Shown here one piece after another: positions 1-64,000 of a stretch of 64,000 bases of DNA (position 1 is the first letter of the stretch; each line of letters opens with the position of its first letter). This DNA comes from Streptococcus uberis (GTDB taxonomy: Bacteria; Bacillota; Bacilli; Lactobacillales; Streptococcaceae). Below the pieces are notes generated by a model, which was not told the origin of the DNA, searched no databases, and saw only the letters and a program-made list of their open reading frames with translations. The translations under genes were made by a program, and so were the position numbers. Where the stretch lies: assembly GCF_000785785.1 (NCBI RefSeq), contig NZ_JRQN01000003.1, forward strand, positions 1 through 64,000. Direction: 5' to 3'.

Positions 1-20
1 CTTTTATGCCATATTATTCT

Positions 21-60
21 AACACCTTATTTTTAAAAAGGCTAGATAAGGTGTTTCTTT
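21..60 (+). terminator. Possible intrinsic terminator of an off-window gene
   Basis: A perfect 10-bp inverted repeat (21-30 with 46-55, AACACCTTAT/ATAAGGTGTT) is followed by a T-rich stretch on the plus strand. It could end a gene lying left of the window. The loop is long (15 nt) and the U-run is interrupted, so this is tentative. The rest of 1-173 shows only a weaker repeat (GAGGACA 95-101 / TGTCCTC 121-127) and no credible gene. Confidence 0.4.
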
Positions 61-173
61 GGCGTACACTTTTTTCATGCTTACCACAGAAAGAGAGGAC
101 AATAAGCTACATTGAACTACTGTCCTCAAAATATTTTCACCTTAAAGCCTTGGTAGGCTTGACAAATGGTAGG

Positions 174-205
174 AAAAAAACAGATTCCATCGAATCTGTC
201 TTTTT
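174..205 (-). terminator. Terminator of the P-type ATPase gene
   Basis: The stem CAGATTC (181-187) / GAATCTG (192-198) has a 4-nt loop. It is flanked by seven A on the left, which are a U-run on the minus transcript, and by T on the right, so it can work in both directions. It lies just past the ATPase stop codon. Confidence 0.8.
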
Positions 206-210
206 ATTAG

Positions 211-2895
211 TTAAATTGCTTTTTCATCGAGACCCATAGCACGTTGGATAGCTTTAACAATCTCAACCAGAACAACCATCAGTAATGAACCAATGACTAC
301 AACTAACCATTGTGTTGCACTTAAGTGTGATACATGGAAGAATTGATTAAATCCAGGTACAACAACCGTCACCATAAGCATGATGAAAGCTACTGGGATT
401 GAATAGTTGAATAATTTATTTCTGAAAAGACCAACCTTAAACATTGATTGGTAAACAGACTTAACATTGTAAGCATGAACCAATTGGATCAAACCAAGTG
501 TCACATATGCCATCGTTAAGGCATCAGCATGAACTTCTTTATAAGTAGCATGTTCTGGGAAGAATAATGCAAATGCATAGACGCCTAAAACAAGCATTGT
601 TTGGAAAGCTCCTTGATAAAGAATGGCTTCTTTAACACCACCGTCGAAGAAACTTGATTTACGACCACGAGGTTTATGCTTCATCACTCCTGGTTCAGCT
701 GGCTCTACACCTAAAGCAATAGCTGGAAGTGTATCAGTTACCAAGTTGATCCAAAGTAAATGAACAGGTTGTAAGACATCCCAACCAAATAATGTTGCTA
801 AGAAGATAGTAAATACTTCTGCCATATTTGCTGAGAGTAGGTACTGAATTGTTTTTTGAATATTTGAAAATACCTTGCGGCCTTCTTCAACGGCAACAAT
901 GATTGTTGCAAAGTTGTCATCAGCAAGGACCATGTCAGAAGCTCCTTTAGAAACCTCTGTACCAGTGATTCCCATACCAATTCCGATATCAGCTGTTTTA
1001 AGTGACGGTGCATCATTTACCCCATCACCTGTCATGGCAACAACTTTACCTTCATTTTGCCAAGCTTTAACGATACGTACTTTATGCTCAGGTGAAACAC
1101 GCGCATAAACTGAGTATTGTTTGAAGATTTTTTGGAACTCTTCATCAGAAATCTCATTAAGTTCCGCACCAGTGAAAACGTGATCTTCATGATCATTTTC
1201 ATCAATGATGCCAAGTCGCTTAGCAATTGCCTCAGCAGTATCTTGGTGGTCACCAGTAATCATGATTGGTCGAATGCCTGCCTCTTTTGCAACCTTAACG
1301 GCTTGAGCTGCTTCTGGACGTTCTGGGTCAATCATCCCAACAAGACCTGAGAAAACTAGCTCTGACTCAACAATATTTGATTCTAAAGTTGGCACAGATT
1401 CTGTGTATTTATAAGCCATCATTAATACACGAAGCGCTTGTTTAGCAAGACTCTTATTAGTTGCAAGGATAGTTTCTTTATCTTGATCGGTGATTGGACG
1501 AATTTGCCCATTTTCTTCAATTTGTGTGACACGTTTTAATAGCTGATCTGGAGCCCCTTTGACTGCTACAAAGTATTTTCCATCAGCTTCTTTGTGGATT
1601 GTTGACATCAATTTTCTGTCAGAGTCAAATGGTAATTCGGCAACACGGGGCTCAGTCACCATGTAATCTCGAACGTCAAAACTGTGGTCTAAACCGTATT
1701 GAACCAAGGCTGTTTCTGTTGGATCACCAATTAATTTACCAGTTTGGTCGATTTTTGTATCATTTGCATAAGTCATAACACGAAGTGTGTTATTTTCAGC
1801 AGGAATTTCTTGTGCTGAATCTTGTAAGCTACCATTTGTATAAATTTGCTCAACAGTCATTTGGTTCATTGTCAATGTCCCTGTTTTATCTGATGCAATG
1901 ATTTCTGTTGAACCTAATGTTTCAACTGCTGGTAATTTACGAATAATGGCATTACGTTTGGCTAACACTTGTGTACCAAGGGAAAGGACAACTGTAACTA
2001 TGGCAGGTAATCCTTCTGGAATTGCTGCAACGGCTAGTGCGACTGAAGTCATCAATCCTTCAAGAGGATGTTGACCTCTCAAGAAAACACCAACTGCAAA
2101 AGTTACTGCTGCAATAACTAAAATAGCATAAGTCAAAATCTTAGATAGGTTATCTAGATTTTGTTTTAATGGTGTATCTGTTTCGTCAGCATTAGCAAGC
2201 ATACCTGCGATATGTCCAACTTCAGTGTACATACCAGTATTTGTTACAAGACCTGTTCCACGTCCGTAAGTAACATTTGAGTTTTGATACCCCATATTAA
2301 CACGGTCACCAATACCTGCATCAGCAGCGACAGTTGCATTCAAATCTTTTTCTACGGGAACAGATTCACCTGTTAAAGCAGCTTCTTCAATCTTAAGCGA
2401 ACTTGCTTCTAAAAAGCGCATATCCGCCGGAACAACATCACCTGCTTCAAGTAAAACAATGTCTCCGGGAACCAATTCTTTAGAATCAACTTCCACAATA
2501 TGCCCATTGCGTCGTACACGAGCAATGGGACTAGACATAGATTTTAAGGCTGCAATGGCTGCTTCAGCCTGTCCTTCTTGATAAACCCCAAAAGCAGCAT
2601 TTAAAATAACAACTGCTAAGATAATGATGGCATCCGTTAACCCTTTTGAGCCTTCAGTGACCACTGACAAAATTGCTGCCACAATTAAGATAATAATCAT
2701 TAAATCTTTAAATTGATCAATGAATTTCATCAAGAGACTACGTTTTTCACCTTCATCAAGTTCATTTCGACCATATTCTGCTAATCGTTTTTCTGCTTGA
2801 TCGCTAGTTAAACCTTCTCTGCTAGAGTCTAGAATACTTAAGACAGATTCCTCCGACTCTACGTAAAAGGTGTGTTTCTTTTGTTCTTTCGACAA
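211..2895 (-). CDS. P-type cation (Ca2+/Mn2+) ATPase, PMR1/YoaB/MgtA-like
   Basis: An 894-residue P2A-type ATPase in the cytoplasmic membrane that pumps divalent cations. Visible features are the N-terminal cation-ATPase domain, TGES (175-178, actuator), PEGLP in TM4 (293-297), DKTGT with the phosphorylated Asp at 336, the MTGDGVND hinge, and about ten membrane segments. The start is a TTG at 2895 preceded by AAGGAGGAAAG; no in-frame ATG fits better. The gene sits behind a yybP-ykoY riboswitch. In Lactococcus (YoaB) and pneumococcus (MgtA) such riboswitch-controlled homologues protect against excess Mn2+ and handle Ca2+, so I infer export of Mn2+ and/or Ca2+. It is monocistronic. The family call is firm; the exact ion is inferred. 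Confidence 0.93.
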   Translation of the reverse strand: MSKEQKKHTFYVESEESVLSILDSSREGLTSDQAEKRLAEYGRNELDEGEKRSLLMKFIDQFKDLMIIILIVAAILSVVTEGSKGLTDAIIILAVVILNAAFGVYQEGQAEAAIAALKSMSSPIARVRRNGHIVEVDSKELVPGDIVLLEAGDVVPADMRFLEASSLKIEEAALTGESVPVEKDLNATVAADAGIGDRVNMGYQNSNVTYGRGTGLVTNTGMYTEVGHIAGMLANADETDTPLKQNLDNLSKILTYAILVIAAVTFAVGVFLRGQHPLEGLMTSVALAVAAIPEGLPAIVTVVLSLGTQVLAKRNAIIRKLPAVETLGSTEIIASDKTGTLTMNQMTVEQIYTNGSLQDSAQEIPAENNTLRVMTYANDTKIDQTGKLIGDPTETALVQYGLDHSFDVRDYMVTEPRVAELPFDSDRKLMSTIHKEADGKYFVAVKGAPDQLLKRVTQIEENGQIRPITDQDKETILATNKSLAKQALRVLMMAYKYTESVPTLESNIVESELVFSGLVGMIDPERPEAAQAVKVAKEAGIRPIMITGDHQDTAEAIAKRLGIIDENDHEDHVFTGAELNEISDEEFQKIFKQYSVYARVSPEHKVRIVKAWQNEGKVVAMTGDGVNDAPSLKTADIGIGMGITGTEVSKGASDMVLADDNFATIIVAVEEGRKVFSNIQKTIQYLLSANMAEVFTIFLATLFGWDVLQPVHLLWINLVTDTLPAIALGVEPAEPGVMKHKPRGRKSSFFDGGVKEAILYQGAFQTMLVLGVYAFALFFPEHATYKEVHADALTMAYVTLGLIQLVHAYNVKSVYQSMFKVGLFRNKLFNYSIPVAFIMLMVTVVVPGFNQFFHVSHLSATQWLVVVIGSLLMVVLVEIVKAIQRAMGLDEKAI

Positions 2896-2929
2896 ATTTC
2901 TTTCCTCCTTGGTCCCCTAAAAAGTATAT

Positions 2930-2960
2930 AAAAAGACCTGTTCATTTTCTTAAACAAGTC
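2930..2960 (-). terminator. Riboswitch expression-platform terminator
   Basis: On the minus strand GACTTGTT and GAACAGGTC pair across a short loop and are followed by TTTTT. The 5' arm contains the CTTG that also closes P1 of the aptamer, so terminator and ligand-bound aptamer exclude each other. This predicts that metal binding turns the ATPase gene on. Confidence 0.75.
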
Positions 2961-3045
2961 TCGCTGTTTCAGACTGTGCCGGAAATCGAAATTCCGTAAT
3001 GACGACACAAGCCACGGTAAACCGTCTGCTACTCCCTTGATATAG
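2950..3045 (-). promoter_or_regulatory. yybP-ykoY (Mn2+) riboswitch
   Basis: Read on the minus strand the leader contains the family hallmarks in order: CAAGGGAGTAGC, a CGGTTTACCG hairpin, the TGTGTCGTCA ... CCGGCACA pairing, and the terminal AGCGAGACTTG element, whose CTTG closes P1 with CAAG. The layout matches the Bacillus yybP and Lactococcus yoaB leaders. Known members sense Mn2+ and switch on efflux genes. It precedes the P-type ATPase start by about 55 nt, with a terminator in between. Confidence 0.9.
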
Positions 3046-3049
3046 GAAT

Positions 3050-3078
3050 ATTATATTAAAATTTCTAGGAAAACACAA
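3050..3078 (-). promoter_or_regulatory. Promoter of riboswitch/ATPase transcript
   Basis: -10 TATAAT (3050-3055) and -35 TTGTGT (3073-3078) on the minus strand, 17-bp spacer. Transcription would begin a few bases before the riboswitch. Confidence 0.75.
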
Positions 3079-3173
3079 GTGAAAACACCGCAATTTTCAA
3101 AAAAACAAGCTTATTCATCAGATGATTTATCGTATCTTATTCCCGTAATTTTCATCAAATCGATCTAATTCTA

Positions 3174-3735
3174 TTATAGATATAAACCTTTTTTACCAGA
3201 TAGATTTTCTCGGATAGAAGCCTCAATTTCATTAACAAGGTCAGATGATTTCATTTTGTGTGTTTCTTTCAATTCAATCTTAGCTGTGATTAAAATATCA
3301 ATTGCACTGAGATGGATTGTTTTGATATCAATAACCCGCTGAACATCTTCATGGTGAAAAACTGACTTTATCAACTGCAAATCAGCAGCACTTACTCTTT
3401 CACCAAATAGTAAGCCATAGAATTCCCTAGCTTACAGTATTGCAACTACGCAGAGCATCAGACCTATCAGTAAACCTGAGAAGGCATCATAGAAACTATT
3501 CTGAGTTAGCATCGTTAAAACAGTTCCAACAATGGCAAGAGCGAGTCCAATAACGGCACAAAAGTCCTCATCAAAAACGATTATAGTTTCATTATGGCGG
3601 CTTTCAGAAATTTAAGAATAACTGTCTTTTCCGTATTTAAATCATTTATTTCTTTAAAAGCAACTCGTAAACTGCTTCCTTCAACCATCATACCAAAGAC
3701 GCAATAATACTGGCCATACTATGACTCTTTTTCGT
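3174..3735 (-). pseudogene. Remnant of CDF-family cation transporter
   Basis: The C-terminal half of a cation diffusion facilitator survives in pieces. Around 3690-3735 a fragment reading SMASIIASLV / MMVEGSSLRVAFKEI is visible, then a frameshift near 3600, then EDFCAVIGLALAIVGTVL and YDAFSGLLIGLMLCVVAIL, an in-frame TAA near 3435, and finally AREFYGLLFGE plus the cytoplasmic domain ending at 3174. The N-terminal membrane half with the metal-site residues is absent. With at least two frameshifts, a stop and a truncation this is a true decayed gene. Intact members export Zn2+, Mn2+ or Fe2+. It lies next to the Mn-riboswitch ATPase. Confidence 0.8.
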
Positions 3736-3742
3736 TTCTATA

Positions 3743-4129
3743 TTATTTCCATTCTATCTCTAGCTGATACTGAGCAAATTCTAATTGACTACTTGCTTGA
3801 AGCAATTTATAAGTGACTATAACCTTTTGATCTCTTTCATTAAGTTCAAAAGTGCTGGTATCCGTAATAAACTGTTGAATACCTACAGGCGTTGGTATAG
3901 CTATTAAAGCCTGCTTATTCTTTTTGAATTTCATGATTGATTGCGGTTGTGAAAAACGACTGATTGTCATTTCTTCAGTATTAAATTTAATAACTACTTT
4001 TTCTTCTTCGGTATTTTGATAACTGAGATAGTAATAGCGCCCTTTTTCTTGAAACTGGCTTGAATACTCTTCTTTTATTTTTTCTATCTGGTCATCATAT
4101 CTGATTGTATTTTTTATTAGAATTGTCAT
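3743..4129 (-). CDS. DUF1934 family protein (YwiB-like)
   Basis: A small soluble protein of 128 residues with the beta-barrel-type DUF1934 pattern, including FNTEEMTISRF and the IPTPVGIQQF segment typical of streptococcal members. I chose the ATG at 4129 (MTILIKN), because the longer frame begins with a TTG at 4153 and lacks a ribosome site, whereas family members begin next to the first beta strand. The function of the family is not established. It is divergent from the HD phosphohydrolase, with about 85 bp between them. Confidence 0.8.
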   Translation of the reverse strand: MTILIKNTIRYDDQIEKIKEEYSSQFQEKGRYYYLSYQNTEEEKVVIKFNTEEMTISRFSQPQSIMKFKKNKQALIAIPTPVGIQQFITDTSTFELNERDQKVIVTYKLLQASSQLEFAQYQLEIEWK

Positions 4130-4200
4130 TATAATCTTTCTTATGTATCGCAAATTTTAATCAGTCTATTTTACCAATTTCTGTGCATTTTAGCAATTTT

Positions 4201-4209
4201 TGATATAAT
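4201..4209 (+). promoter_or_regulatory. Extended -10 promoter, leaderless HD gene
   Basis: TGATATAAT (TGn plus TATAAT at 4204-4209) lies only 6 bases before the ATG at 4216, so the transcript should start at or next to the start codon. No Shine-Dalgarno is present. No good -35 is visible, as expected for an extended -10. Confidence 0.65.
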
Positions 4210-4215
4210 AAAGCC

Positions 4216-5517
4216 ATGAATGAAAAAGTATTTCGTGATCCTGTCCACAACTATATTCACATGAATCATCAGCTCATCTATGATTTAGTGAACTCAAGAG
4301 AGTTTCAAAGACTCAGACGTATAAAACAAGTACCGACTACAGCATTCACCTTCCATGGTGCTGAACATAGTCGCTTTTCGCATTGCCTCGGTGTTTACGA
4401 AATAGCTAGACGCGTTACTGAGATTTTTGATGACAAATATCCCGATGTTTGGGATAAAGAAGAATCACTTATAACTATGACTGCTGCCTTGCTTCATGAT
4501 ATTGGACATGGTGCTTATTCCCACACCTTTGAAAAATTATTTGAGACTGACCATGAAGCTATTACACAAGAAATTATTTGCAACCCTAAAACCGAAATTA
4601 ATCAAATATTAGTTAAAGTTGCACCAGATTTTCCAGAAAAGATTGCGAGTGTCATCAATCACACCTACCCAAACAAACAGGTCGTTCAGCTCATTTCAAG
4701 TCAAATCGATTGCGACCGAATGGACTATCTGTTACGTGATTCTTATTTTTCTGCTGCTAATTATGGGCAATTTGACTTAATGCGAATTTTGAGAGTTATT
4801 CGACCGGTGGAAGACGGTATTGTCTTTGAAAAAAATGGCATGCATGCTGTAGAAGATTATATTGTTAGTCGCTTTCAAATGTATATGCAAGTTTATTTCC
4901 ATCCTGCTAGCCGAGGTGTCGAACTCAATTTGCAAAATCTATTAAAACGTGCTAAATATTTGTTTGAAAAAGAGCCGAACTATTTTGAAAAAACGGCACC
5001 AGCCTTAATCCCATTTTTAAGTGGGCAATTTGATTTAATGGACTATCTAAAATTAGATGACGGTGTCATGAATACTTATTTCCAAAACTGGATGACGAGT
5101 TCTGATGATATTTTAGCCGATTTAGCAGGTCGCTTTATTAATCGGAAAATTTTCAAGTCAGTCACCTTTGATCAGGATTCCACTGAGGATTTAAAAAAAG
5201 TAACTGATTTAGTTGAAGCCGTTGGCTTTGATCCTGAATACTACACAGGCATCCATGTCAATTTCGACTTACCATATGATATTTATCGTCCAGAAACTAA
5301 AAATCCACGAACTCAAATCGAAATGATTCATAAAGATGGTAGCCGTTCTGAACTTTCTCAATTATCACCAATTGTAAAAACGTTAACTGGAACAACCTAC
5401 GGGGACAGACGCTTCTATTTTCCTAAGGAAATGCTTAAAACGAATGATTTATTTGAACCAATAAAAGAAGAATTTAAGGCATTTATAACAAATGAACATT
5501 TTCAATTTCCAAATTAA
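4216..5517 (+). CDS. HD-domain phosphohydrolase (dNTPase-like, COG1078)
   Basis: A 433-residue cytosolic metal-dependent phosphohydrolase. It has the N-terminal FRDPVHNYI signature, the H...HD...D metal ligands (H56, H94-D95, D165 in SSQID) and a full-length C-terminal region. The family includes Enterococcus EF1143, a dNTP triphosphohydrolase, and Bacillus YwfO, so a role in nucleotide-pool control is likely but not proven here. It appears to be translated from a leaderless message. A strong terminator follows immediately, so it is monocistronic. Confidence 0.88.
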   Translation: MNEKVFRDPVHNYIHMNHQLIYDLVNSREFQRLRRIKQVPTTAFTFHGAEHSRFSHCLGVYEIARRVTEIFDDKYPDVWDKEESLITMTAALLHDIGHGAYSHTFEKLFETDHEAITQEIICNPKTEINQILVKVAPDFPEKIASVINHTYPNKQVVQLISSQIDCDRMDYLLRDSYFSAANYGQFDLMRILRVIRPVEDGIVFEKNGMHAVEDYIVSRFQMYMQVYFHPASRGVELNLQNLLKRAKYLFEKEPNYFEKTAPALIPFLSGQFDLMDYLKLDDGVMNTYFQNWMTSSDDILADLAGRFINRKIFKSVTFDQDSTEDLKKVTDLVEAVGFDPEYYTGIHVNFDLPYDIYRPETKNPRTQIEMIHKDGSRSELSQLSPIVKTLTGTTYGDRRFYFPKEMLKTNDLFEPIKEEFKAFITNEHFQFPN

Positions 5518-5538
5518 AAGGACAAGCGTGTCCTTTTT
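5515..5538 (+). terminator. Terminator after HD phosphohydrolase
   Basis: AAAAGGACA (5516-5524), loop AGCG, TGTCCTTTTT (5529-5538), directly after the stop codon. Confidence 0.85.
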
Positions 5539-5598
5539 ATGATTAGTTGATTTTTAGCAGTTAAAACGTTTTCCTCAGCAGTTATAATTGTCTATATC

Positions 5599-5627
5599 AT
5601 GACAAATCGACTCATTTTTAGTATGAT
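5599..5627 (+). promoter_or_regulatory. Promoter of the Cof-murM-murN unit
   Basis: -35 ATGACA (5599-5604), 17-bp spacer, -10 TATGAT (5622-5627), about 55 bp before the ATG of the Cof phosphatase. Confidence 0.6.
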
Positions 5628-5682
5628 AGAGGGTGGATATTTTTTATCTTTATTATTATTTGACTATTTCAAGGAGAATTCC

Positions 5683-6491
5683 ATGTCTGTAAAACTAGTT
5701 GCTGTTGATATTGATGGCACTCTCATTACTGATGACCGTAAAATAACAAGCCAGGTTTATCAAGCTGTACAAGATGCCAAAAAAGAAGGTGTACACATTG
5801 TCATAGCTACTGGTAGACCCATCGCTGGGGTTACCCAATTATTAGAAGACTTAAATTTAAATCATCCTGGTAACTATGTTATTACTTTTAATGGTGGATT
5901 AGTACAAGATGCTGCTACTGGTGAAGAGATTGTAAAAGAAACAATGTCCTATGAAGATTACTTAGATATTGAATTCTTAAGTCGCAAACTTGATGTTCAT
6001 ATGCATGCCATCACAAAAGAGGGCATTTACACAGCAAACAGAAATATTGGAAAATATACTGTTCACGAAGCAACTTTAGTTAACATGCCAATATTCTACC
6101 GCACTCCTGAAGAAATGCAAAATCGTGAAATTGTTAAAATCATGATGATTGATGAACCTGAAGTCTTAGACCAAGCCATCAAAAATATTCCTGAAAGTTT
6201 TTATGACAAATACAACATTGTCAAATCAACACCATTCTATTTAGAATTGATGACCAAATCTGTAAGCAAAGGCAATGCCATTCGACACCTTGCTGATAAA
6301 CTCGGACTTGACATGAATCAAACCATGCTATTGGAGATGCCGAGAATGACCGGGCTATGTTAGAAGTTGTCGGCAACCCAGTTGTCATGGAAAACGGTGT
6401 GCCAGAATTAAAGAAAATTGCTAAATATATTACTAAATCAAATAATGAAAGCGGCGTAGCGCATGCTATACGCGAGTGGGTATTAAATTAA
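5683..6491 (+). pseudogene. Cof-type HAD sugar-phosphatase, one-base frameshift
   Basis: A Cof/YidA-like haloacid dehalogenase phosphatase that hydrolyses small phosphorylated metabolites in the cytosol. The start is ATG 5683 behind AAGGAG. The nucleophile motif is VDIDGT. After MNQTM at about 6327 the frame breaks: the text then reads LLEMPRM and stops, while the next frame gives the expected AIGDAENDRAM (HAD motif 4) and continues to a stop at 6491. One lost G (expected ATGGCTATTGGA, present ATGCTATTGGA) explains it. Restored length is 269 residues, normal for the family. The stop overlaps the murM start (TAATG), so the two are translationally coupled. The break is probably a sequence error, otherwise a recent mutation removing motif 4. 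Confidence 0.8.
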
Positions 6492-7714
6492 TGTATACTT
6501 ATAAAATTGGAATTTCTGAGCAAGAGCATGATCAATTCTTGCTTTCCAATAAACAATGCAATCTCTTACAAAGTTCCATCTGGGCTAGCATTAAATCAAA
6601 TTGGGCTACAGAAAGAATCGGGTTTTATCAAGATAATCAATTAATTGCTACTGCTTCGCTCTTAATCAAAAATTTACCACTGAATTTTACCTTAATTTAT
6701 ATTCCGCGTGGGCCAATCATGGACTACACAGACTATGAATTAGTAGATTTTGTTGTATCATCACTCAAAAAATTCGGAAAAAGTAAACGCGCTATTTTTG
6801 TAAAATTTGATCCATCCCTTTTCCTCACTAGGTATCTTGTCACGAATAGTTCTGAAACAACTGATGAGGAAGACGAAGTCACTACCACACTCATTCAATT
6901 CCTCAATCAGTTAGGCGTTGAATGGGGAGGGAAAACACGAGATATCGGTCAAACAATTCAACCACGCATTCAAGCTAATATCCATGCAGAGCATGCAACT
7001 TTTCAACAACTTCCTAAAAAAACCAAGCAAGCTATTCGTACAGCTCAAAACAAAGGTATCGATCTAACAATTGGGGGAGTTGAGCTTTTGACAGATTTTG
7101 CTTCTTTAATGAAGAAAACTGAAGACCGAAAAGGGATAAATCTCAGAGGAATTGATTACTACCGCAAACTAATGGAAAGCTATCCAGATAGCTCTTATAT
7201 AACAATGGCAAGTCTAAACTTGGAAAAGCGTCAGAAAGAATTAACTGAACAATTACACCAAGCAATGCTGACACAAAGTCAATTTACTGAGAAAACAAAA
7301 GCTGGAAAAGTGAACGAAATCGAAAACGCCATTAAACGCTTAACAAGTGAAATGTCATTCTTAAATGACTATCTTGAAGCTGGTGTTACAACTGCTCCAT
7401 TAGCAGCAACCCTGACAATAATCTATGGCAAAACCTCTGAAAATCTCTATGCAGGCATGGATGAGAACTTCAAAAATTACCAAGCTGCACTCTTAACATG
7501 GTACGAGACAGCTCAAGAAGCTTTCAAACGGGGATGTCTGTGCCATAATTTAGGTGGTGTAGAAAACAATTTAGACGGTGGCTTGTACCACTTTAAATCA
7601 AAATTAAATCCAAGTATTGAGGAATTTGCTGGAGAATTCAATATCCCAGTTAGTCCTCTTTATGGTCCGGCAATGTTAGCTTACAACTTACGAAAACAAA
7701 TTAGGAGTAAATAG
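6491..7714 (+). CDS. murM: FemAB-family peptidoglycan branch aminoacyltransferase, MurM-like
   Basis: A 407-residue FemX/MurM-type enzyme. It uses aminoacyl-tRNA to add the first residue of the interpeptide bridge to the lysine of lipid II on the cytoplasmic membrane face. Two GNAT-like lobes flank a charged helical hairpin (about residues 237-300), the tRNA-synthetase-like arm typical of FemAB proteins. The motif PRGPIMDY and the C-terminal CHNLGGVENNLDGGLYHFK stretch are diagnostic. The start is ATG 6491 in the TAATG overlap; the GTG at 6476 is upstream inside the previous gene. It is followed after 2 nt by the MurN-like gene. The amino acid added cannot be read from sequence. Confidence 0.87.
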   Translation: MYTYKIGISEQEHDQFLLSNKQCNLLQSSIWASIKSNWATERIGFYQDNQLIATASLLIKNLPLNFTLIYIPRGPIMDYTDYELVDFVVSSLKKFGKSKRAIFVKFDPSLFLTRYLVTNSSETTDEEDEVTTTLIQFLNQLGVEWGGKTRDIGQTIQPRIQANIHAEHATFQQLPKKTKQAIRTAQNKGIDLTIGGVELLTDFASLMKKTEDRKGINLRGIDYYRKLMESYPDSSYITMASLNLEKRQKELTEQLHQAMLTQSQFTEKTKAGKVNEIENAIKRLTSEMSFLNDYLEAGVTTAPLAATLTIIYGKTSENLYAGMDENFKNYQAALLTWYETAQEAFKRGCLCHNLGGVENNLDGGLYHFKSKLNPSIEEFAGEFNIPVSPLYGPAMLAYNLRKQIRSK

Positions 7715-7716
7715 TA

Positions 7717-8949
7717 ATGTCATTAATCACCTTGACAGAAGAGCGTTTCGAACAATTCTCAGAATCCGTTAATCACCGCTTCTTTGAACAATCAACTAGT
7801 ATGAAATCACTTCTTAAGCAACGTGGTTATACAACGGAATTAGTTGGTTATGAAGATAAAAACGGAACCATCCAAGTCGCTGCAGTCATCTACTGTACTA
7901 CAATGTTTGGTGGCCAACATATGGAAATTCATTGCGGACCACTATACAACGACATCTCGTATTTGCCCCTTTTCTTAGAAGAATTACGAGACTATGCCAA
8001 TGATAAGCACGTTATGGAGCTTGTGATTAAACCTTATAGTGTTTTCCAGACCTTTGATGACCATGGCGATCCTATTAATGAAGAAGACCATTCCCTCATT
8101 ACCCTATTTGAAAAAGCCGGCTATAATTATCAAGGCTTAACAAAAGGATATGACTCTTTTGATTGGCATTACATCAAAGATTTGACCGAGATTACCGAAA
8201 AAGATTTACTGAAATCATTCAGTAAAAAAGGGAAACCATTAGTAAAAAAAGCAAAAACCTTCGGAATTAAGATTCGTCCTTTGAAGCGTGACGAATTAAT
8301 ATCTTTCAAGGAAATCACTTCCTCAACTTCTGATCGAAGAGATTATAACGATAAAACACTTGATTACTACGAAGCCTTATTTGATAGTTTTGGTCAACAA
8401 GCTGAATTTATAGTAGCTACTTTAAATTTCCAAGATTATTATACTAATTTAGAAAAAGACCAAGCAAAATTACAGGCTAAATTGGATAAATTAGAAAACG
8501 AGTTAGAGATTAATCCTAACTCTGAAAAGAAACAAAATCAACACAAAGAGTTTTCTAGTCAATATCAAACTTTTGAAGTTCGAAAAGATGAAGCGAAAGC
8601 GTTTATTGCAAAATATAAAGACCAAGATGTCATACTTGCTGGCTCATTATTTATTTTCACTAAACAAGAAGTTGTTTACCTCTTTAGCGGATCTTATACA
8701 GAGTTTAACAAATTCTATGCTCCTGCTATTTTGCAAGAATATGCTATGCTAGAAGGTATTAAAAGAGGAATTAATCGCTATAATCTACTGGGTATCTCAG
8801 GAAATTTTGATGGTTCTGATGGCGTATTAGGTTTCAAACAAAACTTTAATGGATTCGTTGAAAGAGCACCAGGCACTTTCACCTACTATCCTAACCCTCT
8901 AAAACACAAAGCTATTACCTTTCTTAAAACCATCTTAGGTAGAAAATAA
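7717..8949 (+). CDS. murN: FemAB-family peptidoglycan branch aminoacyltransferase, MurN-like
   Basis: A 410-residue second FemAB ligase, expected to add the second bridge residue after MurM. The same two-lobe fold with a coiled-coil arm is visible (about residues 250-290, rich in K/E/Q). The end contains the conserved RYNLLGISGNFDGSDGVLGF segment followed by FKQNFNGF. AGGAG precedes the ATG. The tandem arrangement with MurM and the shared terminator mark an operon. As in pneumococcus, the pair should influence cross-linking and beta-lactam behaviour; that is family knowledge, not visible here. Confidence 0.88.
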   Translation: MSLITLTEERFEQFSESVNHRFFEQSTSMKSLLKQRGYTTELVGYEDKNGTIQVAAVIYCTTMFGGQHMEIHCGPLYNDISYLPLFLEELRDYANDKHVMELVIKPYSVFQTFDDHGDPINEEDHSLITLFEKAGYNYQGLTKGYDSFDWHYIKDLTEITEKDLLKSFSKKGKPLVKKAKTFGIKIRPLKRDELISFKEITSSTSDRRDYNDKTLDYYEALFDSFGQQAEFIVATLNFQDYYTNLEKDQAKLQAKLDKLENELEINPNSEKKQNQHKEFSSQYQTFEVRKDEAKAFIAKYKDQDVILAGSLFIFTKQEVVYLFSGSYTEFNKFYAPAILQEYAMLEGIKRGINRYNLLGISGNFDGSDGVLGFKQNFNGFVERAPGTFTYYPNPLKHKAITFLKTILGRK

Positions 8950-8982
8950 AAGACTTCAGTCATCAGACTGAAGTCTTTTTTA
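8949..8982. terminator. Bidirectional terminator between murN and tpiA
   Basis: A perfect 13-bp stem (AAAGACTTCAGTC 8949-8961 / GACTGAAGTCTTT 8966-8978) with loop ATCA, with A- and T-runs on both sides. It serves convergent murN and tpiA. Confidence 0.92.
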
Positions 8983-9765
<783 letters not shown>

Positions 9766-9878
9766 TTACACTTATATTTTATCATAATTCACTACCTATT
9801 AAAAGAATTTGACTGGAATTTAGGAATATTTTCACAAATAAATTTCAAAAAATTTCTGAAAACTTTCTAAAATTGTAC

Positions 9879-9904
9879 AAAAAAGGAGCCTCTTACGAGA
9901 CTCC
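9879..9904 (-). terminator. tuf terminator
   Basis: Minus-strand stem GGAGTCTC-GTAA-GAGGCTCC (one mismatch) followed by TTTTTT (plus positions 9879-9884). It lies 57 bp beyond the tuf stop. Confidence 0.85.
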
Positions 9905-9960
9905 TTACAATTACATTGTTGTCTGACAAATAATTGTTAATTTGGGAACTTAATTTTTAA

Positions 9961-11157
9961 TTAAGCTTCGATTTCTGAAACGATACCTGAACCAACAGTA
10001 CGTCCACCCTCACGGATTGAGAATGTAGTACCTTGTTCTACGGCGATTGGGTGGATCAATTCAACTTGAATTGTCACGTTATCACCAGGCATAACCATTT
10101 CTGTACCTGCCGGAAGTTCGATTGAACCTGTTACGTCAGTAGTACGGAAGTAGAATTGTGGACGGTAGTTGTTGAAGAATGGAGTATGACGTCCACCTTC
10201 TTCTTTAGAAAGGATGTATACTTCACCTTTAAATTTAGTATGTGGGTTGATTGAACCTGGTTTAGCAATAACTTGTCCACGTTCGATTTCGTCACGTTGA
10301 ACACCACGAAGAAGGATACCTACGTTATCTCCTGCAAGACCTTCGTCAAGTTGTTTACGGAACATTTCAACACCAGTAACAACAGCTTTTTTAGTTTCTT
10401 CTTTGATACCAACGATTTCGATTTCGTCGTTGACACGAACAGTACCACGGTCGATACGTCCTGAAGCAACTGTACCACGACCAGTGATTGAGAATACATC
10501 TTCGACTGGAAGAAGTAATGGTTTGTCAGTGTCGCGTTCTGGTTCTGGAATATATGAGTCAACAGTAGCCATCAATTCCATGATGATATCTTCATGTGCT
10601 GAATCACCTTCAAGAGCTTTAAGAGCTGAACCTTGGATAACTGGTAGGTCATCACCTGGGAAATCGTATTCTGAAAGAAGGTCACGAATTTCCATTTCAA
10701 CTAATTCAAGCAATTCTTCATCATCAACTAAGTCAACTTTGTTCATGAAGACGATAAGGTGTTTAACACCAACCTGACGTGAAAGAAGGATGTGCTCACG
10801 AGTTTGTGGCATTGGTCCATCAGTTGAAGCAACAACAAGGATAGCTCCGTCCATTTGGGCAGCACCAGTGATCATGTTTTTAACATAGTCCGCGTGTCCT
10901 GGGGCATCGATGTGGGCATAGTGACGTGATTCAGTTTCATACTCAACGTGTGCAGTGTTGATTGTGATTCCGCGTTCGCGTTCTTCTGGAGCAGCATCGA
11001 TAGAAGCATAGTCTTTTGGTTGGTTAACTGAGCTTGGTAAGCGACGTGCAAGTACTGTTGTAATTGCAGCAGTTAAAGTAGTTTTACCATGGTCAACGTG
11101 TCCGATTGTACCAATGTTAACGTGGGGTTTACTACGATCGTATTTTTCTTTTGCCAT
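9961..11157 (-). CDS. tuf: Elongation factor Tu
   Basis: A 398-residue translation GTPase delivering aminoacyl-tRNA to the ribosome. G1 [10 protein letters not shown], the effector region with [13 protein letters not shown]3 DAPGHADY and G4 NKVD are all present, followed by the two beta-barrel domains. The start is ATG 11157 ([10 protein letters not shown]); the TTG at 11175 lies inside the ribosome-binding region (GGAGGC) and is not used. It is monocistronic with its own consensus promoter and terminator. Confidence 0.98.
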
Positions 11158-11229
11158 TTTGGGAAAAGCCTCCAATAAAATATATTTTATAGATAGACGG
11201 TAGGCAATACAGTCTAACTTTACCTTACT

Positions 11230-11257
11230 ATTGTAGCAAATTCTAAGGAAAATGCAA
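11230..11257 (-). promoter_or_regulatory. tuf promoter
   Basis: -35 TTGCAT (11252-11257), 16-bp spacer, -10 TACAAT (11230-11235) on the minus strand. The leader is about 65 nt. Confidence 0.75.
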
Positions 11258-11406
11258 GTATTTTATGTTTAAAGCCATTTCTTTCTTTCACATCATATCT
11301 AAAATTCAAGATTTATCCATTAAATTTATTTAATTACCTATTGATATAAAATTTATTTTTCTATTTAGCTCACTGAAGCTTGACTTATCTCCTAAATAGG
11401 CCAAGT

Positions 11407-11430
11407 AAAAAACCTTCCTTACGGAAGATT
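11407..11430 (-). terminator. ftsW terminator
   Basis: Minus-strand stem AATCTTCC-GTAA-GGAAGGTT followed by TTTTT, starting directly at the ftsW stop codon. Confidence 0.85.
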
Positions 11431-12711
11431 TTATTTAAATTGATTAAGATTAATGACATTTGTACTTTTTTGTTCTTTGCTAATCGTTTTTCTGTAGGAT
11501 AGCTCTGCTTCTTTCATGATTTCGTCGCGCTTTTCACTCGCATCAATATTCAATACAAAACCAATGGCAACCGATAAAACTAATAAACTATTTCCACCTT
11601 GGGAAAGAAATGGAAAAGTAACACCTGTCGAAGGGATTAAGCCTGAAATACCACCAATATTAACAAATATTTGCGTTAATATCATCCCTCCTACGCCTAA
11701 TGCTATCATCGAATTAAACGGTTTTTTAGCTTTAATTCCTACATTTAAAATTCTTAAAATCAGGAAGAAGACTAGTGCAAGAATTAAACCTGCACCAATT
11801 AATCCTAATTCTTCAATGACAATAGAAAAAACAAAGTCTGTTTGTGCTTCAGGTAAATAGCCACGCTTTTCAATAGAATTCCCGAGTCCCATACCAAACC
11901 AGCCACCATTACTCATTGCGTAGTATGAATGCGCTAACTGGTGTCCTGAGCCTTTTAAATCTTGAAATGGATTAAAAAATGCACTAAAACGTTTAGCAAC
12001 ATAACCAAAAACTGGAATTGCCGCTACTCTGTTTACCCCAATTACAGAAATACTACCTAAAAAGAGCACTGAGAACGTTGTAATGAGAGTTAAGATTGCG
12101 GAAAACCACTTATAGCCAATTCCACTAATTGAAATCATCATAATCGAAGTTAAAACAATAATCGCAGCATTTCCTAAGTCAGGTTGTGCAGCAACCAATA
12201 GGATTAAAATTAATGAATAGACACGCCAGTCTTTTAAATCACTAACTTGGTGAGGTAGCCATTTGCCTCTGGTTAATGCTTGATAATCATAAACAGCAAT
12301 TTCTTCTTGGCGCCTTGAAAAAGTTGATGCCAGATACCAAACCATAATAATTTTTAAATACTCTGCTGGTTGAAAACTGACTGGCCCCACGATAATCCAT
12401 CCATGAGCGCCATTGACTTCTTTTGTAAAAAATCGAGAAATCAATAACAAGGCCACTTCAATAAGCATGACTAAGGTAAGTACTTTAGAATTATTTAAAA
12501 AATTCAATTTTAATTTATAAATGAACCAAATGGCTATTAATGAAATAATCCAAAATATCCCTTGGTTTAAAACCGAGTGAAACGAATTTGCATTGTATTG
12601 AATGAGAGTTGCACTTGTAGAAGAGTAGACCACAATCAGTCCTATAACTGAAAGGATTATGTAAGGTACCAAAATAGAGTAATTTAACAAGTGCTTTTTA
12701 TCGATTTTCAT
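11431..12711 (-). CDS. ftsW: Cell-division SEDS glycosyltransferase FtsW
   Basis: A 426-residue polytopic membrane protein with about ten membrane segments. It belongs to the SEDS family that polymerises lipid II at the septum with a partner class B PBP. Family features include YSS near TM1, the FQPAEYLKI motif, the large outer loop with HQLAHSYYAMSNGGWFGMG, and the C-terminal GGISGLIPSTGVTFPFLSQGG signature. The neighbouring ppc favours FtsW over RodA, as in other streptococci. ATG 12711 follows GGGGAAAC. A weak extended -10 (TGATATAAT) lies about 35 bp upstream, so it may not depend on ppc read-through. Confidence 0.9.
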   Translation of the reverse strand: MKIDKKHLLNYSILVPYIILSVIGLIVVYSSTSATLIQYNANSFHSVLNQGIFWIISLIAIWFIYKLKLNFLNNSKVLTLVMLIEVALLLISRFFTKEVNGAHGWIIVGPVSFQPAEYLKIIMVWYLASTFSRRQEEIAVYDYQALTRGKWLPHQVSDLKDWRVYSLILILLVAAQPDLGNAAIIVLTSIMMISISGIGYKWFSAILTLITTFSVLFLGSISVIGVNRVAAIPVFGYVAKRFSAFFNPFQDLKGSGHQLAHSYYAMSNGGWFGMGLGNSIEKRGYLPEAQTDFVFSIVIEELGLIGAGLILALVFFLILRILNVGIKAKKPFNSMIALGVGGMILTQIFVNIGGISGLIPSTGVTFPFLSQGGNSLLVLSVAIGFVLNIDASEKRDEIMKEAELSYRKTISKEQKSTNVINLNQFK

Positions 12712-12743
12712 AGTTTCCCCTATATATCTGATAATCTTTTAGC

Positions 12744-12752
12744 ATTATATCA
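12744..12752 (-). promoter_or_regulatory. Putative ftsW extended -10 promoter
   Basis: TGATATAAT on the minus strand (TATAAT = 12744-12749). The -35 region is only a T-run. Confidence 0.4.
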
Positions 12753-12883
12753 TCTTTCTAGTTCAAAAAAAAGAGAAAAAGGACCAAGCAAAACTGTCTT
12801 TAATCGTCAGTCTATACTTAGTTCCTATTTCATAGAATCACTAACTATTGTAACAGATATGATTTCTGCTACTTAAAGGCAGA

Positions 12884-15700
12884 TCAACCCGAATTACGAA
12901 GTCCAGTTGCAATACCATTAATTGTCGTATGGATCAGTTTTTCATAATCCTCATCCAATTGATTGTGACGGAGTCGTTTAATTAATTCAATTTGAATGTA
13001 ATTTAGGACATTAAAATATGGGAGACGGAAATCTAAACTATGTTTTAAAGAGGGATTATCTTCTAATAACTCTGAATGTTGCTCAATAGATAAGATAATA
13101 TTTTTAGTCAACTGCCATTCATCAAGAATAGCATGGAAGACATCTCTCACTTCTTCTTTTTCTGCGAGTTGTGCATATTGAAAGGCAATATTCATATTTG
13201 ATTTAGATAAGACCATATCAACATTAGATAATAAGGAGTGGAAAAATGGCCAGTTATCATACATATCCTGAAGTTTAGCCAAATTTCCATCAGCTTGATC
13301 AATAAAGTGTTTAAAAGCAGAACCTACGCCGTACCACCCTGGGAACATAATCCGGTTTTGAGACCAAGAGAAAACCCAAGGAATAGCACGTAAACCTGTG
13401 ATTTCAGTAATTGTTTTACGTGCAGCAGGACGAGAACCAATATTTAAACTTGATACTTCTTTGATAGGACTTGCTTCAAAGAAATAATCGTAAAAATGAG
13501 GATTTTCAAATACCAGTTGACGATATATATGATTACTATAATCAACGATACCATCCATCGTCGCCCGGTAATCTGTAATATCTGCAGGATTAGTAATCAT
13601 TTTTGTTACCATTCGATTAATGGACGCAGAAATAAGCATTTCTAGATTATAATAGGCGACGTCCTTATTGCCGTATTTATTCTCTATAATTTCCCCTTGT
13701 TCTGTTAAACGAATACGGTCTTTAATAGAACCAAACGGTTGAGAAGTAATGGCATCATATGAAGGGCCACCACCTCGACCAACTGTCCCACCACGTCCAT
13801 GGAAAAATGTGATTTTTATCCCATGTTCGTCACCAATTTGCGTCAATTCATTTTGAGCTTTATACAATGTCCAGCCGGATGATAGGTAGCCCCCATCTTT
13901 ATTACTATCAGAATAACCAAGCATAATTTCTTGATAGTCATCTTTAGAGGCTATCCAGTTTTTAACAATTGGATAAGCCAAGAAAGCCTTCATGATAGTG
14001 TTAGAATTATCTAAGTCCTCAATCGTCTCAAACAATGGAACAATCTGTATCCGAGCAGAATCTTGATCAATCAATCCTACTTCTTTTAGCATAATAGCTA
14101 ATTCAAACATATCTGAAACACTTTCAGTATGTGAGATAATATGCTGCTTGATAACTTCCTCACCTAGAGTATCTTTCAAATAGCGAGCCGTTTGATAGAT
14201 AGCTAATTCTTTTTTGAGTAACTCCGATTTTTCAGAATTCGTCGAAGATAAGGTTCTTGGATCTTCTGTCAATTGTTTATGCAATAACTGACATTTGTCA
14301 TCTTCTGTCAAGTCACTGTAATTGTGACAAATATTAGCTGATTTCAATAATTCAGCCACACAAGCCTCTTGAATACTAGAGTCCTGACGCATGTCAATAC
14401 TTGCTAAGTAGAAGCCAAAGATATCAACAGCCTGAATTAACTCTTCTAAGTCTCCACTAACTAAATTACCATCTCCATTGGCTACCAATGATGATTCAAT
14501 TTGCAATAAGTCTAATTTAAATTCATTAGCTGACTGATAAATTGGAACTCGGTTTTCTTTAATATCGTCAGATAAGTTATTAAGTCGTGATTGTAGATAG
14601 TCCGCTATCAGTGAGGCATTGGTATTATCACTTCCTTCAAGAGGATTTTTATATCGCTCAAATGGTTGATTTTCTCCATTACTCGTCAAACTAAGGAGGG
14701 TCTGAATCATCCGAGACTGGATATAATGAAAAGCTTTCCGATATGGTTCATTTTCTCTATAAATTGATTTATCATTGGATAAATCAGCTAATTCTTCCAC
14801 TTGACGACTGGTTTTAGTCAAGGTTGAAGATAAAGAGAAACTCCTATAAAGGTTTGTTAATTTTTCAATATAATAGTTTAAAATAACTTCACTTTGGAGC
14901 AAAGCTGATAATTTTAAAGTTTCAGCAGTTACAAAAGGATTGCCATCACGGTCGCCACCAATCCACATCCCCATTGTGATAGGTTTAGGATTAGATAAGT
15001 CGAAACCTTTTTCTTTAGCTATTTGTTTGTACTTATTAGTTAAGGATGTGATTGCCTCGATAAGTGAAGAATTATAATATTGCATGACATTTGTGATTTC
15101 ATTTTTTACTTTTAGTTTCTTTTCACGGATAATGTCAGTTTCCATAATGATTTCAATGTAACGGCGTAAATCACTCAGCCATTTTTCCTTGTTAACTACA
15201 CCATTTTTTACATCCCGGTACTTTCTTAGCAAATCATGGATTTTATTTGTTAATTCAAGGACCGTTTTACGCTGAACTTGTGTTGGGTGAGCAGTTAAAA
15301 CTGGAACAACATTGACATGTTCAAGAATATCTTGAGCTTTATCATGCTCTGCTACTTCAGCAATTGTCTGAGATAATTTACCAAGATAATCGCTATCCGT
15401 ATTATTTTGAAAGTTGATTTCGTAGGCCAAATCAACGTCTTCGGAGATATTGATGAGAAGAGGTAAAATGGTAAAATAGCGCGAGATAACAACCATGTCA
15501 TCATTGCTTAATTGTCCGATTACTTTCTCAAGTAAGACATAATCTTGTTTTTCAGAAATGCTTAGAATATCTTCTATTTTTGAAAAAGCCTCATCTCCAA
15601 TCATTTGACGGGTGATTGATTCCAAAATCTCTTTTAGAATATTAACTTCTTCAGCAATAATTTCGTGGTTATTACTACTTTCTAACTTTTTTATAGCCAA
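12884..15700 (-). CDS. ppc: Phosphoenolpyruvate carboxylase
   Basis: A 938-residue cytosolic enzyme making oxaloacetate from PEP and bicarbonate, the anaplerotic supply for aspartate. Visible are [11 protein letters not shown] with the catalytic His (about residue 138), [20 protein letters not shown] and the glycine-rich [14 protein letters not shown] loop. The C-terminus ends LRNSG, one residue different from the usual NTG. The start codon is TTG at 15700 with AGGAGT 8 nt upstream. A likely promoter (-10 TATGAT) lies about 50 bp upstream. No terminator separates it from ftsW. Confidence 0.95.
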
Positions 15701-15897
15701 TCTTAGTCACTCCTTTTCTACATACCTTCCCTTTTTATCATACCATTTTTTCTAAAAAAAGTAAGAACATTTCAAAATAATGTCTGTTTTTTACAAATTT
15801 ATTCTCTCTATTTTCAAAAATCGTTTGTTCTAATACCTATATCATATGCGTCTTATTTTTGTTATACTAATATTACAAGTAATCAAAGGAGACTTAC

Positions 15898-17688
15898 ATG
15901 GAATTAAAAGAACGTAGCCAATTTCCAGAAAATGAACTCTGGGATTTATCAGCACTCTACAAAGACAAACAAGACTTTCTCTTAGCTATCGAGAAAGCTT
16001 TAGGTGATGTTGTTCAATTTAAAAAAGACTTTGATGGACATCTGAATACCTATGAGGATTTTGACAGAGCTTTAATGGAGATTGAGCAAATCTATATCCA
16101 AATGAGTCATATTTCAACTTACTCTTTCATGCCACAAACAACTGATTTTTCAAATGAAGAATTTGCTCAGATTGCACAATCGGGTGAAGATTTTATGACC
16201 AAAGCCAGCGTTGAACTTAGTTTTTTTGAAACAGCACTTGCTAATGCTAGTGACGACATTCTAAATCAATTAGAATCAAATAGCTACTATAGTGCAACGA
16301 TTCGTCAAGCAAAAGTTCAAAAGAAATTTCTTTTAAACCCAAATGTTGAGAAAGCTTTAGCTAACTTGCGCGAAGTGCTTAATGCGCCATACGATATTTA
16401 TACAAAAATGCGTGCCGGTGACTTTGAAATGGATGATTTTGAAGTAGATGGTAAAAGCTACAAAAATTCTTTTGTTACTTATGAAAACTTTTATCAAAAT
16501 CATGAGAATCACGACGTTCGTGCCAAGGCTTTCGACTCGTTTTCAAAAGGATTGGCAAAACATCAAAATGCAGCGGCAGCAGCCTATCTTGCTAAAGTAA
16601 AATCTGAAAAGTTAATTGCCGATATGCGTGGTTATGACTCCGTTTTTGACTACTTATTAGCTGAGCAAGAAGTTGATCGTTCCATGTTTGATCGTCAAAT
16701 TGATTTAATCATGTCCGATTTTGGACCTGTTGCTCAAAAATTCGTTAAACATGTTGCTGAGGTCAATGGTCTTGAAAAAATGACATTTGCCGATTGGAAG
16801 TTAGATATTGACAATGAACTCAATCCTCAGGTATCAATTGATGATGCTTACGACTTAGTGATGAAATCTGTTGCTCCATTAGGTCCTGAGTACACTCAAG
16901 AAGTTGCTCGCTATCAAAGTGAACGATGGGTTGATTTTGCAGCAAATGCTAACAAAGATTCTGGTGGGTATGCAGCTGATCCCTATAAAGTTCACCCGTA
17001 TGTATTAATGAGTTGGACAGGTCGTATGTCAGACGTCTACACCCTCATTCACGAAATTGGTCATTCTGGACAATTTATTTTCTCTGACAACCACCAAAGC
17101 TATTTTAATACACATATGTCAACCTACTACGTTGAAGCACCTTCTACATTTAACGAACTATTATTAAGTGATTATTTAGAACATGCTTTTGAAGACCCTC
17201 GCCAAAAACGCTTCGCCTTAGCCCATAGACTCACTGACACCTACTTCCACAACTTCATCACCCATTTACTTGAAGCAGCCTTCCAAAGAAAAGTTTATAC
17301 CGTGATTGAAAATGGAGGCACTTTCGGTGCTGAACAATTAAATACAATGATGAAAGATGTTTTAATTGAATTCTGGGGAGATGCTATTGAAATTGATGAC
17401 AATGCTGCCCTAACTTGGATGCGTCAAGCACACTACTATATGGGCTTATATAGCTATACTTACTCAGCAGGTTTGGTCATTTCAACGGCTGGCTATTTGA
17501 ACCTAAAACATAATGAAAAAGGTGCACAAGAATGGCTAACTTTATTGAAGTCAGGTGGTAGCTTAACACCTTTAGAGACAGCACGTTTGATACATGCTGA
17601 TATTTCAACAGATAAACCACTTCGCGATACTATTCAATTCCTAAGCGAGACTGTTGATCAAGTGATTGCATATAGTGCAAAACTATAA
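15898..17688 (+). CDS. pepF: Oligoendopeptidase F
   Basis: A 596-residue M3B zinc metallopeptidase that cleaves oligopeptides in the cytosol. The zinc-binding HEIGHSGQ (about residues 385-392) is followed by the conserved EAPSTFNELLL glutamate helix. Length is usual. AAAGGAG precedes the ATG. A -10 TATACT (15863-15868) is visible, but the -35 is weak. It diverges from ppc and ends at a strong terminator. Confidence 0.95.
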   Translation: MELKERSQFPENELWDLSALYKDKQDFLLAIEKALGDVVQFKKDFDGHLNTYEDFDRALMEIEQIYIQMSHISTYSFMPQTTDFSNEEFAQIAQSGEDFMTKASVELSFFETALANASDDILNQLESNSYYSATIRQAKVQKKFLLNPNVEKALANLREVLNAPYDIYTKMRAGDFEMDDFEVDGKSYKNSFVTYENFYQNHENHDVRAKAFDSFSKGLAKHQNAAAAAYLAKVKSEKLIADMRGYDSVFDYLLAEQEVDRSMFDRQIDLIMSDFGPVAQKFVKHVAEVNGLEKMTFADWKLDIDNELNPQVSIDDAYDLVMKSVAPLGPEYTQEVARYQSERWVDFAANANKDSGGYAADPYKVHPYVLMSWTGRMSDVYTLIHEIGHSGQFIFSDNHQSYFNTHMSTYYVEAPSTFNELLLSDYLEHAFEDPRQKRFALAHRLTDTYFHNFITHLLEAAFQRKVYTVIENGGTFGAEQLNTMMKDVLIEFWGDAIEIDDNAALTWMRQAHYYMGLYSYTYSAGLVISTAGYLNLKHNEKGAQEWLTLLKSGGSLTPLETARLIHADISTDKPLRDTIQFLSETVDQVIAYSAKL

Positions 17689-17729
17689 AATAAAAGGATG
17701 ACTGTGTCATCCCTTTTATTTTATTTTTT
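17686..17729. terminator. Bidirectional terminator after pepF
   Basis: A long stem (AAAATAAAAGGATGAC / GTCATCC-C-TTTTATTTT) with a 3-nt loop and T-run. It also covers the stop of the convergent lipoprotein gene. Confidence 0.88.
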
Positions 17730-18090
17730 CTTGATAAAATTCAACTCTGTCCCCTTCATGCGCTTTTATTTTATCAGCCGCTTTAGGTGCCATTTTTTTA
17801 TTGATTTTGAAGAACCAATACGTTTTGTTTTTGGTATCTTGCTCAAATCCATCTATTGACGTAATAAAACCAGATTGTTCTTTCACTTTGTAGTTAGCTT
17901 TTAAGACATCCATAATAGTATCCCCCTTCTTAAAACTAACCTTCTCACTAATCGTATCTGTGTCCTCTTTAACAATTAGTGTTAAGTAATGGCTATCTGA
18001 GCTTTCTTTTTTGGAATTGCTTTGCTGACTACAAGCAACTAAAAATAAGGAAAAAGTAAACAATAAAAGTGTTTTAACTGTTCTTTTCAT
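17716..18090 (-). CDS. DUF4430 (transcobalamin-like) lipoprotein
   Basis: A 124-residue lipoprotein. A signal peptide with lipobox LVAC-S at residues 17-21 is followed by a polar linker and then a domain whose pattern (SFKKGDTIMDVLK, GFITSIDGF, NKTYWFFKINK, GDRVEFYQE) fits DUF4430, the transcobalamin-like C-terminal domain. It should be anchored outside the membrane. It overlaps the end of the ECF S-component gene by 17 nt, has its own GGAG site, and is clearly co-transcribed with it. I infer that it is an extracellular ligand-capturing partner of the transporter; the ligand is unknown. Confidence 0.82.
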   Translation of the reverse strand: MKRTVKTLLLFTFSLFLVACSQQSNSKKESSDSHYLTLIVKEDTDTISEKVSFKKGDTIMDVLKANYKVKEQSGFITSIDGFEQDTKNKTYWFFKINKKMAPKAADKIKAHEGDRVEFYQEKIK

Positions 18091-18577
18091 AAAATAATCT
18101 CCTAAAAATGGTAATGATAACTAGATAAAATAGAAATGAAGAAATAGCATGTGCAATATCAAAGGGTATACCTAATAAAATATAAGACCAATAAGGCATA
18201 CTATACAGATAAGCAAAACAAGAATCAATCAACACCCCATACAGTAAGGCTAAAAATGCAACTACTCCTGCTTGAATTAACAGGCCTTGTTTATGCCATT
18301 TCCTAATAAACGGGTATAAAATAGAACGCCAAATTGTTAATAACAACATATAGATAGTTATTTGCCAAAATACCCATGGCCCAAAACCAAGTAAAAACGA
18401 TGTTAAGAATAGCGTCGTAAACATAACTAAGTAAGCTTCATAAAGTCCAAAAAAAATAGAAAAGACAAAAAATAAAGCTGTTATCGGTTGGATATTTGGC
18501 AATTGACCAAAGGCCATTCGTAAAACAAATGCGAGCGCTGAGAAAATTGCAATTCTGGTAACTTGTTTGCTTGACAT
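18074..18577 (-). CDS. ECF transporter S-component, substrate unassigned
   Basis: A 167-residue hydrophobic protein with about six membrane segments, including an N-terminal ARRAY-like start (RIAIFSALAFVLRMAFG) and PNIQPITALFFVF, as in energy-coupling-factor substrate-binding subunits. It would share the general EcfAA'T module encoded elsewhere. AAGGAAA precedes the ATG. No cobalamin, FMN or TPP riboswitch precedes it; instead a 12-bp palindrome overlaps the presumed -35. The pairing with a transcobalamin-like lipoprotein suggests a corrinoid or other cofactor, which is speculation. Confidence 0.78.
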   Translation of the reverse strand: MSSKQVTRIAIFSALAFVLRMAFGQLPNIQPITALFFVFSIFFGLYEAYLVMFTTLFLTSFLLGFGPWVFWQITIYMLLLTIWRSILYPFIRKWHKQGLLIQAGVVAFLALLYGVLIDSCFAYLYSMPYWSYILLGIPFDIAHAISSFLFYLVIITIFRRLFYEKNS

Positions 18578-18605
18578 CTTAATTTCCTTCTAGCAGTTTT
18601 ACTCT

Positions 18606-18639
18606 ATTATGACAGAAATTCGAAATCTTGACTAGTCAA
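18606..18639 (-). promoter_or_regulatory. Promoter and palindromic operator of ECF-S/DUF4430 pair
   Basis: Minus-strand -10 CATAAT (18606-18611) and -35 TAGTCA (18629-18634), 17-bp spacer. The perfect palindrome TTGACTAGTCAA (18628-18639) covers the -35, which suggests repression. It resembles the AdcR consensus TTAACYRGTTAA but differs at two symmetric positions. The rest of the 331-bp gap 18578-18909 holds only the GH25 promoter. Confidence 0.5.
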
Positions 18640-18873
18640 AAAAAATAAACAAGTCATCGGATGTAAGAAAAAAATTAAGCAAAAATTACAAATATAATCT
18701 CATTTCCTCTTTCCTATAGTTTCAATGTATACCATCTTATGGTTTGTTATAGTTTTAGACTAAATAAATTCATTTTATTAGACTCTTTAAAGGTTGTCAT
18801 AGTAGTAATCGAAGAAAGATTTATGCTGATTTGATTATAAAGTAAGATAATATAAGAATCCAGTTAGGAAATT

Positions 18874-18902
18874 TTGATTTTTTTTTATCTTTAGGGTACA
18901 AT
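18874..18902 (+). promoter_or_regulatory. GH25 promoter, leaderless transcript
   Basis: -35 TTGATT (18874-18879), 17-bp spacer, -10 TACAAT (18897-18902). The ATG at 18910 is 8 bases past the -10, and no Shine-Dalgarno can fit between. Confidence 0.75.
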
Positions 18903-18909
18903 ATGACTA

Positions 18910-19749
18910 ATGAGAAGAAGAATAAAGCCTATAGTTGTACTAGTCTTCTTTATCTTTTTTGCATTTCTTTTAATTATTGGAAAAAATCATTCAGACAAGA
19001 CGAAAGAAAAGGAATTAAGTATTGCAAAATCAACTATTCCAATAGTTACTAGCAAAACAGATAAAAAAAACAAGAGTACAACTGATAATGAAGAATTTAT
19101 CTTGAATCCCATTGTAGATGTGTCTGGTTGGCAATTGCCAAATGAAATTGATTACGATACCTTATCAAAAAATATATCTGGAGCCATTGTACGTGTTTTT
19201 GGAGGATCACAAATTACTTCTAAAAACAATGCTGCCTATACAACAGGTATAGACAAATCATTTAAAACACATATCAAAGAATTCAAGAAACGCAATGTCC
19301 CTGTCGCAGTTTACAGCTATGCTTTAGGTGCAAGCACAAAAGAAATGCGTGCTGAAGCTAGAGCATTCTATAAAAATGCTTCACCCTACAATCCTACTTA
19401 CTATTGGATTGATGTTGAGGAAGTTACCATGAAAGATATGAATAAAGGCGTCCAAGCATTCCGTGACGAATTAAAAAAATTAGGCGCTGAAAATGTTGGT
19501 CTCTATATCGGTACTTATTTCATGGCTGAACAAGAAATTTCTACAAAAGGTTTTGATGCTGTCTGGATCCCTACTTATGGTAGTGACTCGGGATATTATG
19601 AAGCTGCCCCTAACACAAAGCTTGACTATGATTTACATCAGTATACCTCTCAGGGTTACTTACCTGGTTTTAATAACGCACTTGATTTAAATCAAATTGC
19701 TGTTACCAAAGATACAAAAAGTACCTACAAAAAATTATTCGGAAAATAA
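18910..19749 (+). CDS. GH25 muramidase (lysozyme), membrane-anchored
   Basis: A 279-residue glycoside hydrolase family 25 protein that should cleave N-acetylmuramic acid linkages in peptidoglycan. One N-terminal membrane segment (residues 8-24), with no lipobox or clear cleavage site, suggests an anchored extracellular enzyme. A Lys/Ser/Thr-rich linker follows. The catalytic domain starts at PIVDVSGWQ and has the YYWIDVEE acid pair and a C-terminal YDLHQYTSQGYLPG strand. The start is the ATG at 18910, the first codon usable from an apparently leaderless message. It is monocistronic. A housekeeping wall-remodelling role is inferred because no phage genes lie nearby. Confidence 0.88.
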   Translation: MRRRIKPIVVLVFFIFFAFLLIIGKNHSDKTKEKELSIAKSTIPIVTSKTDKKNKSTTDNEEFILNPIVDVSGWQLPNEIDYDTLSKNISGAIVRVFGGSQITSKNNAAYTTGIDKSFKTHIKEFKKRNVPVAVYSYALGASTKEMRAEARAFYKNASPYNPTYYWIDVEEVTMKDMNKGVQAFRDELKKLGAENVGLYIGTYFMAEQEISTKGFDAVWIPTYGSDSGYYEAAPNTKLDYDLHQYTSQGYLPGFNNALDLNQIAVTKDTKSTYKKLFGK

Positions 19750-19768
19750 TGACGACCTCTAGGTCTAT

Positions 19769-19806
19769 AAATGAAGTCAAAAAATAGTTGCCTTCATTTT
19801 TTATTA
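19769..19806 (+). terminator. Terminator after GH25 gene
   Basis: AAATGAAG (19769-19776) / CTTCATTT (19792-19799) followed by TTTATT. The loop of about 15 nt is long. Confidence 0.6.
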
Positions 19807-19874
19807 CCCTAATAGCTTTTTTATAGGCACTTTATTCCTTGCCTAACAATCTTCCTCCTATTACTTTTCAAGCC

Positions 19875-19911
19875 CCTTATCTTGACAAGGATAAGGCTTA
19901 CATACTATAAT
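19875..19911 (+). promoter_or_regulatory. Promoter of TPP riboswitch/thiT
   Basis: Consensus -35 TTGACA (19882-19887), 18-bp spacer, -10 TATAAT (19906-19911). A 7-bp inverted repeat CCTTATC/GATAAGG brackets the -35. Confidence 0.75.
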
Positions 19912-19930
19912 AATTAAAAATAATAAAATT

Positions 19931-20012
19931 TCACAAAGGAGTGCTTTGGCTGAGATCGTTTCGACGAAATCCTAAAGACCTGATCTTGTTAGTACAAGCG
20001 TAGGGATTGTGA
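19931..20012 (+). promoter_or_regulatory. TPP riboswitch (THI element)
   Basis: All conserved blocks are present in order: P1 TCACAA/TTGTGA, GGAGTGC, GGCTGAGAT, a variable P3, ACCTGATCTTGTTAGTACAA and GCGTAGGGA. It binds thiamine pyrophosphate. With the terminator directly downstream it should switch thiT off when TPP is plentiful. Confidence 0.97.
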
Positions 20013-20045
20013 CCATGATAATATCATACTATCAGGGCTCTTTTT
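20012..20045 (+). terminator. TPP riboswitch terminator
   Basis: CCATGATA (20013-20020) pairs with TATCAGGG (20030-20037) with one mismatch, then CTCTTTTT. It is the regulated attenuator before thiT. Confidence 0.75.
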
Positions 20046-20065
20046 GTGAACAAAAGGAGTTTTTT

Positions 20066-20628
20066 ATGTCAAAAAATACTAATGTTCGCTACCTAGTTGA
20101 AGCTGCTATTTTTGCAGCACTTGCCATGTCCTTATCATTTATTCCAGACTTTTTTAGTTGGTTTAGCCCTTCATATGGTGCCATTCCTTTAATTTTATTT
20201 TCACTTCGTCGTGGATTAAAATATGGTCTACTTGCTGGATTAATTTGGGGCTTACTTCACTTTGCCTTGGTAAAGTTTACTATCTAAGTCTTAGCCAAGT
20301 ATTTATTGAATATATCATTGCTTTTATATCAATGGGGTTAGCTGGGCTTTTCTCAAATCATTTAAAAATGCAAATTAATTCTAATAATAAAGTGTCAGCA
20401 TTGACAATTGCCTCTTTAGCAACAGTATTGGCCGCTTTTGTTCGGTATTTTTGGCACTTCGTCGCTGGTGTCATCTTCTGGGGGTCTTATGCCCCTAAAG
20501 GGACTTCTGCTGTTTGGTATTCCTTCACTGTTAATGGGACAGCAGGCTTATTAACAGCAATCATTGTGCTCATTACTATTATTATTTTAATCCCTACTCA
20601 AGGCCGATTCTTTGCACCAAAAGATTAG
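20066..20628 (+). pseudogene. thiT: Thiamine ECF S-component ThiT, one-base frameshift
   Basis: The thiamine-binding membrane subunit of an energy-coupling-factor transporter. The first 69 residues (MSKNTNVRYLVEAAIFAALA... to GLIWGLLHFAL) and the remainder (YYLSLSQVFIEYIIAF ... FFAPKD) match ThiT in different frames. The break is at about 20270, where TTGGTAAAG is present and TTGGGTAAAG is expected. Restoring one G gives 187 residues, normal for ThiT. AAAAGGAG precedes ATG 20066. The TPP riboswitch fixes the substrate. Probably a base-call error, since loss of ThiT in an auxotrophic streptococcus would be costly. Confidence 0.88.
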
Positions 20629-20653
20629 TTCCTAACGGCAATTATAAAAAAAT

Positions 20654-20681
20654 GGTATAATAGTTTATTATACCGTTTTTT
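20654..20681 (+). terminator. thiT terminator
   Basis: GGTATAAT (20654-20661) / ATTATACC (20667-20674) then GTTTTTT. The same bases contain an extended -10-like TGGTATAAT that might drive the next gene. Confidence 0.75.
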
Positions 20682-20703
20682 ATTTGGTGTTAAGGAAGGT
20701 TAT

Positions 20704-21183
20704 ATGGCAAAGAAGGTAAAACTCAAAAAAACCTTAGTTGAACAAATTCTTGATAAGGCAAAAATTCAATATACAAGCTTAGCAATTAATGCATTGAAAG
20801 GTGACTTACCAGACGGGATTGTTAAGGCGGATATCTATAAGACGTTGGCTTTAACTGGTGATAAAACTGGACCTATAATTGGTATTTTGTCACTTACAGA
20901 TCATTTATCTGAAAAAAAACTGGCTAAGATATCTGGAAACAAAAAAGTCTCTATGATTCCACAAAAAGACTTGCAAAAAACAACGGGTTATAGACATGGT
21001 GCAAATAATCCAGTTGGCATCCATCAAAAACAGTCTTTTCCTATTTTTTTTGACTTGTCAGCTCTTGAAAAAGGTTCCATAATTGTATCTGCTGGTGAAC
21101 TAGGTCGTTCTATTCAAATAAATAGTCAAGAATTGGCTGATTTCGTTAATGGTCAATTTGTTGATATTAAGGAGTCATTATGA
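20704..21183 (+). CDS. ybaK: Cys-tRNA(Pro) deacylase YbaK/EbsC family
   Basis: A 159-residue INS/YbaK-fold editing protein that hydrolyses mischarged Cys-tRNA(Pro) or related species in the cytosol. The conserved pattern is seen in the N-terminal VEQILDKAKIQY, KTLALTGDKTGP, the catalytic-lysine region, and GYRHGANNPVGI. AGGAAGG precedes the ATG. It overlaps the YccF gene by 4 nt (ATGA) and probably forms an operon with it and the phosphatase behind. Confidence 0.9.
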   Translation: MAKKVKLKKTLVEQILDKAKIQYTSLAINALKGDLPDGIVKADIYKTLALTGDKTGPIIGILSLTDHLSEKKLAKISGNKKVSMIPQKDLQKTTGYRHGANNPVGIHQKQSFPIFFDLSALEKGSIIVSAGELGRSIQINSQELADFVNGQFVDIKESL

Positions 21184-21539
21184 AATTAATCGGAAATATA
21201 GTTTGGTTTGTCTGCTCAGGCTTTTGGGCATGGTTTGCTTGGAGCTTTGTTGGACTTGCCTTTTCACTCACCATTGTTGGCATTCCAATCGGCTTACAGT
21301 GCTTTAAAATAGCTAATTTTGGACTATTTCCATTTGGAAAAGAGATTGAAATTGGTCAGTCTGGAACCAGTATCTTTTTGAATCTAATCTGGATCATTTG
21401 TTGTGGATGGCAACTTGCAACGATTCATCTCACTTCTGCTCTCTTTTTATGTATTAGCATCGTTGGCATACCGTTTGCTTTCCAATCTTTGAAATTAGCT
21501 AAGTTAAGCCTCTTTCCTTTTGGAGTAAAAATCATATGA
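21180..21539 (+). CDS. YccF-domain inner-membrane protein
   Basis: A 119-residue membrane protein made of two repeated halves, each with a GNIVWF/LNLIWI-type start, a hydrophobic pair of helices and a GIP-x-G/A-x-Q ... FPFG ending. This duplicated pattern is the YccF (DUF307) signature. Function is unknown. The start overlaps the ybaK stop by 4 nt. Confidence 0.85.
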   Translation: MKLIGNIVWFVCSGFWAWFAWSFVGLAFSLTIVGIPIGLQCFKIANFGLFPFGKEIEIGQSGTSIFLNLIWIICCGWQLATIHLTSALFLCISIVGIPFAFQSLKLAKLSLFPFGVKII

Positions 21540-21562
21540 GACAAAGGAGTTTGTAAGACCTT

Positions 21563-22195
21563 ATGAAGTTATATTTTGTCAGACATGGAAAAACTGAGTG
21601 GAATTTAGAAGGACGATTCCAAGGTGCCTCTGGAGATTCACCGCTCTTAGAAGAATCACACGAAGACATTAGAGCCTTAAGTCACAAATTATCGACAGTT
21701 GATTTTGATGCCGTTTTTTCAAGTGATTTAAATCGGGCAAAAAAGACAACTGAATTATTATTAGAAAATACTAGCCATGATTGCCCCATTACCTATACTA
21801 AAGCTCTTCGAGAATGGCAATTAGGTAAATTAGAAGGAGCAAAGATAGCTACAATGAGAGCGATCTACCCTGGACAAATGGACGCTTTTAACAATAACTT
21901 AGCCAAATTTAATGCAACGCAATTTGAGGCAGAATCCATTTACCAAACAACTCAACGAGTTAAAAATTTGATAAAAAGTTTTGAGGATACAGATTATCGC
22001 CACGTCTTAATCGTTGGTCATGGTGCTAATTTAACAGCATCCATTCGTTCACTTCTTGGATTTGAGCCAGCATTATTACGCGCTCAAGGGGGATTGGATA
22101 ATGCCAGTTTAACCATTCTTGAAACGGATGACTTTCTAAACTTTCAATGCCTCGTTTGGAACGAAAAGGCATACTACGATAATACCTTGCATTAA
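21563..22195 (+). CDS. Histidine phosphatase (phosphoglycerate mutase-like)
   Basis: A 210-residue branch-1 histidine phosphatase. The phosphohistidine motif VRHGKTEWN is at residues 6-14, the acid residue sits in LREWQLGKLEG, and the second catalytic His is in LIVGHGAN (about 152). Such proteins act on diverse phosphometabolites; the substrate cannot be named. It is 23 nt after the YccF gene and ends at a good terminator. Confidence 0.87.
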   Translation: MKLYFVRHGKTEWNLEGRFQGASGDSPLLEESHEDIRALSHKLSTVDFDAVFSSDLNRAKKTTELLLENTSHDCPITYTKALREWQLGKLEGAKIATMRAIYPGQMDAFNNNLAKFNATQFEAESIYQTTQRVKNLIKSFEDTDYRHVLIVGHGANLTASIRSLLGFEPALLRAQGGLDNASLTILETDDFLNFQCLVWNEKAYYDNTLH

Positions 22196-22220
22196 AAAGA
22201 GTCTATCCCAGACTCTTTTT
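22194..22220. terminator. Bidirectional terminator
   Basis: AAAAAGAGTCT / AGACTCTTTTT with loop ATCCC, shared by the convergent histidine phosphatase and HAD genes. Confidence 0.88.
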
Positions 22221-23121
22221 ATTTGACATATTTCATTCGTAATATTTTTTCTTGCTGTTTGTTTAATCTGAGTAAAATAACAACCTTATCAATACTCATA
22301 TTACTTTCTAATAATCGTTCTGCAGCCATCATCAAACCATTGTTCAACCCTAATTGCAAAATTGGATTCTTCTTATCGTTAACGTCAAAGATAAATTTAT
22401 TATCAGGCAAGTCAAATAAAACTTTTACTGCCCCAAACAATTGTTCAAAGTTGTCAATAGCAACATCAAAAACAGGCTTGGTTCCAGCTTTTAATTTTCT
22501 TCCCCTATGATTAAACCACATGGAATGCCATCCCCCATTAAATGCTCCCATAATATCATTATCATAGGAATCACCAACATATAAGGTTGTTGAAGGATTC
22601 ATGTCAAATTGCTCGGCTGCCAAATTAAAAATTTCTTTTTCCGGTTTTTGAAAACCTGTTGCCTGACTAACAATAACACGTTTTTGATCCACATAATCAT
22701 ATAAGCCAAGTTTTTTAACTTTTTTTAATTGATGTTCAGTTGGTCCATTGGTAATAATTCCCATTGGAACACCTTTAGATTTTAGAAAGTCTAAAGTCAT
22801 TCGCATCTCATCAAGCATAGTAATGTTTTCTAGCTCATTTTCATAAACTTCTTGAAAGTGTTCGCCTTCATTTTGAGTGATTTCTTTATATCCAAATTCA
22901 AGTAAAGTTTCCTTACAACGCCAAAATCTAAAGAATTCTGTTGTCCATTCGCCTGCCATAACTCTTGGAAAACCAATATCAGAATAATGACGAAAACGGA
23001 TATAAGCTTGGTTCATTACAGATATATCAAAATCTGGGAAACATTTTTCCATAGCTTTTCGGTACGGGGCTTGTTGGTCATAGATTGTATCATCAACGTC
23101 AAAAACAATTGCTGTAATCAT
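22219..23121 (-). CDS. HAD-IA phosphatase with C-terminal extension
   Basis: A 300-residue cytosolic HAD phosphatase of the YjjG/5'-nucleotidase-like type. Motif 1 FDVDDTIYD (7-15), motif 2 ITNGP, motif 3 Lys in FQKPEKEIF and motif 4 VGDSYDNDIMGA are intact. About 70 extra residues follow the HAD domain, ending in a basic RLNKQQEKILRMKYVK helix not typical of YjjG. The substrate is unknown. Only a modest AAGAGA site precedes the ATG. Confidence 0.85.
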   Translation of the reverse strand: MITAIVFDVDDTIYDQQAPYRKAMEKCFPDFDISVMNQAYIRFRHYSDIGFPRVMAGEWTTEFFRFWRCKETLLEFGYKEITQNEGEHFQEVYENELENITMLDEMRMTLDFLKSKGVPMGIITNGPTEHQLKKVKKLGLYDYVDQKRVIVSQATGFQKPEKEIFNLAAEQFDMNPSTTLYVGDSYDNDIMGAFNGGWHSMWFNHRGRKLKAGTKPVFDVAIDNFEQLFGAVKVLFDLPDNKFIFDVNDKKNPILQLGLNNGLMMAAERLLESNMSIDKVVILLRLNKQQEKILRMKYVK

Positions 23122-23230
23122 AAGTCTCTTTTCTCTTTTACGAATAATCTATTGCTCATTATACTATTTTTGTAACGTATATTCAAATAATCGTTAAAAA
23201 AAAGACTAGCCACTCAGTCTATTTTTATAG

Positions 23231-24787
<1,557 letters not shown>

Positions 24788-24793
24788 AAATGG

Positions 24794-24820
24794 AGCTAGT
24801 CGATTAAGGCTAGCTTTTTA
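24794..24820 (+). terminator. lysS terminator
   Basis: AGCTAG (24794-24799) / CTAGCT (24810-24815) then TTTTA. The stem is short. Confidence 0.55.
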
Positions 24821-24888
24821 CGATGGCTTGATTATTCTAAATGATTAGTATATATTGGTAGTATATCGTGAATGGAGGCGTTTTCATT

Positions 24889-27800
24889 ATGTCAGTTTTA
24901 ACACTAAATTTATTAGGCAACCCTTCAATTCTTCTGGACCAAAAAGAAATTTTTTTCTCCTTCTCTAAAATTAATGCCTTGCTCTATTATATGGTAATTA
25001 ATGGTAACGTTAATCGCGATCAAATTGCTGGCATCCTTTGGGAAGATAAAGATAATCAAACTGCAAAAAAAAATCTGCGTAATACAATTTATCAGGTTAA
25101 TAAAATTCTGGGTGACGATTTTATCATCTGTCCCAGTCGCTCGATTTTAGCATTCAATCCTGATTTAACTATTGAAGCTGATGTTACTGAGTTTTTAGCA
25201 GATCCTAGCCACCATTTAGATTTATATCAGGGTGATTTTTTACAAGGATTCTACTTAAAATCGAATGAAACTTTTGACCTTTGGTTAACTAAAATGCGTT
25301 CTCATTGTGAACAGATGTTCATTAAATGTTCTTATCAAAAAATCGAGCAAATGATGACTACTGCTCCTTTTGAAGAGGTTGAAGAAACAATTTTTCACCT
25401 CATAACAATTGATGAATATGAAGAGAAAAATTACCAATTATTAATGCGTCTTTATCAACACCACCGTCGTTTCGGGAAAGTGATTGAGATTTATTATAAA
25501 ATGGTCAATTTATTAGATAAAGAACTAGGAATAGCACCCAGTGAAACTAGTCAACAAATCTATGAAGAAGTTGTTGCTAAAAATCGAAATCAACGAAAAG
25601 TTACTCAGTTCCTTAAAACAACTAATCAATTTTACGGACGGATTAATGAAATTAAAGCTCTTGAAACTTATTTTAATAAGATACTAGAAAGCTCACAACC
25701 TCGAACAATGCTCTTAGTTGGTGGGACTGGCATTGGAAAAAGGACTGTTACCAGGCAAGTTCTTTCAAATCAAACTAAAGAGTTTCAAATTGTTACCTCT
25801 GAATGCTTCCGGGAGGACAGTCAAAATTCACTTCGCCTCTGGCAAGAAATTACTGACGGCTTAGGAGATTTAGTCATCCAACATCAGCTGATGACGACAA
25901 GTGAATGGAAAAACCGAATTCAAGATTTCTTTCCATCGCTACTTTCTGATCAAAGTGTCATTATCAATCAGTCCGAACTAGTTGCCTTTATTATTGACCT
26001 AATTAAAGGAATTGCAGAACAAAAAGCAACTGTTGTCCTGATTGAAGATATTCATTTTATGGATACTGATGGCATTAATATCCTTCAAAATATTATTAAT
26101 CATATCAAGAACTTGCCTGTTGCATTCGTCTTGACCAAACATGTGGATTCTTCAAGAGAGTTAGACTTGTTTATTAATCAACTGGTCTATAGAAAAAAAC
26201 TGGATCAGCTACAGTTAAACCCCTTATCAGAAAAAGAAAGTTTAGCTTATCTCCATCACAAATTAGACCATCTCAATTTAGGGGACCAAGATTTTCAACA
26301 AATTCTCACCCTAAGTCAAGGTAACCCATTTTTCCTCTCAGAATACTGTGCGCAGCAATTGCAAGGCTATAAATTCCAAACTTTGACGCCAGCAATGGAA
26401 GCAAAATTCGCTATTAAATTAGAGCAAGTCAATAGTCAAGCAGCCGAGCTCTTAAATTATCTGGCCTGCTTTAACATGTCTGCTTCACTTCCTCTTTTGT
26501 CTGAATTGCTGACCCTTTCCTACCAAGATTGTTTGGATATGGTCGAAGACTTATGCCATCAACAAATTCTGGAAGAAACATATAGTGAGCAAGAAGTTAA
26601 TTGTCGTTTCCATCAGAGAGTATTTGCCATCTACTGCTATGAACATCTTACAATTGCCAAACGCAGAATGATGCATGCGCAAATTGCTCAGAGCTTGGAA
26701 AAGAGTATCCATCAACATCATGATCCAAGTCACCTCTTTAATGAGATTTCTTATCATTATAAGCGTGCCAAACAACCAATTAAAGCCTTAGCATTTCAAT
26801 TGAATCATCTGGAATCTATTTTGCAGTTTCACCATGAACTGTTCCCAATTTACTCTCAGACAAATGAGCAAATCAGTCCCTCTTGGAATGAAAAACACCA
26901 GCTTATTCAAAATCAATTTGACCAAATTCGTAAACAAATTGATGAACTAAAATTACGTTTTGAGAAAATCAAAGATTTCCAAGAATCATTAATTAAGTTT
27001 CTTTATTTGGAAGGCTGCTACATGATTCGTGTTGGTCAGTATCAACAAGGGATTGCTAATATCCAAAGGGTAATTGCTTTCGCTAATGAGTGGCGTCACA
27101 CAGACTACCTACTTGAAGGGTATCGCCAATTGATTTACTACTGTATCCAAGTAGAAAACATCCCCGAAATGAAGTACTACACTGATTTAGCACTCGATGC
27201 TTCGGTGGAGGCAAATAACCATGAAGCTATCGCCATTAACCTTAGATTGCACGGCCTCTATTATCTGATGGTGGGAAGAATTGACGACGCCATTCACCAG
27301 ATCAATGAATCAATTAATTGCTTCAGTTTAACAGCTAGTCTAAGAAGTAAGTATGCTATTCAAATTGCTGCTGCCTTAGACTATTTGGCAGAAATTAAAC
27401 AAATGCAAGGGAATCCTGATCAAGCCATGGCGTATCAGCAAAAAGCAATTATATTATCACAAAACAATTTAAATGAGCCATCAATCATCTCATTTTACAT
27501 TGGATTAGGAATATCCTACTATTACAAACAAGATTATGAAAATGCTGAACGAATCTTTATGCAATCCAAGAAAGCATTAAAATCATTGCGTTTTCCCTGG
27601 AAAGAAACGCAATTAGAAGTTTATTCAACTCTGATTAATTGTTCAAAAGGAGATTATCAGTCCTTAATTGATGTCATTAATAAACAAGATTGTTTGATTT
27701 CACGCTATTCAAATCCACGTGATAAGGCTATATTAATTATTTATTTGCCATAATAGCCTATAAACTGCAAACGAATATCATTCGGGATGACAGACTTCAA

Positions 27801-27926
27801 ACACTCTTAACCCATGATTTCCAATATTATTATTCAACTGCAAAGACACACCTTAATCCTTATCGGGACTGTCAATTAATTAAAGAATTAGATTCTCTGA
27901 ACAAAGAAATCGTTCTATCAAAGTAA
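24889..27926 (+). pseudogene. SARP/BTAD-type transcriptional regulator with AAA and TPR domains, 3' frameshift
   Basis: A large cytosolic regulator, 1012 residues once the frame is restored. The order is an N-terminal winged-helix DNA-binding domain (about 1-95), a bacterial transcriptional activation (BTAD) TPR domain (about 96-245), an AAA/STAND-type ATPase with Walker A GGTGIGKRT (about 279-287) and Walker B VVLIEDIHFMD (about 381-391), then a long TPR-like C-terminus. ATG 24889 follows GGAGG; the GTG at 24868 is upstream of it. Near 27729 the frame breaks (GCTATATT present, GCTTATATT expected) and the true C-terminus continues to 27926. It lies next to hutG, convergent to it, and is a plausible hut regulator, which is inference. 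Confidence 0.8.
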
Positions 27927-27982
27927 AAAACCTAATATGGAGATTTGAGTTCAAAACTCTTTCTCCTTATCAGGTTTTTATT
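27924..27982. terminator. Bidirectional terminator between regulator and hutG
   Basis: An outer stem AAAAACCT/AGGTTTTT and inner GGAG/CTCC and TTGAGTT/AACTC-type pairings form a large hairpin with A- and T-runs on both sides. Confidence 0.75.
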
Positions 27983-28988
27983 TTATGATTTTAATAATTT
28001 GATGTTTCTGGGCAAGAATCTGCGTAATATAAAAAATAAATGTTGCAGCTAGGTTAGCCGTATGATTATCAATATCATGTGGTGGCGATACTTCTACCAA
28101 GTCAAAACCAATCAATTTACCACTTGCTGCAATATGTTGCAAAACAATCAGAGCTAATTGCGGATCTACACCTAAAGATTGAATGGCACTAACACCTGGG
28201 GCATGACCAACATTAAAACAATCCATATCAATAGTTAAATAAACGTGTTCTTTATCTTTCAAAAAATCATCGACAGCTAGACAAACTTTTTGATAGCCCA
28301 TCATATACATGTCTTGACCAGTTAAAAACTGGATAGCTTTTGATTTAGCAACAAAATCGAAAAGAAATAGATTATTATTATGCTCTTGAATTCCCAAAAC
28401 CATATAGGGAAAAACTTGTTTTTTAGCCAAGGTATAGTCAAACATTTGTCTAAAACCAGTGCCAGAATTTGGTCCAGTATGCTCATATGGCCGAAGGTCA
28501 AAATGGGCATCCATATTAATTACTGCTAACTCTTCGTGAGCTTCCATGGATTCCTTTAGTCCTAAATAATGGCCATAGGCAGTTCCATGACCGCCACCTA
28601 AGACGATAGGGATAATTTGTAATTGTCTCATTCGCTTCACAGCTGCCGCAAGAGCCATTTGCATGTCTTCCAAAGAATAATTTGGAGCATCAATGTCACC
28701 ACAATCATATAATACTACTGAATTGCCAAAATGCCAAGGTAACTTAGCTAATTGTGAACGAATGGCAATTGGACCTTCACCTGCTCCAACCCGACCATTG
28801 TTGATGTAAACACCTTTATCACTTTTAAAGCCAATAATACCAAAGGCAATTCCTTGTTCTGGAACAAGGTCTGGATTATTTAAATCAAGGAACGACATAA
28901 GCATTCCCCATTTAGCATTATATAAATCTGTGTCTTCAATTCCAGGTCTATAATATGAGCAACTTGTTGGGAAATAATGGTTTAACAT
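27978..28988 (-). CDS. hutG: Formimidoylglutamase
   Basis: A 336-residue Mn2+-dependent ureohydrolase of the arginase family. It converts N-formimidoyl-glutamate to glutamate and formamide. Metal ligands appear in [22 protein letters not shown] and [14 protein letters not shown], followed by [12 protein letters not shown]. It has its own consensus promoter and is separated from hutH by a terminator, so it can be expressed independently of the rest of the hut operon. AAGGAGGAAG precedes the ATG. Confidence 0.93.
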
Positions 28989-29021
28989 TTCTTCCTCCTT
29001 CGATTATTAATTCCAACATCT

Positions 29022-29050
29022 ATTATAAGAGTGATTGTATCAATTATCAA
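29022..29050 (-). promoter_or_regulatory. hutG promoter
   Basis: -35 TTGATA (29045-29050), 17-bp spacer, -10 TATAAT (29022-29027) on the minus strand. Confidence 0.78.
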
Positions 29051-29088
29051 TGATTATTTGGTCTACAAAATCTTATTCTTCTTTTTAT

Positions 29089-29120
29089 AAGAAAAGGAAG
29101 AGTTTGGCAAAAACTCTTCC
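29089..29120 (-). terminator. Terminator after hutH
   Basis: A 9-bp stem GGAAGAGTT (29096-29104) / AACTCTTCC (29112-29120). On the minus strand it is followed by TTTTCTT. Confidence 0.85.
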
Positions 29121-29179
29121 TCACTTAAGGATAAGCTATTTAATGGCAACTTAAATAGACTTTAACTAATGGATTGTAA

Positions 29180-30721
29180 CTAGAATTGAATAGTAAGATC
29201 TACTTCTTTTTCAACTGCTGCTAAGAACTCTTTGCTTTCAATAACTTCAGATGCTTTATTCAATTCGTCATAGATTTCGATATCTTTATCAAATTCAATA
29301 AATTTAAGAGTCTTACGAAATACATCGTATGCTGGTTGTGTACCTTTACCAAGGTTGCCATTTTCTGGTTTAAGGTCCAATGCTTGGCAGGCAGCCATAA
29401 TTTCTGTAGCAACAATGCGACGAGAATTTTTTAGGATTTCTCCAGCTTTACGCGCAGCAATTGTCCCCATACTGACAAAGTCTTCTTGGTTTTCACAAGA
29501 TGGAATGGAATCCACACTTGCTGGATGTGCTAAAACTTTATTTTCTGAAGCTAAAGCTGCACAAGCATATTGTGTAATCATAAATCCTGAATTTAGACCT
29601 GGGTGTTTCACTAAGAATGACGGTAGTTTACTTAACTGTGTATTAACTAACCGTTCTACACGACGTTCAGAAACATTTCCAATTTCTGAAATGGCAATGC
29701 CTAGGAAGTCAAATGGTTGTGCCATAGGTTCTCCATGGAAGTTGCCTCCAGAAATAACATGTCCGTCTTTACAGATGATTGGATTATCAGTAACGGAGTT
29801 AATTTCAATTTCTACTTTTTCTTTGACATAGGCAATTGAGTCTTTACTTGCACCATGAATTTGTGGAATACAACGCAATGTATATGGGTCTTGTACGTGA
29901 TCCTGCGTAGCTTCAGATATATTCTTACTGCCTTCAATTAGATTACGGATATTACGAGCAGTAGCTAATTGTCCGCTTTGAGGGCGAATAGTATGCAATC
30001 TTTCTTCGAAAGGACTGTTAATACCATTATGGACTTCTAGAGAAAGTGCGCCAGCGATATCTGAAAGTTTTAATAATTGAATAGCATCATAAGTCGCTAA
30101 AGCACCAATTGCAGTTAATACAGTTGTACCATTGATAAGAGCAAGACCTTCTTTAGCAGCAAGTTCGATTGGTTCAATTCCTGCTTTTTTCAACGCTTCT
30201 TTACCAGCCAATAGTTCACCTTTATAGTAAGCTTTACCCAAACCTAAGATTGGTAATACCATGTGAGCTAGGGGAGCCAAGTCACCAGACGCACCTAATG
30301 AGCCTTTTTCTGGAATATAAGGGTGTACACCTTTGTTTAAGAGTTCAAGCAATTTTTCAATGGTTGACAAACGGATTCCTGAAAAACCTTTAACCAATGA
30401 GTTAATACGAATTAACATGATAGCACGAACTGCATCTTCTGGTAATGGATCACCAAAACCTGATGAGTGAGTTCTAATTAAGTTTTCTTGCAATTGTCTT
30501 GTGTCTTCAGGTGAGATAGAAACGTTACATAGAGAACCAAAACCAGTATTAATCCCATAAACGACACGTTTTTCTCTTACTATATCATCAACTATTTTAC
30601 GTGATTCAGTTACTTCTTTTTTTGCATTCTCATCAATTTGACATTGCTGACCTTCACGAGCAACTGTTATCACATCTTCTAATGTTAAACTATTCCCATC
30701 TAAATTCAAAATTTTTGTCAT
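29180..30721 (-). CDS. hutH: Histidine ammonia-lyase
   Basis: A 513-residue enzyme for the first step of histidine catabolism, histidine to urocanate and ammonia. The tripeptide Ala-Ser-Gly that cyclises to the MIO electrophile is at 144-146 in GSLGASGDLAP. YGINTGFG (55-62) and the C-terminal SCENQEDFVSMG region are typical. Length is standard. A GAGGAGG site precedes ATG 30721. It lies 24 nt after the permease gene and is the last gene of the long hut transcript before a terminator. Confidence 0.96.
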   Translation of the reverse strand: MTKILNLDGNSLTLEDVITVAREGQQCQIDENAKKEVTESRKIVDDIVREKRVVYGINTGFGSLCNVSISPEDTRQLQENLIRTHSSGFGDPLPEDAVRAIMLIRINSLVKGFSGIRLSTIEKLLELLNKGVHPYIPEKGSLGASGDLAPLAHMVLPILGLGKAYYKGELLAGKEALKKAGIEPIELAAKEGLALINGTTVLTAIGALATYDAIQLLKLSDIAGALSLEVHNGINSPFEERLHTIRPQSGQLATARNIRNLIEGSKNISEATQDHVQDPYTLRCIPQIHGASKDSIAYVKEKVEIEINSVTDNPIICKDGHVISGGNFHGEPMAQPFDFLGIAISEIGNVSERRVERLVNTQLSKLPSFLVKHPGLNSGFMITQYACAALASENKVLAHPASVDSIPSCENQEDFVSMGTIAARKAGEILKNSRRIVATEIMAACQALDLKPENGNLGKGTQPAYDVFRKTLKFIEFDKDIEIYDELNKASEVIESKEFLAAVEKEVDLTIQF

Positions 30722-30745
30722 GATTTAACCTCCTCTAATATCATA

Positions 30746-32083
30746 TTAATTTCTTGTATCTGATGCTTTATTATTATGTTTATTTCCATGCATTAGGAAA
30801 TAAAGTGTACATGAAATAGCTACACCCACAATACCGTACACAACGTTCATTGGGTTATCACCAATAATCATTAATAAACTAATTACAACTGCAACAATTG
30901 GAATTACCGGACCAAATGGTACACGGAATGTGACATTAGCATTTGGTTCAAGTTTACGCATTTTATTTACAGCTAAAGCAGTTGGAATGTATTGGAAGAA
31001 ACGGAAAACAACTGAAAGTGCTGCTAATTTTTCAAATGATCCAGTTAGCAAGAGTACAATAGCAATCATACTTGAAACCGCAATGGCAACTACAGGCGCA
31101 CCATTTTTATTTTGTTTAGCAATGGCAGAAGGTAATAATCCCTCATCCGCAATAGCAGCACCATAGCGTGGAACCATAATTGATTCACCCATATTAAGTC
31201 CAGTAATTGAAATTAAAGCTCCAATCGAAACCATCCAAGCGCCCACAGGACCAATCATTTTAACAAAGGCATCTTGCACTGCTGCATTTGTATTCATAAT
31301 GCCGCCACCAAGCATTGCAATTGTTCCAGCAATAATTAGCATATATAGAATAGATACGATTGAAATTGAGCTTAAAATGGCTCTAGGTACATTTTTTTTG
31401 GGATCACGCATTTCTCCGGCTACAATTGAAAGTGTTTCAAATCCAATGAAACCATAGAAAATATATACAGCGGTATTAGAAATCGCACCTAATAGATCAG
31501 TACCCGATTCCAATTGAACAAATGGTGTAAAATTAGGTAAGCCATTTTTAATAAAGAATATGGTACAAATTGAGAATGCAACAATTGGAATAAGTTTTGC
31601 AATAGTTGCTGTAATGGTTAAAACTTTTGATGTTTTCAAACCTGCAATATTCATTAAAGAAAGTAGCACAACTAAGCCTATACTCAGTGGAATATTCCAA
31701 CCTTCAAAAGCAGGGAAGGTAATAATGAACATTTTTGCAAAACCAGCAGCCATGGCAGCCCAAGCAAAGATGGTTACTGCCCAGCCAAGTATACCTACGT
31801 TAAAGCCAATAAAATCACCAAAGGCGCGTTTTGAATATTGGAAGGCCCCGCCATTTTTTCCAAAATAGCCGGAAACTTCTGCAAAACAAACTGCAAGCAT
31901 TATTGTCAATACGGCTGTCCCTGCCATTACTAGAATTGAAGCAGGTCCTAAACCTTTATAAATACTTTGTGGAAGTAAGAAAATCCCAGAACCAATGACT
32001 GCATTAATACCATACAAGGTTGCTCCACTAAGTGAGAATTTTGCGTCTTCCCGTTCTTGCGCGCTAAGTTTATTTGAATCCAT
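30746..32083 (-). CDS. APC-family amino-acid permease, probably histidine uptake
   Basis: A 445-residue amino acid-polyamine-organocation superfamily transporter with about twelve membrane segments. The TM1 unwound motif GINAVIGSGIFLLP and the TM6 region GFIGFETLSIVAGEMRDPKKNVPRA are clear. I take the ATG at 32083 (MDSNKLSAQ) with AAGGAGGAG 9 nt upstream rather than the upstream ATG at 32116, which lies inside hutD. Position inside the hut operon argues for histidine (or urocanate) import; the sequence alone does not show the substrate. Confidence 0.85.
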   Translation of the reverse strand: MDSNKLSAQEREDAKFSLSGATLYGINAVIGSGIFLLPQSIYKGLGPASILVMAGTAVLTIMLAVCFAEVSGYFGKNGGAFQYSKRAFGDFIGFNVGILGWAVTIFAWAAMAAGFAKMFIITFPAFEGWNIPLSIGLVVLLSLMNIAGLKTSKVLTITATIAKLIPIVAFSICTIFFIKNGLPNFTPFVQLESGTDLLGAISNTAVYIFYGFIGFETLSIVAGEMRDPKKNVPRAILSSISIVSILYMLIIAGTIAMLGGGIMNTNAAVQDAFVKMIGPVGAWMVSIGALISITGLNMGESIMVPRYGAAIADEGLLPSAIAKQNKNGAPVVAIAVSSMIAIVLLLTGSFEKLAALSVVFRFFQYIPTALAVNKMRKLEPNANVTFRVPFGPVIPIVAVVISLLMIIGDNPMNVVYGIVGVAISCTLYFLMHGNKHNNKASDTRN

Positions 32084-32108
32084 AATATTGCTCCTCCTTA
32101 AAGAGCCT

Positions 32109-32723
32109 TTAATCATGCAAACTTAATCCATCTCTGTCTGATAACCCCGCCCAAACCGCTATCATTTTGCCAATTTCATGATAGGGAGATAATGTTATCT
32201 TTATTGGGTTATTTGTGGAATTTTTTTCTACAATTAATAAATGATTTGCTTGTAATATCCCTTCACAGATATTTTCAATTTGAAAATGGAGGTCATTTAG
32301 TGCATAAATGAATTGAATAGGATTATTGTCACAAATTGGATCATTATTGCGAGCGATAGCCTTCATCTGGCCGACATAATTATTATTATATATTAAATTA
32401 AAGTCTGTGCATTCCCCTCTACTAATTATTTTTTCCCTTCCTTCAAAAGAATAACTTTCGAAAGCTTGTAACGGTTTTTCCACTTGCTTATCTTTAAGTG
32501 AAAGTATGATTGGCTTATCTAAGCTCATAATTAAACGATGATATCCAGTTAAATCAGAGAATTCAGATTGCGCTAATTCAACAGTTGCTGTTGATAAACG
32601 GTAGTCAAATTTTCGATTTTGGAAGTCACCTGTTTCAGGGAAAAGAAACAACTGTTTTGTTTTTCCCCCTGACCAGGTTGAACTATGGAAATCAGATTCA
32701 CTTAAAATTTTAATTTGTATCAT
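32109..32723 (-). CDS. hutD: HutD/Ves-family cupin protein
   Basis: A 204-residue HutD-family protein with a bicupin-like fold. It is recognisable from SSTWSGGKTKQLFLFPE near the start (W-SGG-T motif), the FDYRLSTATVE strand, GYHRLIMSLDKPI and the C-terminal ADHLLIVE-like segment. In other bacteria HutD accompanies hut genes and is thought to limit or sense pathway intermediates, but its biochemical role is unsettled. It starts 8 nt after the fhs stop with no real Shine-Dalgarno, so it is probably translationally coupled. Confidence 0.83.
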   Translation of the reverse strand: MIQIKILSESDFHSSTWSGGKTKQLFLFPETGDFQNRKFDYRLSTATVELAQSEFSDLTGYHRLIMSLDKPIILSLKDKQVEKPLQAFESYSFEGREKIISRGECTDFNLIYNNNYVGQMKAIARNNDPICDNNPIQFIYALNDLHFQIENICEGILQANHLLIVEKNSTNNPIKITLSPYHEIGKMIAVWAGLSDRDGLSLHD

Positions 32724-32731
32724 AGTATTTT

Positions 32732-34405
32732 TTAGAACAAACCAGTGATGTTGCCTTGGTCATCAATATCAATTTTTTCACTTGCTGGTACTTTAGGAAG
32801 TCCTGGCATTGTCATTACTGCACCAGTAAGTGCAACAATAAATCCAGCTCCTGCTGAAACTTTCAGATTAGAGATTTTAACTGTAAAGTCTTTTGGTGCA
32901 CCTAGTTTTTTAGCATCATCTGAAAATGAATATTGCGTTTTTGCCATACAGATTGGATAATTTCCAAAACCTAATCTTTCCAAATCATTCATTTCTCGTT
33001 TAGCTGCTGGTGTTAATGAAATTCCTTTACCACCATAAACTTTCGTAACAATTTTAGTTAATTTTGTTTCAATGCTGTCAGTTTCATCATAGACAAATGA
33101 GAAATTATTTTCTTTTTCTGCTAATGCAACAACCTTTTCAGCTAACTCAGCACCACCTGCTCCGCCATTTGCCCAAACGTCTGAAATAACAACATCGACA
33201 TGACGTTTTTCGCAAGCATCATAAACGGCTTTTAATTCAGCGTCGGTATCAAGTGGGAACTTATTAATCGCTACAACAACTGGTAAACCATAGACTTCTT
33301 GAATATTTTCTAAATGTTTATCTAAATTTGGGAGACCATCCAAGACTGCTTGGACATTTTCTGTACCTAAATCAGCTTTTGCTACACCACCATGCATTTT
33401 TAAAGCACGAATTGTAGCAACTAAAACAACTGCTGAAGGTCTAATACCAGAGAGACGGCATTTAATATCAATAAATTTTTCAGCGCCTAAGTCAGCTCCA
33501 AATCCAGCTTCAGTAACTGCATAATCTGCATATTTGAGGGCTAATTTAGTTGCTAAAACACTATTACAGCCATGTGCAATATTAGCAAATGGACCACCAT
33601 GGATTAAAGCAGGTGTGTGTTCAAGGGTTTGAACAATATTTGGATGAATAGCTTCTTTTAGGAGAGCTGCCATTGCACCTTCTGCTTTTAAATCATGTGC
33701 AGTAACGGGATCACCTTGAAAATTGTAACCAATAATAATTTTGCCTAAACGTTCTTTCAAATCTGAAATTGATTCTGATAAACATAAAATAGCCATGATT
33801 TCAGAAGCTACGGTAATGTCGTACCCATCTTCACGAGGAACACCATTTACTTTTCCTTGAAGGCCATTGACGATGTGGCGTAATTGCCGATCGTTCATGT
33901 CAACAACCCGTTTCCATGTGATGCGACGTGAATCAATACCTAATGTGTTCCCATGGTGAATATGATTATCAATTAAGGCAGCTAACAGGTTATTGGCAAT
34001 TCCGATAGCATGAAAATCACCTGTAAAGTGTAAGTTAATGTCTTCCATTGGAACAACCTGAGCATGGCCACCGCCAGCTGCCCCACCTTTTACTCCAAAG
34101 ACTGGCCCTAAAGAAGGTTCCCTAAGTGCAATTACAGCCTTTTTCCCAATATGTGATAAGGCATCTACCAAACCAACCGAAGTTGTTGTTTTACCTTCAC
34201 CAGCAGGTGTCGGTGAGATTGCTGTCACTAAAATTAACTTACCATCTTTTTTCTCTTTCAATGTAGCTAATTGTCTGGCATCAATTTTAGCCTTATATTT
34301 TCCATAGAGGGTTAAGGCATCTTCTTCAATACCAATTGATTGGGCCACATCAGTAATCGGACTCATGTCAACTGAATTTGCAATTTCAATATCTGATAGC
34401 ACCAT
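32732..34405 (-). CDS. fhs: Formate-tetrahydrofolate ligase
   Basis: A 557-residue cytosolic enzyme interconverting formate plus THF plus ATP and 10-formyl-THF. The nucleotide loop [12 protein letters not shown] (about 66-77) and the [10 protein letters not shown] and NIAHGCNS segments are intact. Here it follows ftcD and fchA. The formimino carbon of histidine can therefore be passed to THF and finally released as formate with ATP formation, or used for purines. AAGGAG precedes the ATG. Streptococci can carry a second fhs elsewhere; that cannot be judged from this window. Confidence 0.95.
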
Positions 34406-34416
34406 TTTTTCTCCTT

Positions 34417-35043
34417 TTATAAACTATGTAATACCTCTGTATAAATCTTATCGGCTAGTTGACAGCCTTCTTCCAAGATAGTTTGTCCTCTAGTTTTATA
34501 ACTATCTACAAACTCAGTATCCTTTATCCCAGCTAGGTTAATCAGAACATTTAACCACGCTCCTTGTAAACCAGCTTTTAAATTCAATGCCGCAACACCT
34601 AAATCACTTGCAGCATTAGTGTTTGAATGACCAACAGCTTTTTCTGTAACTTTAATAGCTTCAAGCATTTGTTCCATCATGCTAAAAGGTGATTTTGTAG
34701 CTTCCTTCAAGGCATTTTGCATTGCCTGTCTGCGAGCTAATTTATCATCATCAGTTTCCTTTGGCATATCAAATACTGCAGATACAAGGTTGAAAGCTTC
34801 TGTATCTTTATCAATAGCTGCTAAGAGGTCCATTTGTAATTGACTACTTGCTTCATGCACTGTTTTGATCAATGCTTCTTCATCAGCATATTTTTTCTTA
34901 CCAAGTGTTAATTCACAAACCATTTGGGTTAAAGAAATACCATTTGCAGCTGACAAAGCAGCTGCAGACCCTCCTCCAGGAGCTGGAGCATCTGATCCCA
35001 ATACCTGGGCAAATTCAAAGAGAGATAGATCGACTAATTTCAT
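34417..35043 (-). CDS. fchA: Formimidoyltetrahydrofolate cyclodeaminase
   Basis: A 208-residue all-helical cyclodeaminase converting 5-formimino-THF to 5,10-methenyl-THF and ammonia. The signature [17 protein letters not shown] (residues 20-36) and the four-helix pattern match the FTCD_C family. It sits between ftcD and fhs in the order of the pathway, 13 nt after ftcD. The bacterial protein is separate from FtcD, whereas the mammalian enzyme is fused. Confidence 0.93.
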
Positions 35044-35056
35044 GATAATAACCTCA

Positions 35057-35956
35057 TTACCCTAGTAGGTGGTTTTCTAGTACTTGTTTGTGATAGTCAA
35101 AGTCTTCGACTTGGAGATAATATTCTGCAACATCAACAAGCGCTTTAGCAGGTGCTAAGCCAATAATTTCAGAACCAATGACATTTACACCATAGCGACG
35201 TGCTTCAAATTTGATGGTTTCGAATGTACGATAAAGCGAGCATTTTTCGAAGTTAACCATGTTCATTGAAACTTGTGCAATATTACGGTCTTCAAGCATT
35301 AATCCAATACCTTTACAATATTTGTAACCGCCTGATGATCCACGAATAATCTTAGCAATATTTTTGGCAACATCTACATTGTCAGTATCTAGGTTTACGT
35401 TAAATGCGACTAATGGCATACGAGCTCCAATTGCAGTTACACCTGCTGTCGGATGGACTTTGCGTTCACCAAAGTCTGGTGCCCAGTCTTCTTCCAATAA
35501 TTTTTCAGGCATACCTTCAAATTGGCCTTTACGAACTTTAGCTAAATTTTGACGTTCTGGTCGGCTAGCAGAATCTTCATATAGGAAAATTGGAATATTG
35601 AGTTCACTATTTACACGTTCCGCAACTTTTTTAGAAATTTCTACACATTCTTCAGTCGTAATTTCTTTAATTGGAACAAAAGGACACACATCGGTTGCAC
35701 CCATTCGAGGATGTTCACCTTGATGTTTTGTCATATCAATAGTTTCACTGGCAAATTTTATCAATTGGAAAGCTACTTCTTGGATTGATTCTTCATCACC
35801 AACTAAGGTAAATACACTACGGTTGTGACTGGCATCTGATGAATAATCTAACAGGGTTACTCCAGCTACGCTTTTTGCTATTTTCACAAGACCATCAATG
35901 ACACCCTGATTACGACCTTCTGAAAAGTTAGGAATACATTCAACAATTTTTGACAT
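35057..35956 (-). CDS. ftcD: Glutamate formimidoyltransferase
   Basis: A 299-residue enzyme transferring the formimino group from formiminoglutamate to THF. ECIPNFSEGRN at the N-terminus, DYSSDASHNRSVFT with the catalytic-region His, and HPRMGATDVCPFVP are diagnostic. GAGGAGG precedes the ATG. A 134-bp gap with a perfect cre site separates it from hutU. Confidence 0.94.
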   Translation of the reverse strand: MSKIVECIPNFSEGRNQGVIDGLVKIAKSVAGVTLLDYSSDASHNRSVFTLVGDEESIQEVAFQLIKFASETIDMTKHQGEHPRMGATDVCPFVPIKEITTEECVEISKKVAERVNSELNIPIFLYEDSASRPERQNLAKVRKGQFEGMPEKLLEEDWAPDFGERKVHPTAGVTAIGARMPLVAFNVNLDTDNVDVAKNIAKIIRGSSGGYKYCKGIGLMLEDRNIAQVSMNMVNFEKCSLYRTFETIKFEARRYGVNVIGSEIIGLAPAKALVDVAEYYLQVEDFDYHKQVLENHLLG

Positions 35957-36003
35957 TTTTTCCTCCTCTAGTCAAAGTTATTGCATTTAATAAGCATCAC
36001 GTT

Positions 36004-36018
36004 TGTTACCGCTTACAT
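36004..36018 (-). promoter_or_regulatory. CcpA cre site between hutU and ftcD
   Basis: The minus strand reads ATGTAAGCGGTAACA, which matches the WTGNAANCGNWNNCW consensus at every position. It lies about 50 bp upstream of the ftcD start, where bound CcpA could block elongation from hutU or an internal promoter. Confidence 0.65.
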
Positions 36019-36042
36019 TTAGACGTAAAGAAATATCTATTT

Positions 36043-36080
36043 GAGAACCCAGCAACTAATTAACATTTTACTAGGTTCTC
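36043..36080 (-). repeat. Inverted repeat downstream of hutU
   Basis: GAGAACC (36043-36049) and GGTTCTC (36074-36080) with a 24-nt loop just after the hutU stop. No U-run follows on the minus strand, so it is a processing or stability hairpin at best. Confidence 0.35.
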
Positions 36081-36090
36081 TTATAGATTA

Positions 36091-38121
36091 CTATTTAAAT
36101 AATTTTGCTACTGAATCTTTAATTAAATCTTCGTCAGTTAGATATGGAATGGTAATATGATCTGTACCTTCATGCAGACGATTGTATTCAATTGCTGTTT
36201 CAATGGCATGATCATTTCGTGCCCAGTTACGTCTTGCAACACCACCCATAGTGTCCCAAGCAATGGCAGATTTAATAATTTCGTCAATCCGTTCACTACC
36301 ATCCAAGACAAGTCCAAAACCACCGTTGATAGCTTTACCAATACCAGTACCACCACCATTATGGAGAGCAACTAAACTCATACCACGCGCAGCATTACCA
36401 GCATAACATTGGACAGCCATATCAGCACAAATATTTGAGCCATCTTTGATATTAGAAGTTTCACGGAATGGTGAATCGGTACCAGATACGTCATGGTGGT
36501 CACGACCAATCATGACTGGGCCAATTTTACCTTCACGAACTAATTCATTAAATTTAAGAGCTATATTAACACGACCCATACAATCTTGATAAAGGATACG
36601 TGCTTGTGTTCCAACAACTAATTTATTCTTTTCAGCATCGCGAATCCAGTTGTAATTATCACGATCTTGATAACGACGATTTGGATCAATTGCTTCCATA
36701 GCTGCATGGTCAGTAGCAACTAAATCTTCGTGTTTACCACTCAAACAACACCAACGGAATGGACCATAACCATAGTCAAATAACATTGGACCCATGATAT
36801 CTTCAACATATGAAGGCCAAATAAAGCCATCTTTATCATCACGCCCATTTTTTGAAATTTCCATAACACCTGAATCAAATACTGATTTCATGAAGGCATT
36901 ACCATAGTCGAAGAAGTAGGTTCCGTTACTTGTTAATTCTTTGATAGCTTTGAAGTGACGACCTAAAGTTTCATCAACCATTTCAATGAATTTATCTTTA
37001 TCTTCAGCTAAAAGTTTAGTCCGTTCGTCAAAAGTGATACCCACAGGGCAATAACCACCATCATAAACATTATGACAAGATGTTTGGTCTGATAACAAAT
37101 CAACGTGAATATGTTCTTTATTGACATATTCTAATAAGTCAACAATATTTCCGTGGTAAGCAATTGATGTAGTTTCTTTTGCTTCTTGAGCTTTTTGGGC
37201 TAATTGCAGAGCTTCCTCAGGACTTTCTGCGATTTGGCTTACCCACCCCTGTGAATGACGAGTTTCGATACGTGAAGCGTCTACTTCGGCAATAATTGCA
37301 ACTGCTTTTGCAATCTCAGCAGCTTTACCTTGAGCACCACTCATACCACCAAGACCAGAAGAAATAAATAATTTACCAGTCAAATCACCATCATCGGCAA
37401 CACCTAATTTAAGACGACCAGCATTTAGTAAGGTATTAAATGTACCATGGACAATACCTTGTGGGCCAATGTACATCCAACCACCAGCTGTCATTTGACC
37501 ATAATTAGTAACACCCATTTCTTCAGCAATTTCCCAGTCTTTCATGTTGTCATATTCACCTACTAAGAGGCCATTAGTAATGATAACACGTGGAGCTTCT
37601 GGTTTAGATTTGAACAATCCTAATGGGTGACCTGACTCAACAACCAATGTTTGTTCATCTGTCATCACTTCCAAGTATTTCTTAATCAAATTGTATTGTA
37701 ACCAGTTGGCACAAACTGAACCAGTTTCACCATAAGTTACTAATTCATAAGGGTATAATGCAATTTCAAAGGACAAGTTATTATCAATCATCACTTGCAT
37801 CGCTTTGGCAGCTGTGCTATTTCCTTTATAGTCATCAATTGGTTTGCCATAGATTCTTTCATTTGGACGCCATCTGTAAGCATAGATACGGCCCCGAGTT
37901 TTTAATTCTTCAAGAAATTCTGGAATCACTTCCTCATGGAATTTTTTAGGGACATAACGCAAGGCATTTTTTAGTGCTGTTTCAGTTTGTTCCTGAGTTA
38001 AGCGGAACCCTCTATCTGGAGCACGACGGATACCTTCCTCAAATACTGTTTTTTCTGGCAATACATCATCCAGTTTTACAGTCATAGCAGCTGCAATGTC
38101 AGCTTCACTATAAGTTGTCAT
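36091..38121 (-). CDS. hutU: Urocanate hydratase
   Basis: A 676-residue NAD+-dependent urocanase, second step of histidine degradation, urocanate to imidazolone propionate. LFISSGLGGMSGAQGKAA is the NAD-binding region, and YDGGYCPVGITFDER with GRDHHDVSGTDSPFRET belong to the active site. This is the longer Gram-positive form. CTGAGGAGG precedes the ATG. It is the first gene of the minus-strand hut operon and divergent from hutI, with 207 bp between them. Confidence 0.96.
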   Translation of the reverse strand: MTTYSEADIAAAMTVKLDDVLPEKTVFEEGIRRAPDRGFRLTQEQTETALKNALRYVPKKFHEEVIPEFLEELKTRGRIYAYRWRPNERIYGKPIDDYKGNSTAAKAMQVMIDNNLSFEIALYPYELVTYGETGSVCANWLQYNLIKKYLEVMTDEQTLVVESGHPLGLFKSKPEAPRVIITNGLLVGEYDNMKDWEIAEEMGVTNYGQMTAGGWMYIGPQGIVHGTFNTLLNAGRLKLGVADDGDLTGKLFISSGLGGMSGAQGKAAEIAKAVAIIAEVDASRIETRHSQGWVSQIAESPEEALQLAQKAQEAKETTSIAYHGNIVDLLEYVNKEHIHVDLLSDQTSCHNVYDGGYCPVGITFDERTKLLAEDKDKFIEMVDETLGRHFKAIKELTSNGTYFFDYGNAFMKSVFDSGVMEISKNGRDDKDGFIWPSYVEDIMGPMLFDYGYGPFRWCCLSGKHEDLVATDHAAMEAIDPNRRYQDRDNYNWIRDAEKNKLVVGTQARILYQDCMGRVNIALKFNELVREGKIGPVMIGRDHHDVSGTDSPFRETSNIKDGSNICADMAVQCYAGNAARGMSLVALHNGGGTGIGKAINGGFGLVLDGSERIDEIIKSAIAWDTMGGVARRNWARNDHAIETAIEYNRLHEGTDHITIPYLTDEDLIKDSVAKLFK

Positions 38122-38186
38122 AGAAAAACCTCCTCAGTTTTTTCATCTTTTTGATGTTTTATTTTCACTTGTAGTGTAAAATACTA

Positions 38187-38196
38187 TCGTCGACGA
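38187..38196. promoter_or_regulatory. Palindrome in the hutU/hutI intergenic region
   Basis: A perfect GC-containing palindrome TCGTCGACGA in very AT-rich DNA, about 65 bp before hutU and 130 bp before hutI. It lies next to possible hutU -10 elements (TATTTT or TACACT). A regulator site is plausible but unproven. Confidence 0.4.
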
Positions 38197-38276
38197 AATG
38201 TCACTTTTTGAGATATTTTTAACAAATAATTCAAAATTTTTATTTTTCTATTTTTTTGACAAAAATTAGACGGTTT

Positions 38277-38307
38277 TTAACTACTATTTAGATGATAGAT
38301 ATATAAT
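38277..38307 (+). promoter_or_regulatory. Putative hutI promoter
   Basis: -35 TTAACT (38277-38282), 17-bp spacer, -10 TATATA (38300-38305), overlapping a TATAAT. The start codon is at 38329 with AAAGGAG. Confidence 0.5.
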
Positions 38308-38328
38308 AGAGAAAAAGGAGAATAAAAT

Positions 38329-39596
38329 ATGTCTGCTGATTTACTGTTAGTTCATTTCGATCAAGTCTTTTGCCCACAGGACATGGGACATCCACTCTTT
38401 GGCGATCAAATGAAAAATGCTCAAATATTAGACGATGGCTTTATTGCTATCAAAGACGGAAAAATTTTAGCTGTCGGTTCTGGCCAACCTGATTCAGATT
38501 TAATAGGTCCAGCGACTAAAGTTAAATCATATGAAGGAAAAATTGCTACACCTGGACTGATTGACTGTCATACGCATTTAGTTTATGGCGGAAGCCGCGA
38601 GCATGAATTTGCTAAAAAACTAAATGGTGTTTCCTATCTAGATATTCTAGCTCAAGGTGGAGGGATTCTTAGCACCGTCAAAGCAACTCGCCAAGCTGAT
38701 TTTGATACACTTTATCAAAAATCGGCACAACTATTAGATTATATGCTTTTACATGGAACAACTACTGTTGAAGCCAAAAGTGGCTATGGTTTAAATTGGG
38801 AAACTGAATTACGCCAATTACAAGTTGTTAAACAATTAAATGCTGACCATCAAATTGACTTAGTTTCAACTTTTATGGCTGCTCATGCTATTCCAACAGA
38901 GTATAAAGGACATTCTCAAGACTATTTAGAGCACATTGTTAATGACATGCTCCCAAAAGTTAAAGAAGAAAACCTAGCTGAGTTCTGTGATATCTTCTGT
39001 GAAAAAGGGGTATTTACAGCTGATGAATCTCGCTATTTATTATCAAAAGCAAAAGAGCTTGGCTTTAAGTTGCGTATCCATGCTGATGAGATTGAGTCAA
39101 TTGGTGGTGTTGATGTTGCTGCTGAACTTGAAGCAGTTTCTGCAGAACATTTAATGATGGCAACGGATCAAGCATTGCAAAAATGGCGCAAGCCAAAGTT
39201 ATTGGTAACCTCCTTCCAGCAACAACCTTTAGTTTAATGGAAGATACCTATGCACCAGCTAAAAAAATGATTGATGCAGGTATGGCAATCACTTTATCAA
39301 CAGATAGTAATCCTGGTTCTTGCCCAACTGCCAATATCCAATTTGTCATGCAATTAGGTTGCTTTATGATGCGACTTACCCCAATTGAAGTCTTAAACGC
39401 CGTAACGATTAATGCTGCTTACTCCGTAAATAGACAAGAATCAATTGGAAGTTTTGATAAAGGCAAATTAGCTGACATTGCAATCTTTAATGCCAATAAT
39501 ATTGATTACCCATTCTACTTCTTTGCCACAAATCTTATTCACCAAGTCTATAAAAATGGTAAATTAGTCGTCAAAGAAGGCCATATTGCACACTAA
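38329..39596 (+). pseudogene. hutI: Imidazolonepropionase, one-base frameshift
   Basis: An amidohydrolase-family enzyme for the third hut step, imidazolone propionate to formiminoglutamate. The metal site [29 protein letters not shown] and [10 protein letters not shown] are in the first frame. At about 39172 the frame breaks (GATCAAGCATTGC present, GATCAAGGCATTGC expected). The second frame continues [27 protein letters not shown] and the C-terminus. Restored length is 422 residues, typical for HutI. If the break were real, the pathway would stop at imidazolone propionate although all other genes are intact, so a sequence error is more likely. Confidence 0.88.
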
Positions 39597-39599
39597 GTC

Positions 39600-39637
39600 A
39601 AAAGACATTTACGGAAGCTTCGTAAATGTCTTTTTTG
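39600..39637 (+). terminator. hutI terminator
   Basis: A 14-bp stem AAAAGACATTTACG (39600-39613) / CGTAAATGTCTTTT (39621-39634) and T-run. Confidence 0.92.
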
Positions 39638-39710
39638 TGTCTCAAGCATTAGTGACGACTCTTTTCTTAAATGTGATACAATAGTGGAAATACGAAATAA
39701 AGGAGTTTCA

Positions 39711-40745
39711 ATGACTGATCTCAGTAGAGAAGCTATTATTTGCCAACGAATTTTCAATAACGGCCTTCAAGATAAATTGACATCCATTGCCAGTCTCTTA
39801 AGTCAATCTCTCGGAATCCAGGCCCAGTATATCAATCATGCTTTGTTCAATATATCGACCCGACTTGACCCTAAGTATTTCCACTCCTTTTCCGAGTTAG
39901 AGCAAACGAGTATTTTAGCTTGGGGACAAAGACAAACCTACCATTTTTATCAAAATGAAACGTGGCAAGATATTGTTACTTTCCTAGCCGAACAACCACT
40001 GTGGCCAGAAAAAGTCCTAACAGAAGCTGGAATTAACCTACCATTAGTCAGCAAAAAACTCGAAAAGTTCCTAGACACCAAACGAACACGTCAAGAAGTA
40101 CTTGATTTTTTTGATGATGATAGTAACACACTTTTTCAATGGGGCGCCCTCTTCCTTCTTCATTCTCGTCAAGGTCAACTCTATCATACCTGGACAAGTC
40201 AAAATGTCCGCTATGTCCACTGGCAAAAATTGAACCTTTCGACACCTGCACCTCCTCTTATGGAATTGCTACTGCACCGCTATTTTGCCTTTTATGGACC
40301 AGCGACTTTAGCTGATGCCGCACATTTCTTCGGTCTTAAGCAAAGCCATTTATCAAAAATACCACTGAACAATTTGCAAACGACCACTTATCAAGGAAAG
40401 ACCTACTACTTTGAGACCTATCATGAAGAGGCTCGTCTACCAGAAATTGTCGTTCTGGGAAAATTCGATCCCTTGCTAATTGCCTATGCTAATAAGGATG
40501 TGCTCATCAACAAGGAAAAGCAAGCCAAGGTTTGGAAAAAAGCTGGACAAATTTCAGCCATTATATTAAAAAATGGGCAACTAGCTGCAACTTGGACCTT
40601 TTCAAATAAAAAACGTGACATTAGTTTTACTGTAGAAGTTCATGACAAGTTATTAAAAAAAGACAAAAAGAAAATTGAATCTGTATTTACTAATTACTGT
40701 CGACAAATGAATAAGCCACTTAAATCTATCAATTATCTAGAGTAG
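39711..40745 (+). CDS. AlkZ-like winged-helix DNA glycosylase (HTH_42)
   Basis: A 344-residue member of the HTH_42/YcaQ superfamily, whose characterised members unhook interstrand crosslinks or excise bulky alkyl lesions. The GIQAQ stretch near residue 39 corresponds to the QxQ catalytic motif of the AlkZ-like branch. Three winged-helix units and a C-terminal beta domain (EIVVLGKFDPLLIAY) are suggested. The start is ATG 39711 with AAAGGAG; the ATG at 39684 lacks a site. Biochemical activity is inferred from the family. Confidence 0.72.
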   Translation: MTDLSREAIICQRIFNNGLQDKLTSIASLLSQSLGIQAQYINHALFNISTRLDPKYFHSFSELEQTSILAWGQRQTYHFYQNETWQDIVTFLAEQPLWPEKVLTEAGINLPLVSKKLEKFLDTKRTRQEVLDFFDDDSNTLFQWGALFLLHSRQGQLYHTWTSQNVRYVHWQKLNLSTPAPPLMELLLHRYFAFYGPATLADAAHFFGLKQSHLSKIPLNNLQTTTYQGKTYYFETYHEEARLPEIVVLGKFDPLLIAYANKDVLINKEKQAKVWKKAGQISAIILKNGQLAATWTFSNKKRDISFTVEVHDKLLKKDKKKIESVFTNYCRQMNKPLKSINYLE

Positions 40746-40779
40746 ATTCATATACCTTACAATAATAATGGAGGAAATC

Positions 40780-40920
40780 ATGAAAAAAGAATACATTAGC
40801 TACCTATCCGGCACCATTTTCCTAATCTATGGTTTAGCCAATCATAAACTGATTTTTACTATTTTAGCTATTGCTTTAATAATTATTGGCTATGCCGATC
40901 ATCTAAAAACAAAAAAATAA
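40780..40920 (+). CDS. 46-residue membrane micro-protein
   Basis: Begins ATG 40780 with a very good GGAGG site 5-6 nt upstream and ends at 40920. The sequence is MKKEYISYLSGT followed by two hydrophobic helices (IFLIYGLAN and ILAIALIIIGYAD) and a basic tail HLKTKK. It is 34 nt after the glycosylase gene and probably co-transcribed. I do not recognise the family. Confidence 0.6.
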   Translation: MKKEYISYLSGTIFLIYGLANHKLIFTILAIALIIIGYADHLKTKK

Positions 40921-40926
40921 CTTACA

Positions 40927-41948
40927 TTATCTTCTAATAAAAAGTTTTGTCAAAATAAATGTACCTACGATGGCAATCACTCCTGTTAGTAAAATCGCTA
41001 TTACTTGTGGCCAAAAATGTTTTGGTAATAAAACGACCAGGAAGATACTTCCACAAAAACCGCCAATTCCATTAATCGCAAAAGAATTAACACTATCATT
41101 CGCAGCAAATTTTTGTCCATATGAAGTGGTAAATAGGTAAGTTATTAAACTTGAAATACCACAAATAATGACCATCTGTAAGGTATTGACATAGCCTACA
41201 CCTACTGTACTTGTTACCAGTCCAACGATGACCCCATCAAGTAGTGAACTAGTTATTTCTTTTTTGTTTTTATAATACGACAGAATGGTCCAAGTAGATC
41301 CGCCAATAATTATAGCCAAAAGTGTATTTAACAGTACAAGAGCTGCTTGATTATTCCAACCACCAGCAGATCCCATATTAAAACCAAACCAACCAAATGA
41401 GATAAAAATCATCCCCAAAAATTGAAAGACATCATCATTTTTTCTGTAGTAATTGGCTTTTGTTTTACTTGTTTAGCTAATACAAGAGCTGAAAGTCCCG
41501 CAGCTAAATGGACTACTAGACCACCTGAAAAATCTAAAACACCAAGTTGAAATAAAAAACTATCCTTATTCCAGATAAGAAACGCTAAAGGACAATAGAC
41601 CAGAAAGACCCATGAAAAAACAAGCAATAATAAGTTTTTCGTTTGTATTCTGTCGATGGCTGCGCCAATAAACATAAGAACAGCATAAAGGCAAAAACAA
41701 AGCTGAAAAAGCATTTGACTAATTCTAGTCTTATCCAGGTTTGCTGTCAAACTGAAAATAGTTGACACTCTTTGCTCAAAAGTTAAAAAATAGGCCCCTA
41801 GAAACCAAGCCAAACAGGTTACCACTATCACTAAGGTATAACGATAAATGATCGTCGTCCATAAGCTATGATTGATAACTGCCAGATAAGAAAAAGCAAG
41901 GCCAAAAATCATTAACCACATCGTCAAAATACAAACCAATAAAAACAT
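40927..41948 (-). pseudogene. Amt-like ammonium transporter, one-base frameshift, divergent pore
   Basis: A polytopic protein of the Amt/Rh superfamily. LDFSGGLVVHLAAG corresponds to the conserved Asp/first pore His motif, and ISFGWFGFNMGSAGG, ALVLLNTLLA and DSVNSFAINGIGG follow in the proper order. The frame breaks in an A5 tract (41417-41421, one base short of FNFLGMIF). Restored length is 340 residues, shorter than most Amt proteins. Where other Amt proteins have the second pore His, this one reads ING. I use ATG 41948 (MFLLVCIL) because AAAGGA fits it better than the ATG at 41957. No GlnK gene is adjacent. Transport activity is uncertain. Confidence 0.68.
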
Positions 41949-41987
41949 GTAGCACATCCTTTACAAAAAAAATTTCTTTGGTATCCT

Positions 41988-42016
41988 ATTATAGTTAACC
42001 GGTTAAGTATTTTATC
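41988..42016 (-). promoter_or_regulatory. Putative promoter of the Amt-like gene
   Basis: Minus-strand -10 TATAAT (41988-41993); the best -35 at 17 bp is GATAAA (42011-42016). The AdcR box fills the spacer. Confidence 0.45.
41995..42006. promoter_or_regulatory. AdcR-type (zinc) operator
   Basis: TTAACCGGTTAA is a perfect palindrome and an exact match to the streptococcal AdcR consensus TTAACYRGTTAA. It lies between divergent genes, 47 bp before the CzcO-like protein and 46 bp before the Amt-like protein, adjacent to a TATAAT. It implies zinc-dependent repression of one or both. Confidence 0.72.
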
Positions 42017-42046
42017 CAAACTATTTTATATTGTCAAGGAGAAAGA

Positions 42047-43174
42047 ATGAAACATTATTCTATAATTATTATTGGTGCTGGTGCAGCAGGTATTGGTTTT
42101 GGAGCTGCTCTTCAACGATTAGATATGACAGATTTTATGATTATTGAAAAAGGACAGATTGGTGATAGTTTTTTAAAATGGCCAAAGACTACACATTTTA
42201 TTACACCTTCATTTACAAGTAACGGCTTTGGTTTTCCTGACCTTAACGCCGTTGTACCAGATACCTCACCTGCTTTTACTTTTGAAAAGGAACATTTATC
42301 TGGACCAGAATATGCTCATTATCTGCAACTGGTAGCCGCCCATTATCAGTTGCCAATTGAGTCCCAAACTTTAGTAGAATCGATTGAGCATTCTGAAAAT
42401 ACCTATTATTTACAGACATCAAAAGGAAGGTTTGCTTGCAAGTACCTTATTATGGCAACCGGCGAATTTCAAAATCCAAATACACAGCAAATCAAAGGGG
42501 CTGAATTCGGTATCCACTATGGACAAGTTGATAGTTTCCACCTCAAATCAGATGATCCTTTTCTCATCATTGGTGGCAATGAAAGTGCCTGTGATGCCCT
42601 AACCCATCTCGCTTCACGAGGGAATCAAGTACACCTTTATACTCCAGAATTAGGTGAAAAGGCTGGTAACCCTGATCCTAGCATCTCTTTATCGCCTCAA
42701 ACTAAAGAACGGCTCAAGTATTGTCAGGAAATGAAACCACTTAGTGCCCACATACATGAAAATAAAAGAGCTCTTGAAATCAGTAAAATAGGAGAAAATT
42801 ATCAGGTTCGTTTTTCAGATGATAGTGTTGCTTATAGTAAACATCGTCCTATTTTAGCAACTGGTTTTTTAAACACCAGTCACCTCATTAAAGGACACTC
42901 ACTTTTTGATTATGATAAGCAGGGGTTACCTATTGTCACAAAAAATGATGAATCATCAAAAGAAACTAGCTGTTTTTTGATTGGGCCAAGTCTTAGACAA
43001 GAAAATGTGATTTTTTGTTATATTTATAAATTCAGACAACGCTTTTTACCCCTTATCGTTGAAATCGCTAAAAGAGAAGGTATCACATTAGACTCTGATC
43101 AAATTGAATTCTATAAAAATAATCAAATGTTTTTAGACAACTTAAATTGCTGTACTGTAACTTGTGATTGTTAA
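42047..43174 (+). CDS. CzcO-like FAD/NAD(P)-dependent oxidoreductase with Cys-rich tail
   Basis: A 375-residue flavoprotein. The N-terminal FAD loop IIGAGAAGIGFGAAL (about 7-21), the ATGEFQNP segment and the second Rossmann loop IIGGNESACDAL (about 174-185) give the flavin-monooxygenase/CzcO pattern. The last residues, NLNCCTVTCDC, bring four cysteines together, unusual for this family and able to bind a metal. AAGGAGAAAG precedes the ATG. The AdcR box upstream suggests expression under zinc limitation. No reaction is known, so I give none. It is monocistronic with a strong terminator. Confidence 0.8.
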   Translation: MKHYSIIIIGAGAAGIGFGAALQRLDMTDFMIIEKGQIGDSFLKWPKTTHFITPSFTSNGFGFPDLNAVVPDTSPAFTFEKEHLSGPEYAHYLQLVAAHYQLPIESQTLVESIEHSENTYYLQTSKGRFACKYLIMATGEFQNPNTQQIKGAEFGIHYGQVDSFHLKSDDPFLIIGGNESACDALTHLASRGNQVHLYTPELGEKAGNPDPSISLSPQTKERLKYCQEMKPLSAHIHENKRALEISKIGENYQVRFSDDSVAYSKHRPILATGFLNTSHLIKGHSLFDYDKQGLPIVTKNDESSKETSCFLIGPSLRQENVIFCYIYKFRQRFLPLIVEIAKREGITLDSDQIEFYKNNQMFLDNLNCCTVTCDC

Positions 43175-43210
43175 CCAATTGAAAATAATACTTTTATTAT
43201 TATGTAATTG

Positions 43211-43248
43211 AAAAAACTAGATAACTTGTACAAGTCATCTAGTTTTTT
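43211..43248. terminator. Bidirectional terminator
   Basis: AAAAAACTAGAT and ATCTAGTTTTTT form the outer stem, with ACTTG/CAAGT inside. It is shared by the CzcO-like and peptide-binding genes, which converge. Confidence 0.9.
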
Positions 43249-43249
43249 G

Positions 43250-44899
43250 CTATTTTATTTTATAAGCATGTGTAAAGTCTACATCAAGTCCAGTTGAGTT
43301 ACGAACAAGTCCTTTAATATTAGGATTTTGCAGTCCTTCATTTGCTAAATTATAAAGTGGGCTGTAGTGAGCACCTTCATATAAAGCTTTTTCGGCGGCT
43401 TTGTAATCATCAGCTGCTGCATCTTTATCTAAAGCATGTGTTGTTAATGCACTCTTATAAGCGGCATCATACTCAGGACTCTTAATTTTACCGTAATTGT
43501 AGTCAGAATTTGACGTGAATAGTCCATAGAATGTTGAACCTTCTGGATAATCACCACCCCAACTTACAAAGGCAATTTCAAAGTTTTGATTAGAAGTATC
43601 TTTTAGACGTTGCTTGAAAGTCACAAATTTTTCTTCAAGTGTCAAACCTGGTAGATTTTTCTCCCATGATTCCTTGAGATAGTCAACTGCAGATTTTTTC
43701 ATTGGACTATCAGAATCTGCTAACATGGTCAAGGTTAATTTATCAGTACCAAGTTCTGCTAGTCCTTCTTTAAAGAGTTTGGCTGCTTTTTCTTTATTAA
43801 ATGTGTAAGGTTGTGACGTGTATTTACCTAAATCTTTACCATCTGTTAATGTTTCCAGACCAGTTGGAGCAAGAGAAGTCGCTGCTTTAGATCCTGTATC
43901 TGCTGCTGCTTTTACGAGACCTTCGCGATCAGTCGCTAAATTCAAAGCTTGCCGAATTTTCTGATTTGTTAATGCTTTAACAGATCCTGTCTCGTTATAA
44001 ACTAAATAATCTGCACGCGCTTCTGGAATTTTAATACCATCTTTATTATTTTTGTTGGCATTGTAGATTGCTGAAGTTCCAGAAATATTAGCGAAGTCTA
44101 ATTGACCTTGTTTATACATTTGGACGGCAGTATCAGGTTTCTTAACTGCTTGTACTTTTACAGTCTTTGTTTTAACATTTTTGGCATTCCAATAATATTT
44201 ATTTTTTACTAGCTTAAAGCTACCACTTGTACCATTCCAATCTTTGACAATATATGGGCCAGAGTATAATTGTTTTTCAGAACTTGTTCCATAATCTTTG
44301 CCAGCTCTTTCAACAAATTTCTTTTGTTGTGGCATAAAGTTAGAGAAGGATAGGAGACTTTCAAACTGTGGTGCTGGTGTGTCTAACGTAAAGATAATTT
44401 TATTGCCCTCAGCTTTTACACCCAATTTATTGAGGTCTTTTTCCTGACCGCCGATAATTTTATCAGCATTTTGTAAATGAGCATCTGTTGTGAGATAAGC
44501 ATACTCTGACGCAGTCTTAGGATCAACCATCCGTTGCCATGTGTAAACAAAGTCATCAGCTGTCATTTTGCTACCGTCCGACCATTTTAAGTCGTCACGC
44601 AATGTTGCTGTATAGGTTTTTCCATCTTTTGAGATATCAACCTTAGTAGCTAAATCTGGAACTAGTTTGCCATCTTTACCTACGCGAAGTAAACTACTTC
44701 CTGAATTCCCAATGGCCATTGCTGAATAGCGGTCCGTATTCTTAGAAATATCTAGTGTAATAATTTCTGTGGGTGTATACCAATTGATTGTATCTTTATC
44801 CCCAGATTTTGAAGTAGCGTTTGAGCTGCCACACGCTACTAAAGTTGAGACCGTTACAAGAACCAGTCCAGCTGCTGTTAATGTTTTCCATGCCTTCAT
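43250..44899 (-). CDS. Oligopeptide ABC transporter substrate-binding lipoprotein
   Basis: A 549-residue OppA/DppA-type (SBP_bac_5) protein. The signal peptide ends in lipobox LVACG (residues 20-24), so it is lipid-anchored outside the membrane. The N-terminal WYTPTEIITLD and the LKWSDGSKMTADDFVYTWQRMVDP motif are diagnostic of oligopeptide binders. No permease or ATPase genes accompany it, so it is an orphan receptor that would feed an Opp system elsewhere. A good promoter and a leader palindrome precede it. The peptide specificity (nutrition or pheromone) cannot be read. Confidence 0.9.
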   Translation of the reverse strand: MKAWKTLTAAGLVLVTVSTLVACGSSNATSKSGDKDTINWYTPTEIITLDISKNTDRYSAMAIGNSGSSLLRVGKDGKLVPDLATKVDISKDGKTYTATLRDDLKWSDGSKMTADDFVYTWQRMVDPKTASEYAYLTTDAHLQNADKIIGGQEKDLNKLGVKAEGNKIIFTLDTPAPQFESLLSFSNFMPQQKKFVERAGKDYGTSSEKQLYSGPYIVKDWNGTSGSFKLVKNKYYWNAKNVKTKTVKVQAVKKPDTAVQMYKQGQLDFANISGTSAIYNANKNNKDGIKIPEARADYLVYNETGSVKALTNQKIRQALNLATDREGLVKAAADTGSKAATSLAPTGLETLTDGKDLGKYTSQPYTFNKEKAAKLFKEGLAELGTDKLTLTMLADSDSPMKKSAVDYLKESWEKNLPGLTLEEKFVTFKQRLKDTSNQNFEIAFVSWGGDYPEGSTFYGLFTSNSDYNYGKIKSPEYDAAYKSALTTHALDKDAAADDYKAAEKALYEGAHYSPLYNLANEGLQNPNIKGLVRNSTGLDVDFTHAYKIK

Positions 44900-44924
44900 A
44901 TCCTATTCTCCTAATTGTATACTC

Positions 44925-44941
44925 AACTTAATATTTAAGTT
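44925..44941. repeat. Palindrome in the peptide-binding gene leader
   Basis: AACTTAA-TAT-TTAAGTT lies just downstream of the promoter. It could be an operator or an mRNA hairpin. Confidence 0.45.
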
Positions 44942-44950
44942 ATGAAATAC

Positions 44951-44979
44951 ATCATATCACAAAATATCTGAATAGACAA
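44951..44979 (-). promoter_or_regulatory. Promoter of the peptide-binding lipoprotein gene
   Basis: -35 TTGTCT (44974-44979), 17-bp spacer, extended -10 TGATATGAT (TATGAT 44951-44956) on the minus strand. Confidence 0.7.
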
Positions 44980-45065
44980 ACAATTTCAAATATTTTTAAA
45001 AAATAAGTTGAAATTGTATATATTATCATTTAAACACCTTATATTTGCTCAACGTCTCACATATA

Positions 45066-45110
45066 TGAATAAAAATAAGACACCTTGTTAGGCGTCTCAT
45101 CTTATTTTTT
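45066..45110 (-). terminator. Terminator of the PC4-like gene
   Basis: Stem AAAAATAAG/CTTATTTTT with an imperfect inner stem (GACACC/GGCGTC), at the stop codon of the minus-strand gene and followed by a T-rich stretch. Confidence 0.65.
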
Positions 45111-45314
45111 GAATTCTTTGACTAAAAGATTAAATTCGTCATTGGTCAAGGTAATCCCTTTTCCCATTTTTGTATGATCAGGACTCCAGGTGCGAATATC
45201 CCATTTTGCAGGTGCACCATTAAAAGAGACCCGATTTAGCTCTTTAGTCCAGCCTTTATCATTTTCTGATAAGGTAATTAAATGTTCTTCAATTGTAAAC
45301 GTAAATTCAGCCAT
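45102..45314 (-). CDS. YdbC/PC4-family nucleic-acid-binding protein
   Basis: A 70-residue protein matching the bacterial PC4 (YdbC) single-stranded DNA-binding fold. A curved beta sheet (FTIEEHLITLSENDKGWTKELNRVSFNG, WDIRTW) is followed by one C-terminal helix (TLTNDEFNLLVKEFKK). The Lactococcus homologue binds ssDNA and may influence transcription. GGAGG precedes the ATG. It is monocistronic. Confidence 0.85.
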   Translation of the reverse strand: MAEFTFTIEEHLITLSENDKGWTKELNRVSFNGAPAKWDIRTWSPDHTKMGKGITLTNDEFNLLVKEFKK

Positions 45315-45434
45315 TTTTCCTCCTAATTAATTATTCGAAAAAAATAGAAAATTTCTATCTCTTTTCTTTTAAAAATAACAATTTTACGATAAAATACTAT
45401 AAAACTATTTTAACAATTTATAAGGAAAATGGCT

Positions 45435-45746
45435 ATGAAATCACTTGTAAATATAATAAAGTCATCTCTTTATGATTTTATTGAAGGTCAACCACATCAC
45501 TCCTCAAAAAATGACAAAGCTATCTCTCTAACTTCCAATAGGAATATCTCACTGATTAAGCACGCAATGGCCAATGACTTAGCTATTCATGCAATCTGTC
45601 CAGATAAAAATGTAACTGGAAAGATTATTAAATATCAAAAGGAACAAGGACAACTTATTATGGAAAACTCTGATGGAAACCTGTCGCTTATTGTCAGGAT
45701 ATCTGAAATTCAAAAAATATCACTTTTACCAAAGGCAAATCAATAA
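45435..45746 (+). CDS. Conserved hypothetical, SH3-like C-terminal half
   Basis: A 103-residue soluble protein I do not recognise. I chose the ATG at 45435 (MKSLVNII) because AAGGA lies 8 nt before it but only 2-3 nt before the ATG at 45429. The first half is helical and polar. The second half (VTGKIIKYQKEQGQLIMEN ... IVRISEIQKISLL) reads as a small five-strand barrel like those in YolD-like and Hfq/SH3 proteins. This is a structural guess only. Confidence 0.6.
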   Translation: MKSLVNIIKSSLYDFIEGQPHHSSKNDKAISLTSNRNISLIKHAMANDLAIHAICPDKNVTGKIIKYQKEQGQLIMENSDGNLSLIVRISEIQKISLLPKANQ

Positions 45747-45776
45747 ACTCCTCATTTTTGAGGAGTTTATTTTTTA
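45742..45776. terminator. Bidirectional terminator
   Basis: A 12-bp stem AATAAACTCCTC (45742-45753) / GAGGAGTTTATT (45760-45771) with loop ATTTTT and T-run. It serves the hypothetical gene and the convergent U32 gene. Confidence 0.9.
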
Positions 45777-47064
45777 TGCTCTGACTGTTTGACTGCTTCC
45801 ATCTTTTTTGTAGAGGTTAACAAGACCTTCTTTACAGGCACGAATCATGTCACCAGCTTGGACAGGTTGTGGTAATTTGATTGTTAGTAAGGCCATTGGA
45901 TTTGGTGCGCGATCAATTTTATTACCATCTTCATCATGCAAGTCAACAACTTCTGTTTCAAAATGTCTGAATCCTGGACCATAAAACTCAATTTTGTCCC
46001 CTTCATGAATAACATTTCGTTGACGAATTGTGGCTAACATTGTTTCTGAATCAAATGAAACAACTTCTCCGACGAATTTGTATTGTGGTATTTTACGGCG
46101 AGCGCCAAATAGCTGTTCATTTTCAGTTGGTGTTCCATAATAGAAACCAGTCGCCAATTCACGTTGAGCGACTTTCCAAAGTTCATCAATCAATTCTTCT
46201 TTAATAGCAAAGAATTTTTCAGGACTTTCCATGTAAGCATCTACAGCTGCTTTATAACAATTAGTTACTGTTGATACATAATGAATAGATTTCATACGGC
46301 CTTCAATTTTAAGGCTATCAACACCATTTTCAATTAAATCAGGAATATGGTCAATCATACACATATCAACAGATGACATTGAATATTCTTCAGGAATTTC
46401 ACCTTTCAGTGAGCGTCTCTCAGTACCAAAAGGCATTTCATACAAGTCATACTTCCAGCGGCACGATTGTGAACAGCCACCACGGTTGGCATCACGGTGA
46501 CTCATATGATTTGAAAGGACGCAACGTCCTGAATAAGAGATACACATCGCTCCATGAACAAAGGCTTCGATTTCTACTTCCGTTCGTTTTCTAATTTCAG
46601 CAAGTTCTGCCATATTTACCTCACGCGCCAATACAACACGTGTCAAGCCCATTTCCTTCCAAAATTCAAAGGTTTCATAGTTGGTCGATGAGGCTTGGGT
46701 TGATAAATGAATTTCTAAGCCTGGTGCTTCTGCAGAGCAAATCATTATTAAGGCTGGGTCAGACACAATTACAGCATCTAGTCCCATATCTCTTAATTGA
46801 CGGAACCATTCGCCAGCACCTTCTTCATTGCCTTCATGCGTAACCATATTGGCTGCCACATAGACTTTGGCATCACGTGCATGAGCATAGTCAATTCCTT
46901 CTTGCAATTCTTCCATTGAAAAATTACCTGCCCGACTTCTTAGCCCATAAGCTTGACCACCAACGAAAACAGCATCTGCACCATAGTCAATAGCGACCTT
47001 CAATTTTTCTAAAGTTCCAGCTGGTGAAAGGACCTCTGGACGTTTTTTTTTCTATATTTGACAT
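45774..47064 (-). pseudogene. U32 peptidase-family protein (TrhP-like), frameshift in A9 tract
   Basis: A U32-family protein related to TrhP/YrrO, enzymes of tRNA 5-hydroxyuridine synthesis also annotated as collagenase-like. The family signature EAFVHGAMCISYSGRCVLS with two Cys and further RGGCSQSCRW cysteines suits an Fe-S cluster. The start codon ATG 47064 reads MSNIEKK and then loses frame inside nine A (plus-strand T 47043-47051). With eight A it would read KRPEVLSPAGTLEKLKVAID and join the main frame, giving 429 residues. It is either a base-call error, a recent mutation or a slippery/phase-variable tract. It partners the second U32 gene 50 bp upstream. Confidence 0.82.
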
Positions 47065-47114
47065 TTCTTTACCCTTTTTTCTTAAATAGTTTGCGCAAGC
47101 AATTCTACCTAGCC

Positions 47115-48041
47115 TTACTTAACTGTTTTAGGATCAAATTCGTAAAATCCAGTATCTAAACCGCGTCCCAGTGGATGGAGAACTTTCAATTTTTGATCTA
47201 GCTCTTCAACTTTTTCTGCGCTGAACTGACCTGCAAGTATGAGATCGCGTGCCTCAATAAAGAGCTTTGTAATGGCAACAAAATTATCTCCTGGACTATA
47301 AATACCATCTAATTTCCAATTGTTTAGACCATGGCGGTGCAATTCTTCAAGTTTTGACATCATATTAATATCATTGTTGATAAAGATATGAGTCCCGTGG
47401 TTGTCCTGATAAATTGAATAATGGCTAGTTTCATCACCAGGTTCCGACAGGAATAATCCACGGCCTCTGTTTGTTTCATCATCAATATGAGTGAAATTAT
47501 AATAATTTTCAATCAGCGGTCGTTTTGAATGATGAATTACTGATGCGCCATAAACCAACATTTCAGCTGGAAACTCAATGTTATCAGCCAATGTAAATAA
47601 TTCTTCTGATGGAATTTCGCGAGCCAAAACAGTTTCAACTGCTCCATGTTGTCCCCAAAAGTTAACTTGACGGCTAGACGTCACAAAAACAGACGTATCA
47701 TAAATTAAGTTGAAGTTATAGCCATCACGCTTGTTGACATAAAAAAGGCCTGCATCACCAACAACCAAATAATCAACCTTGATTTCTTTCATCAATTCTA
47801 AAAAAGGTTTAATATTATCCATCATGTCTTGATGCATCAAAGCGTTGCATGCTACTGTTAGTTCTTTGCCAGCAGCATGTACCAATCCTGCAATTTCTCT
47901 AAGTTCATCATAGGTGAAGTTATGCGGTAGTCTTAGACCATAATCTTTTTCACCAACATATATACGATCAACACCAATAGATAATAGGCTTCTTACTTGT
48001 TCAATGCTTTCAGCGGTAGCTGTGATAATTATTTTTTCCAT
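47115..48041 (-). CDS. U32 peptidase-family protein, second subunit
   Basis: A 308-residue shorter paralogue of the U32 protein encoded next to it. TIM-barrel start (VRSLLSIGVDRIYVGEKDYGLRLP) and VACNALMHQDMM are clear, but the Cys-rich U32 signature is replaced by MLVYGASVIHHSKRP, so it lacks the probable Fe-S cysteines. The pair is typical of streptococci. The start codon lies 9 bases after an extended -10, with no ribosome site beyond a weak AGG, so the message is nearly leaderless. Confidence 0.85.
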   Translation of the reverse strand: MEKIIITATAESIEQVRSLLSIGVDRIYVGEKDYGLRLPHNFTYDELREIAGLVHAAGKELTVACNALMHQDMMDNIKPFLELMKEIKVDYLVVGDAGLFYVNKRDGYNFNLIYDTSVFVTSSRQVNFWGQHGAVETVLAREIPSEELFTLADNIEFPAEMLVYGASVIHHSKRPLIENYYNFTHIDDETNRGRGLFLSEPGDETSHYSIYQDNHGTHIFINNDINMMSKLEELHRHGLNNWKLDGIYSPGDNFVAITKLFIEARDLILAGQFSAEKVEELDQKLKVLHPLGRGLDTGFYEFDPKTVK

Positions 48042-48050
48042 ATGCCTGTT

Positions 48051-48059
48051 ATTATATCA
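48051..48059 (-). promoter_or_regulatory. Extended -10 promoter of the U32 pair
   Basis: TGATATAAT on the minus strand (TATAAT = 48051-48056), 9 bases before the ATG at 48041. Confidence 0.6.
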
Positions 48060-48136
48060 AATTTTAAAGCTCTTGAGAGCATATTTCTTGTCAATTGTTG
48101 CAAATTATGCTTTATTTTTTAATTTTCAAAAAAGTA

Positions 48137-48165
48137 ATGACAAATTTGATTATTTATGATAAAAT
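48137..48165 (+). promoter_or_regulatory. Promoter of the DUF3270 gene
   Basis: -35 ATGACA (48137-48142), 17-bp spacer, -10 TAAAAT (48160-48165). Confidence 0.65.
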
Positions 48166-48196
48166 GACTTAGTATCTCGAAGGAAAGGAGAGGACT

Positions 48197-48481
48197 ATGC
48201 CGTCACCATTAAGACAAGAAGAACAGTTCGAACAAACTCATAGTTATCAAGATGAAACACCTAAGTTTCAGGAGTTTCAAGAACTAAATTATCAAAGTGC
48301 CAAACTAGAAGATTTATTCTTTTTTGCCTCTGTCGCTATTTTTAGTTTAGTAACTGTTTTTGTTGCATTTGTCCTACTCTCTATCAACTTTTCGCCACTT
48401 TGGGCATTTCTATTCTCAAGTTTGGTGAGCTATGGAATAACAAGTGTTTTCAAAAAATCGATTAAAAAACTGATAAAGTAA
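48197..48481 (+). CDS. DUF3270 membrane protein
   Basis: A 94-residue streptococcal protein with a polar, Gln/Glu-rich N-terminal half (1-45) and two membrane helices (about 48-86) ending in a basic tail KKSIKKLIK. It matches the DUF3270 pattern known mainly from streptococci; function unknown. AAAGGAGAGG precedes the ATG. It is monocistronic, divergent from the U32 pair and convergent to the YtxH gene. Confidence 0.78.
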   Translation: MPSPLRQEEQFEQTHSYQDETPKFQEFQELNYQSAKLEDLFFFASVAIFSLVTVFVAFVLLSINFSPLWAFLFSSLVSYGITSVFKKSIKKLIK

Positions 48482-48510
48482 AAAGTTTTGGGAAATCCCA
48501 AAACTTTTTT
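48481..48510. terminator. Bidirectional terminator
   Basis: AAAAGTTTTGGGA / TCCCAAAACTTTTT with a 2-4 nt loop; runs of A and T on both sides. Confidence 0.92.
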
Positions 48511-49033
48511 ATATTTCTGAATGTAAAACTTCTTCTGTTTCAGAGCTTGCTTGTGCTTTAGTAATTTCTGATTCAACCGCTGTATCCGAAATAAGATTTT
48601 CCGAAGTAGTCATTACTGGAATATCTTCAGTGATAGCACTATAATCAATAATAATGTCATCCTCTGTTAAGACAACTTCATCCGAACCGTCCATATTATC
48701 TGGCCTTGTTTCAAATCCTTCTGAAAAGGATTTACTAGCTTTATTAACAAACTGATTTGTTTTTTCTTTAACAACTTCTATAACTTGTTCTGGTGTGATT
48801 TCGCCAGTTTCAAATTTATGTTTATAATCATTAAATCTTTCTTTAGCAAGGTTACTATACTCAGTACCCTTCTCTTTTGCCATTTGATGATACTCTTCTG
48901 GGTTTTCTTTATAGGCATTATAAGCTTTTTCTGCACGACCTTTAACTTCTTTACCTTTTTCTGTTGTCAAAAAGTAAGCTGTTGCAAGACCAGTTGCTGT
49001 ACCAATCACTAAAGATTTTAAAAATTTACTCAT
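48509..49033 (-). CDS. YtxH-domain protein
   Basis: A 174-residue protein with an N-terminal membrane/amphipathic segment (SLVIGTATGLATAYFLTTEKGKE), the YtxH hallmark, followed by a long charged helix with KEKTNQFVNKASKSF and an acidic tail rich in Glu, Asp, Ser and Thr. YtxH proteins are stress-associated in Bacillus; their mechanism is unknown. It overlaps the DUF948 gene by 4 nt (ATGA) and ends the hprK-lgt transcript. Confidence 0.83.
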   Translation of the reverse strand: MSKFLKSLVIGTATGLATAYFLTTEKGKEVKGRAEKAYNAYKENPEEYHQMAKEKGTEYSNLAKERFNDYKHKFETGEITPEQVIEVVKEKTNQFVNKASKSFSEGFETRPDNMDGSDEVVLTEDDIIIDYSAITEDIPVMTTSENLISDTAVESEITKAQASSETEEVLHSEI

Positions 49034-49434
49034 TGCTTTTCTCCTTTATTTCCAAATATTTTTGAAGCCATTTTACCCACCATAGCTGCTTTACTGACTT
49101 TTGAAACACCACTTGTTGCTGAGCTTGCATGTTGTCCTAAAGTTCTTGCGTGTCCATTGAGGTCTGAAACACTTTCAGATAAATCTGCAATTGCAACAAA
49201 GAGTGGATCTATAGTTGAAACTTTACCATTGATATCTTCAACTAAAACATTTGCTTTAGCTAAAATCTCATTTGTTTGATATAAGGTAACATTGACATCA
49301 CTCGTTAAGATCGAGATTGTTTTTTTAGTTTCATCAATGGTCTCAGAAACCTTTTTGAGAACAATAATTAAAAAAATAACTAATGCAACAAATGCAAGGG
49401 CAATAATAATAAGTGCAATTCCTACTAAATCCAT
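49030..49434 (-). CDS. DUF948 membrane protein
   Basis: A 134-residue protein with one N-terminal membrane helix (LVGIALIIIALAFVALVIFLI, residues 3-23) and a coiled-coil ectodomain or cytoplasmic domain resembling chemotaxis signalling helices, the DUF948 pattern. It normally accompanies a YtxH protein, as here. Function unknown. GGAGAA precedes the ATG; the gene is 15 nt after lgt. Confidence 0.85.
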   Translation of the reverse strand: MDLVGIALIIIALAFVALVIFLIIVLKKVSETIDETKKTISILTSDVNVTLYQTNEILAKANVLVEDINGKVSTIDPLFVAIADLSESVSDLNGHARTLGQHASSATSGVSKVSKAAMVGKMASKIFGNKGEKQ

Positions 49435-49449
49435 AATTTCTCCTTCTTC

Positions 49450-50229
49450 TTATTCCTGATAAAAAGGAACATCTTTTTGCAATCGTCTCCTAATGACAAA
49501 TGCAAGGCCAACTAAAATAATAACAATGGATACTAATTGTGAAACCCGGATACCTAAAAACATTAAACTATCCGTACGCATCCCCTCAATGACTAAGCGA
49601 CCGCAGCCATACCAAATCAGATAAAAAGCAAAAATTTCGCCTTCAAAAAGAAACCTTGATTTCCTTCTAGCAATTAAAATAATAATAAAGCCTAATAAAT
49701 TCCATAAGGACTCAAATAAGAAAGTGGGCATACGATAATGGCCTTCAATATACATTTGTTTTCTGATAAAACTTGGTAAGTAGTTTAAACTGTTAACAGC
49801 TTTTCCGTAAGCCTCTTGGTTTACAAAGTTTCCCCAGCGTCCTATTGATTGAGCAATCATCACTCCAGGTACAGTGATATCTAAAAACTTGATTGGGTCA
49901 ATAACTTTATTGTAGGTATAAAAGTAGAGAACAATTGCTCCTGTAATCAGTCCCCCATAAATAGCTATGCCACCATTCCAAACAGCAAAAATTTCATTTA
50001 GGTGTTGTGAGTAGTAGGACCATTCAAAAACAACATAATAAAGTCGAGCGCCTAATATTGCTAATGGGAAAGCAATTAGAATAAAATCAATGATATCATC
50101 ACTGGTTAAATTTTTACGAGGGGCCTCTTTTGTAGCTAAGTAAACCCCAATCATTAATCCTGTTAATATACAAATGGCATACCAGTGAACGGCCAATGGC
50201 CCAATTTGAAATGCGATTGGGTCTATCAT
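49450..50229 (-). CDS. lgt: Prolipoprotein diacylglyceryl transferase
   Basis: A 259-residue membrane enzyme that transfers diacylglycerol from phosphatidylglycerol to the lipobox cysteine of prolipoproteins, including the PstS, peptide-binding and DUF4430 lipoproteins of this window. The signature [14 protein letters not shown] and the HWYAICI start (residues 15-21) are intact, with about seven membrane helices. Its start overlaps the hprK stop (ATGA). The hprK-lgt order is conserved in Firmicutes. Confidence 0.96.
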
Positions 50230-51156
50230 TCGTTTTCCTCATTTTGACTAATTAAATTAGTAAGTCTTTCTTCAAAAGTTTTAGTGGCATCAAACCCCAT
50301 TTGTTTAGCTCGATGGTTCATTGCTGCCGCTTCAATAACGACTGAGACATTTCGACCGGTTTTAACTGGTATCCTTACTCTAGGAATTTTAACACCAGCA
50401 AATTCAACATCTTCATTACCATTGCCAAGGCGGTCAAAAATTTTACCGGCTTCAAAGTTTTCTAAATAAATGGCTAATTGCACTTGTGACGAATCCTTAA
50501 CAGCACTTGCACCATAGAGAGACATGATATCAATAATCCCAACCCTCTAATCTCTAAAAGATGTCTTAGTATCTCTGCAGGTTCACCCCATAAGGTTTCC
50601 TCATCTTTAGCATAGACGTCTACTCGGTCATCAGCAACTAATCTATGGCCACGTTTAACAAGCTCTAAACCGGTTTCACTTTTACCAATTCCTGAGTCTC
50701 CTTGGATAAGCACACCCATTCCATAGATATCCATCAATACCCCATGAACACTTGTTCGTTCAGCTAATGCAGCACCTATGAAAAATGAAATTTCTCCTTG
50801 CAAACGACTTGTTGAAGCCTTACTCTGCAATAATGCAATCCCTTCTTCCTCGCAGCCTTCAGCATTTCTTCTGGTATAGGAAGATCTCTTGCAACAATAA
50901 CTGCAGGTGTTTCATTTTTAAACATCTCTTTTAAAACTGAAAAACGATTATGCGAGGTCATCTTAGTAAGATATGACCATTCTTTCATCCCAAATAATTG
51001 GATACGCTCTGGAGCATAATAATCAAAATACCCAGTCATTTCAAGACCTGGTCTTGAGATATCTGAGGTTATGATTTCTTTATTTAATGATTCATCAGTG
51101 CCGTAGATAACAGTCAAGCGCACTTTTTCTACAAGCATCTTCACAGTAACTGACAT
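50226..51156 (-). pseudogene. hprK: HPr kinase/phosphorylase, two one-base frameshifts
   Basis: The bifunctional enzyme that phosphorylates Ser46 of HPr and thereby controls CcpA-dependent catabolite repression. The three segments, in three frames, are the N-terminal domain (from [12 protein letters not shown]), the catalytic core with Walker [15 protein letters not shown] and [11 protein letters not shown], and the C-terminal part with [21 protein letters not shown]. Breaks are near 50851 (one base short in GCG/GAG) and at 50538-50540 (GGG where GGGG is expected). With both restored the protein has 310 residues, the normal size. AAGGAG precedes ATG 51156. Two independent breaks in such a central gene suggest sequence errors. 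Confidence 0.9.
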
Positions 51157-51242
51157 AATTTCTCCTTTTTTACATTATATCATAATTCAATCATCAAACC
51201 CTTTTGTAGACTCATTTTTAACTGATAACTATAAAAATAATA

Positions 51243-51286
51243 GAAAAAAAGAAAAGGACTCGACATCTCCTATACAGTCCTTTTCT
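51243..51286 (-). terminator. Terminator after the PspC gene
   Basis: An 11-bp stem AGAAAAGGACT (51250-51260) / AGTCCTTTTCT (51276-51286), followed on the minus strand by TTTTTTTCT. Confidence 0.8.
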
Positions 51287-51355
51287 ATATTGACTTATTT
51301 CCTTGAGATAACATGCTTTCCTGTTTTAAAGCTTGCTTTTCTTAAGGTCTATCGT

Positions 51356-51628
51356 TTACCAAAACCATCCATCATCTTCATCATCTACAACTTCTGCATC
51401 TTTTCGACGCCTTGGACCACTGCCTCGTTTTTTAGCAATTAAATCTTCTTTATATGGTAAAAATATCGCTAACAAAATGTAAATCACAAGTCCAAAACCG
51501 CTTGAGTAGATTAATAAAGCTGCAAAGACTCTAGCAATCGCCAAGTCCCAATGATACTTATCAGCTAATCCAGCTACAACGCCTGATACTAATCTATTTT
51601 TGCGTTGTTTATAAAATACTGTTTCCAA
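51356..51628 (-). CDS. PspC-domain protein
   Basis: A 90-residue protein with the PspC signature (YKQRKNRLVSGVVAGLADKY, then DLAIARVFAALL), one membrane helix (about 36-56) and an acidic tail ending DDEDDGWFW. PspC proteins sense membrane stress in other bacteria; no PspA is visible here. AGGAGGAG precedes the ATG. It follows sprT on the same strand. Confidence 0.88.
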   Translation of the reverse strand: METVFYKQRKNRLVSGVVAGLADKYHWDLAIARVFAALLIYSSGFGLVIYILLAIFLPYKEDLIAKKRGSGPRRRKDAEVVDDEDDGWFW

Positions 51629-51685
51629 TAGCCACTCCTCCTTTACTGATTTATTTAATTATAGCCCCAAAATGCGAGAAATAAA

Positions 51686-52126
51686 TCAGTCTTTTGACTG
51701 ATTTATTTTGCCTATTTTTCCTTGACAAATCCCACAAACATAGTTTCGTGTGTTAATCTGTCGTCGTCTTGTAAAATGATAACCACATGATTTACAGTAA
51801 TAATGAATTCGTTTGATATTCTGACTACTAGGTGCATAGCGCAAGCCATCTACCTGTAATAAAAGGGCCTTAAAATCAGCATCTCCATGCTTATACCCTT
51901 TTTGAGCCAGATACAGATGATAGTGACAGAGCTCATGCCTAACGATTTTTCGAAAAATGTCTAGTCCAAATTCTTCATAAAGTTTGGGATTAAAATCAAG
52001 ATGACCGTCGTTTGGGAAAAATCTTCCGCCTGTTGTCCTCAAACGCTTGTTCCAATGAGCCTGATGTCGAAAAGGTTGCCCAAAATCTTCTATAGAAACT
52101 TACTTAACATATTCAGTTAGATTCAT
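51686..52126 (-). pseudogene. SprT-like metalloprotease, premature stop at codon 9
   Basis: A SprT/Spartan-like zinc protein. The [11 protein letters not shown] zinc motif and the C-terminal zinc ribbon ([10 protein letters not shown] ... [11 protein letters not shown]) are intact. The natural start is ATG 52126, which overlaps the tex stop by 14 nt and reads MNLTEYVK, then TAA (52100-52102), then VSIEDFG. Where family members have a sense codon this one has a stop. The downstream frame has no ATG before the domain, only a TTG at 52042, which would remove about 28 N-terminal residues. This is a substitution, not an indel, unlike the other broken genes here. Confidence 0.75.
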
Positions 52127-54245
52127 TAGGAGCTAACAAACTAAGGTTGACTTTATGGCGGTCAATATCAATTTTAGATACCCAAACCGTCACTAAGTCT
52201 CCTACGGAAACCACTTGGCTAGGATGATTAACAAATGTTTTACTCATTTCAGAAATATGAATTAATCCATCTTCATGGACACCAATATCAACAAAAGCAC
52301 CAAAATCAACCACATTTCTAACTGTACCTTCAAGTTTTTGGCCAATCTTTAAATCTTTCAAATCTAAAACATCTTGGCGAAGTACTGGTGTTTGGAAATC
52401 ATCGCGAAGGTCTCTCCCAGGTTTAAGTAAATCATCGATAATGTCTTTTAATGTTTCAAAACCAATCGAGAGTTGTTCAGCCATCGCTTTACAATTTAAA
52501 GACTTGAGTTTTTCTTTAGCCTCTTGATCTAACTCTGTAATCGCTAATGCTTTAAAAAGCTGCTCTACCGCTGGATAAGATTCTGGATGAACACCTGTAT
52601 TATCTAAAATATTCTCACCATTTGGTATCCGCAAGAAACCAGCTGCTTGTTCAAAAGCTTTTGCTCCCAAGCGTGGCACTTTCTTAATAGCTTCACGCGA
52701 AGGAATGCGGCCATTCTCCTCACGGTACTTGACGATATTTTCCGAAATTGTTTTATTAAGACCAGAAACATGGGACAAAAGTACTGAACTGGCTGTATTG
52801 ATATTAACACCAACTTGGTTTACCACGGTATCAACCACGAAATCCAAATTATCAGTCAATTTCTTCTGACTAACATCATGCTGATATTGACCTACACCAA
52901 TTGACTTGGGATCTATTTTAACTAACTCAGCTAGTGGATCTTGCAAACGCCTTGCAATTGAAATAGCAGAGCGTTTTTCAACTGTTAATTCTGGGAATTC
53001 CTGTCTTGCTAGTTCAGAGGCAGAATAGACCGAAGCACCGCTTTCATTAACAATGACATATGATGTACTTGGAAAGTCCTTAAGAATTTCCGCTACAAAT
53101 GCTTCGCTTTCACGGCTAGCCGTGCCATTACCAATAGCAATAATTTCGATTTGATAAGTCTGAATCAGTTCAGCAAGTTCTTTTTTGGCTGTTTGAATTT
53201 TAGACTGGCTTGCTGGTGCAACTGGATAGATAACATGAGTTGTCATTAATTTTCCAGTTTGGTCTACGATAGCTAACTTAGCGCCAGTTCGAAAGGCTGG
53301 GTCAAATCCCAATACCATCTTCCCTTTTAAAGGTGAGACCAAAAGTAGGTTTCTTAAGTTTTCAGAGAATAATTGAATTGCTCCATCTTCAGCTGCTTCA
53401 GTAAGTTCTGTTCGAATACGACGTTCCATTGCAGGGATAATTTTTTTCTTAAGTGCTTGTTGAATCAACTCTTCAATATAAGGATTTTTTTCCTTAAAAC
53501 GAACACTATAAAAGCGCAACATTTTATCTAAGTTATGCTCAAACCTTACCTTTAAGACACCAAGTTTCTCACCACGGTTTAATGCTAACGTTCTATAACC
53601 TTGCATTTTGGAAACTTTATCAGAAAAGTCATAATAAATTTGAAAAACCTTCTTGTCATCAAGCTCTTGATCTTTAAGTTGAGAAACAATATGACTATAA
53701 TTCCAAATTTCATTATAAGTCCATGAACGAAGTTTGGCATCTTCAGACATAGCTTCAACTAAAATATCCACTGCTCCAGCTAAAGCTTTTTCTGGAATAG
53801 GGAAAGCCTCACTTGTGTATTTTTCAGCTTCTAATTCCAAGTGGCTTGCATTTTGTAAAATAAGACGAGCAAGTGGAAAAAGTCCAGCTTCACGGGCAAT
53901 AGTTGCTTTAGTTCTTCTTTTTTCTTTATATGGGAGATAGAGTTCTTCAACATCAGCCAATTTTTCAGCAGCTTCGATTGCTGCTTTAAGCTGATCAGAT
54001 AGCTTGCCTTGCTCAGCAATTTTAGCTAACACCGTTTCTTTTCTATCTCTTAAAGCTGTTAATGATTTTTGACTATCAATGATTGCTTTAAGAGCTACTT
54101 CATCTAAGTTTCCAGTAACTTCTTTACGATAACGAGCAATAAATGGAATAGTATTTCCTTCGGCCGTTAACTCTAAAACATCTTGAATTTGTTTTTTTGA
54201 GATTGCTAATTGTTCAGCAATTGTTTCAATAATTGTATTTTCCAT
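52113..54245 (-). CDS. tex: Tex-family transcription/RNA-binding protein
   Basis: A 710-residue cytosolic Tex protein. The order is an N-terminal helical domain (IPFIARYRKEVTGNLDE near 34-50), a YqgF/RNaseH-like domain starting at VLGFDPAFRTGAKLAIVD, helix-hairpin-helix motifs near NINTASSVLLSHVSGL and REAIKKVPRLGAKAFEQ, and an S1 domain at the C-terminus (LEGTVRNVVDFGAFVDIGV). Tex affects transcription and stress tolerance; its precise role in streptococci is unclear. The ATG at 54245 is 9 bases from the -10, with no Shine-Dalgarno. Confidence 0.93.
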   Translation of the reverse strand: MENTIIETIAEQLAISKKQIQDVLELTAEGNTIPFIARYRKEVTGNLDEVALKAIIDSQKSLTALRDRKETVLAKIAEQGKLSDQLKAAIEAAEKLADVEELYLPYKEKRRTKATIAREAGLFPLARLILQNASHLELEAEKYTSEAFPIPEKALAGAVDILVEAMSEDAKLRSWTYNEIWNYSHIVSQLKDQELDDKKVFQIYYDFSDKVSKMQGYRTLALNRGEKLGVLKVRFEHNLDKMLRFYSVRFKEKNPYIEELIQQALKKKIIPAMERRIRTELTEAAEDGAIQLFSENLRNLLLVSPLKGKMVLGFDPAFRTGAKLAIVDQTGKLMTTHVIYPVAPASQSKIQTAKKELAELIQTYQIEIIAIGNGTASRESEAFVAEILKDFPSTSYVIVNESGASVYSASELARQEFPELTVEKRSAISIARRLQDPLAELVKIDPKSIGVGQYQHDVSQKKLTDNLDFVVDTVVNQVGVNINTASSVLLSHVSGLNKTISENIVKYREENGRIPSREAIKKVPRLGAKAFEQAAGFLRIPNGENILDNTGVHPESYPAVEQLFKALAITELDQEAKEKLKSLNCKAMAEQLSIGFETLKDIIDDLLKPGRDLRDDFQTPVLRQDVLDLKDLKIGQKLEGTVRNVVDFGAFVDIGVHEDGLIHISEMSKTFVNHPSQVVSVGDLVTVWVSKIDIDRHKVNLSLLAPNESN

Positions 54246-54254
54246 AATACCATT

Positions 54255-54263
54255 ATTATACCA
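54255..54263 (-). promoter_or_regulatory. Extended -10 promoter of tex
   Basis: TGGTATAAT on the minus strand (TATAAT = 54255-54260), 9 bases before the tex ATG. The -35 is poor. Confidence 0.6.
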
Positions 54264-54315
54264 TAAAATAGCTTGTTAAAAGGCTTTCAATCTATTTTTT
54301 AAAGAGAGATGATAT

Positions 54316-54345
54316 CAAAAAGGTTGCCCATTGAGCAACCTTTTG
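54316..54345 (-). terminator. Terminator of the pst-phoU operon
   Basis: CAAAAGGTTGC / GCAACCTTTTTG with a 7-nt loop, directly after the phoU stop. Confidence 0.85.
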
Positions 54346-54346
54346 A

Positions 54347-55000
54347 TTAATTTAATTCAACTATTTCACCAGTTTCCAAATAAACGAGACGCTCACAAAT
54401 ATTTGAAATATAATCTGCGAATCGTTCAATATGTCCCATCATGTAGAGGTATTCTGTACCATTTCTAATGGATGTTTCTTGCCCCTTCATTTCAGACATA
54501 ATTTCTTTTGACGTAACATAATACAATTCATCAATAGCTTCATCTTGTTTAACAATTTCAATTGCTTTATCAAGTTTGCGTTTTGGAAAGGCAGCTAATA
54601 AATCAGATAACATCTTCAAAGCTTTTTGACCAGCTTCATGAATATGCTCTTCAATTGAATCAAGTGAATCTGCTTCTTTCAATCGCAATATCGAGCGAGA
54701 AATTCCTGCCATATGATCACCCATCCGTTCTAAATCAGAACAGGCAGACATGATCGTAATAACGAAGCGAAGGTCTGTCACCTGTGGTTGCTGAAGGGCT
54801 AATATGCGCGCGCAAGCTAATTCAACATCAATTTGTGCTTGATTGATTTGTTTATCCTCTTCAATAATTTTTTCAGCCATTTCACCATCTTTGGCTGCTA
54901 AAGCTAGTAATGCCTTTGAAGCAGCTTCAATAACTGACTGCCCAAGTGCTAAAAATTGTTGCTCTAATTGTTGGAGTTCTAATTCAAATTGCTCTCTCAT
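54347..55000 (-). CDS. phoU: Phosphate transport regulator PhoU
   Basis: A 217-residue cytosolic protein made of two three-helix PhoU repeats. The metal-binding E/D-x-x-x-D patterns are visible (CSDLERMGDHMAGI in the first half, GHIERFADYISNI in the second). It links the Pst transporter to the PnpR/PnpS two-component system and represses phosphate uptake when phosphate is high. It follows pstB by 14 nt. ATG 55000 has AAGGACTTAAG upstream. Confidence 0.94.
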   Translation of the reverse strand: MREQFELELQQLEQQFLALGQSVIEAASKALLALAAKDGEMAEKIIEEDKQINQAQIDVELACARILALQQPQVTDLRFVITIMSACSDLERMGDHMAGISRSILRLKEADSLDSIEEHIHEAGQKALKMLSDLLAAFPKRKLDKAIEIVKQDEAIDELYYVTSKEIMSEMKGQETSIRNGTEYLYMMGHIERFADYISNICERLVYLETGEIVELN

Positions 55001-55014
55001 CTTAAGTCCTTTCT

Positions 55015-55766
55015 CTAACCGAAGCGACCAGAAATATAATCTTCTGTTCTCTTATCTTTAGGATTTGTGAAAATAGCTAGAGTATCACCAAATTCACAGA
55101 TTTCACCTGTTAGGAAAAAAGCTGTCTTATCTGAGATACGCGAAGCTTGTTGCATATTATGAGTAACAATAATAATAGTGTAATCTTTTTTCAAATTTTG
55201 AACTAAATCTTCAATTTTTAAAGTTGAAATAGGATCTAATGCCGAAGTTGGTTCATCCATTAGTAAGACATCAGGTTCTACAGCTAGAGCTCGCGCAATA
55301 CAGATCCGTTGTTGCTGACCACCAGAAAGTGACATGGCATTTTTTTTGAGATCATCTTTGACTTCATCCCAAATAGCTGCGCCCTTTAGACTTTTTTCTA
55401 CAATTGCATCAAGTTGCGCTTTATCTTTGATACCATGTGTCCTTGGGCCATAGGCTACGTTATCATAAATGGACATCGAAAATGGATTTGGTTGTTGGAA
55501 AACCATCCCAACACGCTTACGAAGGCTATTAAGATTCATATCTTTACCATAGATGTTTTTATCATCTAAAAGAATATCTCCTTCAATACGACAAGTCGGT
55601 ACTAAATCATTCATTCGGTTCAAAGATTTTAAAAAGGTTGATTTACCACATCCAGAAGGTCCAATCAAGCTGTAATTTGCCCTTCAGGTAATTCAATTGA
55701 GATATCTTTTAGGGCGTGAAAATCCCCATAGAATAAGTCAAGGTTTTTTACGGAAAAAGTTCCCAT
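55015..55766 (-). pseudogene. pstB: Phosphate ABC transporter ATPase PstB, one-base frameshift
   Basis: The ATPase of the high-affinity phosphate importer. The first frame runs MGTFSVKNLDLFYGDFHALKDI... to QITA. The break is at 55667-55668 (GCTTGATTGG present, GCTTTGATTGG expected). The second frame continues [11 protein letters not shown] (Walker A), Q-loop [23 protein letters not shown] and the Walker [14 protein letters not shown]. Restored length is 250 residues, standard. The start overlaps the pstA stop (TAATG). Only one pstB is present here, as in the pneumococcal pst1 locus. The break is probably an error, since the rest of the operon is intact. Confidence 0.9.
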
Positions 55767-56584
55767 TAGTTAGATGCTCCTTTCACAAGGCGACGAGATA
55801 ATAAACTAGAAATAGCATTAATAACTAGTACAGTAATAATTAAGATAACCCCAGTAGCATAGGCTTCATTAACATGAAGCCCTTCACTAGACAACATATA
55901 CATATGCAAAGCTAGTGAACGACCAGAAGACATGATACTTGTTGGGGCATTAGTCGATGTCCCTAAGGTATACATTAGGGCTGCCGTTTCACCAACAATA
56001 CGTCCAATAGCCAAAATAACACCCGCTAAAATACCTGGCATAGCAACTGGTAAGACAATGTTAAAAACTGTCCTAAGCTTCCCTGCTCCCAAACCAAAAC
56101 TAGCTTGACGCATGCTATCACTGACTGACAGTAATGCTTCTTCTGTTGATCGAATGATGACAGGCAATACCATGATAACAGAGGTTAAAATCCCTGAGAG
56201 TAAGGAGTATTGAAATTTTAGGAAGACAACAAAGAATAGCATCCCGAAAAGACCAAATACAATCGAAGGGATACCAGCTAAGGTATCTGCTGCAATACGG
56301 ATCATTTTGACCCAAATGGAGCCTTTTTTAGCATATTCAACTAAATAGAACCCTGCAAATACCCCTATAGGTAAGGCAATTAATAATGAGCCAAAAACTA
56401 AAATTAAAGTAGAAATAATAGCTGGCATCAAGGAAACATTCTCACTCGTATATTTCCATTCGAATAATGAAGGGGTAATATGTGGTAACCCATTAACAAG
56501 AATAAAACCAACAATAAGAAAGAGTGAGCCAAATGTTAGTAAGGTAAAAAGGTAAACTAAGGTTTTTAAAATATATCTACTCAT
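55766..56584 (-). CDS. pstA: Phosphate ABC transporter permease PstA
   Basis: A 272-residue membrane permease with six helices. The EAA-type cytoplasmic loop around EALLSVSDSMRQASFGLGAGKLRTVFNIVLP is typical for PstA. It forms the channel with PstC. The start lies 8 nt inside the end of pstC and the stop overlaps pstB, so translation is coupled along the operon. Confidence 0.94.
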   Translation of the reverse strand: MSRYILKTLVYLFTLLTFGSLFLIVGFILVNGLPHITPSLFEWKYTSENVSLMPAIISTLILVFGSLLIALPIGVFAGFYLVEYAKKGSIWVKMIRIAADTLAGIPSIVFGLFGMLFFVVFLKFQYSLLSGILTSVIMVLPVIIRSTEEALLSVSDSMRQASFGLGAGKLRTVFNIVLPVAMPGILAGVILAIGRIVGETAALMYTLGTSTNAPTSIMSSGRSLALHMYMLSSEGLHVNEAYATGVILIITVLVINAISSLLSRRLVKGASN

Positions 56585-57440
56585 TTACTGATTTTCCTTT
56601 CATGTATGAGAACCAAGCATTGATGATCAGAATAAAGATGAACAAGACAGCTGATGTCGCAATCAAGGCTTCTCTATGTTGACCAGATGCATAAGCCATT
56701 TCAAGTACAATATTCGTAGTCATCGTCCGTGTTCCTTCAAATAAACCCGTCGGAATAACTGGTTGGTTACCCGCAACAAGGATAACGGCCATTGTTTCTC
56801 CGATTGCTCTACCAATCCCTAAGATAATTGCTGAAAAAATACCAGACTTGGCTGCCGGAACAATGACACTAAAAATGGTCCGTTCATGGCTGGCACCCAA
56901 AGCTAAACTTCCAGAATAAAAAGAGCTAGGCACAGTTCTAATAGCGGATTCTGTCAAGCTAATAACAGTAGGTAATATCATGATTCCCAACAATATTGAG
57001 GCTGTAATCACAGACATCCCATTACCAGAAAAAGTTCGAATCCAAGGAACCAATAATTGCAAGCCAAAAAATCCGTAGACGATAGATGGAATAGCTGCCA
57101 TCATATTAACTGCTGATTTTAAGAAACTATAAATTGGTTTGGGACAATAGTAAACCATAAAGACAGAAGTAAAGATGCCTGTTGGCACACCCACAATTAT
57201 GGCACCCAGTGTAATTAACAGGGAACCAATTATCATTGGTAAAATACCAAAACTTGCTGGAGAATTAGATGGCGACCAATTTGATCCAAACAAGAATTTT
57301 ACAAGACCATATTTTCCGATGAAGGGAAGACCATTCATAAAAATAAAAATACAGATTAATAATATGGCAACAATCGACATTGTTGCACTAAGGAAAAATA
57401 GAATTCGAAAGAATTCTTCTTTAAACGCTTGTTTTTTCAC
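56577..57440 (-). CDS. pstC: Phosphate ABC transporter permease PstC
   Basis: A 287-residue membrane permease with six helices. The cytoplasmic EAA-like loop SAIRTVPSSFYSGSLALGASHERTIF and MMAAIPSIVYGFFG are diagnostic. It pairs with PstA. An AAAGGA-type site precedes the ATG. A strong hairpin in the 64-bp gap after pstS probably lowers or stabilises its message relative to pstS. Confidence 0.93.
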   Translation of the reverse strand: MKKQAFKEEFFRILFFLSATMSIVAILLICIFIFMNGLPFIGKYGLVKFLFGSNWSPSNSPASFGILPMIIGSLLITLGAIIVGVPTGIFTSVFMVYYCPKPIYSFLKSAVNMMAAIPSIVYGFFGLQLLVPWIRTFSGNGMSVITASILLGIMILPTVISLTESAIRTVPSSFYSGSLALGASHERTIFSVIVPAAKSGIFSAIILGIGRAIGETMAVILVAGNQPVIPTGLFEGTRTMTTNIVLEMAYASGQHREALIATSAVLFIFILIINAWFSYMKGKSVNE

Positions 57441-57466
57441 GCGCTATCCTTTCTATACGAATGAAA

Positions 57467-57492
57467 GTAAGGGAGACTCTTGTCTCCCTTAC
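57467..57492 (-). repeat. Stable hairpin between pstS and pstC
   Basis: A perfect 11-bp stem GTAAGGGAGAC (57467-57477) / GTCTCCCTTAC (57482-57492) with a 4-nt loop. No U-run follows on the minus strand, so it is not a classic terminator. Such hairpins often protect the upstream binding-protein mRNA and give it higher expression than the permeases. Confidence 0.65.
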
Positions 57493-57504
57493 ACTCTCTT
57501 AGAC

Positions 57505-58380
57505 TTATTTTACTTTATCCCAACTTGTCACTTTCCCAGTGAACACGTCCGTGATTGAATTCATACTGATTTTTTCAGCTTTATTGTCTTTATTGACAAC
57601 TACTGCAATTCCATCAAGTGCAATTTCATCATGTTTTAAGTCTTTTCCTTCTTCAGGAGTAAGTTCACGAGATACCATACCAATATCTGCTGTTTTTTCT
57701 TTCGCCGCGGTAATCCCTGCTGAAGAACCATTAGCTGTAATATCGATTGTTACATCTGGATTTTCTTTTTTGTATGCTTCAACAAATTTTTCCATAAGTG
57801 GTGTTACAGATGTTGACCCAACAATTGATAATTTGCCAGCCATTTTTTGTGATGTGTATTCTTTTGTATTGTCTTTTGCTTCAACAAATTTATTATCCGT
57901 TACAACTTTTTGTCCTTGTTTTGAATGGATGAAAGAGATAAAATCTTTTCCTAAAGCTGATAAGTTGTCATTGTAAACAATATTGAAGGGACGTTGAAGC
58001 GGGTATTCTTTATCTTTAACAGCTTTAGAACTTGCTTCTACATCATCCACTTTAAGGGCTTTAACATTTTTATTTAGTGACCCAAGTGAAATATATCCTA
58101 CAGCATCTTTATTTCCAGAAACTGCTGAAATGACCCCTTCTGTACTGTTTTGAACAACTGCTGATTTCGAAGTATTATCAGTTTGTTTGTCACCATTTTT
58201 TTTCAAGATACCTGTAATTTCTGTAAATGCTCCGCGTGTTCCTGAACCATCTTCACGTGTGATAACTTCAATCTTACCACCAGATGTGCTTCCTGACTTT
58301 GCATCATTATTGCCACAAGCTACTAAGCCAAGACTAGACAAACCAAGAACTGCAAGAGCAATCATTTTTTGAATTTTCAT
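57505..58380 (-). CDS. pstS: Phosphate-binding lipoprotein PstS
   Basis: A 291-residue lipoprotein that binds inorganic phosphate outside the membrane and delivers it to PstCA. The signal peptide ends in lipobox LVACG (residues 19-23). The phosphate-binding loops are visible in REDGSGTRGAFTE and in the later VGSTSVTPLMEKF and ANGSSAGI. The start is ATG 58380 with AAAGGTG; the longer frame from 58431 runs through the promoter. First gene of pstS-C-A-B-phoU, behind PHO-box-like repeats. Confidence 0.94.
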   Translation of the reverse strand: MKIQKMIALAVLGLSSLGLVACGNNDAKSGSTSGGKIEVITREDGSGTRGAFTEITGILKKNGDKQTDNTSKSAVVQNSTEGVISAVSGNKDAVGYISLGSLNKNVKALKVDDVEASSKAVKDKEYPLQRPFNIVYNDNLSALGKDFISFIHSKQGQKVVTDNKFVEAKDNTKEYTSQKMAGKLSIVGSTSVTPLMEKFVEAYKKENPDVTIDITANGSSAGITAAKEKTADIGMVSRELTPEEGKDLKHDEIALDGIAVVVNKDNKAEKISMNSITDVFTGKVTSWDKVK

Positions 58381-58445
58381 AAGTTTCACCTTTAAATTTA
58401 TTTTTAAACTTCTTGTAGATTTGCTACACATTTAGTTTATCAATA

Positions 58446-58491
58446 CTTTGTAAAGGTTTATCCCCTATTTTTGTAAAGATTTTGTAAAGAT
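58446..58491 (-). promoter_or_regulatory. PHO-box-like repeats (probable PnpR site) and pstS promoter
   Basis: On the minus strand the motif CTTTACAAA occurs three times. Two copies are 11 bp apart (plus-strand starts at 58470 and 58481). A third begins at 58447, about two repeat units away, with a degenerate copy between. This is the spacing of PhoB/PhoP sites. A -10-like TAAACT lies just downstream. Confidence 0.72.
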
Positions 58492-58510
58492 TTATAATAA
58501 AATATCTAAA

Positions 58511-58534
58511 GAAAAAAGAAGTCATCTAGACTTC
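58511..58534 (-). terminator. Terminator of pnpRS
   Basis: Minus-strand GAAGTC-TAGAT-GACTTC followed by TTTTTTC. The short stem may allow some read-through into pstS. Confidence 0.65.
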
Positions 58535-58539
58535 CTTAA

Positions 58540-59865
58540 TTATTGCTTAATCATCCTTTTAGGGAGTGTCAAAGTAAAAACACTACCACTTCCAAGCCGA
58601 CTCGAAACACTAACTGTACCAGATAATAATTGACTGAGTTCTTTCACAATAGAAAGCCCTAATCCAGTTCCACCACTTTGTCGGCTTCGTCCTTTATTAA
58701 CACGATAAAACCGTTCAAAAATGCGTTCAATTTCTAATTGACTAATTCCTATCCCTGTATCTTTTACACTTATTGTAATCGTATCAGCTAATTCTCTAGT
58801 GACTAAAACAATATCTCCGCCATCCTCGGTATAACGAATGGCATTTGACAAAAGATTTAATATTATTTGAGATAAGAGGTATTTATCTGAAACGATGATG
58901 ACCGGAGCCTTTAAATCAAAATGTAATGTTAAGTGTTTTTGTTGAAGTTGATGCTTTAAGCTATTGCCAATATATTGAAGAAATTCAGTTAAGTTAATTT
59001 CTGTCTTTTGTAACTGTGTTTTCTTAACCTTCGAAAGTGTCAGCATATGTTCTACAATATGTTCTAAGCGCAAGCTTTCATTATAAATAATATCTAGAAA
59101 TTCATTTTTCAGGGTCGCCTCATCTTCAGACATTGATTTTATTGTCTCAGCAAAGCCTTTAATTGAGGTAACCGGCGTCCTTAATTCATGTGACGCATTA
59201 GAAATGAAATCCATATTCAATTTTTCATAGGCTCTTATCGTTGTTAAATCATAGAGTAAAACAAGAATTTGGTCTGTTATCTTATCCTCATTCACAATAG
59301 GCACTGCAGTCACTTCCAAAATAAGATCACCCTCATGAAATCCTCTTAACTCTTTTTTTATGGTCTCCTTACTGTCAAAGGTTTGTTTGACAAGTGCTTT
59401 AATATCCATACGACTAATGTCATCTAAATTTTTATAACGAGGCTTAGTATCCGGAAAATAGTTAGGCAAGGAGTGACTGTGAATGAGAATTTCTTGCTTC
59501 CGATTAACTAAAAACATCCCCATGGTGAGGTGTGATAGCAGAGCTTGTAAGTTATCTGACATGGTCTTGATATTAATTTCTTGCTCTTGACTAGCCTTAC
59601 GAAAACTCACTAACAAATGCGTCAACTCTTGAATATCTTTATCTTTGGATGAATTAAAATAGTTGACCGTCTGTGAATGATCAATCAGATCTCTTAGGTC
59701 TTTATGACAATCATATAATTTTTTAAAAAAAAACAATAGCAGTAAACAAAAGACACCTGCCATACTGGACCAAACCGTTTTATTTCCAAAATTAAGGGCG
59801 ATAAGCAAGTTAGTCAGTAATAATAAAGTACAAGTTATGACCAGACTGTTAAGCCATTTTTTCAT
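58540..59865 (-). CDS. pnpS: PhoR-like sensor histidine kinase PnpS
   Basis: A 441-residue membrane kinase with two N-terminal helices (about 8-26 and 33-48) and a very short loop, typical of PhoR/VicK-type sensors that read the state of a transporter. A PAS-like region (about 110-210) follows, then the H-box FISNASHELRTPVTSIKG with His 226, and a HATPase domain with N-box NLLSNAIRYT, DTGIGIS and GTGLGLSIV. The start overlaps the pnpR stop by 17 nt. It is expected to phosphorylate PnpR on phosphate starvation. Confidence 0.88.
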   Translation of the reverse strand: MKKWLNSLVITCTLLLLTNLLIALNFGNKTVWSSMAGVFCLLLLFFFKKLYDCHKDLRDLIDHSQTVNYFNSSKDKDIQELTHLLVSFRKASQEQEINIKTMSDNLQALLSHLTMGMFLVNRKQEILIHSHSLPNYFPDTKPRYKNLDDISRMDIKALVKQTFDSKETIKKELRGFHEGDLILEVTAVPIVNEDKITDQILVLLYDLTTIRAYEKLNMDFISNASHELRTPVTSIKGFAETIKSMSEDEATLKNEFLDIIYNESLRLEHIVEHMLTLSKVKKTQLQKTEINLTEFLQYIGNSLKHQLQQKHLTLHFDLKAPVIIVSDKYLLSQIILNLLSNAIRYTEDGGDIVLVTRELADTITISVKDTGIGISQLEIERIFERFYRVNKGRSRQSGGTGLGLSIVKELSQLLSGTVSVSSRLGSGSVFTLTLPKRMIKQ

Positions 59866-60574
59866 CCTTTATCTCCTTGAACTTATAACCGTAGCCTCTG
59901 ATTGTTTTGATATATTGAGGATTTTTGGGGTCATCTTCAATTTTTTCACGTAGTTTTCCAATATGAACATCGACTAAACGTGTTTCCTGACCAAAATCAT
60001 ATCCCCATATTCTTTCGAGCAGTCTTTCTCTTGTCAAAGTCATATTAGGGTGTTTAATTAAATAAAGCAGTAACTCATACTCTTTAGGCGTCAAATTAAG
60101 TGTGTCCTGCCCTTTATAGACTTCATGGCGATCAGGAAAAACACGTAAGCCATTGACCAGCCATTGCTCGTCACTCAAGTCATTATCGTCATCAGTGCTA
60201 TTATTTTTATCTGTTCGGCGAAGAATAGCTTTAACACGTGCAACTAACTCTCTAGGGCTGAATGGTTTCGTTAAATAATCATCTGCCCCCAACTCTAGTG
60301 CCAATACCTTATCAAATTCATCACCCTTGGCAGATACCATCATTATTGGTGTAGTTAGGCCTTTTGCTCTAATACGCTTACAGACTTCTATGCCATCTAA
60401 TTGCGGTAACATAATGTCCAATAGAATAAAATCAAAATGCTCAGTTTCAGCTAATTTTAGCGCTGTCCTACCATCACCGACCAACTCTGTTTCATAGCCT
60501 TCTTTAGTTAAATGATAATCTAATAGTCGAAGGATATGTTCTTCATCATCTACCAGTAAAACGTGTTTTTTCAT
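59849..60574 (-). CDS. pnpR: OmpR/PhoB-family response regulator PnpR
   Basis: A 241-residue regulator. The receiver has the acidic pair D9/D10, the phosphoacceptor D53 in LLDIMLP and the KPFS lysine. The C-terminal winged helix contains LTPKEYELLLYLIKHP and ERIWGYDFGQETRLVDVHIGKLR-type segments. Position upstream of pnpS and pst identifies it as the phosphate regulator, the streptococcal counterpart of PhoB/PhoP. AGGAG precedes the ATG. Confidence 0.9.
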   Translation of the reverse strand: MKKHVLLVDDEEHILRLLDYHLTKEGYETELVGDGRTALKLAETEHFDFILLDIMLPQLDGIEVCKRIRAKGLTTPIMMVSAKGDEFDKVLALELGADDYLTKPFSPRELVARVKAILRRTDKNNSTDDDNDLSDEQWLVNGLRVFPDRHEVYKGQDTLNLTPKEYELLLYLIKHPNMTLTRERLLERIWGYDFGQETRLVDVHIGKLREKIEDDPKNPQYIKTIRGYGYKFKEIKDEKMA

Positions 60575-60594
60575 TGCTATCTCCTATGAAATTT

Positions 60595-60603
60595 ATTATA
60601 TCA
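60595..60603 (-). promoter_or_regulatory. pnpRS promoter (extended -10)
   Basis: TGATATAAT on the minus strand (TATAAT = 60595-60600), with a -35-like TTATGT 16 bp upstream. The leader is about 15-20 nt and has AGGAG. Confidence 0.6.
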
Positions 60604-60637
60604 CATTTTTCTGAAAACATAATTTCACCACAAACCT

Positions 60638-60669
60638 AAAAAAAGCAACCACGCAAGGTAGTTTGCTTT
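60638..60669 (-). terminator. Terminator of the VOC gene
   Basis: Minus-strand AAAGCAA / TTGCTTT (60663-60669 / 60642-60648) with inner ACC/GGT pairing, followed by TTTT. Confidence 0.7.
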
Positions 60670-60674
60670 GGTAT

Positions 60675-60974
60675 TTAAATGGTTAACTCAATACTGTTTC
60701 CTTCTGGATCTTGAATAACAGCTTCATAATAACCATCTCCAGTAGTTCGAGGCCCATTTTGAATAGGAAAACCATTGGCTTGCATTGCAAAAGCAAATTC
60801 ATCCACTGCTTCTTTGGAACCTAATGCAAAAGCAAGATGAGCTAAACCAAATTGATCATGATTTTGTTCTGCAAGCCCTTTTTTAGTCATAATTTCTAGG
60901 CGACTACCAGATTCAAACGTTAAAAAATAGGAATAAAAGCCCGTTTTAGGATTATGTTCAATCTTAAATTGCAT
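60675..60974 (-). CDS. VOC-family (glyoxalase/bleomycin-resistance fold) protein
   Basis: A 99-residue protein with one vicinal-oxygen-chelate module pair, shorter than glyoxalase I. FGLAHLAFALGSKEAVDEF and GPRTTGDGYYEAVIQDPEGNSIELTI give the typical beta-alpha-beta-beta-beta ends with the metal-ligand Glu near the C-terminus. The substrate is unknown. GGAGAAGTA precedes the ATG. Confidence 0.85.
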   Translation of the reverse strand: MQFKIEHNPKTGFYSYFLTFESGSRLEIMTKKGLAEQNHDQFGLAHLAFALGSKEAVDEFAFAMQANGFPIQNGPRTTGDGYYEAVIQDPEGNSIELTI

Positions 60975-61185
60975 GTTACTTCTCCTTTATGATTTTAAGA
61001 ATAGTATAAGCCTTTTCACATAAAATAACTTGTATAAAAAAATCATATCCTGATACTATTATTTGAATACTGTTTCTATAAATAAAAGAAATGACACTTT
61101 TCTTTATTCCTTCTAGCATTTATCTTTTCTTTTATTTGTAAATGATAGTATAATAGTTATATCGTAATAGAAAGTTGGTTTTAAA

Positions 61186-61341
61186 ATGGCAATTACTCAT
61201 AAAAAAAATGATAACTTAGAAAAAATGATGGCTGGTTTTGCTAGTATTCCTAGTTTTGATAAACCTATTAATGTTGACGCAGAAGGTAAGTTTATCCCTG
61301 CATCAAATGAAAAAGAACAAAAAAGAATGGATGATAACTAA
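61186..61341 (+). CDS. Small streptococcal protein (51 aa, SPJ_0845-like)
   Basis: A 51-residue reading frame that starts ATG 61186 and reads MAITHKKNDNLEKMMAG, then FASIPSFDKP and a charged C-terminus rich in Lys/Glu. It has a -10 TATAAT (61149-61154) upstream and a terminator just after the stop, which supports a real gene. It resembles the small conserved streptococcal family named SPJ_0845; function unknown. The ribosome site is weak (AAAG). Confidence 0.65.
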   Translation: MAITHKKNDNLEKMMAGFASIPSFDKPINVDAEGKFIPASNEKEQKRMDDN

Positions 61342-61356
61342 TGAAGCGTCCATTAG

Positions 61357-61381
61357 GAAGTCAAGCGACTTCTCTTTTTTT
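61357..61381 (+). terminator. Terminator of the 51-aa gene
   Basis: GAAGTC (61357-61362), loop AAGC, GACTTC (61367-61372), then TCTTTTTTT. Confidence 0.8.
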
Positions 61382-61429
61382 GCTAACATGTAGTCATCTC
61401 CATTTTATTTTTAGAAAGGGGGAGAGATA

Positions 61430-62338
61430 ATGTCCATTTTCTCATCTCTTCCACCAGACATTCTCCAATGGTCTGCCATTTTTCTTTCAATTATCATTGA
61501 AGCTTTACCCTTTGTTTTGCTAGGAACAATTCTTTCTGGTTTTATTGAAGTCTTTATCACTCCAGAAATTGTGCAACGCTATTTACCTAAACAAAAGTTT
61601 TTAAGAATTCTTTTTGGGAGCTTAATTGGCTTTGTCTTTCCTTCTTGTGAATGTGGTATTATTCCTATTATTAATCGTTTTTTGGAAAAAAAAAAAGTGC
61701 CCTCTTATACAGCCATTCCATTTTTAGCAACGGCACCAATTATTAATCCCATCGTGCTCTTTGCTACCTACTCTGCATTTGGCAACTCTTTACGCTTTTT
61801 ATTCTTGAGATTACTTGGCGCACTTATTGTGGCGCTCTTCCTAGGCATATTATTAGCCTATTTTACCGATGAGGATATTCTTAAGGAATCGGCAGAGCCT
61901 GTTCATTACCATGATTACTCACACGAGAAATGGTCTAAAAAAGTTTATTTTGCCTTAGTGCATGCCATTGATGAATTCTTCGACACTGGTCGTTATTTAG
62001 TTTTTGGAACATTGATTGCCTCTGGTATGCAAATCTTTGTTCCCACTAAAATCTTAACAAGCATTGGGCATAACCCAATTACTGCTATCCTTACGATGAT
62101 GCTTCTAGCCTTTATACTATCACTTTGTAGTGAAGCAGATGCCTTTATTGGTGCCTCATTACTGACCACCTTTGGATTTGCTCCCATATTAGCCTTTCTA
62201 TTAATTGGACCAATGGTTGATATCAAGAATCTAATGATGATGCTTAATTCGTTTAAAAAAGCCTTTATTATCCAATTCATTTCTGTTTCAGTTTCTGTGA
62301 TAATCCTATATTGTTTACTTGTGGGGGTGGTATCATGA
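61430..62338 (+). CDS. Permease of the UPF0718/YraQ (DUF318) family
   Basis: A 302-residue membrane protein with about eight helices. FPSCECGIIPIINRFLEKK (about 73-91) and the second-half LCSEADAFIGAS with FLLIGPMVDIKN match the duplicated permease signature with conserved Cys and Glu/Asp. The substrate is unknown. A purine-rich site (GGGGGAGA) precedes the ATG. It is translationally coupled to the DUF1980 gene, its usual partner (YcgR-YcgQ type). Confidence 0.85.
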   Translation: MSIFSSLPPDILQWSAIFLSIIIEALPFVLLGTILSGFIEVFITPEIVQRYLPKQKFLRILFGSLIGFVFPSCECGIIPIINRFLEKKKVPSYTAIPFLATAPIINPIVLFATYSAFGNSLRFLFLRLLGALIVALFLGILLAYFTDEDILKESAEPVHYHDYSHEKWSKKVYFALVHAIDEFFDTGRYLVFGTLIASGMQIFVPTKILTSIGHNPITAILTMMLLAFILSLCSEADAFIGASLLTTFGFAPILAFLLIGPMVDIKNLMMMLNSFKKAFIIQFISVSVSVIILYCLLVGVVS

Positions 62339-63150
62339 TTCGCTTTTTAATTTTAGCTGCTTATTTTGAATTAACCATGTACCTAGAGCTATCTGGAAAA
62401 TTGGATCAATATATCAACATTCAGTATTCTTACCTTGCCTATATTTCAATGGTTTTATCTTTTATCTTAGCTACTGTCCAACTTTATACTTGGATGAAGA
62501 ACATTAAAGTTCATAGCCATTTAACTGGGAGAATGGCAAAGCTGACTAGCCCATTTATTGTCGTCTTCCCTGTTTTGGTTGGACTTCTAATACCAACCGT
62601 CAGCTTAGATTCGACAACGGTTTCAGCTAAAGGCTATACATTCCCATTAGCTGCTGGTTCCTCAAAAAAGGGCGTCAGTGATGATGGCACAAAAGTCCAA
62701 TATCTTAAGCCAGATACCAGTTTATATTTCACCAAATCAGCTTATCAGAAAGAAATGCGTAAAGAATTGGAAAAATATAAAGGAAAACAACCTATCCATA
62801 TTAGCAGTAAGAATTATATGGAAATCATGGAATTGATCTATCTTTACCCGGATGAATTTAGCGACCGAGATATTTCCTATACTGGCTTTGTTTATAATGA
62901 ACCTGGACATACCGATCATCAATTTCTTTTTAGATTTGGCATTATTCACTGTATTGCAGACTCTGGTGTCTATGGACTATTGACGACTGGAAATAAAGTT
63001 TCATATAAAAATAACACTTGGTTAACATTAAAGGGGAACATTAAGACTGAATACAATAAAGATCTGCAACAGACTCTTCCTGTACTTCATATCAATGAGG
63101 TTCATCAAGTAAGTAAACCTGATAACCCATATGTCTATCGTATTTTTTAA
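62335..63150 (+). CDS. TIGR03943/DUF1980 family protein (YcgQ-like)
   Basis: A 271-residue protein with N-terminal membrane helices (about 1-20, 28-48 and 68-86) and an extracytoplasmic domain with DISYTGFVYNEP and RFGIIHCIADSGVYGLL, the conserved Cys-containing DUF1980 core. The ATG at 62335 overlaps the permease stop (ATGA). The two proteins form a two-part putative transporter of unknown cargo. A very strong terminator follows. Confidence 0.85.
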   Translation: MIRFLILAAYFELTMYLELSGKLDQYINIQYSYLAYISMVLSFILATVQLYTWMKNIKVHSHLTGRMAKLTSPFIVVFPVLVGLLIPTVSLDSTTVSAKGYTFPLAAGSSKKGVSDDGTKVQYLKPDTSLYFTKSAYQKEMRKELEKYKGKQPIHISSKNYMEIMELIYLYPDEFSDRDISYTGFVYNEPGHTDHQFLFRFGIIHCIADSGVYGLLTTGNKVSYKNNTWLTLKGNIKTEYNKDLQQTLPVLHINEVHQVSKPDNPYVYRIF

Positions 63151-63161
63151 TCATGCTTATT

Positions 63162-63208
63162 AAAAGGTCATCTCAAAAGATTAATATCTCTTGAGATGAC
63201 CTTTTTTG
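63162..63208 (+). terminator. Terminator after the DUF1980 gene
   Basis: A 15-bp stem AAAAGGTCATCTCAA (63162-63176) / TTGAGATGACCTTTT (63191-63205) and T-run. The rest of the 254-bp gap, to about 63336, shows no gene. Confidence 0.92.
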
Positions 63209-63336
63209 TAAACTAAGCTTTTTTCAACTGTTATAGCAGGGTCACTCCATGCCAAGTTTTTGTAATCTTAACATTGATGTCTATAAGATTTTACAAGCAG
63301 GTTTTTGATGACACTTTTACTACTCTCATTTTAAGA

Positions 63337-63370
63337 TAAAAAAACAAACTCCCCTTAATAGAAAGTTTGT
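63337..63370 (-). terminator. Terminator of the YkgJ gene
   Basis: Minus-strand ACAAACT / AGTTTGT (63364-63370 / 63344-63350) followed by TTTTTTTATC. Confidence 0.7.
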
Positions 63371-63404
63371 TTTCTTTTGCAACTTCCATCTTTTGGGGAA
63401 GTTT

Positions 63405-63902
63405 TTATAGTCTATCTTTTAATTTTTCAACAAAGAGATAGGCCGCTGGACAAATTAGAGTATTTTTTATGGTTAACTGATTGATTTGATAGATTTTTTT
63501 GCGATCAGTATGTGGAAATTCACGACACGCCTTTGGTCGAACATCATAAATACTACATAAATTATCATCTCCTAAAAAAGGACAGGGCATGGACTGAAAA
63601 ATCTTATCACCATCTTCATCAACCTGCAAAAACATATCTTCAAATACCGGCATTTTCATCCTAAAATGCTTTGAAATCCGTTGGATATCTGCTTCAGTAA
63701 ACAAGGGACCAAGTGTTCGACAACAATTAGCACATTTGGTACAGTCGATTTCCCGAAAAACTTCTTGATGAATTTCCTGAACAATTTTATCTAGGTTCTT
63801 GGGGGCTTTCTTTTTTAAGGTTGCCAAAAATTTGCGATGTTCAGCTTGTTTTTGCTGTGCCAAATTTTTATACTTTACCAAGTCTATAGGTGTTTGTGAC
63901 AT
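63405..63902 (-). CDS. YkgJ-family cysteine-cluster protein
   Basis: A 165-residue protein with the YkgJ (Fe/Zn chelate-type) cysteine pattern: CTKCANCCRTLGPLF, then CPFLGDDNLCSIYDVRPKACREFP and a final Cys in NTLICPAA. The cysteines probably bind a metal; the biological role is unknown. GAGGAGAAAAC precedes the ATG. It lies 30 nt after the partial gene at the window edge, so the two are probably co-transcribed. Confidence 0.87.
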   Translation of the reverse strand: MSQTPIDLVKYKNLAQQKQAEHRKFLATLKKKAPKNLDKIVQEIHQEVFREIDCTKCANCCRTLGPLFTEADIQRISKHFRMKMPVFEDMFLQVDEDGDKIFQSMPCPFLGDDNLCSIYDVRPKACREFPHTDRKKIYQINQLTIKNTLICPAAYLFVEKLKDRL

Positions 63903-63932
63903 GTTTTCTCCTCTAGTAGAAAGACAAGGTAA

Positions 63933-64000
63933 CTAAATGATATCACCAAGTAAGCCTTTCATGAATTCTTCCGAGTCAAATTGCCCAATATCATCAATTT
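63933..64000 (-). CDS. C-terminal end of an unidentified gene
   Basis: The last 21 codons of a minus-strand gene enter from the right edge. The frame ends IGQFDSEEFMKGLLGDII and stops at 63933. It is too short to identify. It stands just upstream of the YkgJ gene. Confidence 0.5.
   Translation of the reverse strand, partial: IDDIGQFDSEEFMKGLLGDII

Follow-up and report, generated by a model that had tools for sequence, protein, structure and literature searches.

The gene that stands at the end of the histidine-utilization (hut) cluster in the window, by which we mean the whole 64,000-nucleotide stretch of Streptococcus uberis DNA that was analysed, very probably encodes a transcriptional activator that acts locally and is dedicated to the hut regulon. 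An earlier note on this DNA had put the gene forward as a candidate histidine regulator, a proposal that is supported by the near-obligate pairing of the gene with hut and by a candidate operator of the SARP type at the hut promoters. The SARP mechanism is known mainly from the antibiotic clusters of antibiotic-producing soil bacteria, and our reading would extend it to low-GC Gram-positives and their core catabolism of amino acids. We did not find a local hut regulator reported for streptococci in the open-licence literature, nor was there a SARP-type hut regulator among the matches listed there; the hut assignment therefore appears to be new, although the gene family itself is not. The accessible text of PMC9413887 does not mention a hut regulator in Streptococcus, and neither "hut" nor "histidine" occurs in the main text of the LAB regulon paper PMC3616900.

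The regulator ORF opens with an ATG at position 24889 and runs on the plus strand to 27753 (954 amino acids). It converges with hutG (27978..28988, minus strand), which encodes a formiminoglutamase of the arginase family and is the last gene of a minus-strand run with the order hutU-ftcD-fchA-fhs-hutD-hutT-hutH-hutG. This run begins with hutU (urocanase, 36091..38121) and continues, on the same strand, with ftcD (glutamate formiminotransferase, 35057..35956), fchA (formiminotransferase-cyclodeaminase family, 34417..35043), fhs (formate-tetrahydrofolate ligase, 32732..34405), hutD (32109..32723), a gene for a hutT-like amino-acid permease (30746..32116) and hutH (histidine ammonia-lyase, 29180..30721). 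The hutI gene (imidazolonepropionase, 38329..39596, plus strand) is divergent from hutU and is present as two overlapping frames in this assembly. Pfam supports eight of the nine hut-cluster genes in the window; the first half of the broken hutI has no Pfam match at 1e-5, yet it matches the hutI loci of relatives. Two local hut regulators are known, HutC, a GntR repressor, and HutP, an RNA-binding antiterminator. No HutP- or HutC-like protein was present among the ten window proteins scanned at the hut cluster. The earlier note had described a regulator at the end of a histidine-degradation cluster without HutP or HutC, and both parts of that description agree with what we found. HutC and HutP resemble our candidate as local hut regulators, but as proteins and in their mechanisms they are unrelated to a SARP-type regulator.

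The earlier note had placed the end of the regulator at 27926, which is too far downstream for the reading frame in this assembly: the in-frame stop lies at 27751-27753, and the last ~57 codons, which form a conserved C-terminal tail (27754..27926, plus strand) that is in frame in relatives, fall in another frame. The gene is intact in most relatives (about 975-1025 amino acids) and forms one open frame of 1012 amino acids in a 93%-identical relative, L034. Judged by these relatives, the regulator gene as assembled here carries a frameshift close to its 3′ end. The split hutI is likewise one open frame in L034 (422 amino acids), and an Amt-like gene at 40927-41957 is apparently split as well. 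Three breaks in about 15 kb of a 96-contig assembly fit either decay or indel errors. Apparently broken copies of the regulator were also observed in four other streptococcal loci (L045, L068, L069 and L077), where hutU is still open.

At the protein level, Pfam recognized a BTAD domain (36.2 bits against a cut-off of 22.1), an AAA_16 ATPase (48.2 bits against 32.6) and TPR_12 repeats (48.2 bits) in the regulator, which is made up of an OmpR-like winged helix with BTAD (about residues 1-235), a NOD/AAA_16 part (about 247-500) followed by a helical linker, and a MalT-like TPR tail (about 600-954). BTAD was found in 18 of 18 aligned relatives and TPR_MalT in 13 of 18, both at a threshold of 1e-3. 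When the L034 homologue was modelled with AlphaFold (pLDDT 84.6, pTM 0.60), its fold matched STAND-TPR proteins, Apaf-1 and MalT. The best match of its TPR tail (residues 625-1012) was MalT domain III (1hz4; Z 25.1, rmsd 3.5 over 334 residues), with other TPR proteins close behind, from Z 24.5 downward. Because AfsR and EmbR were not among the best 50 full-length VIA matches, which were mostly to the TPR tail, the N-terminal 245 residues of L034 were modelled alone (pLDDT 91.5) and searched separately. AfsR (Z 17.1) and EmbR (Z 15.3) then came out well above the next VIA match, an unrelated protein at 10.8, and the two were the top matches in both Foldseek and VIA (Z 15.2-17.1). By sequence, a PDB search with the regulator reached AfsR at E 0.0036 only, so that the family link rests on the fold and the operator; against the AfsR equivalog NF053617 the regulator scored 8.6 bits, below the cut-off of 1430. 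No LuxR-type Pfam domain matched the regulator at E up to 1, and none of the 11 families detected in the 18 aligned relatives (1e-3) was a C-terminal LuxR-type helix-turn-helix. With an OmpR-type winged helix at its N-terminus, BTAD next to it and a predicted AfsR/EmbR fold, the regulator has the domain arrangement of the SARP family, and the NOD and TPR parts C-terminal to it are those of a large SARP.

The SARP-like AAA/TPR architecture that the earlier note had read from the letters is borne out by these Pfam matches and by the predicted fold. Its further description of a STAND-like ATPase with a long TPR tail holds for the fold matches but not for the nucleotide-binding motif. Indeed, the canonical Walker A motif, GxxxxGK[ST], was found in none of 62 streptococcal regulators, in which the lysine is followed by Arg, Lys or His, while K[ST] is present in 23 of 24 regulators from other Lactobacillales genera. 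The window protein, too, has Arg after the lysine (GGTGIGKR). The presumed recognition helix, on the other hand, is invariant: K61, N62, L63, R64 and N65 (KNLRN), together with Y68, are the same in every one of the 87 proteins aligned (62 from streptococci, 24 from other Lactobacillales genera and the paralogue of G321), an invariance that would be in step with a constant operator. The S. catagoni locus, L031, is included in the 62 streptococcal proteins and in alignments A1 and A2, and is omitted from the pairing and motif counts given below.

This organization can be compared with three described proteins. AfsR of Streptomyces coelicolor has the same SARP-NOD-TPR order, a similar length (993 amino acids, against about 950-1040 here), the same fold in the modelled SARP domain and an operator in which a pair of 11-bp direct repeats lies immediately before the -10 box. 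In contrast to AfsR, the hut regulator belongs to a cluster for primary catabolism in low-GC Gram-positives, the repeat in the hut promoters is TTTGACG, and the Walker A lysine of the streptococcal proteins is followed by R, K or H. MalT, the maltose activator of E. coli, is a local catabolic activator with a STAND ATPase, and its domain III is the maltotriose-sensing part. The hut regulator would be alike in all of this, its TPR tail resembling domain III, but its DNA-binding domain is an N-terminal SARP domain whereas that of MalT is C-terminal and of the LuxR type. The third protein is BrpL (SSA_0427) of S. sanguinis SK36, which the accessible text of PMC5987052 annotates as SARP-like, with BTAD and TPR, and reports from S. 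pyogenes, S. gordonii, S. cristatus, S. dysgalactiae, S. parauberis and S. canis, with absence from S. mutans and S. pneumoniae. Going by that description, BrpL is very probably an orthologue of the hut-linked regulator, even though the same text describes it as a LuxR-family biofilm regulator.

When we surveyed 247 Streptococcus genomes, the regulator was found in 67 and hutH and hutU in 69 each. A hut cluster of the close type was present in 66 genomes, every one of which also carries the regulator (66/66), and no genome among the 247 had the close type without it. The hut-like loci of G068, G142 and G190 were considered for the close type and rejected, as they show about 30% identity, a different gene set and no regulator; these three genomes are not counted among the 66. 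In the 67th regulator-bearing genome, G108, the regulator and hutG face each other on a 3.8-kb contig. The regulator adjoins and converges with hutG in the window and in 65 of 65 other streptococcal hut loci. Since hutH identity is 84-97% within Streptococcus (one copy, in G070, is split) and regulator identity spans 36% to 93%, the pairing does not simply reflect close kinship. Conservation of the pairing across streptococci was the check that the earlier note had asked for, and it is conserved in all 66 genomes with close-type hut; the regulator in species without hut, which the same note held would count against the idea, came down to G108, with hutG on its contig, and to a paralogue outside the genus, in G321. 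We also considered the neighbouring lysS as a target of the regulator. This was rejected as a general link, given that lysS lies within 2.5 kb upstream in only 5 of the 65 other loci (L034, L036-L038 and L057), as it also does in the window and in L031, against 65 of 65 for hutG.

The association extends beyond the genus. Among 345 Lactobacillales genomes the regulator profile was found in 47, belonging to 14 of 79 genera, and hutU in 50; the two occur together in 46 (18 Streptococcus and 28 others). The regulator was thus present in 28 of the 32 non-streptococcal genomes with hutU, standing beside or inside hut in all 26 loci that were fetched (26/26), in two or more gene arrangements, and lying adjacent to hut by coordinates in the remaining two, G260 and G274. 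Four genomes of genus g7 have hutU without the regulator, and in the three that were fetched hut is a single operon. G321 has a divergent paralogue of the regulator (E 1e-162) without hutU; this gene stands at a folate/one-carbon cluster, where it precedes folD, a formate/nitrite-type transporter gene, folC-like and FTCD-like genes, fchA and fhs (several names read from translations). In a phylum sample of 71 genomes, the regulator was found only in the window's own genome (G000) and in G573, a member of another class, where the order is fchA-ftcD-hutI-hutU-regulator. Loci L032 and L033, whose contigs are as long as those of G093 and G100, were omitted from all counts. The genomes in these sets are related and the counts are not independent events; the weight is carried by the spread over 14 genera, the several gene orders and the regulator-less controls.

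The divergent hutU-hutI region harbors the direct repeat TTTGACnnnnTTTGACG, whose period is 11 bp and which is separated by about 8-9 bp from a downstream -10 box of the form TAnnnT (the gap is 9 bp when counted from TTTGACG and 8 bp when the heptamer is framed one base later). In the window, the candidate operator and -10 box facing hutI read TTTGACA-4 bp-TTAGACG (11-bp period), 9 bp, TACTAT (38255..38287, plus strand), and those facing hutU, which are degenerate here, read AGTGACA-4 bp-GTCGACG, 9 bp, TACACT (38173..38205, minus strand). The full motif faces hutI in 65 of 66 streptococcal and 21 of 26 other loci, and hutU in 44 of 66 and 19 of 26, respectively; the repeat alone is found in 24 (hutI) and 22 (hutU) of the 26 other loci. 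The full motif is missing on the hutU side in 22 streptococcal loci, the window among them, and on the hutI side in five of the other loci, and none of the 66 streptococcal and 26 other loci lacks the repeat on both sides. In contrast, the motif was absent from the 420 bp upstream of hutU in the three regulator-less g7 genomes that were fetched out of four (0/3). The six upstream stretches of the distant hut type (G068, G142 and G190) held no full motif, and one of the six held the repeat without a -10 box. Away from the hut promoters we counted 13 full motifs in 2.62 Mb-strand of streptococcal loci.

A strict pattern, TTTGAC-N5-TTNGACG-N9-TANNNT, was searched genome-wide in the 247 Streptococcus genomes and found in 61, once in each. 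Sixty of these matches lie between hutU and hutI of regulator-bearing genomes, and the other, in G044, a genome without hut, is taken as chance. The strict form is missing in six of the 66 genomes with both regulator and hut (G069, G089, G150, G198, G203 and G209). A control pattern with a 10-bp period matched in one genome of 247 (G203, at its own hut promoter), and the pattern read backward gave five matches in four of the 247. With a position matrix trained on 13 clade-collapsed streptococcal hutI-side sites, the top match within a 17-19.5-kb locus fell on the site facing hutI in 63 of the 65 streptococcal loci, a count that is not independent of the training, and in 20 of the 26 from other genera; the hutU-facing site, which lies about 80 bp off on the other strand, was among the top two in 40 of 65 and among the top three in 56 of 65. 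Among 37 clade representatives, pairs of [TA]GAC at exactly 11 bp were found in 29 facing hutI and 26 facing hutU, compared with means of 0.34 and 0.22 and maxima of 2 in 100 shuffles (an approximate, home-made shuffle designed to preserve neighbouring bases), and all other distances between 5 and 40 bp gave at most 5. The distance from the repeat to TAnnnT is fixed in 27 of the 29 and 23 of the 26. The core of a -35 element is TTGAC, and the spacing to the -10 box is about 9 or 20 bp, depending on the repeat from which it is counted; as neither repeat lies 16-18 bp from the -10 box, neither is a normal -35. According to the accessible text of PMC10936776, SARP targets are direct repeats spaced 11 or 22 bp, of which the 3′ one lies 8 bp away from the -10 box, a geometry that the hut promoter repeats fit, and the regulator would be the protein that uses them.

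We infer, from evidence that is comparative throughout, that the regulator binds the hut repeats and that it activates rather than represses. Two SARP-domain protomers would sit side by side on the two TTTGACG repeats, 11 bp apart, at the -35 position, and would recruit RNA polymerase to the two divergent promoters, that of the hutU operon and that of hutI, in the way known for AfsR at afsS. AfsR itself is described as two protomers on a 22-bp box that spans -40 to -19, in contact with sigma region 4 (PMC10936776, accessible text). The MalT-like TPR tail would gate this activity, probably by sensing histidine or a pathway intermediate, and the signal would pass via the nucleotide-binding domain and free the SARP domain. 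As a first guess the inducer would be urocanate, and it is likewise a guess that the TPR tail is the sensor of histidine or an intermediate and that ATP has a role. Alternatively, the regulator could act on hut as a repressor relieved by inducer, in the manner of HutC. The candidate site overlaps the promoter, where occlusion is possible, and deletion of brpL raised many transcripts in the published experiment (PMC5987052, accessible text). We nevertheless consider repression unlikely, given that the AfsR site at the equivalent position activates (PMC10936776, accessible text) and that the hut promoters look activator-dependent, because they have no normal -35 spacing.

It could also be argued that the protein, as BrpL, broadly regulates biofilm and carbohydrate genes and only happens to stand beside hut, which would not be its main target. 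As given in the accessible text of PMC5987052, deletion of brpL in S. sanguinis changes 474 genes and alters biofilm, ciaR and PTS genes, and the authors stress ciaR, glucan and carbohydrate genes; the main text of that paper never uses the word "hut". Against it stand the pairing of the regulator with close-type hut throughout the streptococci (66 of 66 genomes) and with hutU in 28 of the 32 remaining Lactobacillales genomes that have this gene, its position next to hut in several gene orders and in a genome of another class, and a strict operator-like motif that occurs about once per genome, at hut. The wide expression changes may be secondary, and we regard this explanation as very unlikely. 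RNA-seq data of the S. sanguinis SK36 brpL deletion are public (GSE110307; PMC5987052).

In S. pyogenes, mutation of ccpA is reported to raise hut transcripts 5.7-fold and mutation of covR 2.3-fold (PMC2841617, accessible text), so hut is not under one factor alone, and catabolite control would be layered over the regulator. That the 11-bp repeats, which do resemble -35 hexamers, are read by such another factor or are simply -35-like promoter sequence, with the SARP protein acting elsewhere or not on DNA, is highly improbable in view of their fixed spacing of about 9 or 20 bp, and not 17, to the -10 box, of the 11-bp period of direct repeats that SARPs require and that has a 10-bp version in one genome of 247, and of their absence upstream of hut in three operons that have no regulator.

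For a local activator of hut as we propose it, these results offer a candidate regulator protein, a 33-bp operator-plus-promoter element and a public dataset with which the assignment can be tested, together with a simpler way to understand the biofilm phenotype of BrpL. A bolder version, which we put forward tentatively and think rather doubtful as a whole, is that these proteins form a previously unrecognized class of hut regulator: an AfsR-type SARP that has been inherited together with hut throughout Lactobacillales and outside the order as well. Its streptococcal branch would have lost the canonical Walker A Thr/Ser and so would switch by binding of a metabolite to the TPR tail without normal ATP hydrolysis, the biofilm phenotype of BrpL then lying downstream of mis-set histidine and one-carbon metabolism. 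Histidine genes of S. pyogenes were more than 6 log2 units up on average in infected hindlimbs in a study of necrotizing fasciitis (PMC6803311, accessible text). At the locus of G573 (L182), no motif was found upstream of fchA; by eye, we observed TCGACG-5 bp-TTGACG, 8 bp, TATACT just past the regulator, near the contig end.

L149 (2524-13838), a locus from a Lactobacillales genome without hutU, holds a folate/one-carbon cluster headed by a distantly related paralogue of the regulator, after which come a folD-like gene, a formate/nitrite-type transporter gene, folC-like and FTCD-like genes, fchA and fhs. Upstream of the folD-like gene we found TTTGACGTTTTGTAGATG and then TAGAAT, a repeat of the same type as the candidate operator at the hut promoters. 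The role of the regulator family may be wider than hut and take in formimino/formyl metabolism. In a genome from another class of the phylum, the gene order is fchA-ftcD-hutI-hutU, with the regulator directly after (L182, 4254-12313). Here TCGACG and TTGACG, 5 bp apart and with TATACT 8 bp on, lie directly 3′ of the regulator and close to the contig end.

The Walker A region of the regulator is encoded at 25696-25758 of the window. When the regulators were aligned, the residue after the Walker A Lys was Arg, Lys or His in all 62 streptococcal proteins, and Ser or Thr in 23 of the 24 from other Lactobacillales genera.

Four hutU-hutI intergenic regions (L153, L156, L164 and L168) carry stretches like AAGCGCTTTC, which are similar to the CcpA cre motif. 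These stretches stand directly upstream of the hutI-facing repeats, and their sequence suggests layered catabolite control.

Where a hut operon occurs without the regulator, in L178 (genus g7), a second HutD-like gene, so read from its translation (2536-3198, minus strand), lies divergently upstream of hutU and might belong to a control system that takes the regulator's place. A second hut-like set in locus L102 (7804-12155) comprises urocanase-like and ammonia-lyase genes and one whose protein we take to be DUF917-like; ABC-transporter-like genes adjoin it. Its proteins share about 30% identity with the hut proteins, and two Streptococcus genomes lacking the regulator, G142 and G190, have similar matches.

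In this assembly, hutI (38329-39596) and an Amt-like ammonium transporter gene (40927-41957) of the window apparently each lie in two frames, through either decay or sequencing error. Four more streptococcal regulator genes (L045, L068, L069 and L077) are apparently broken, with hutU still open.
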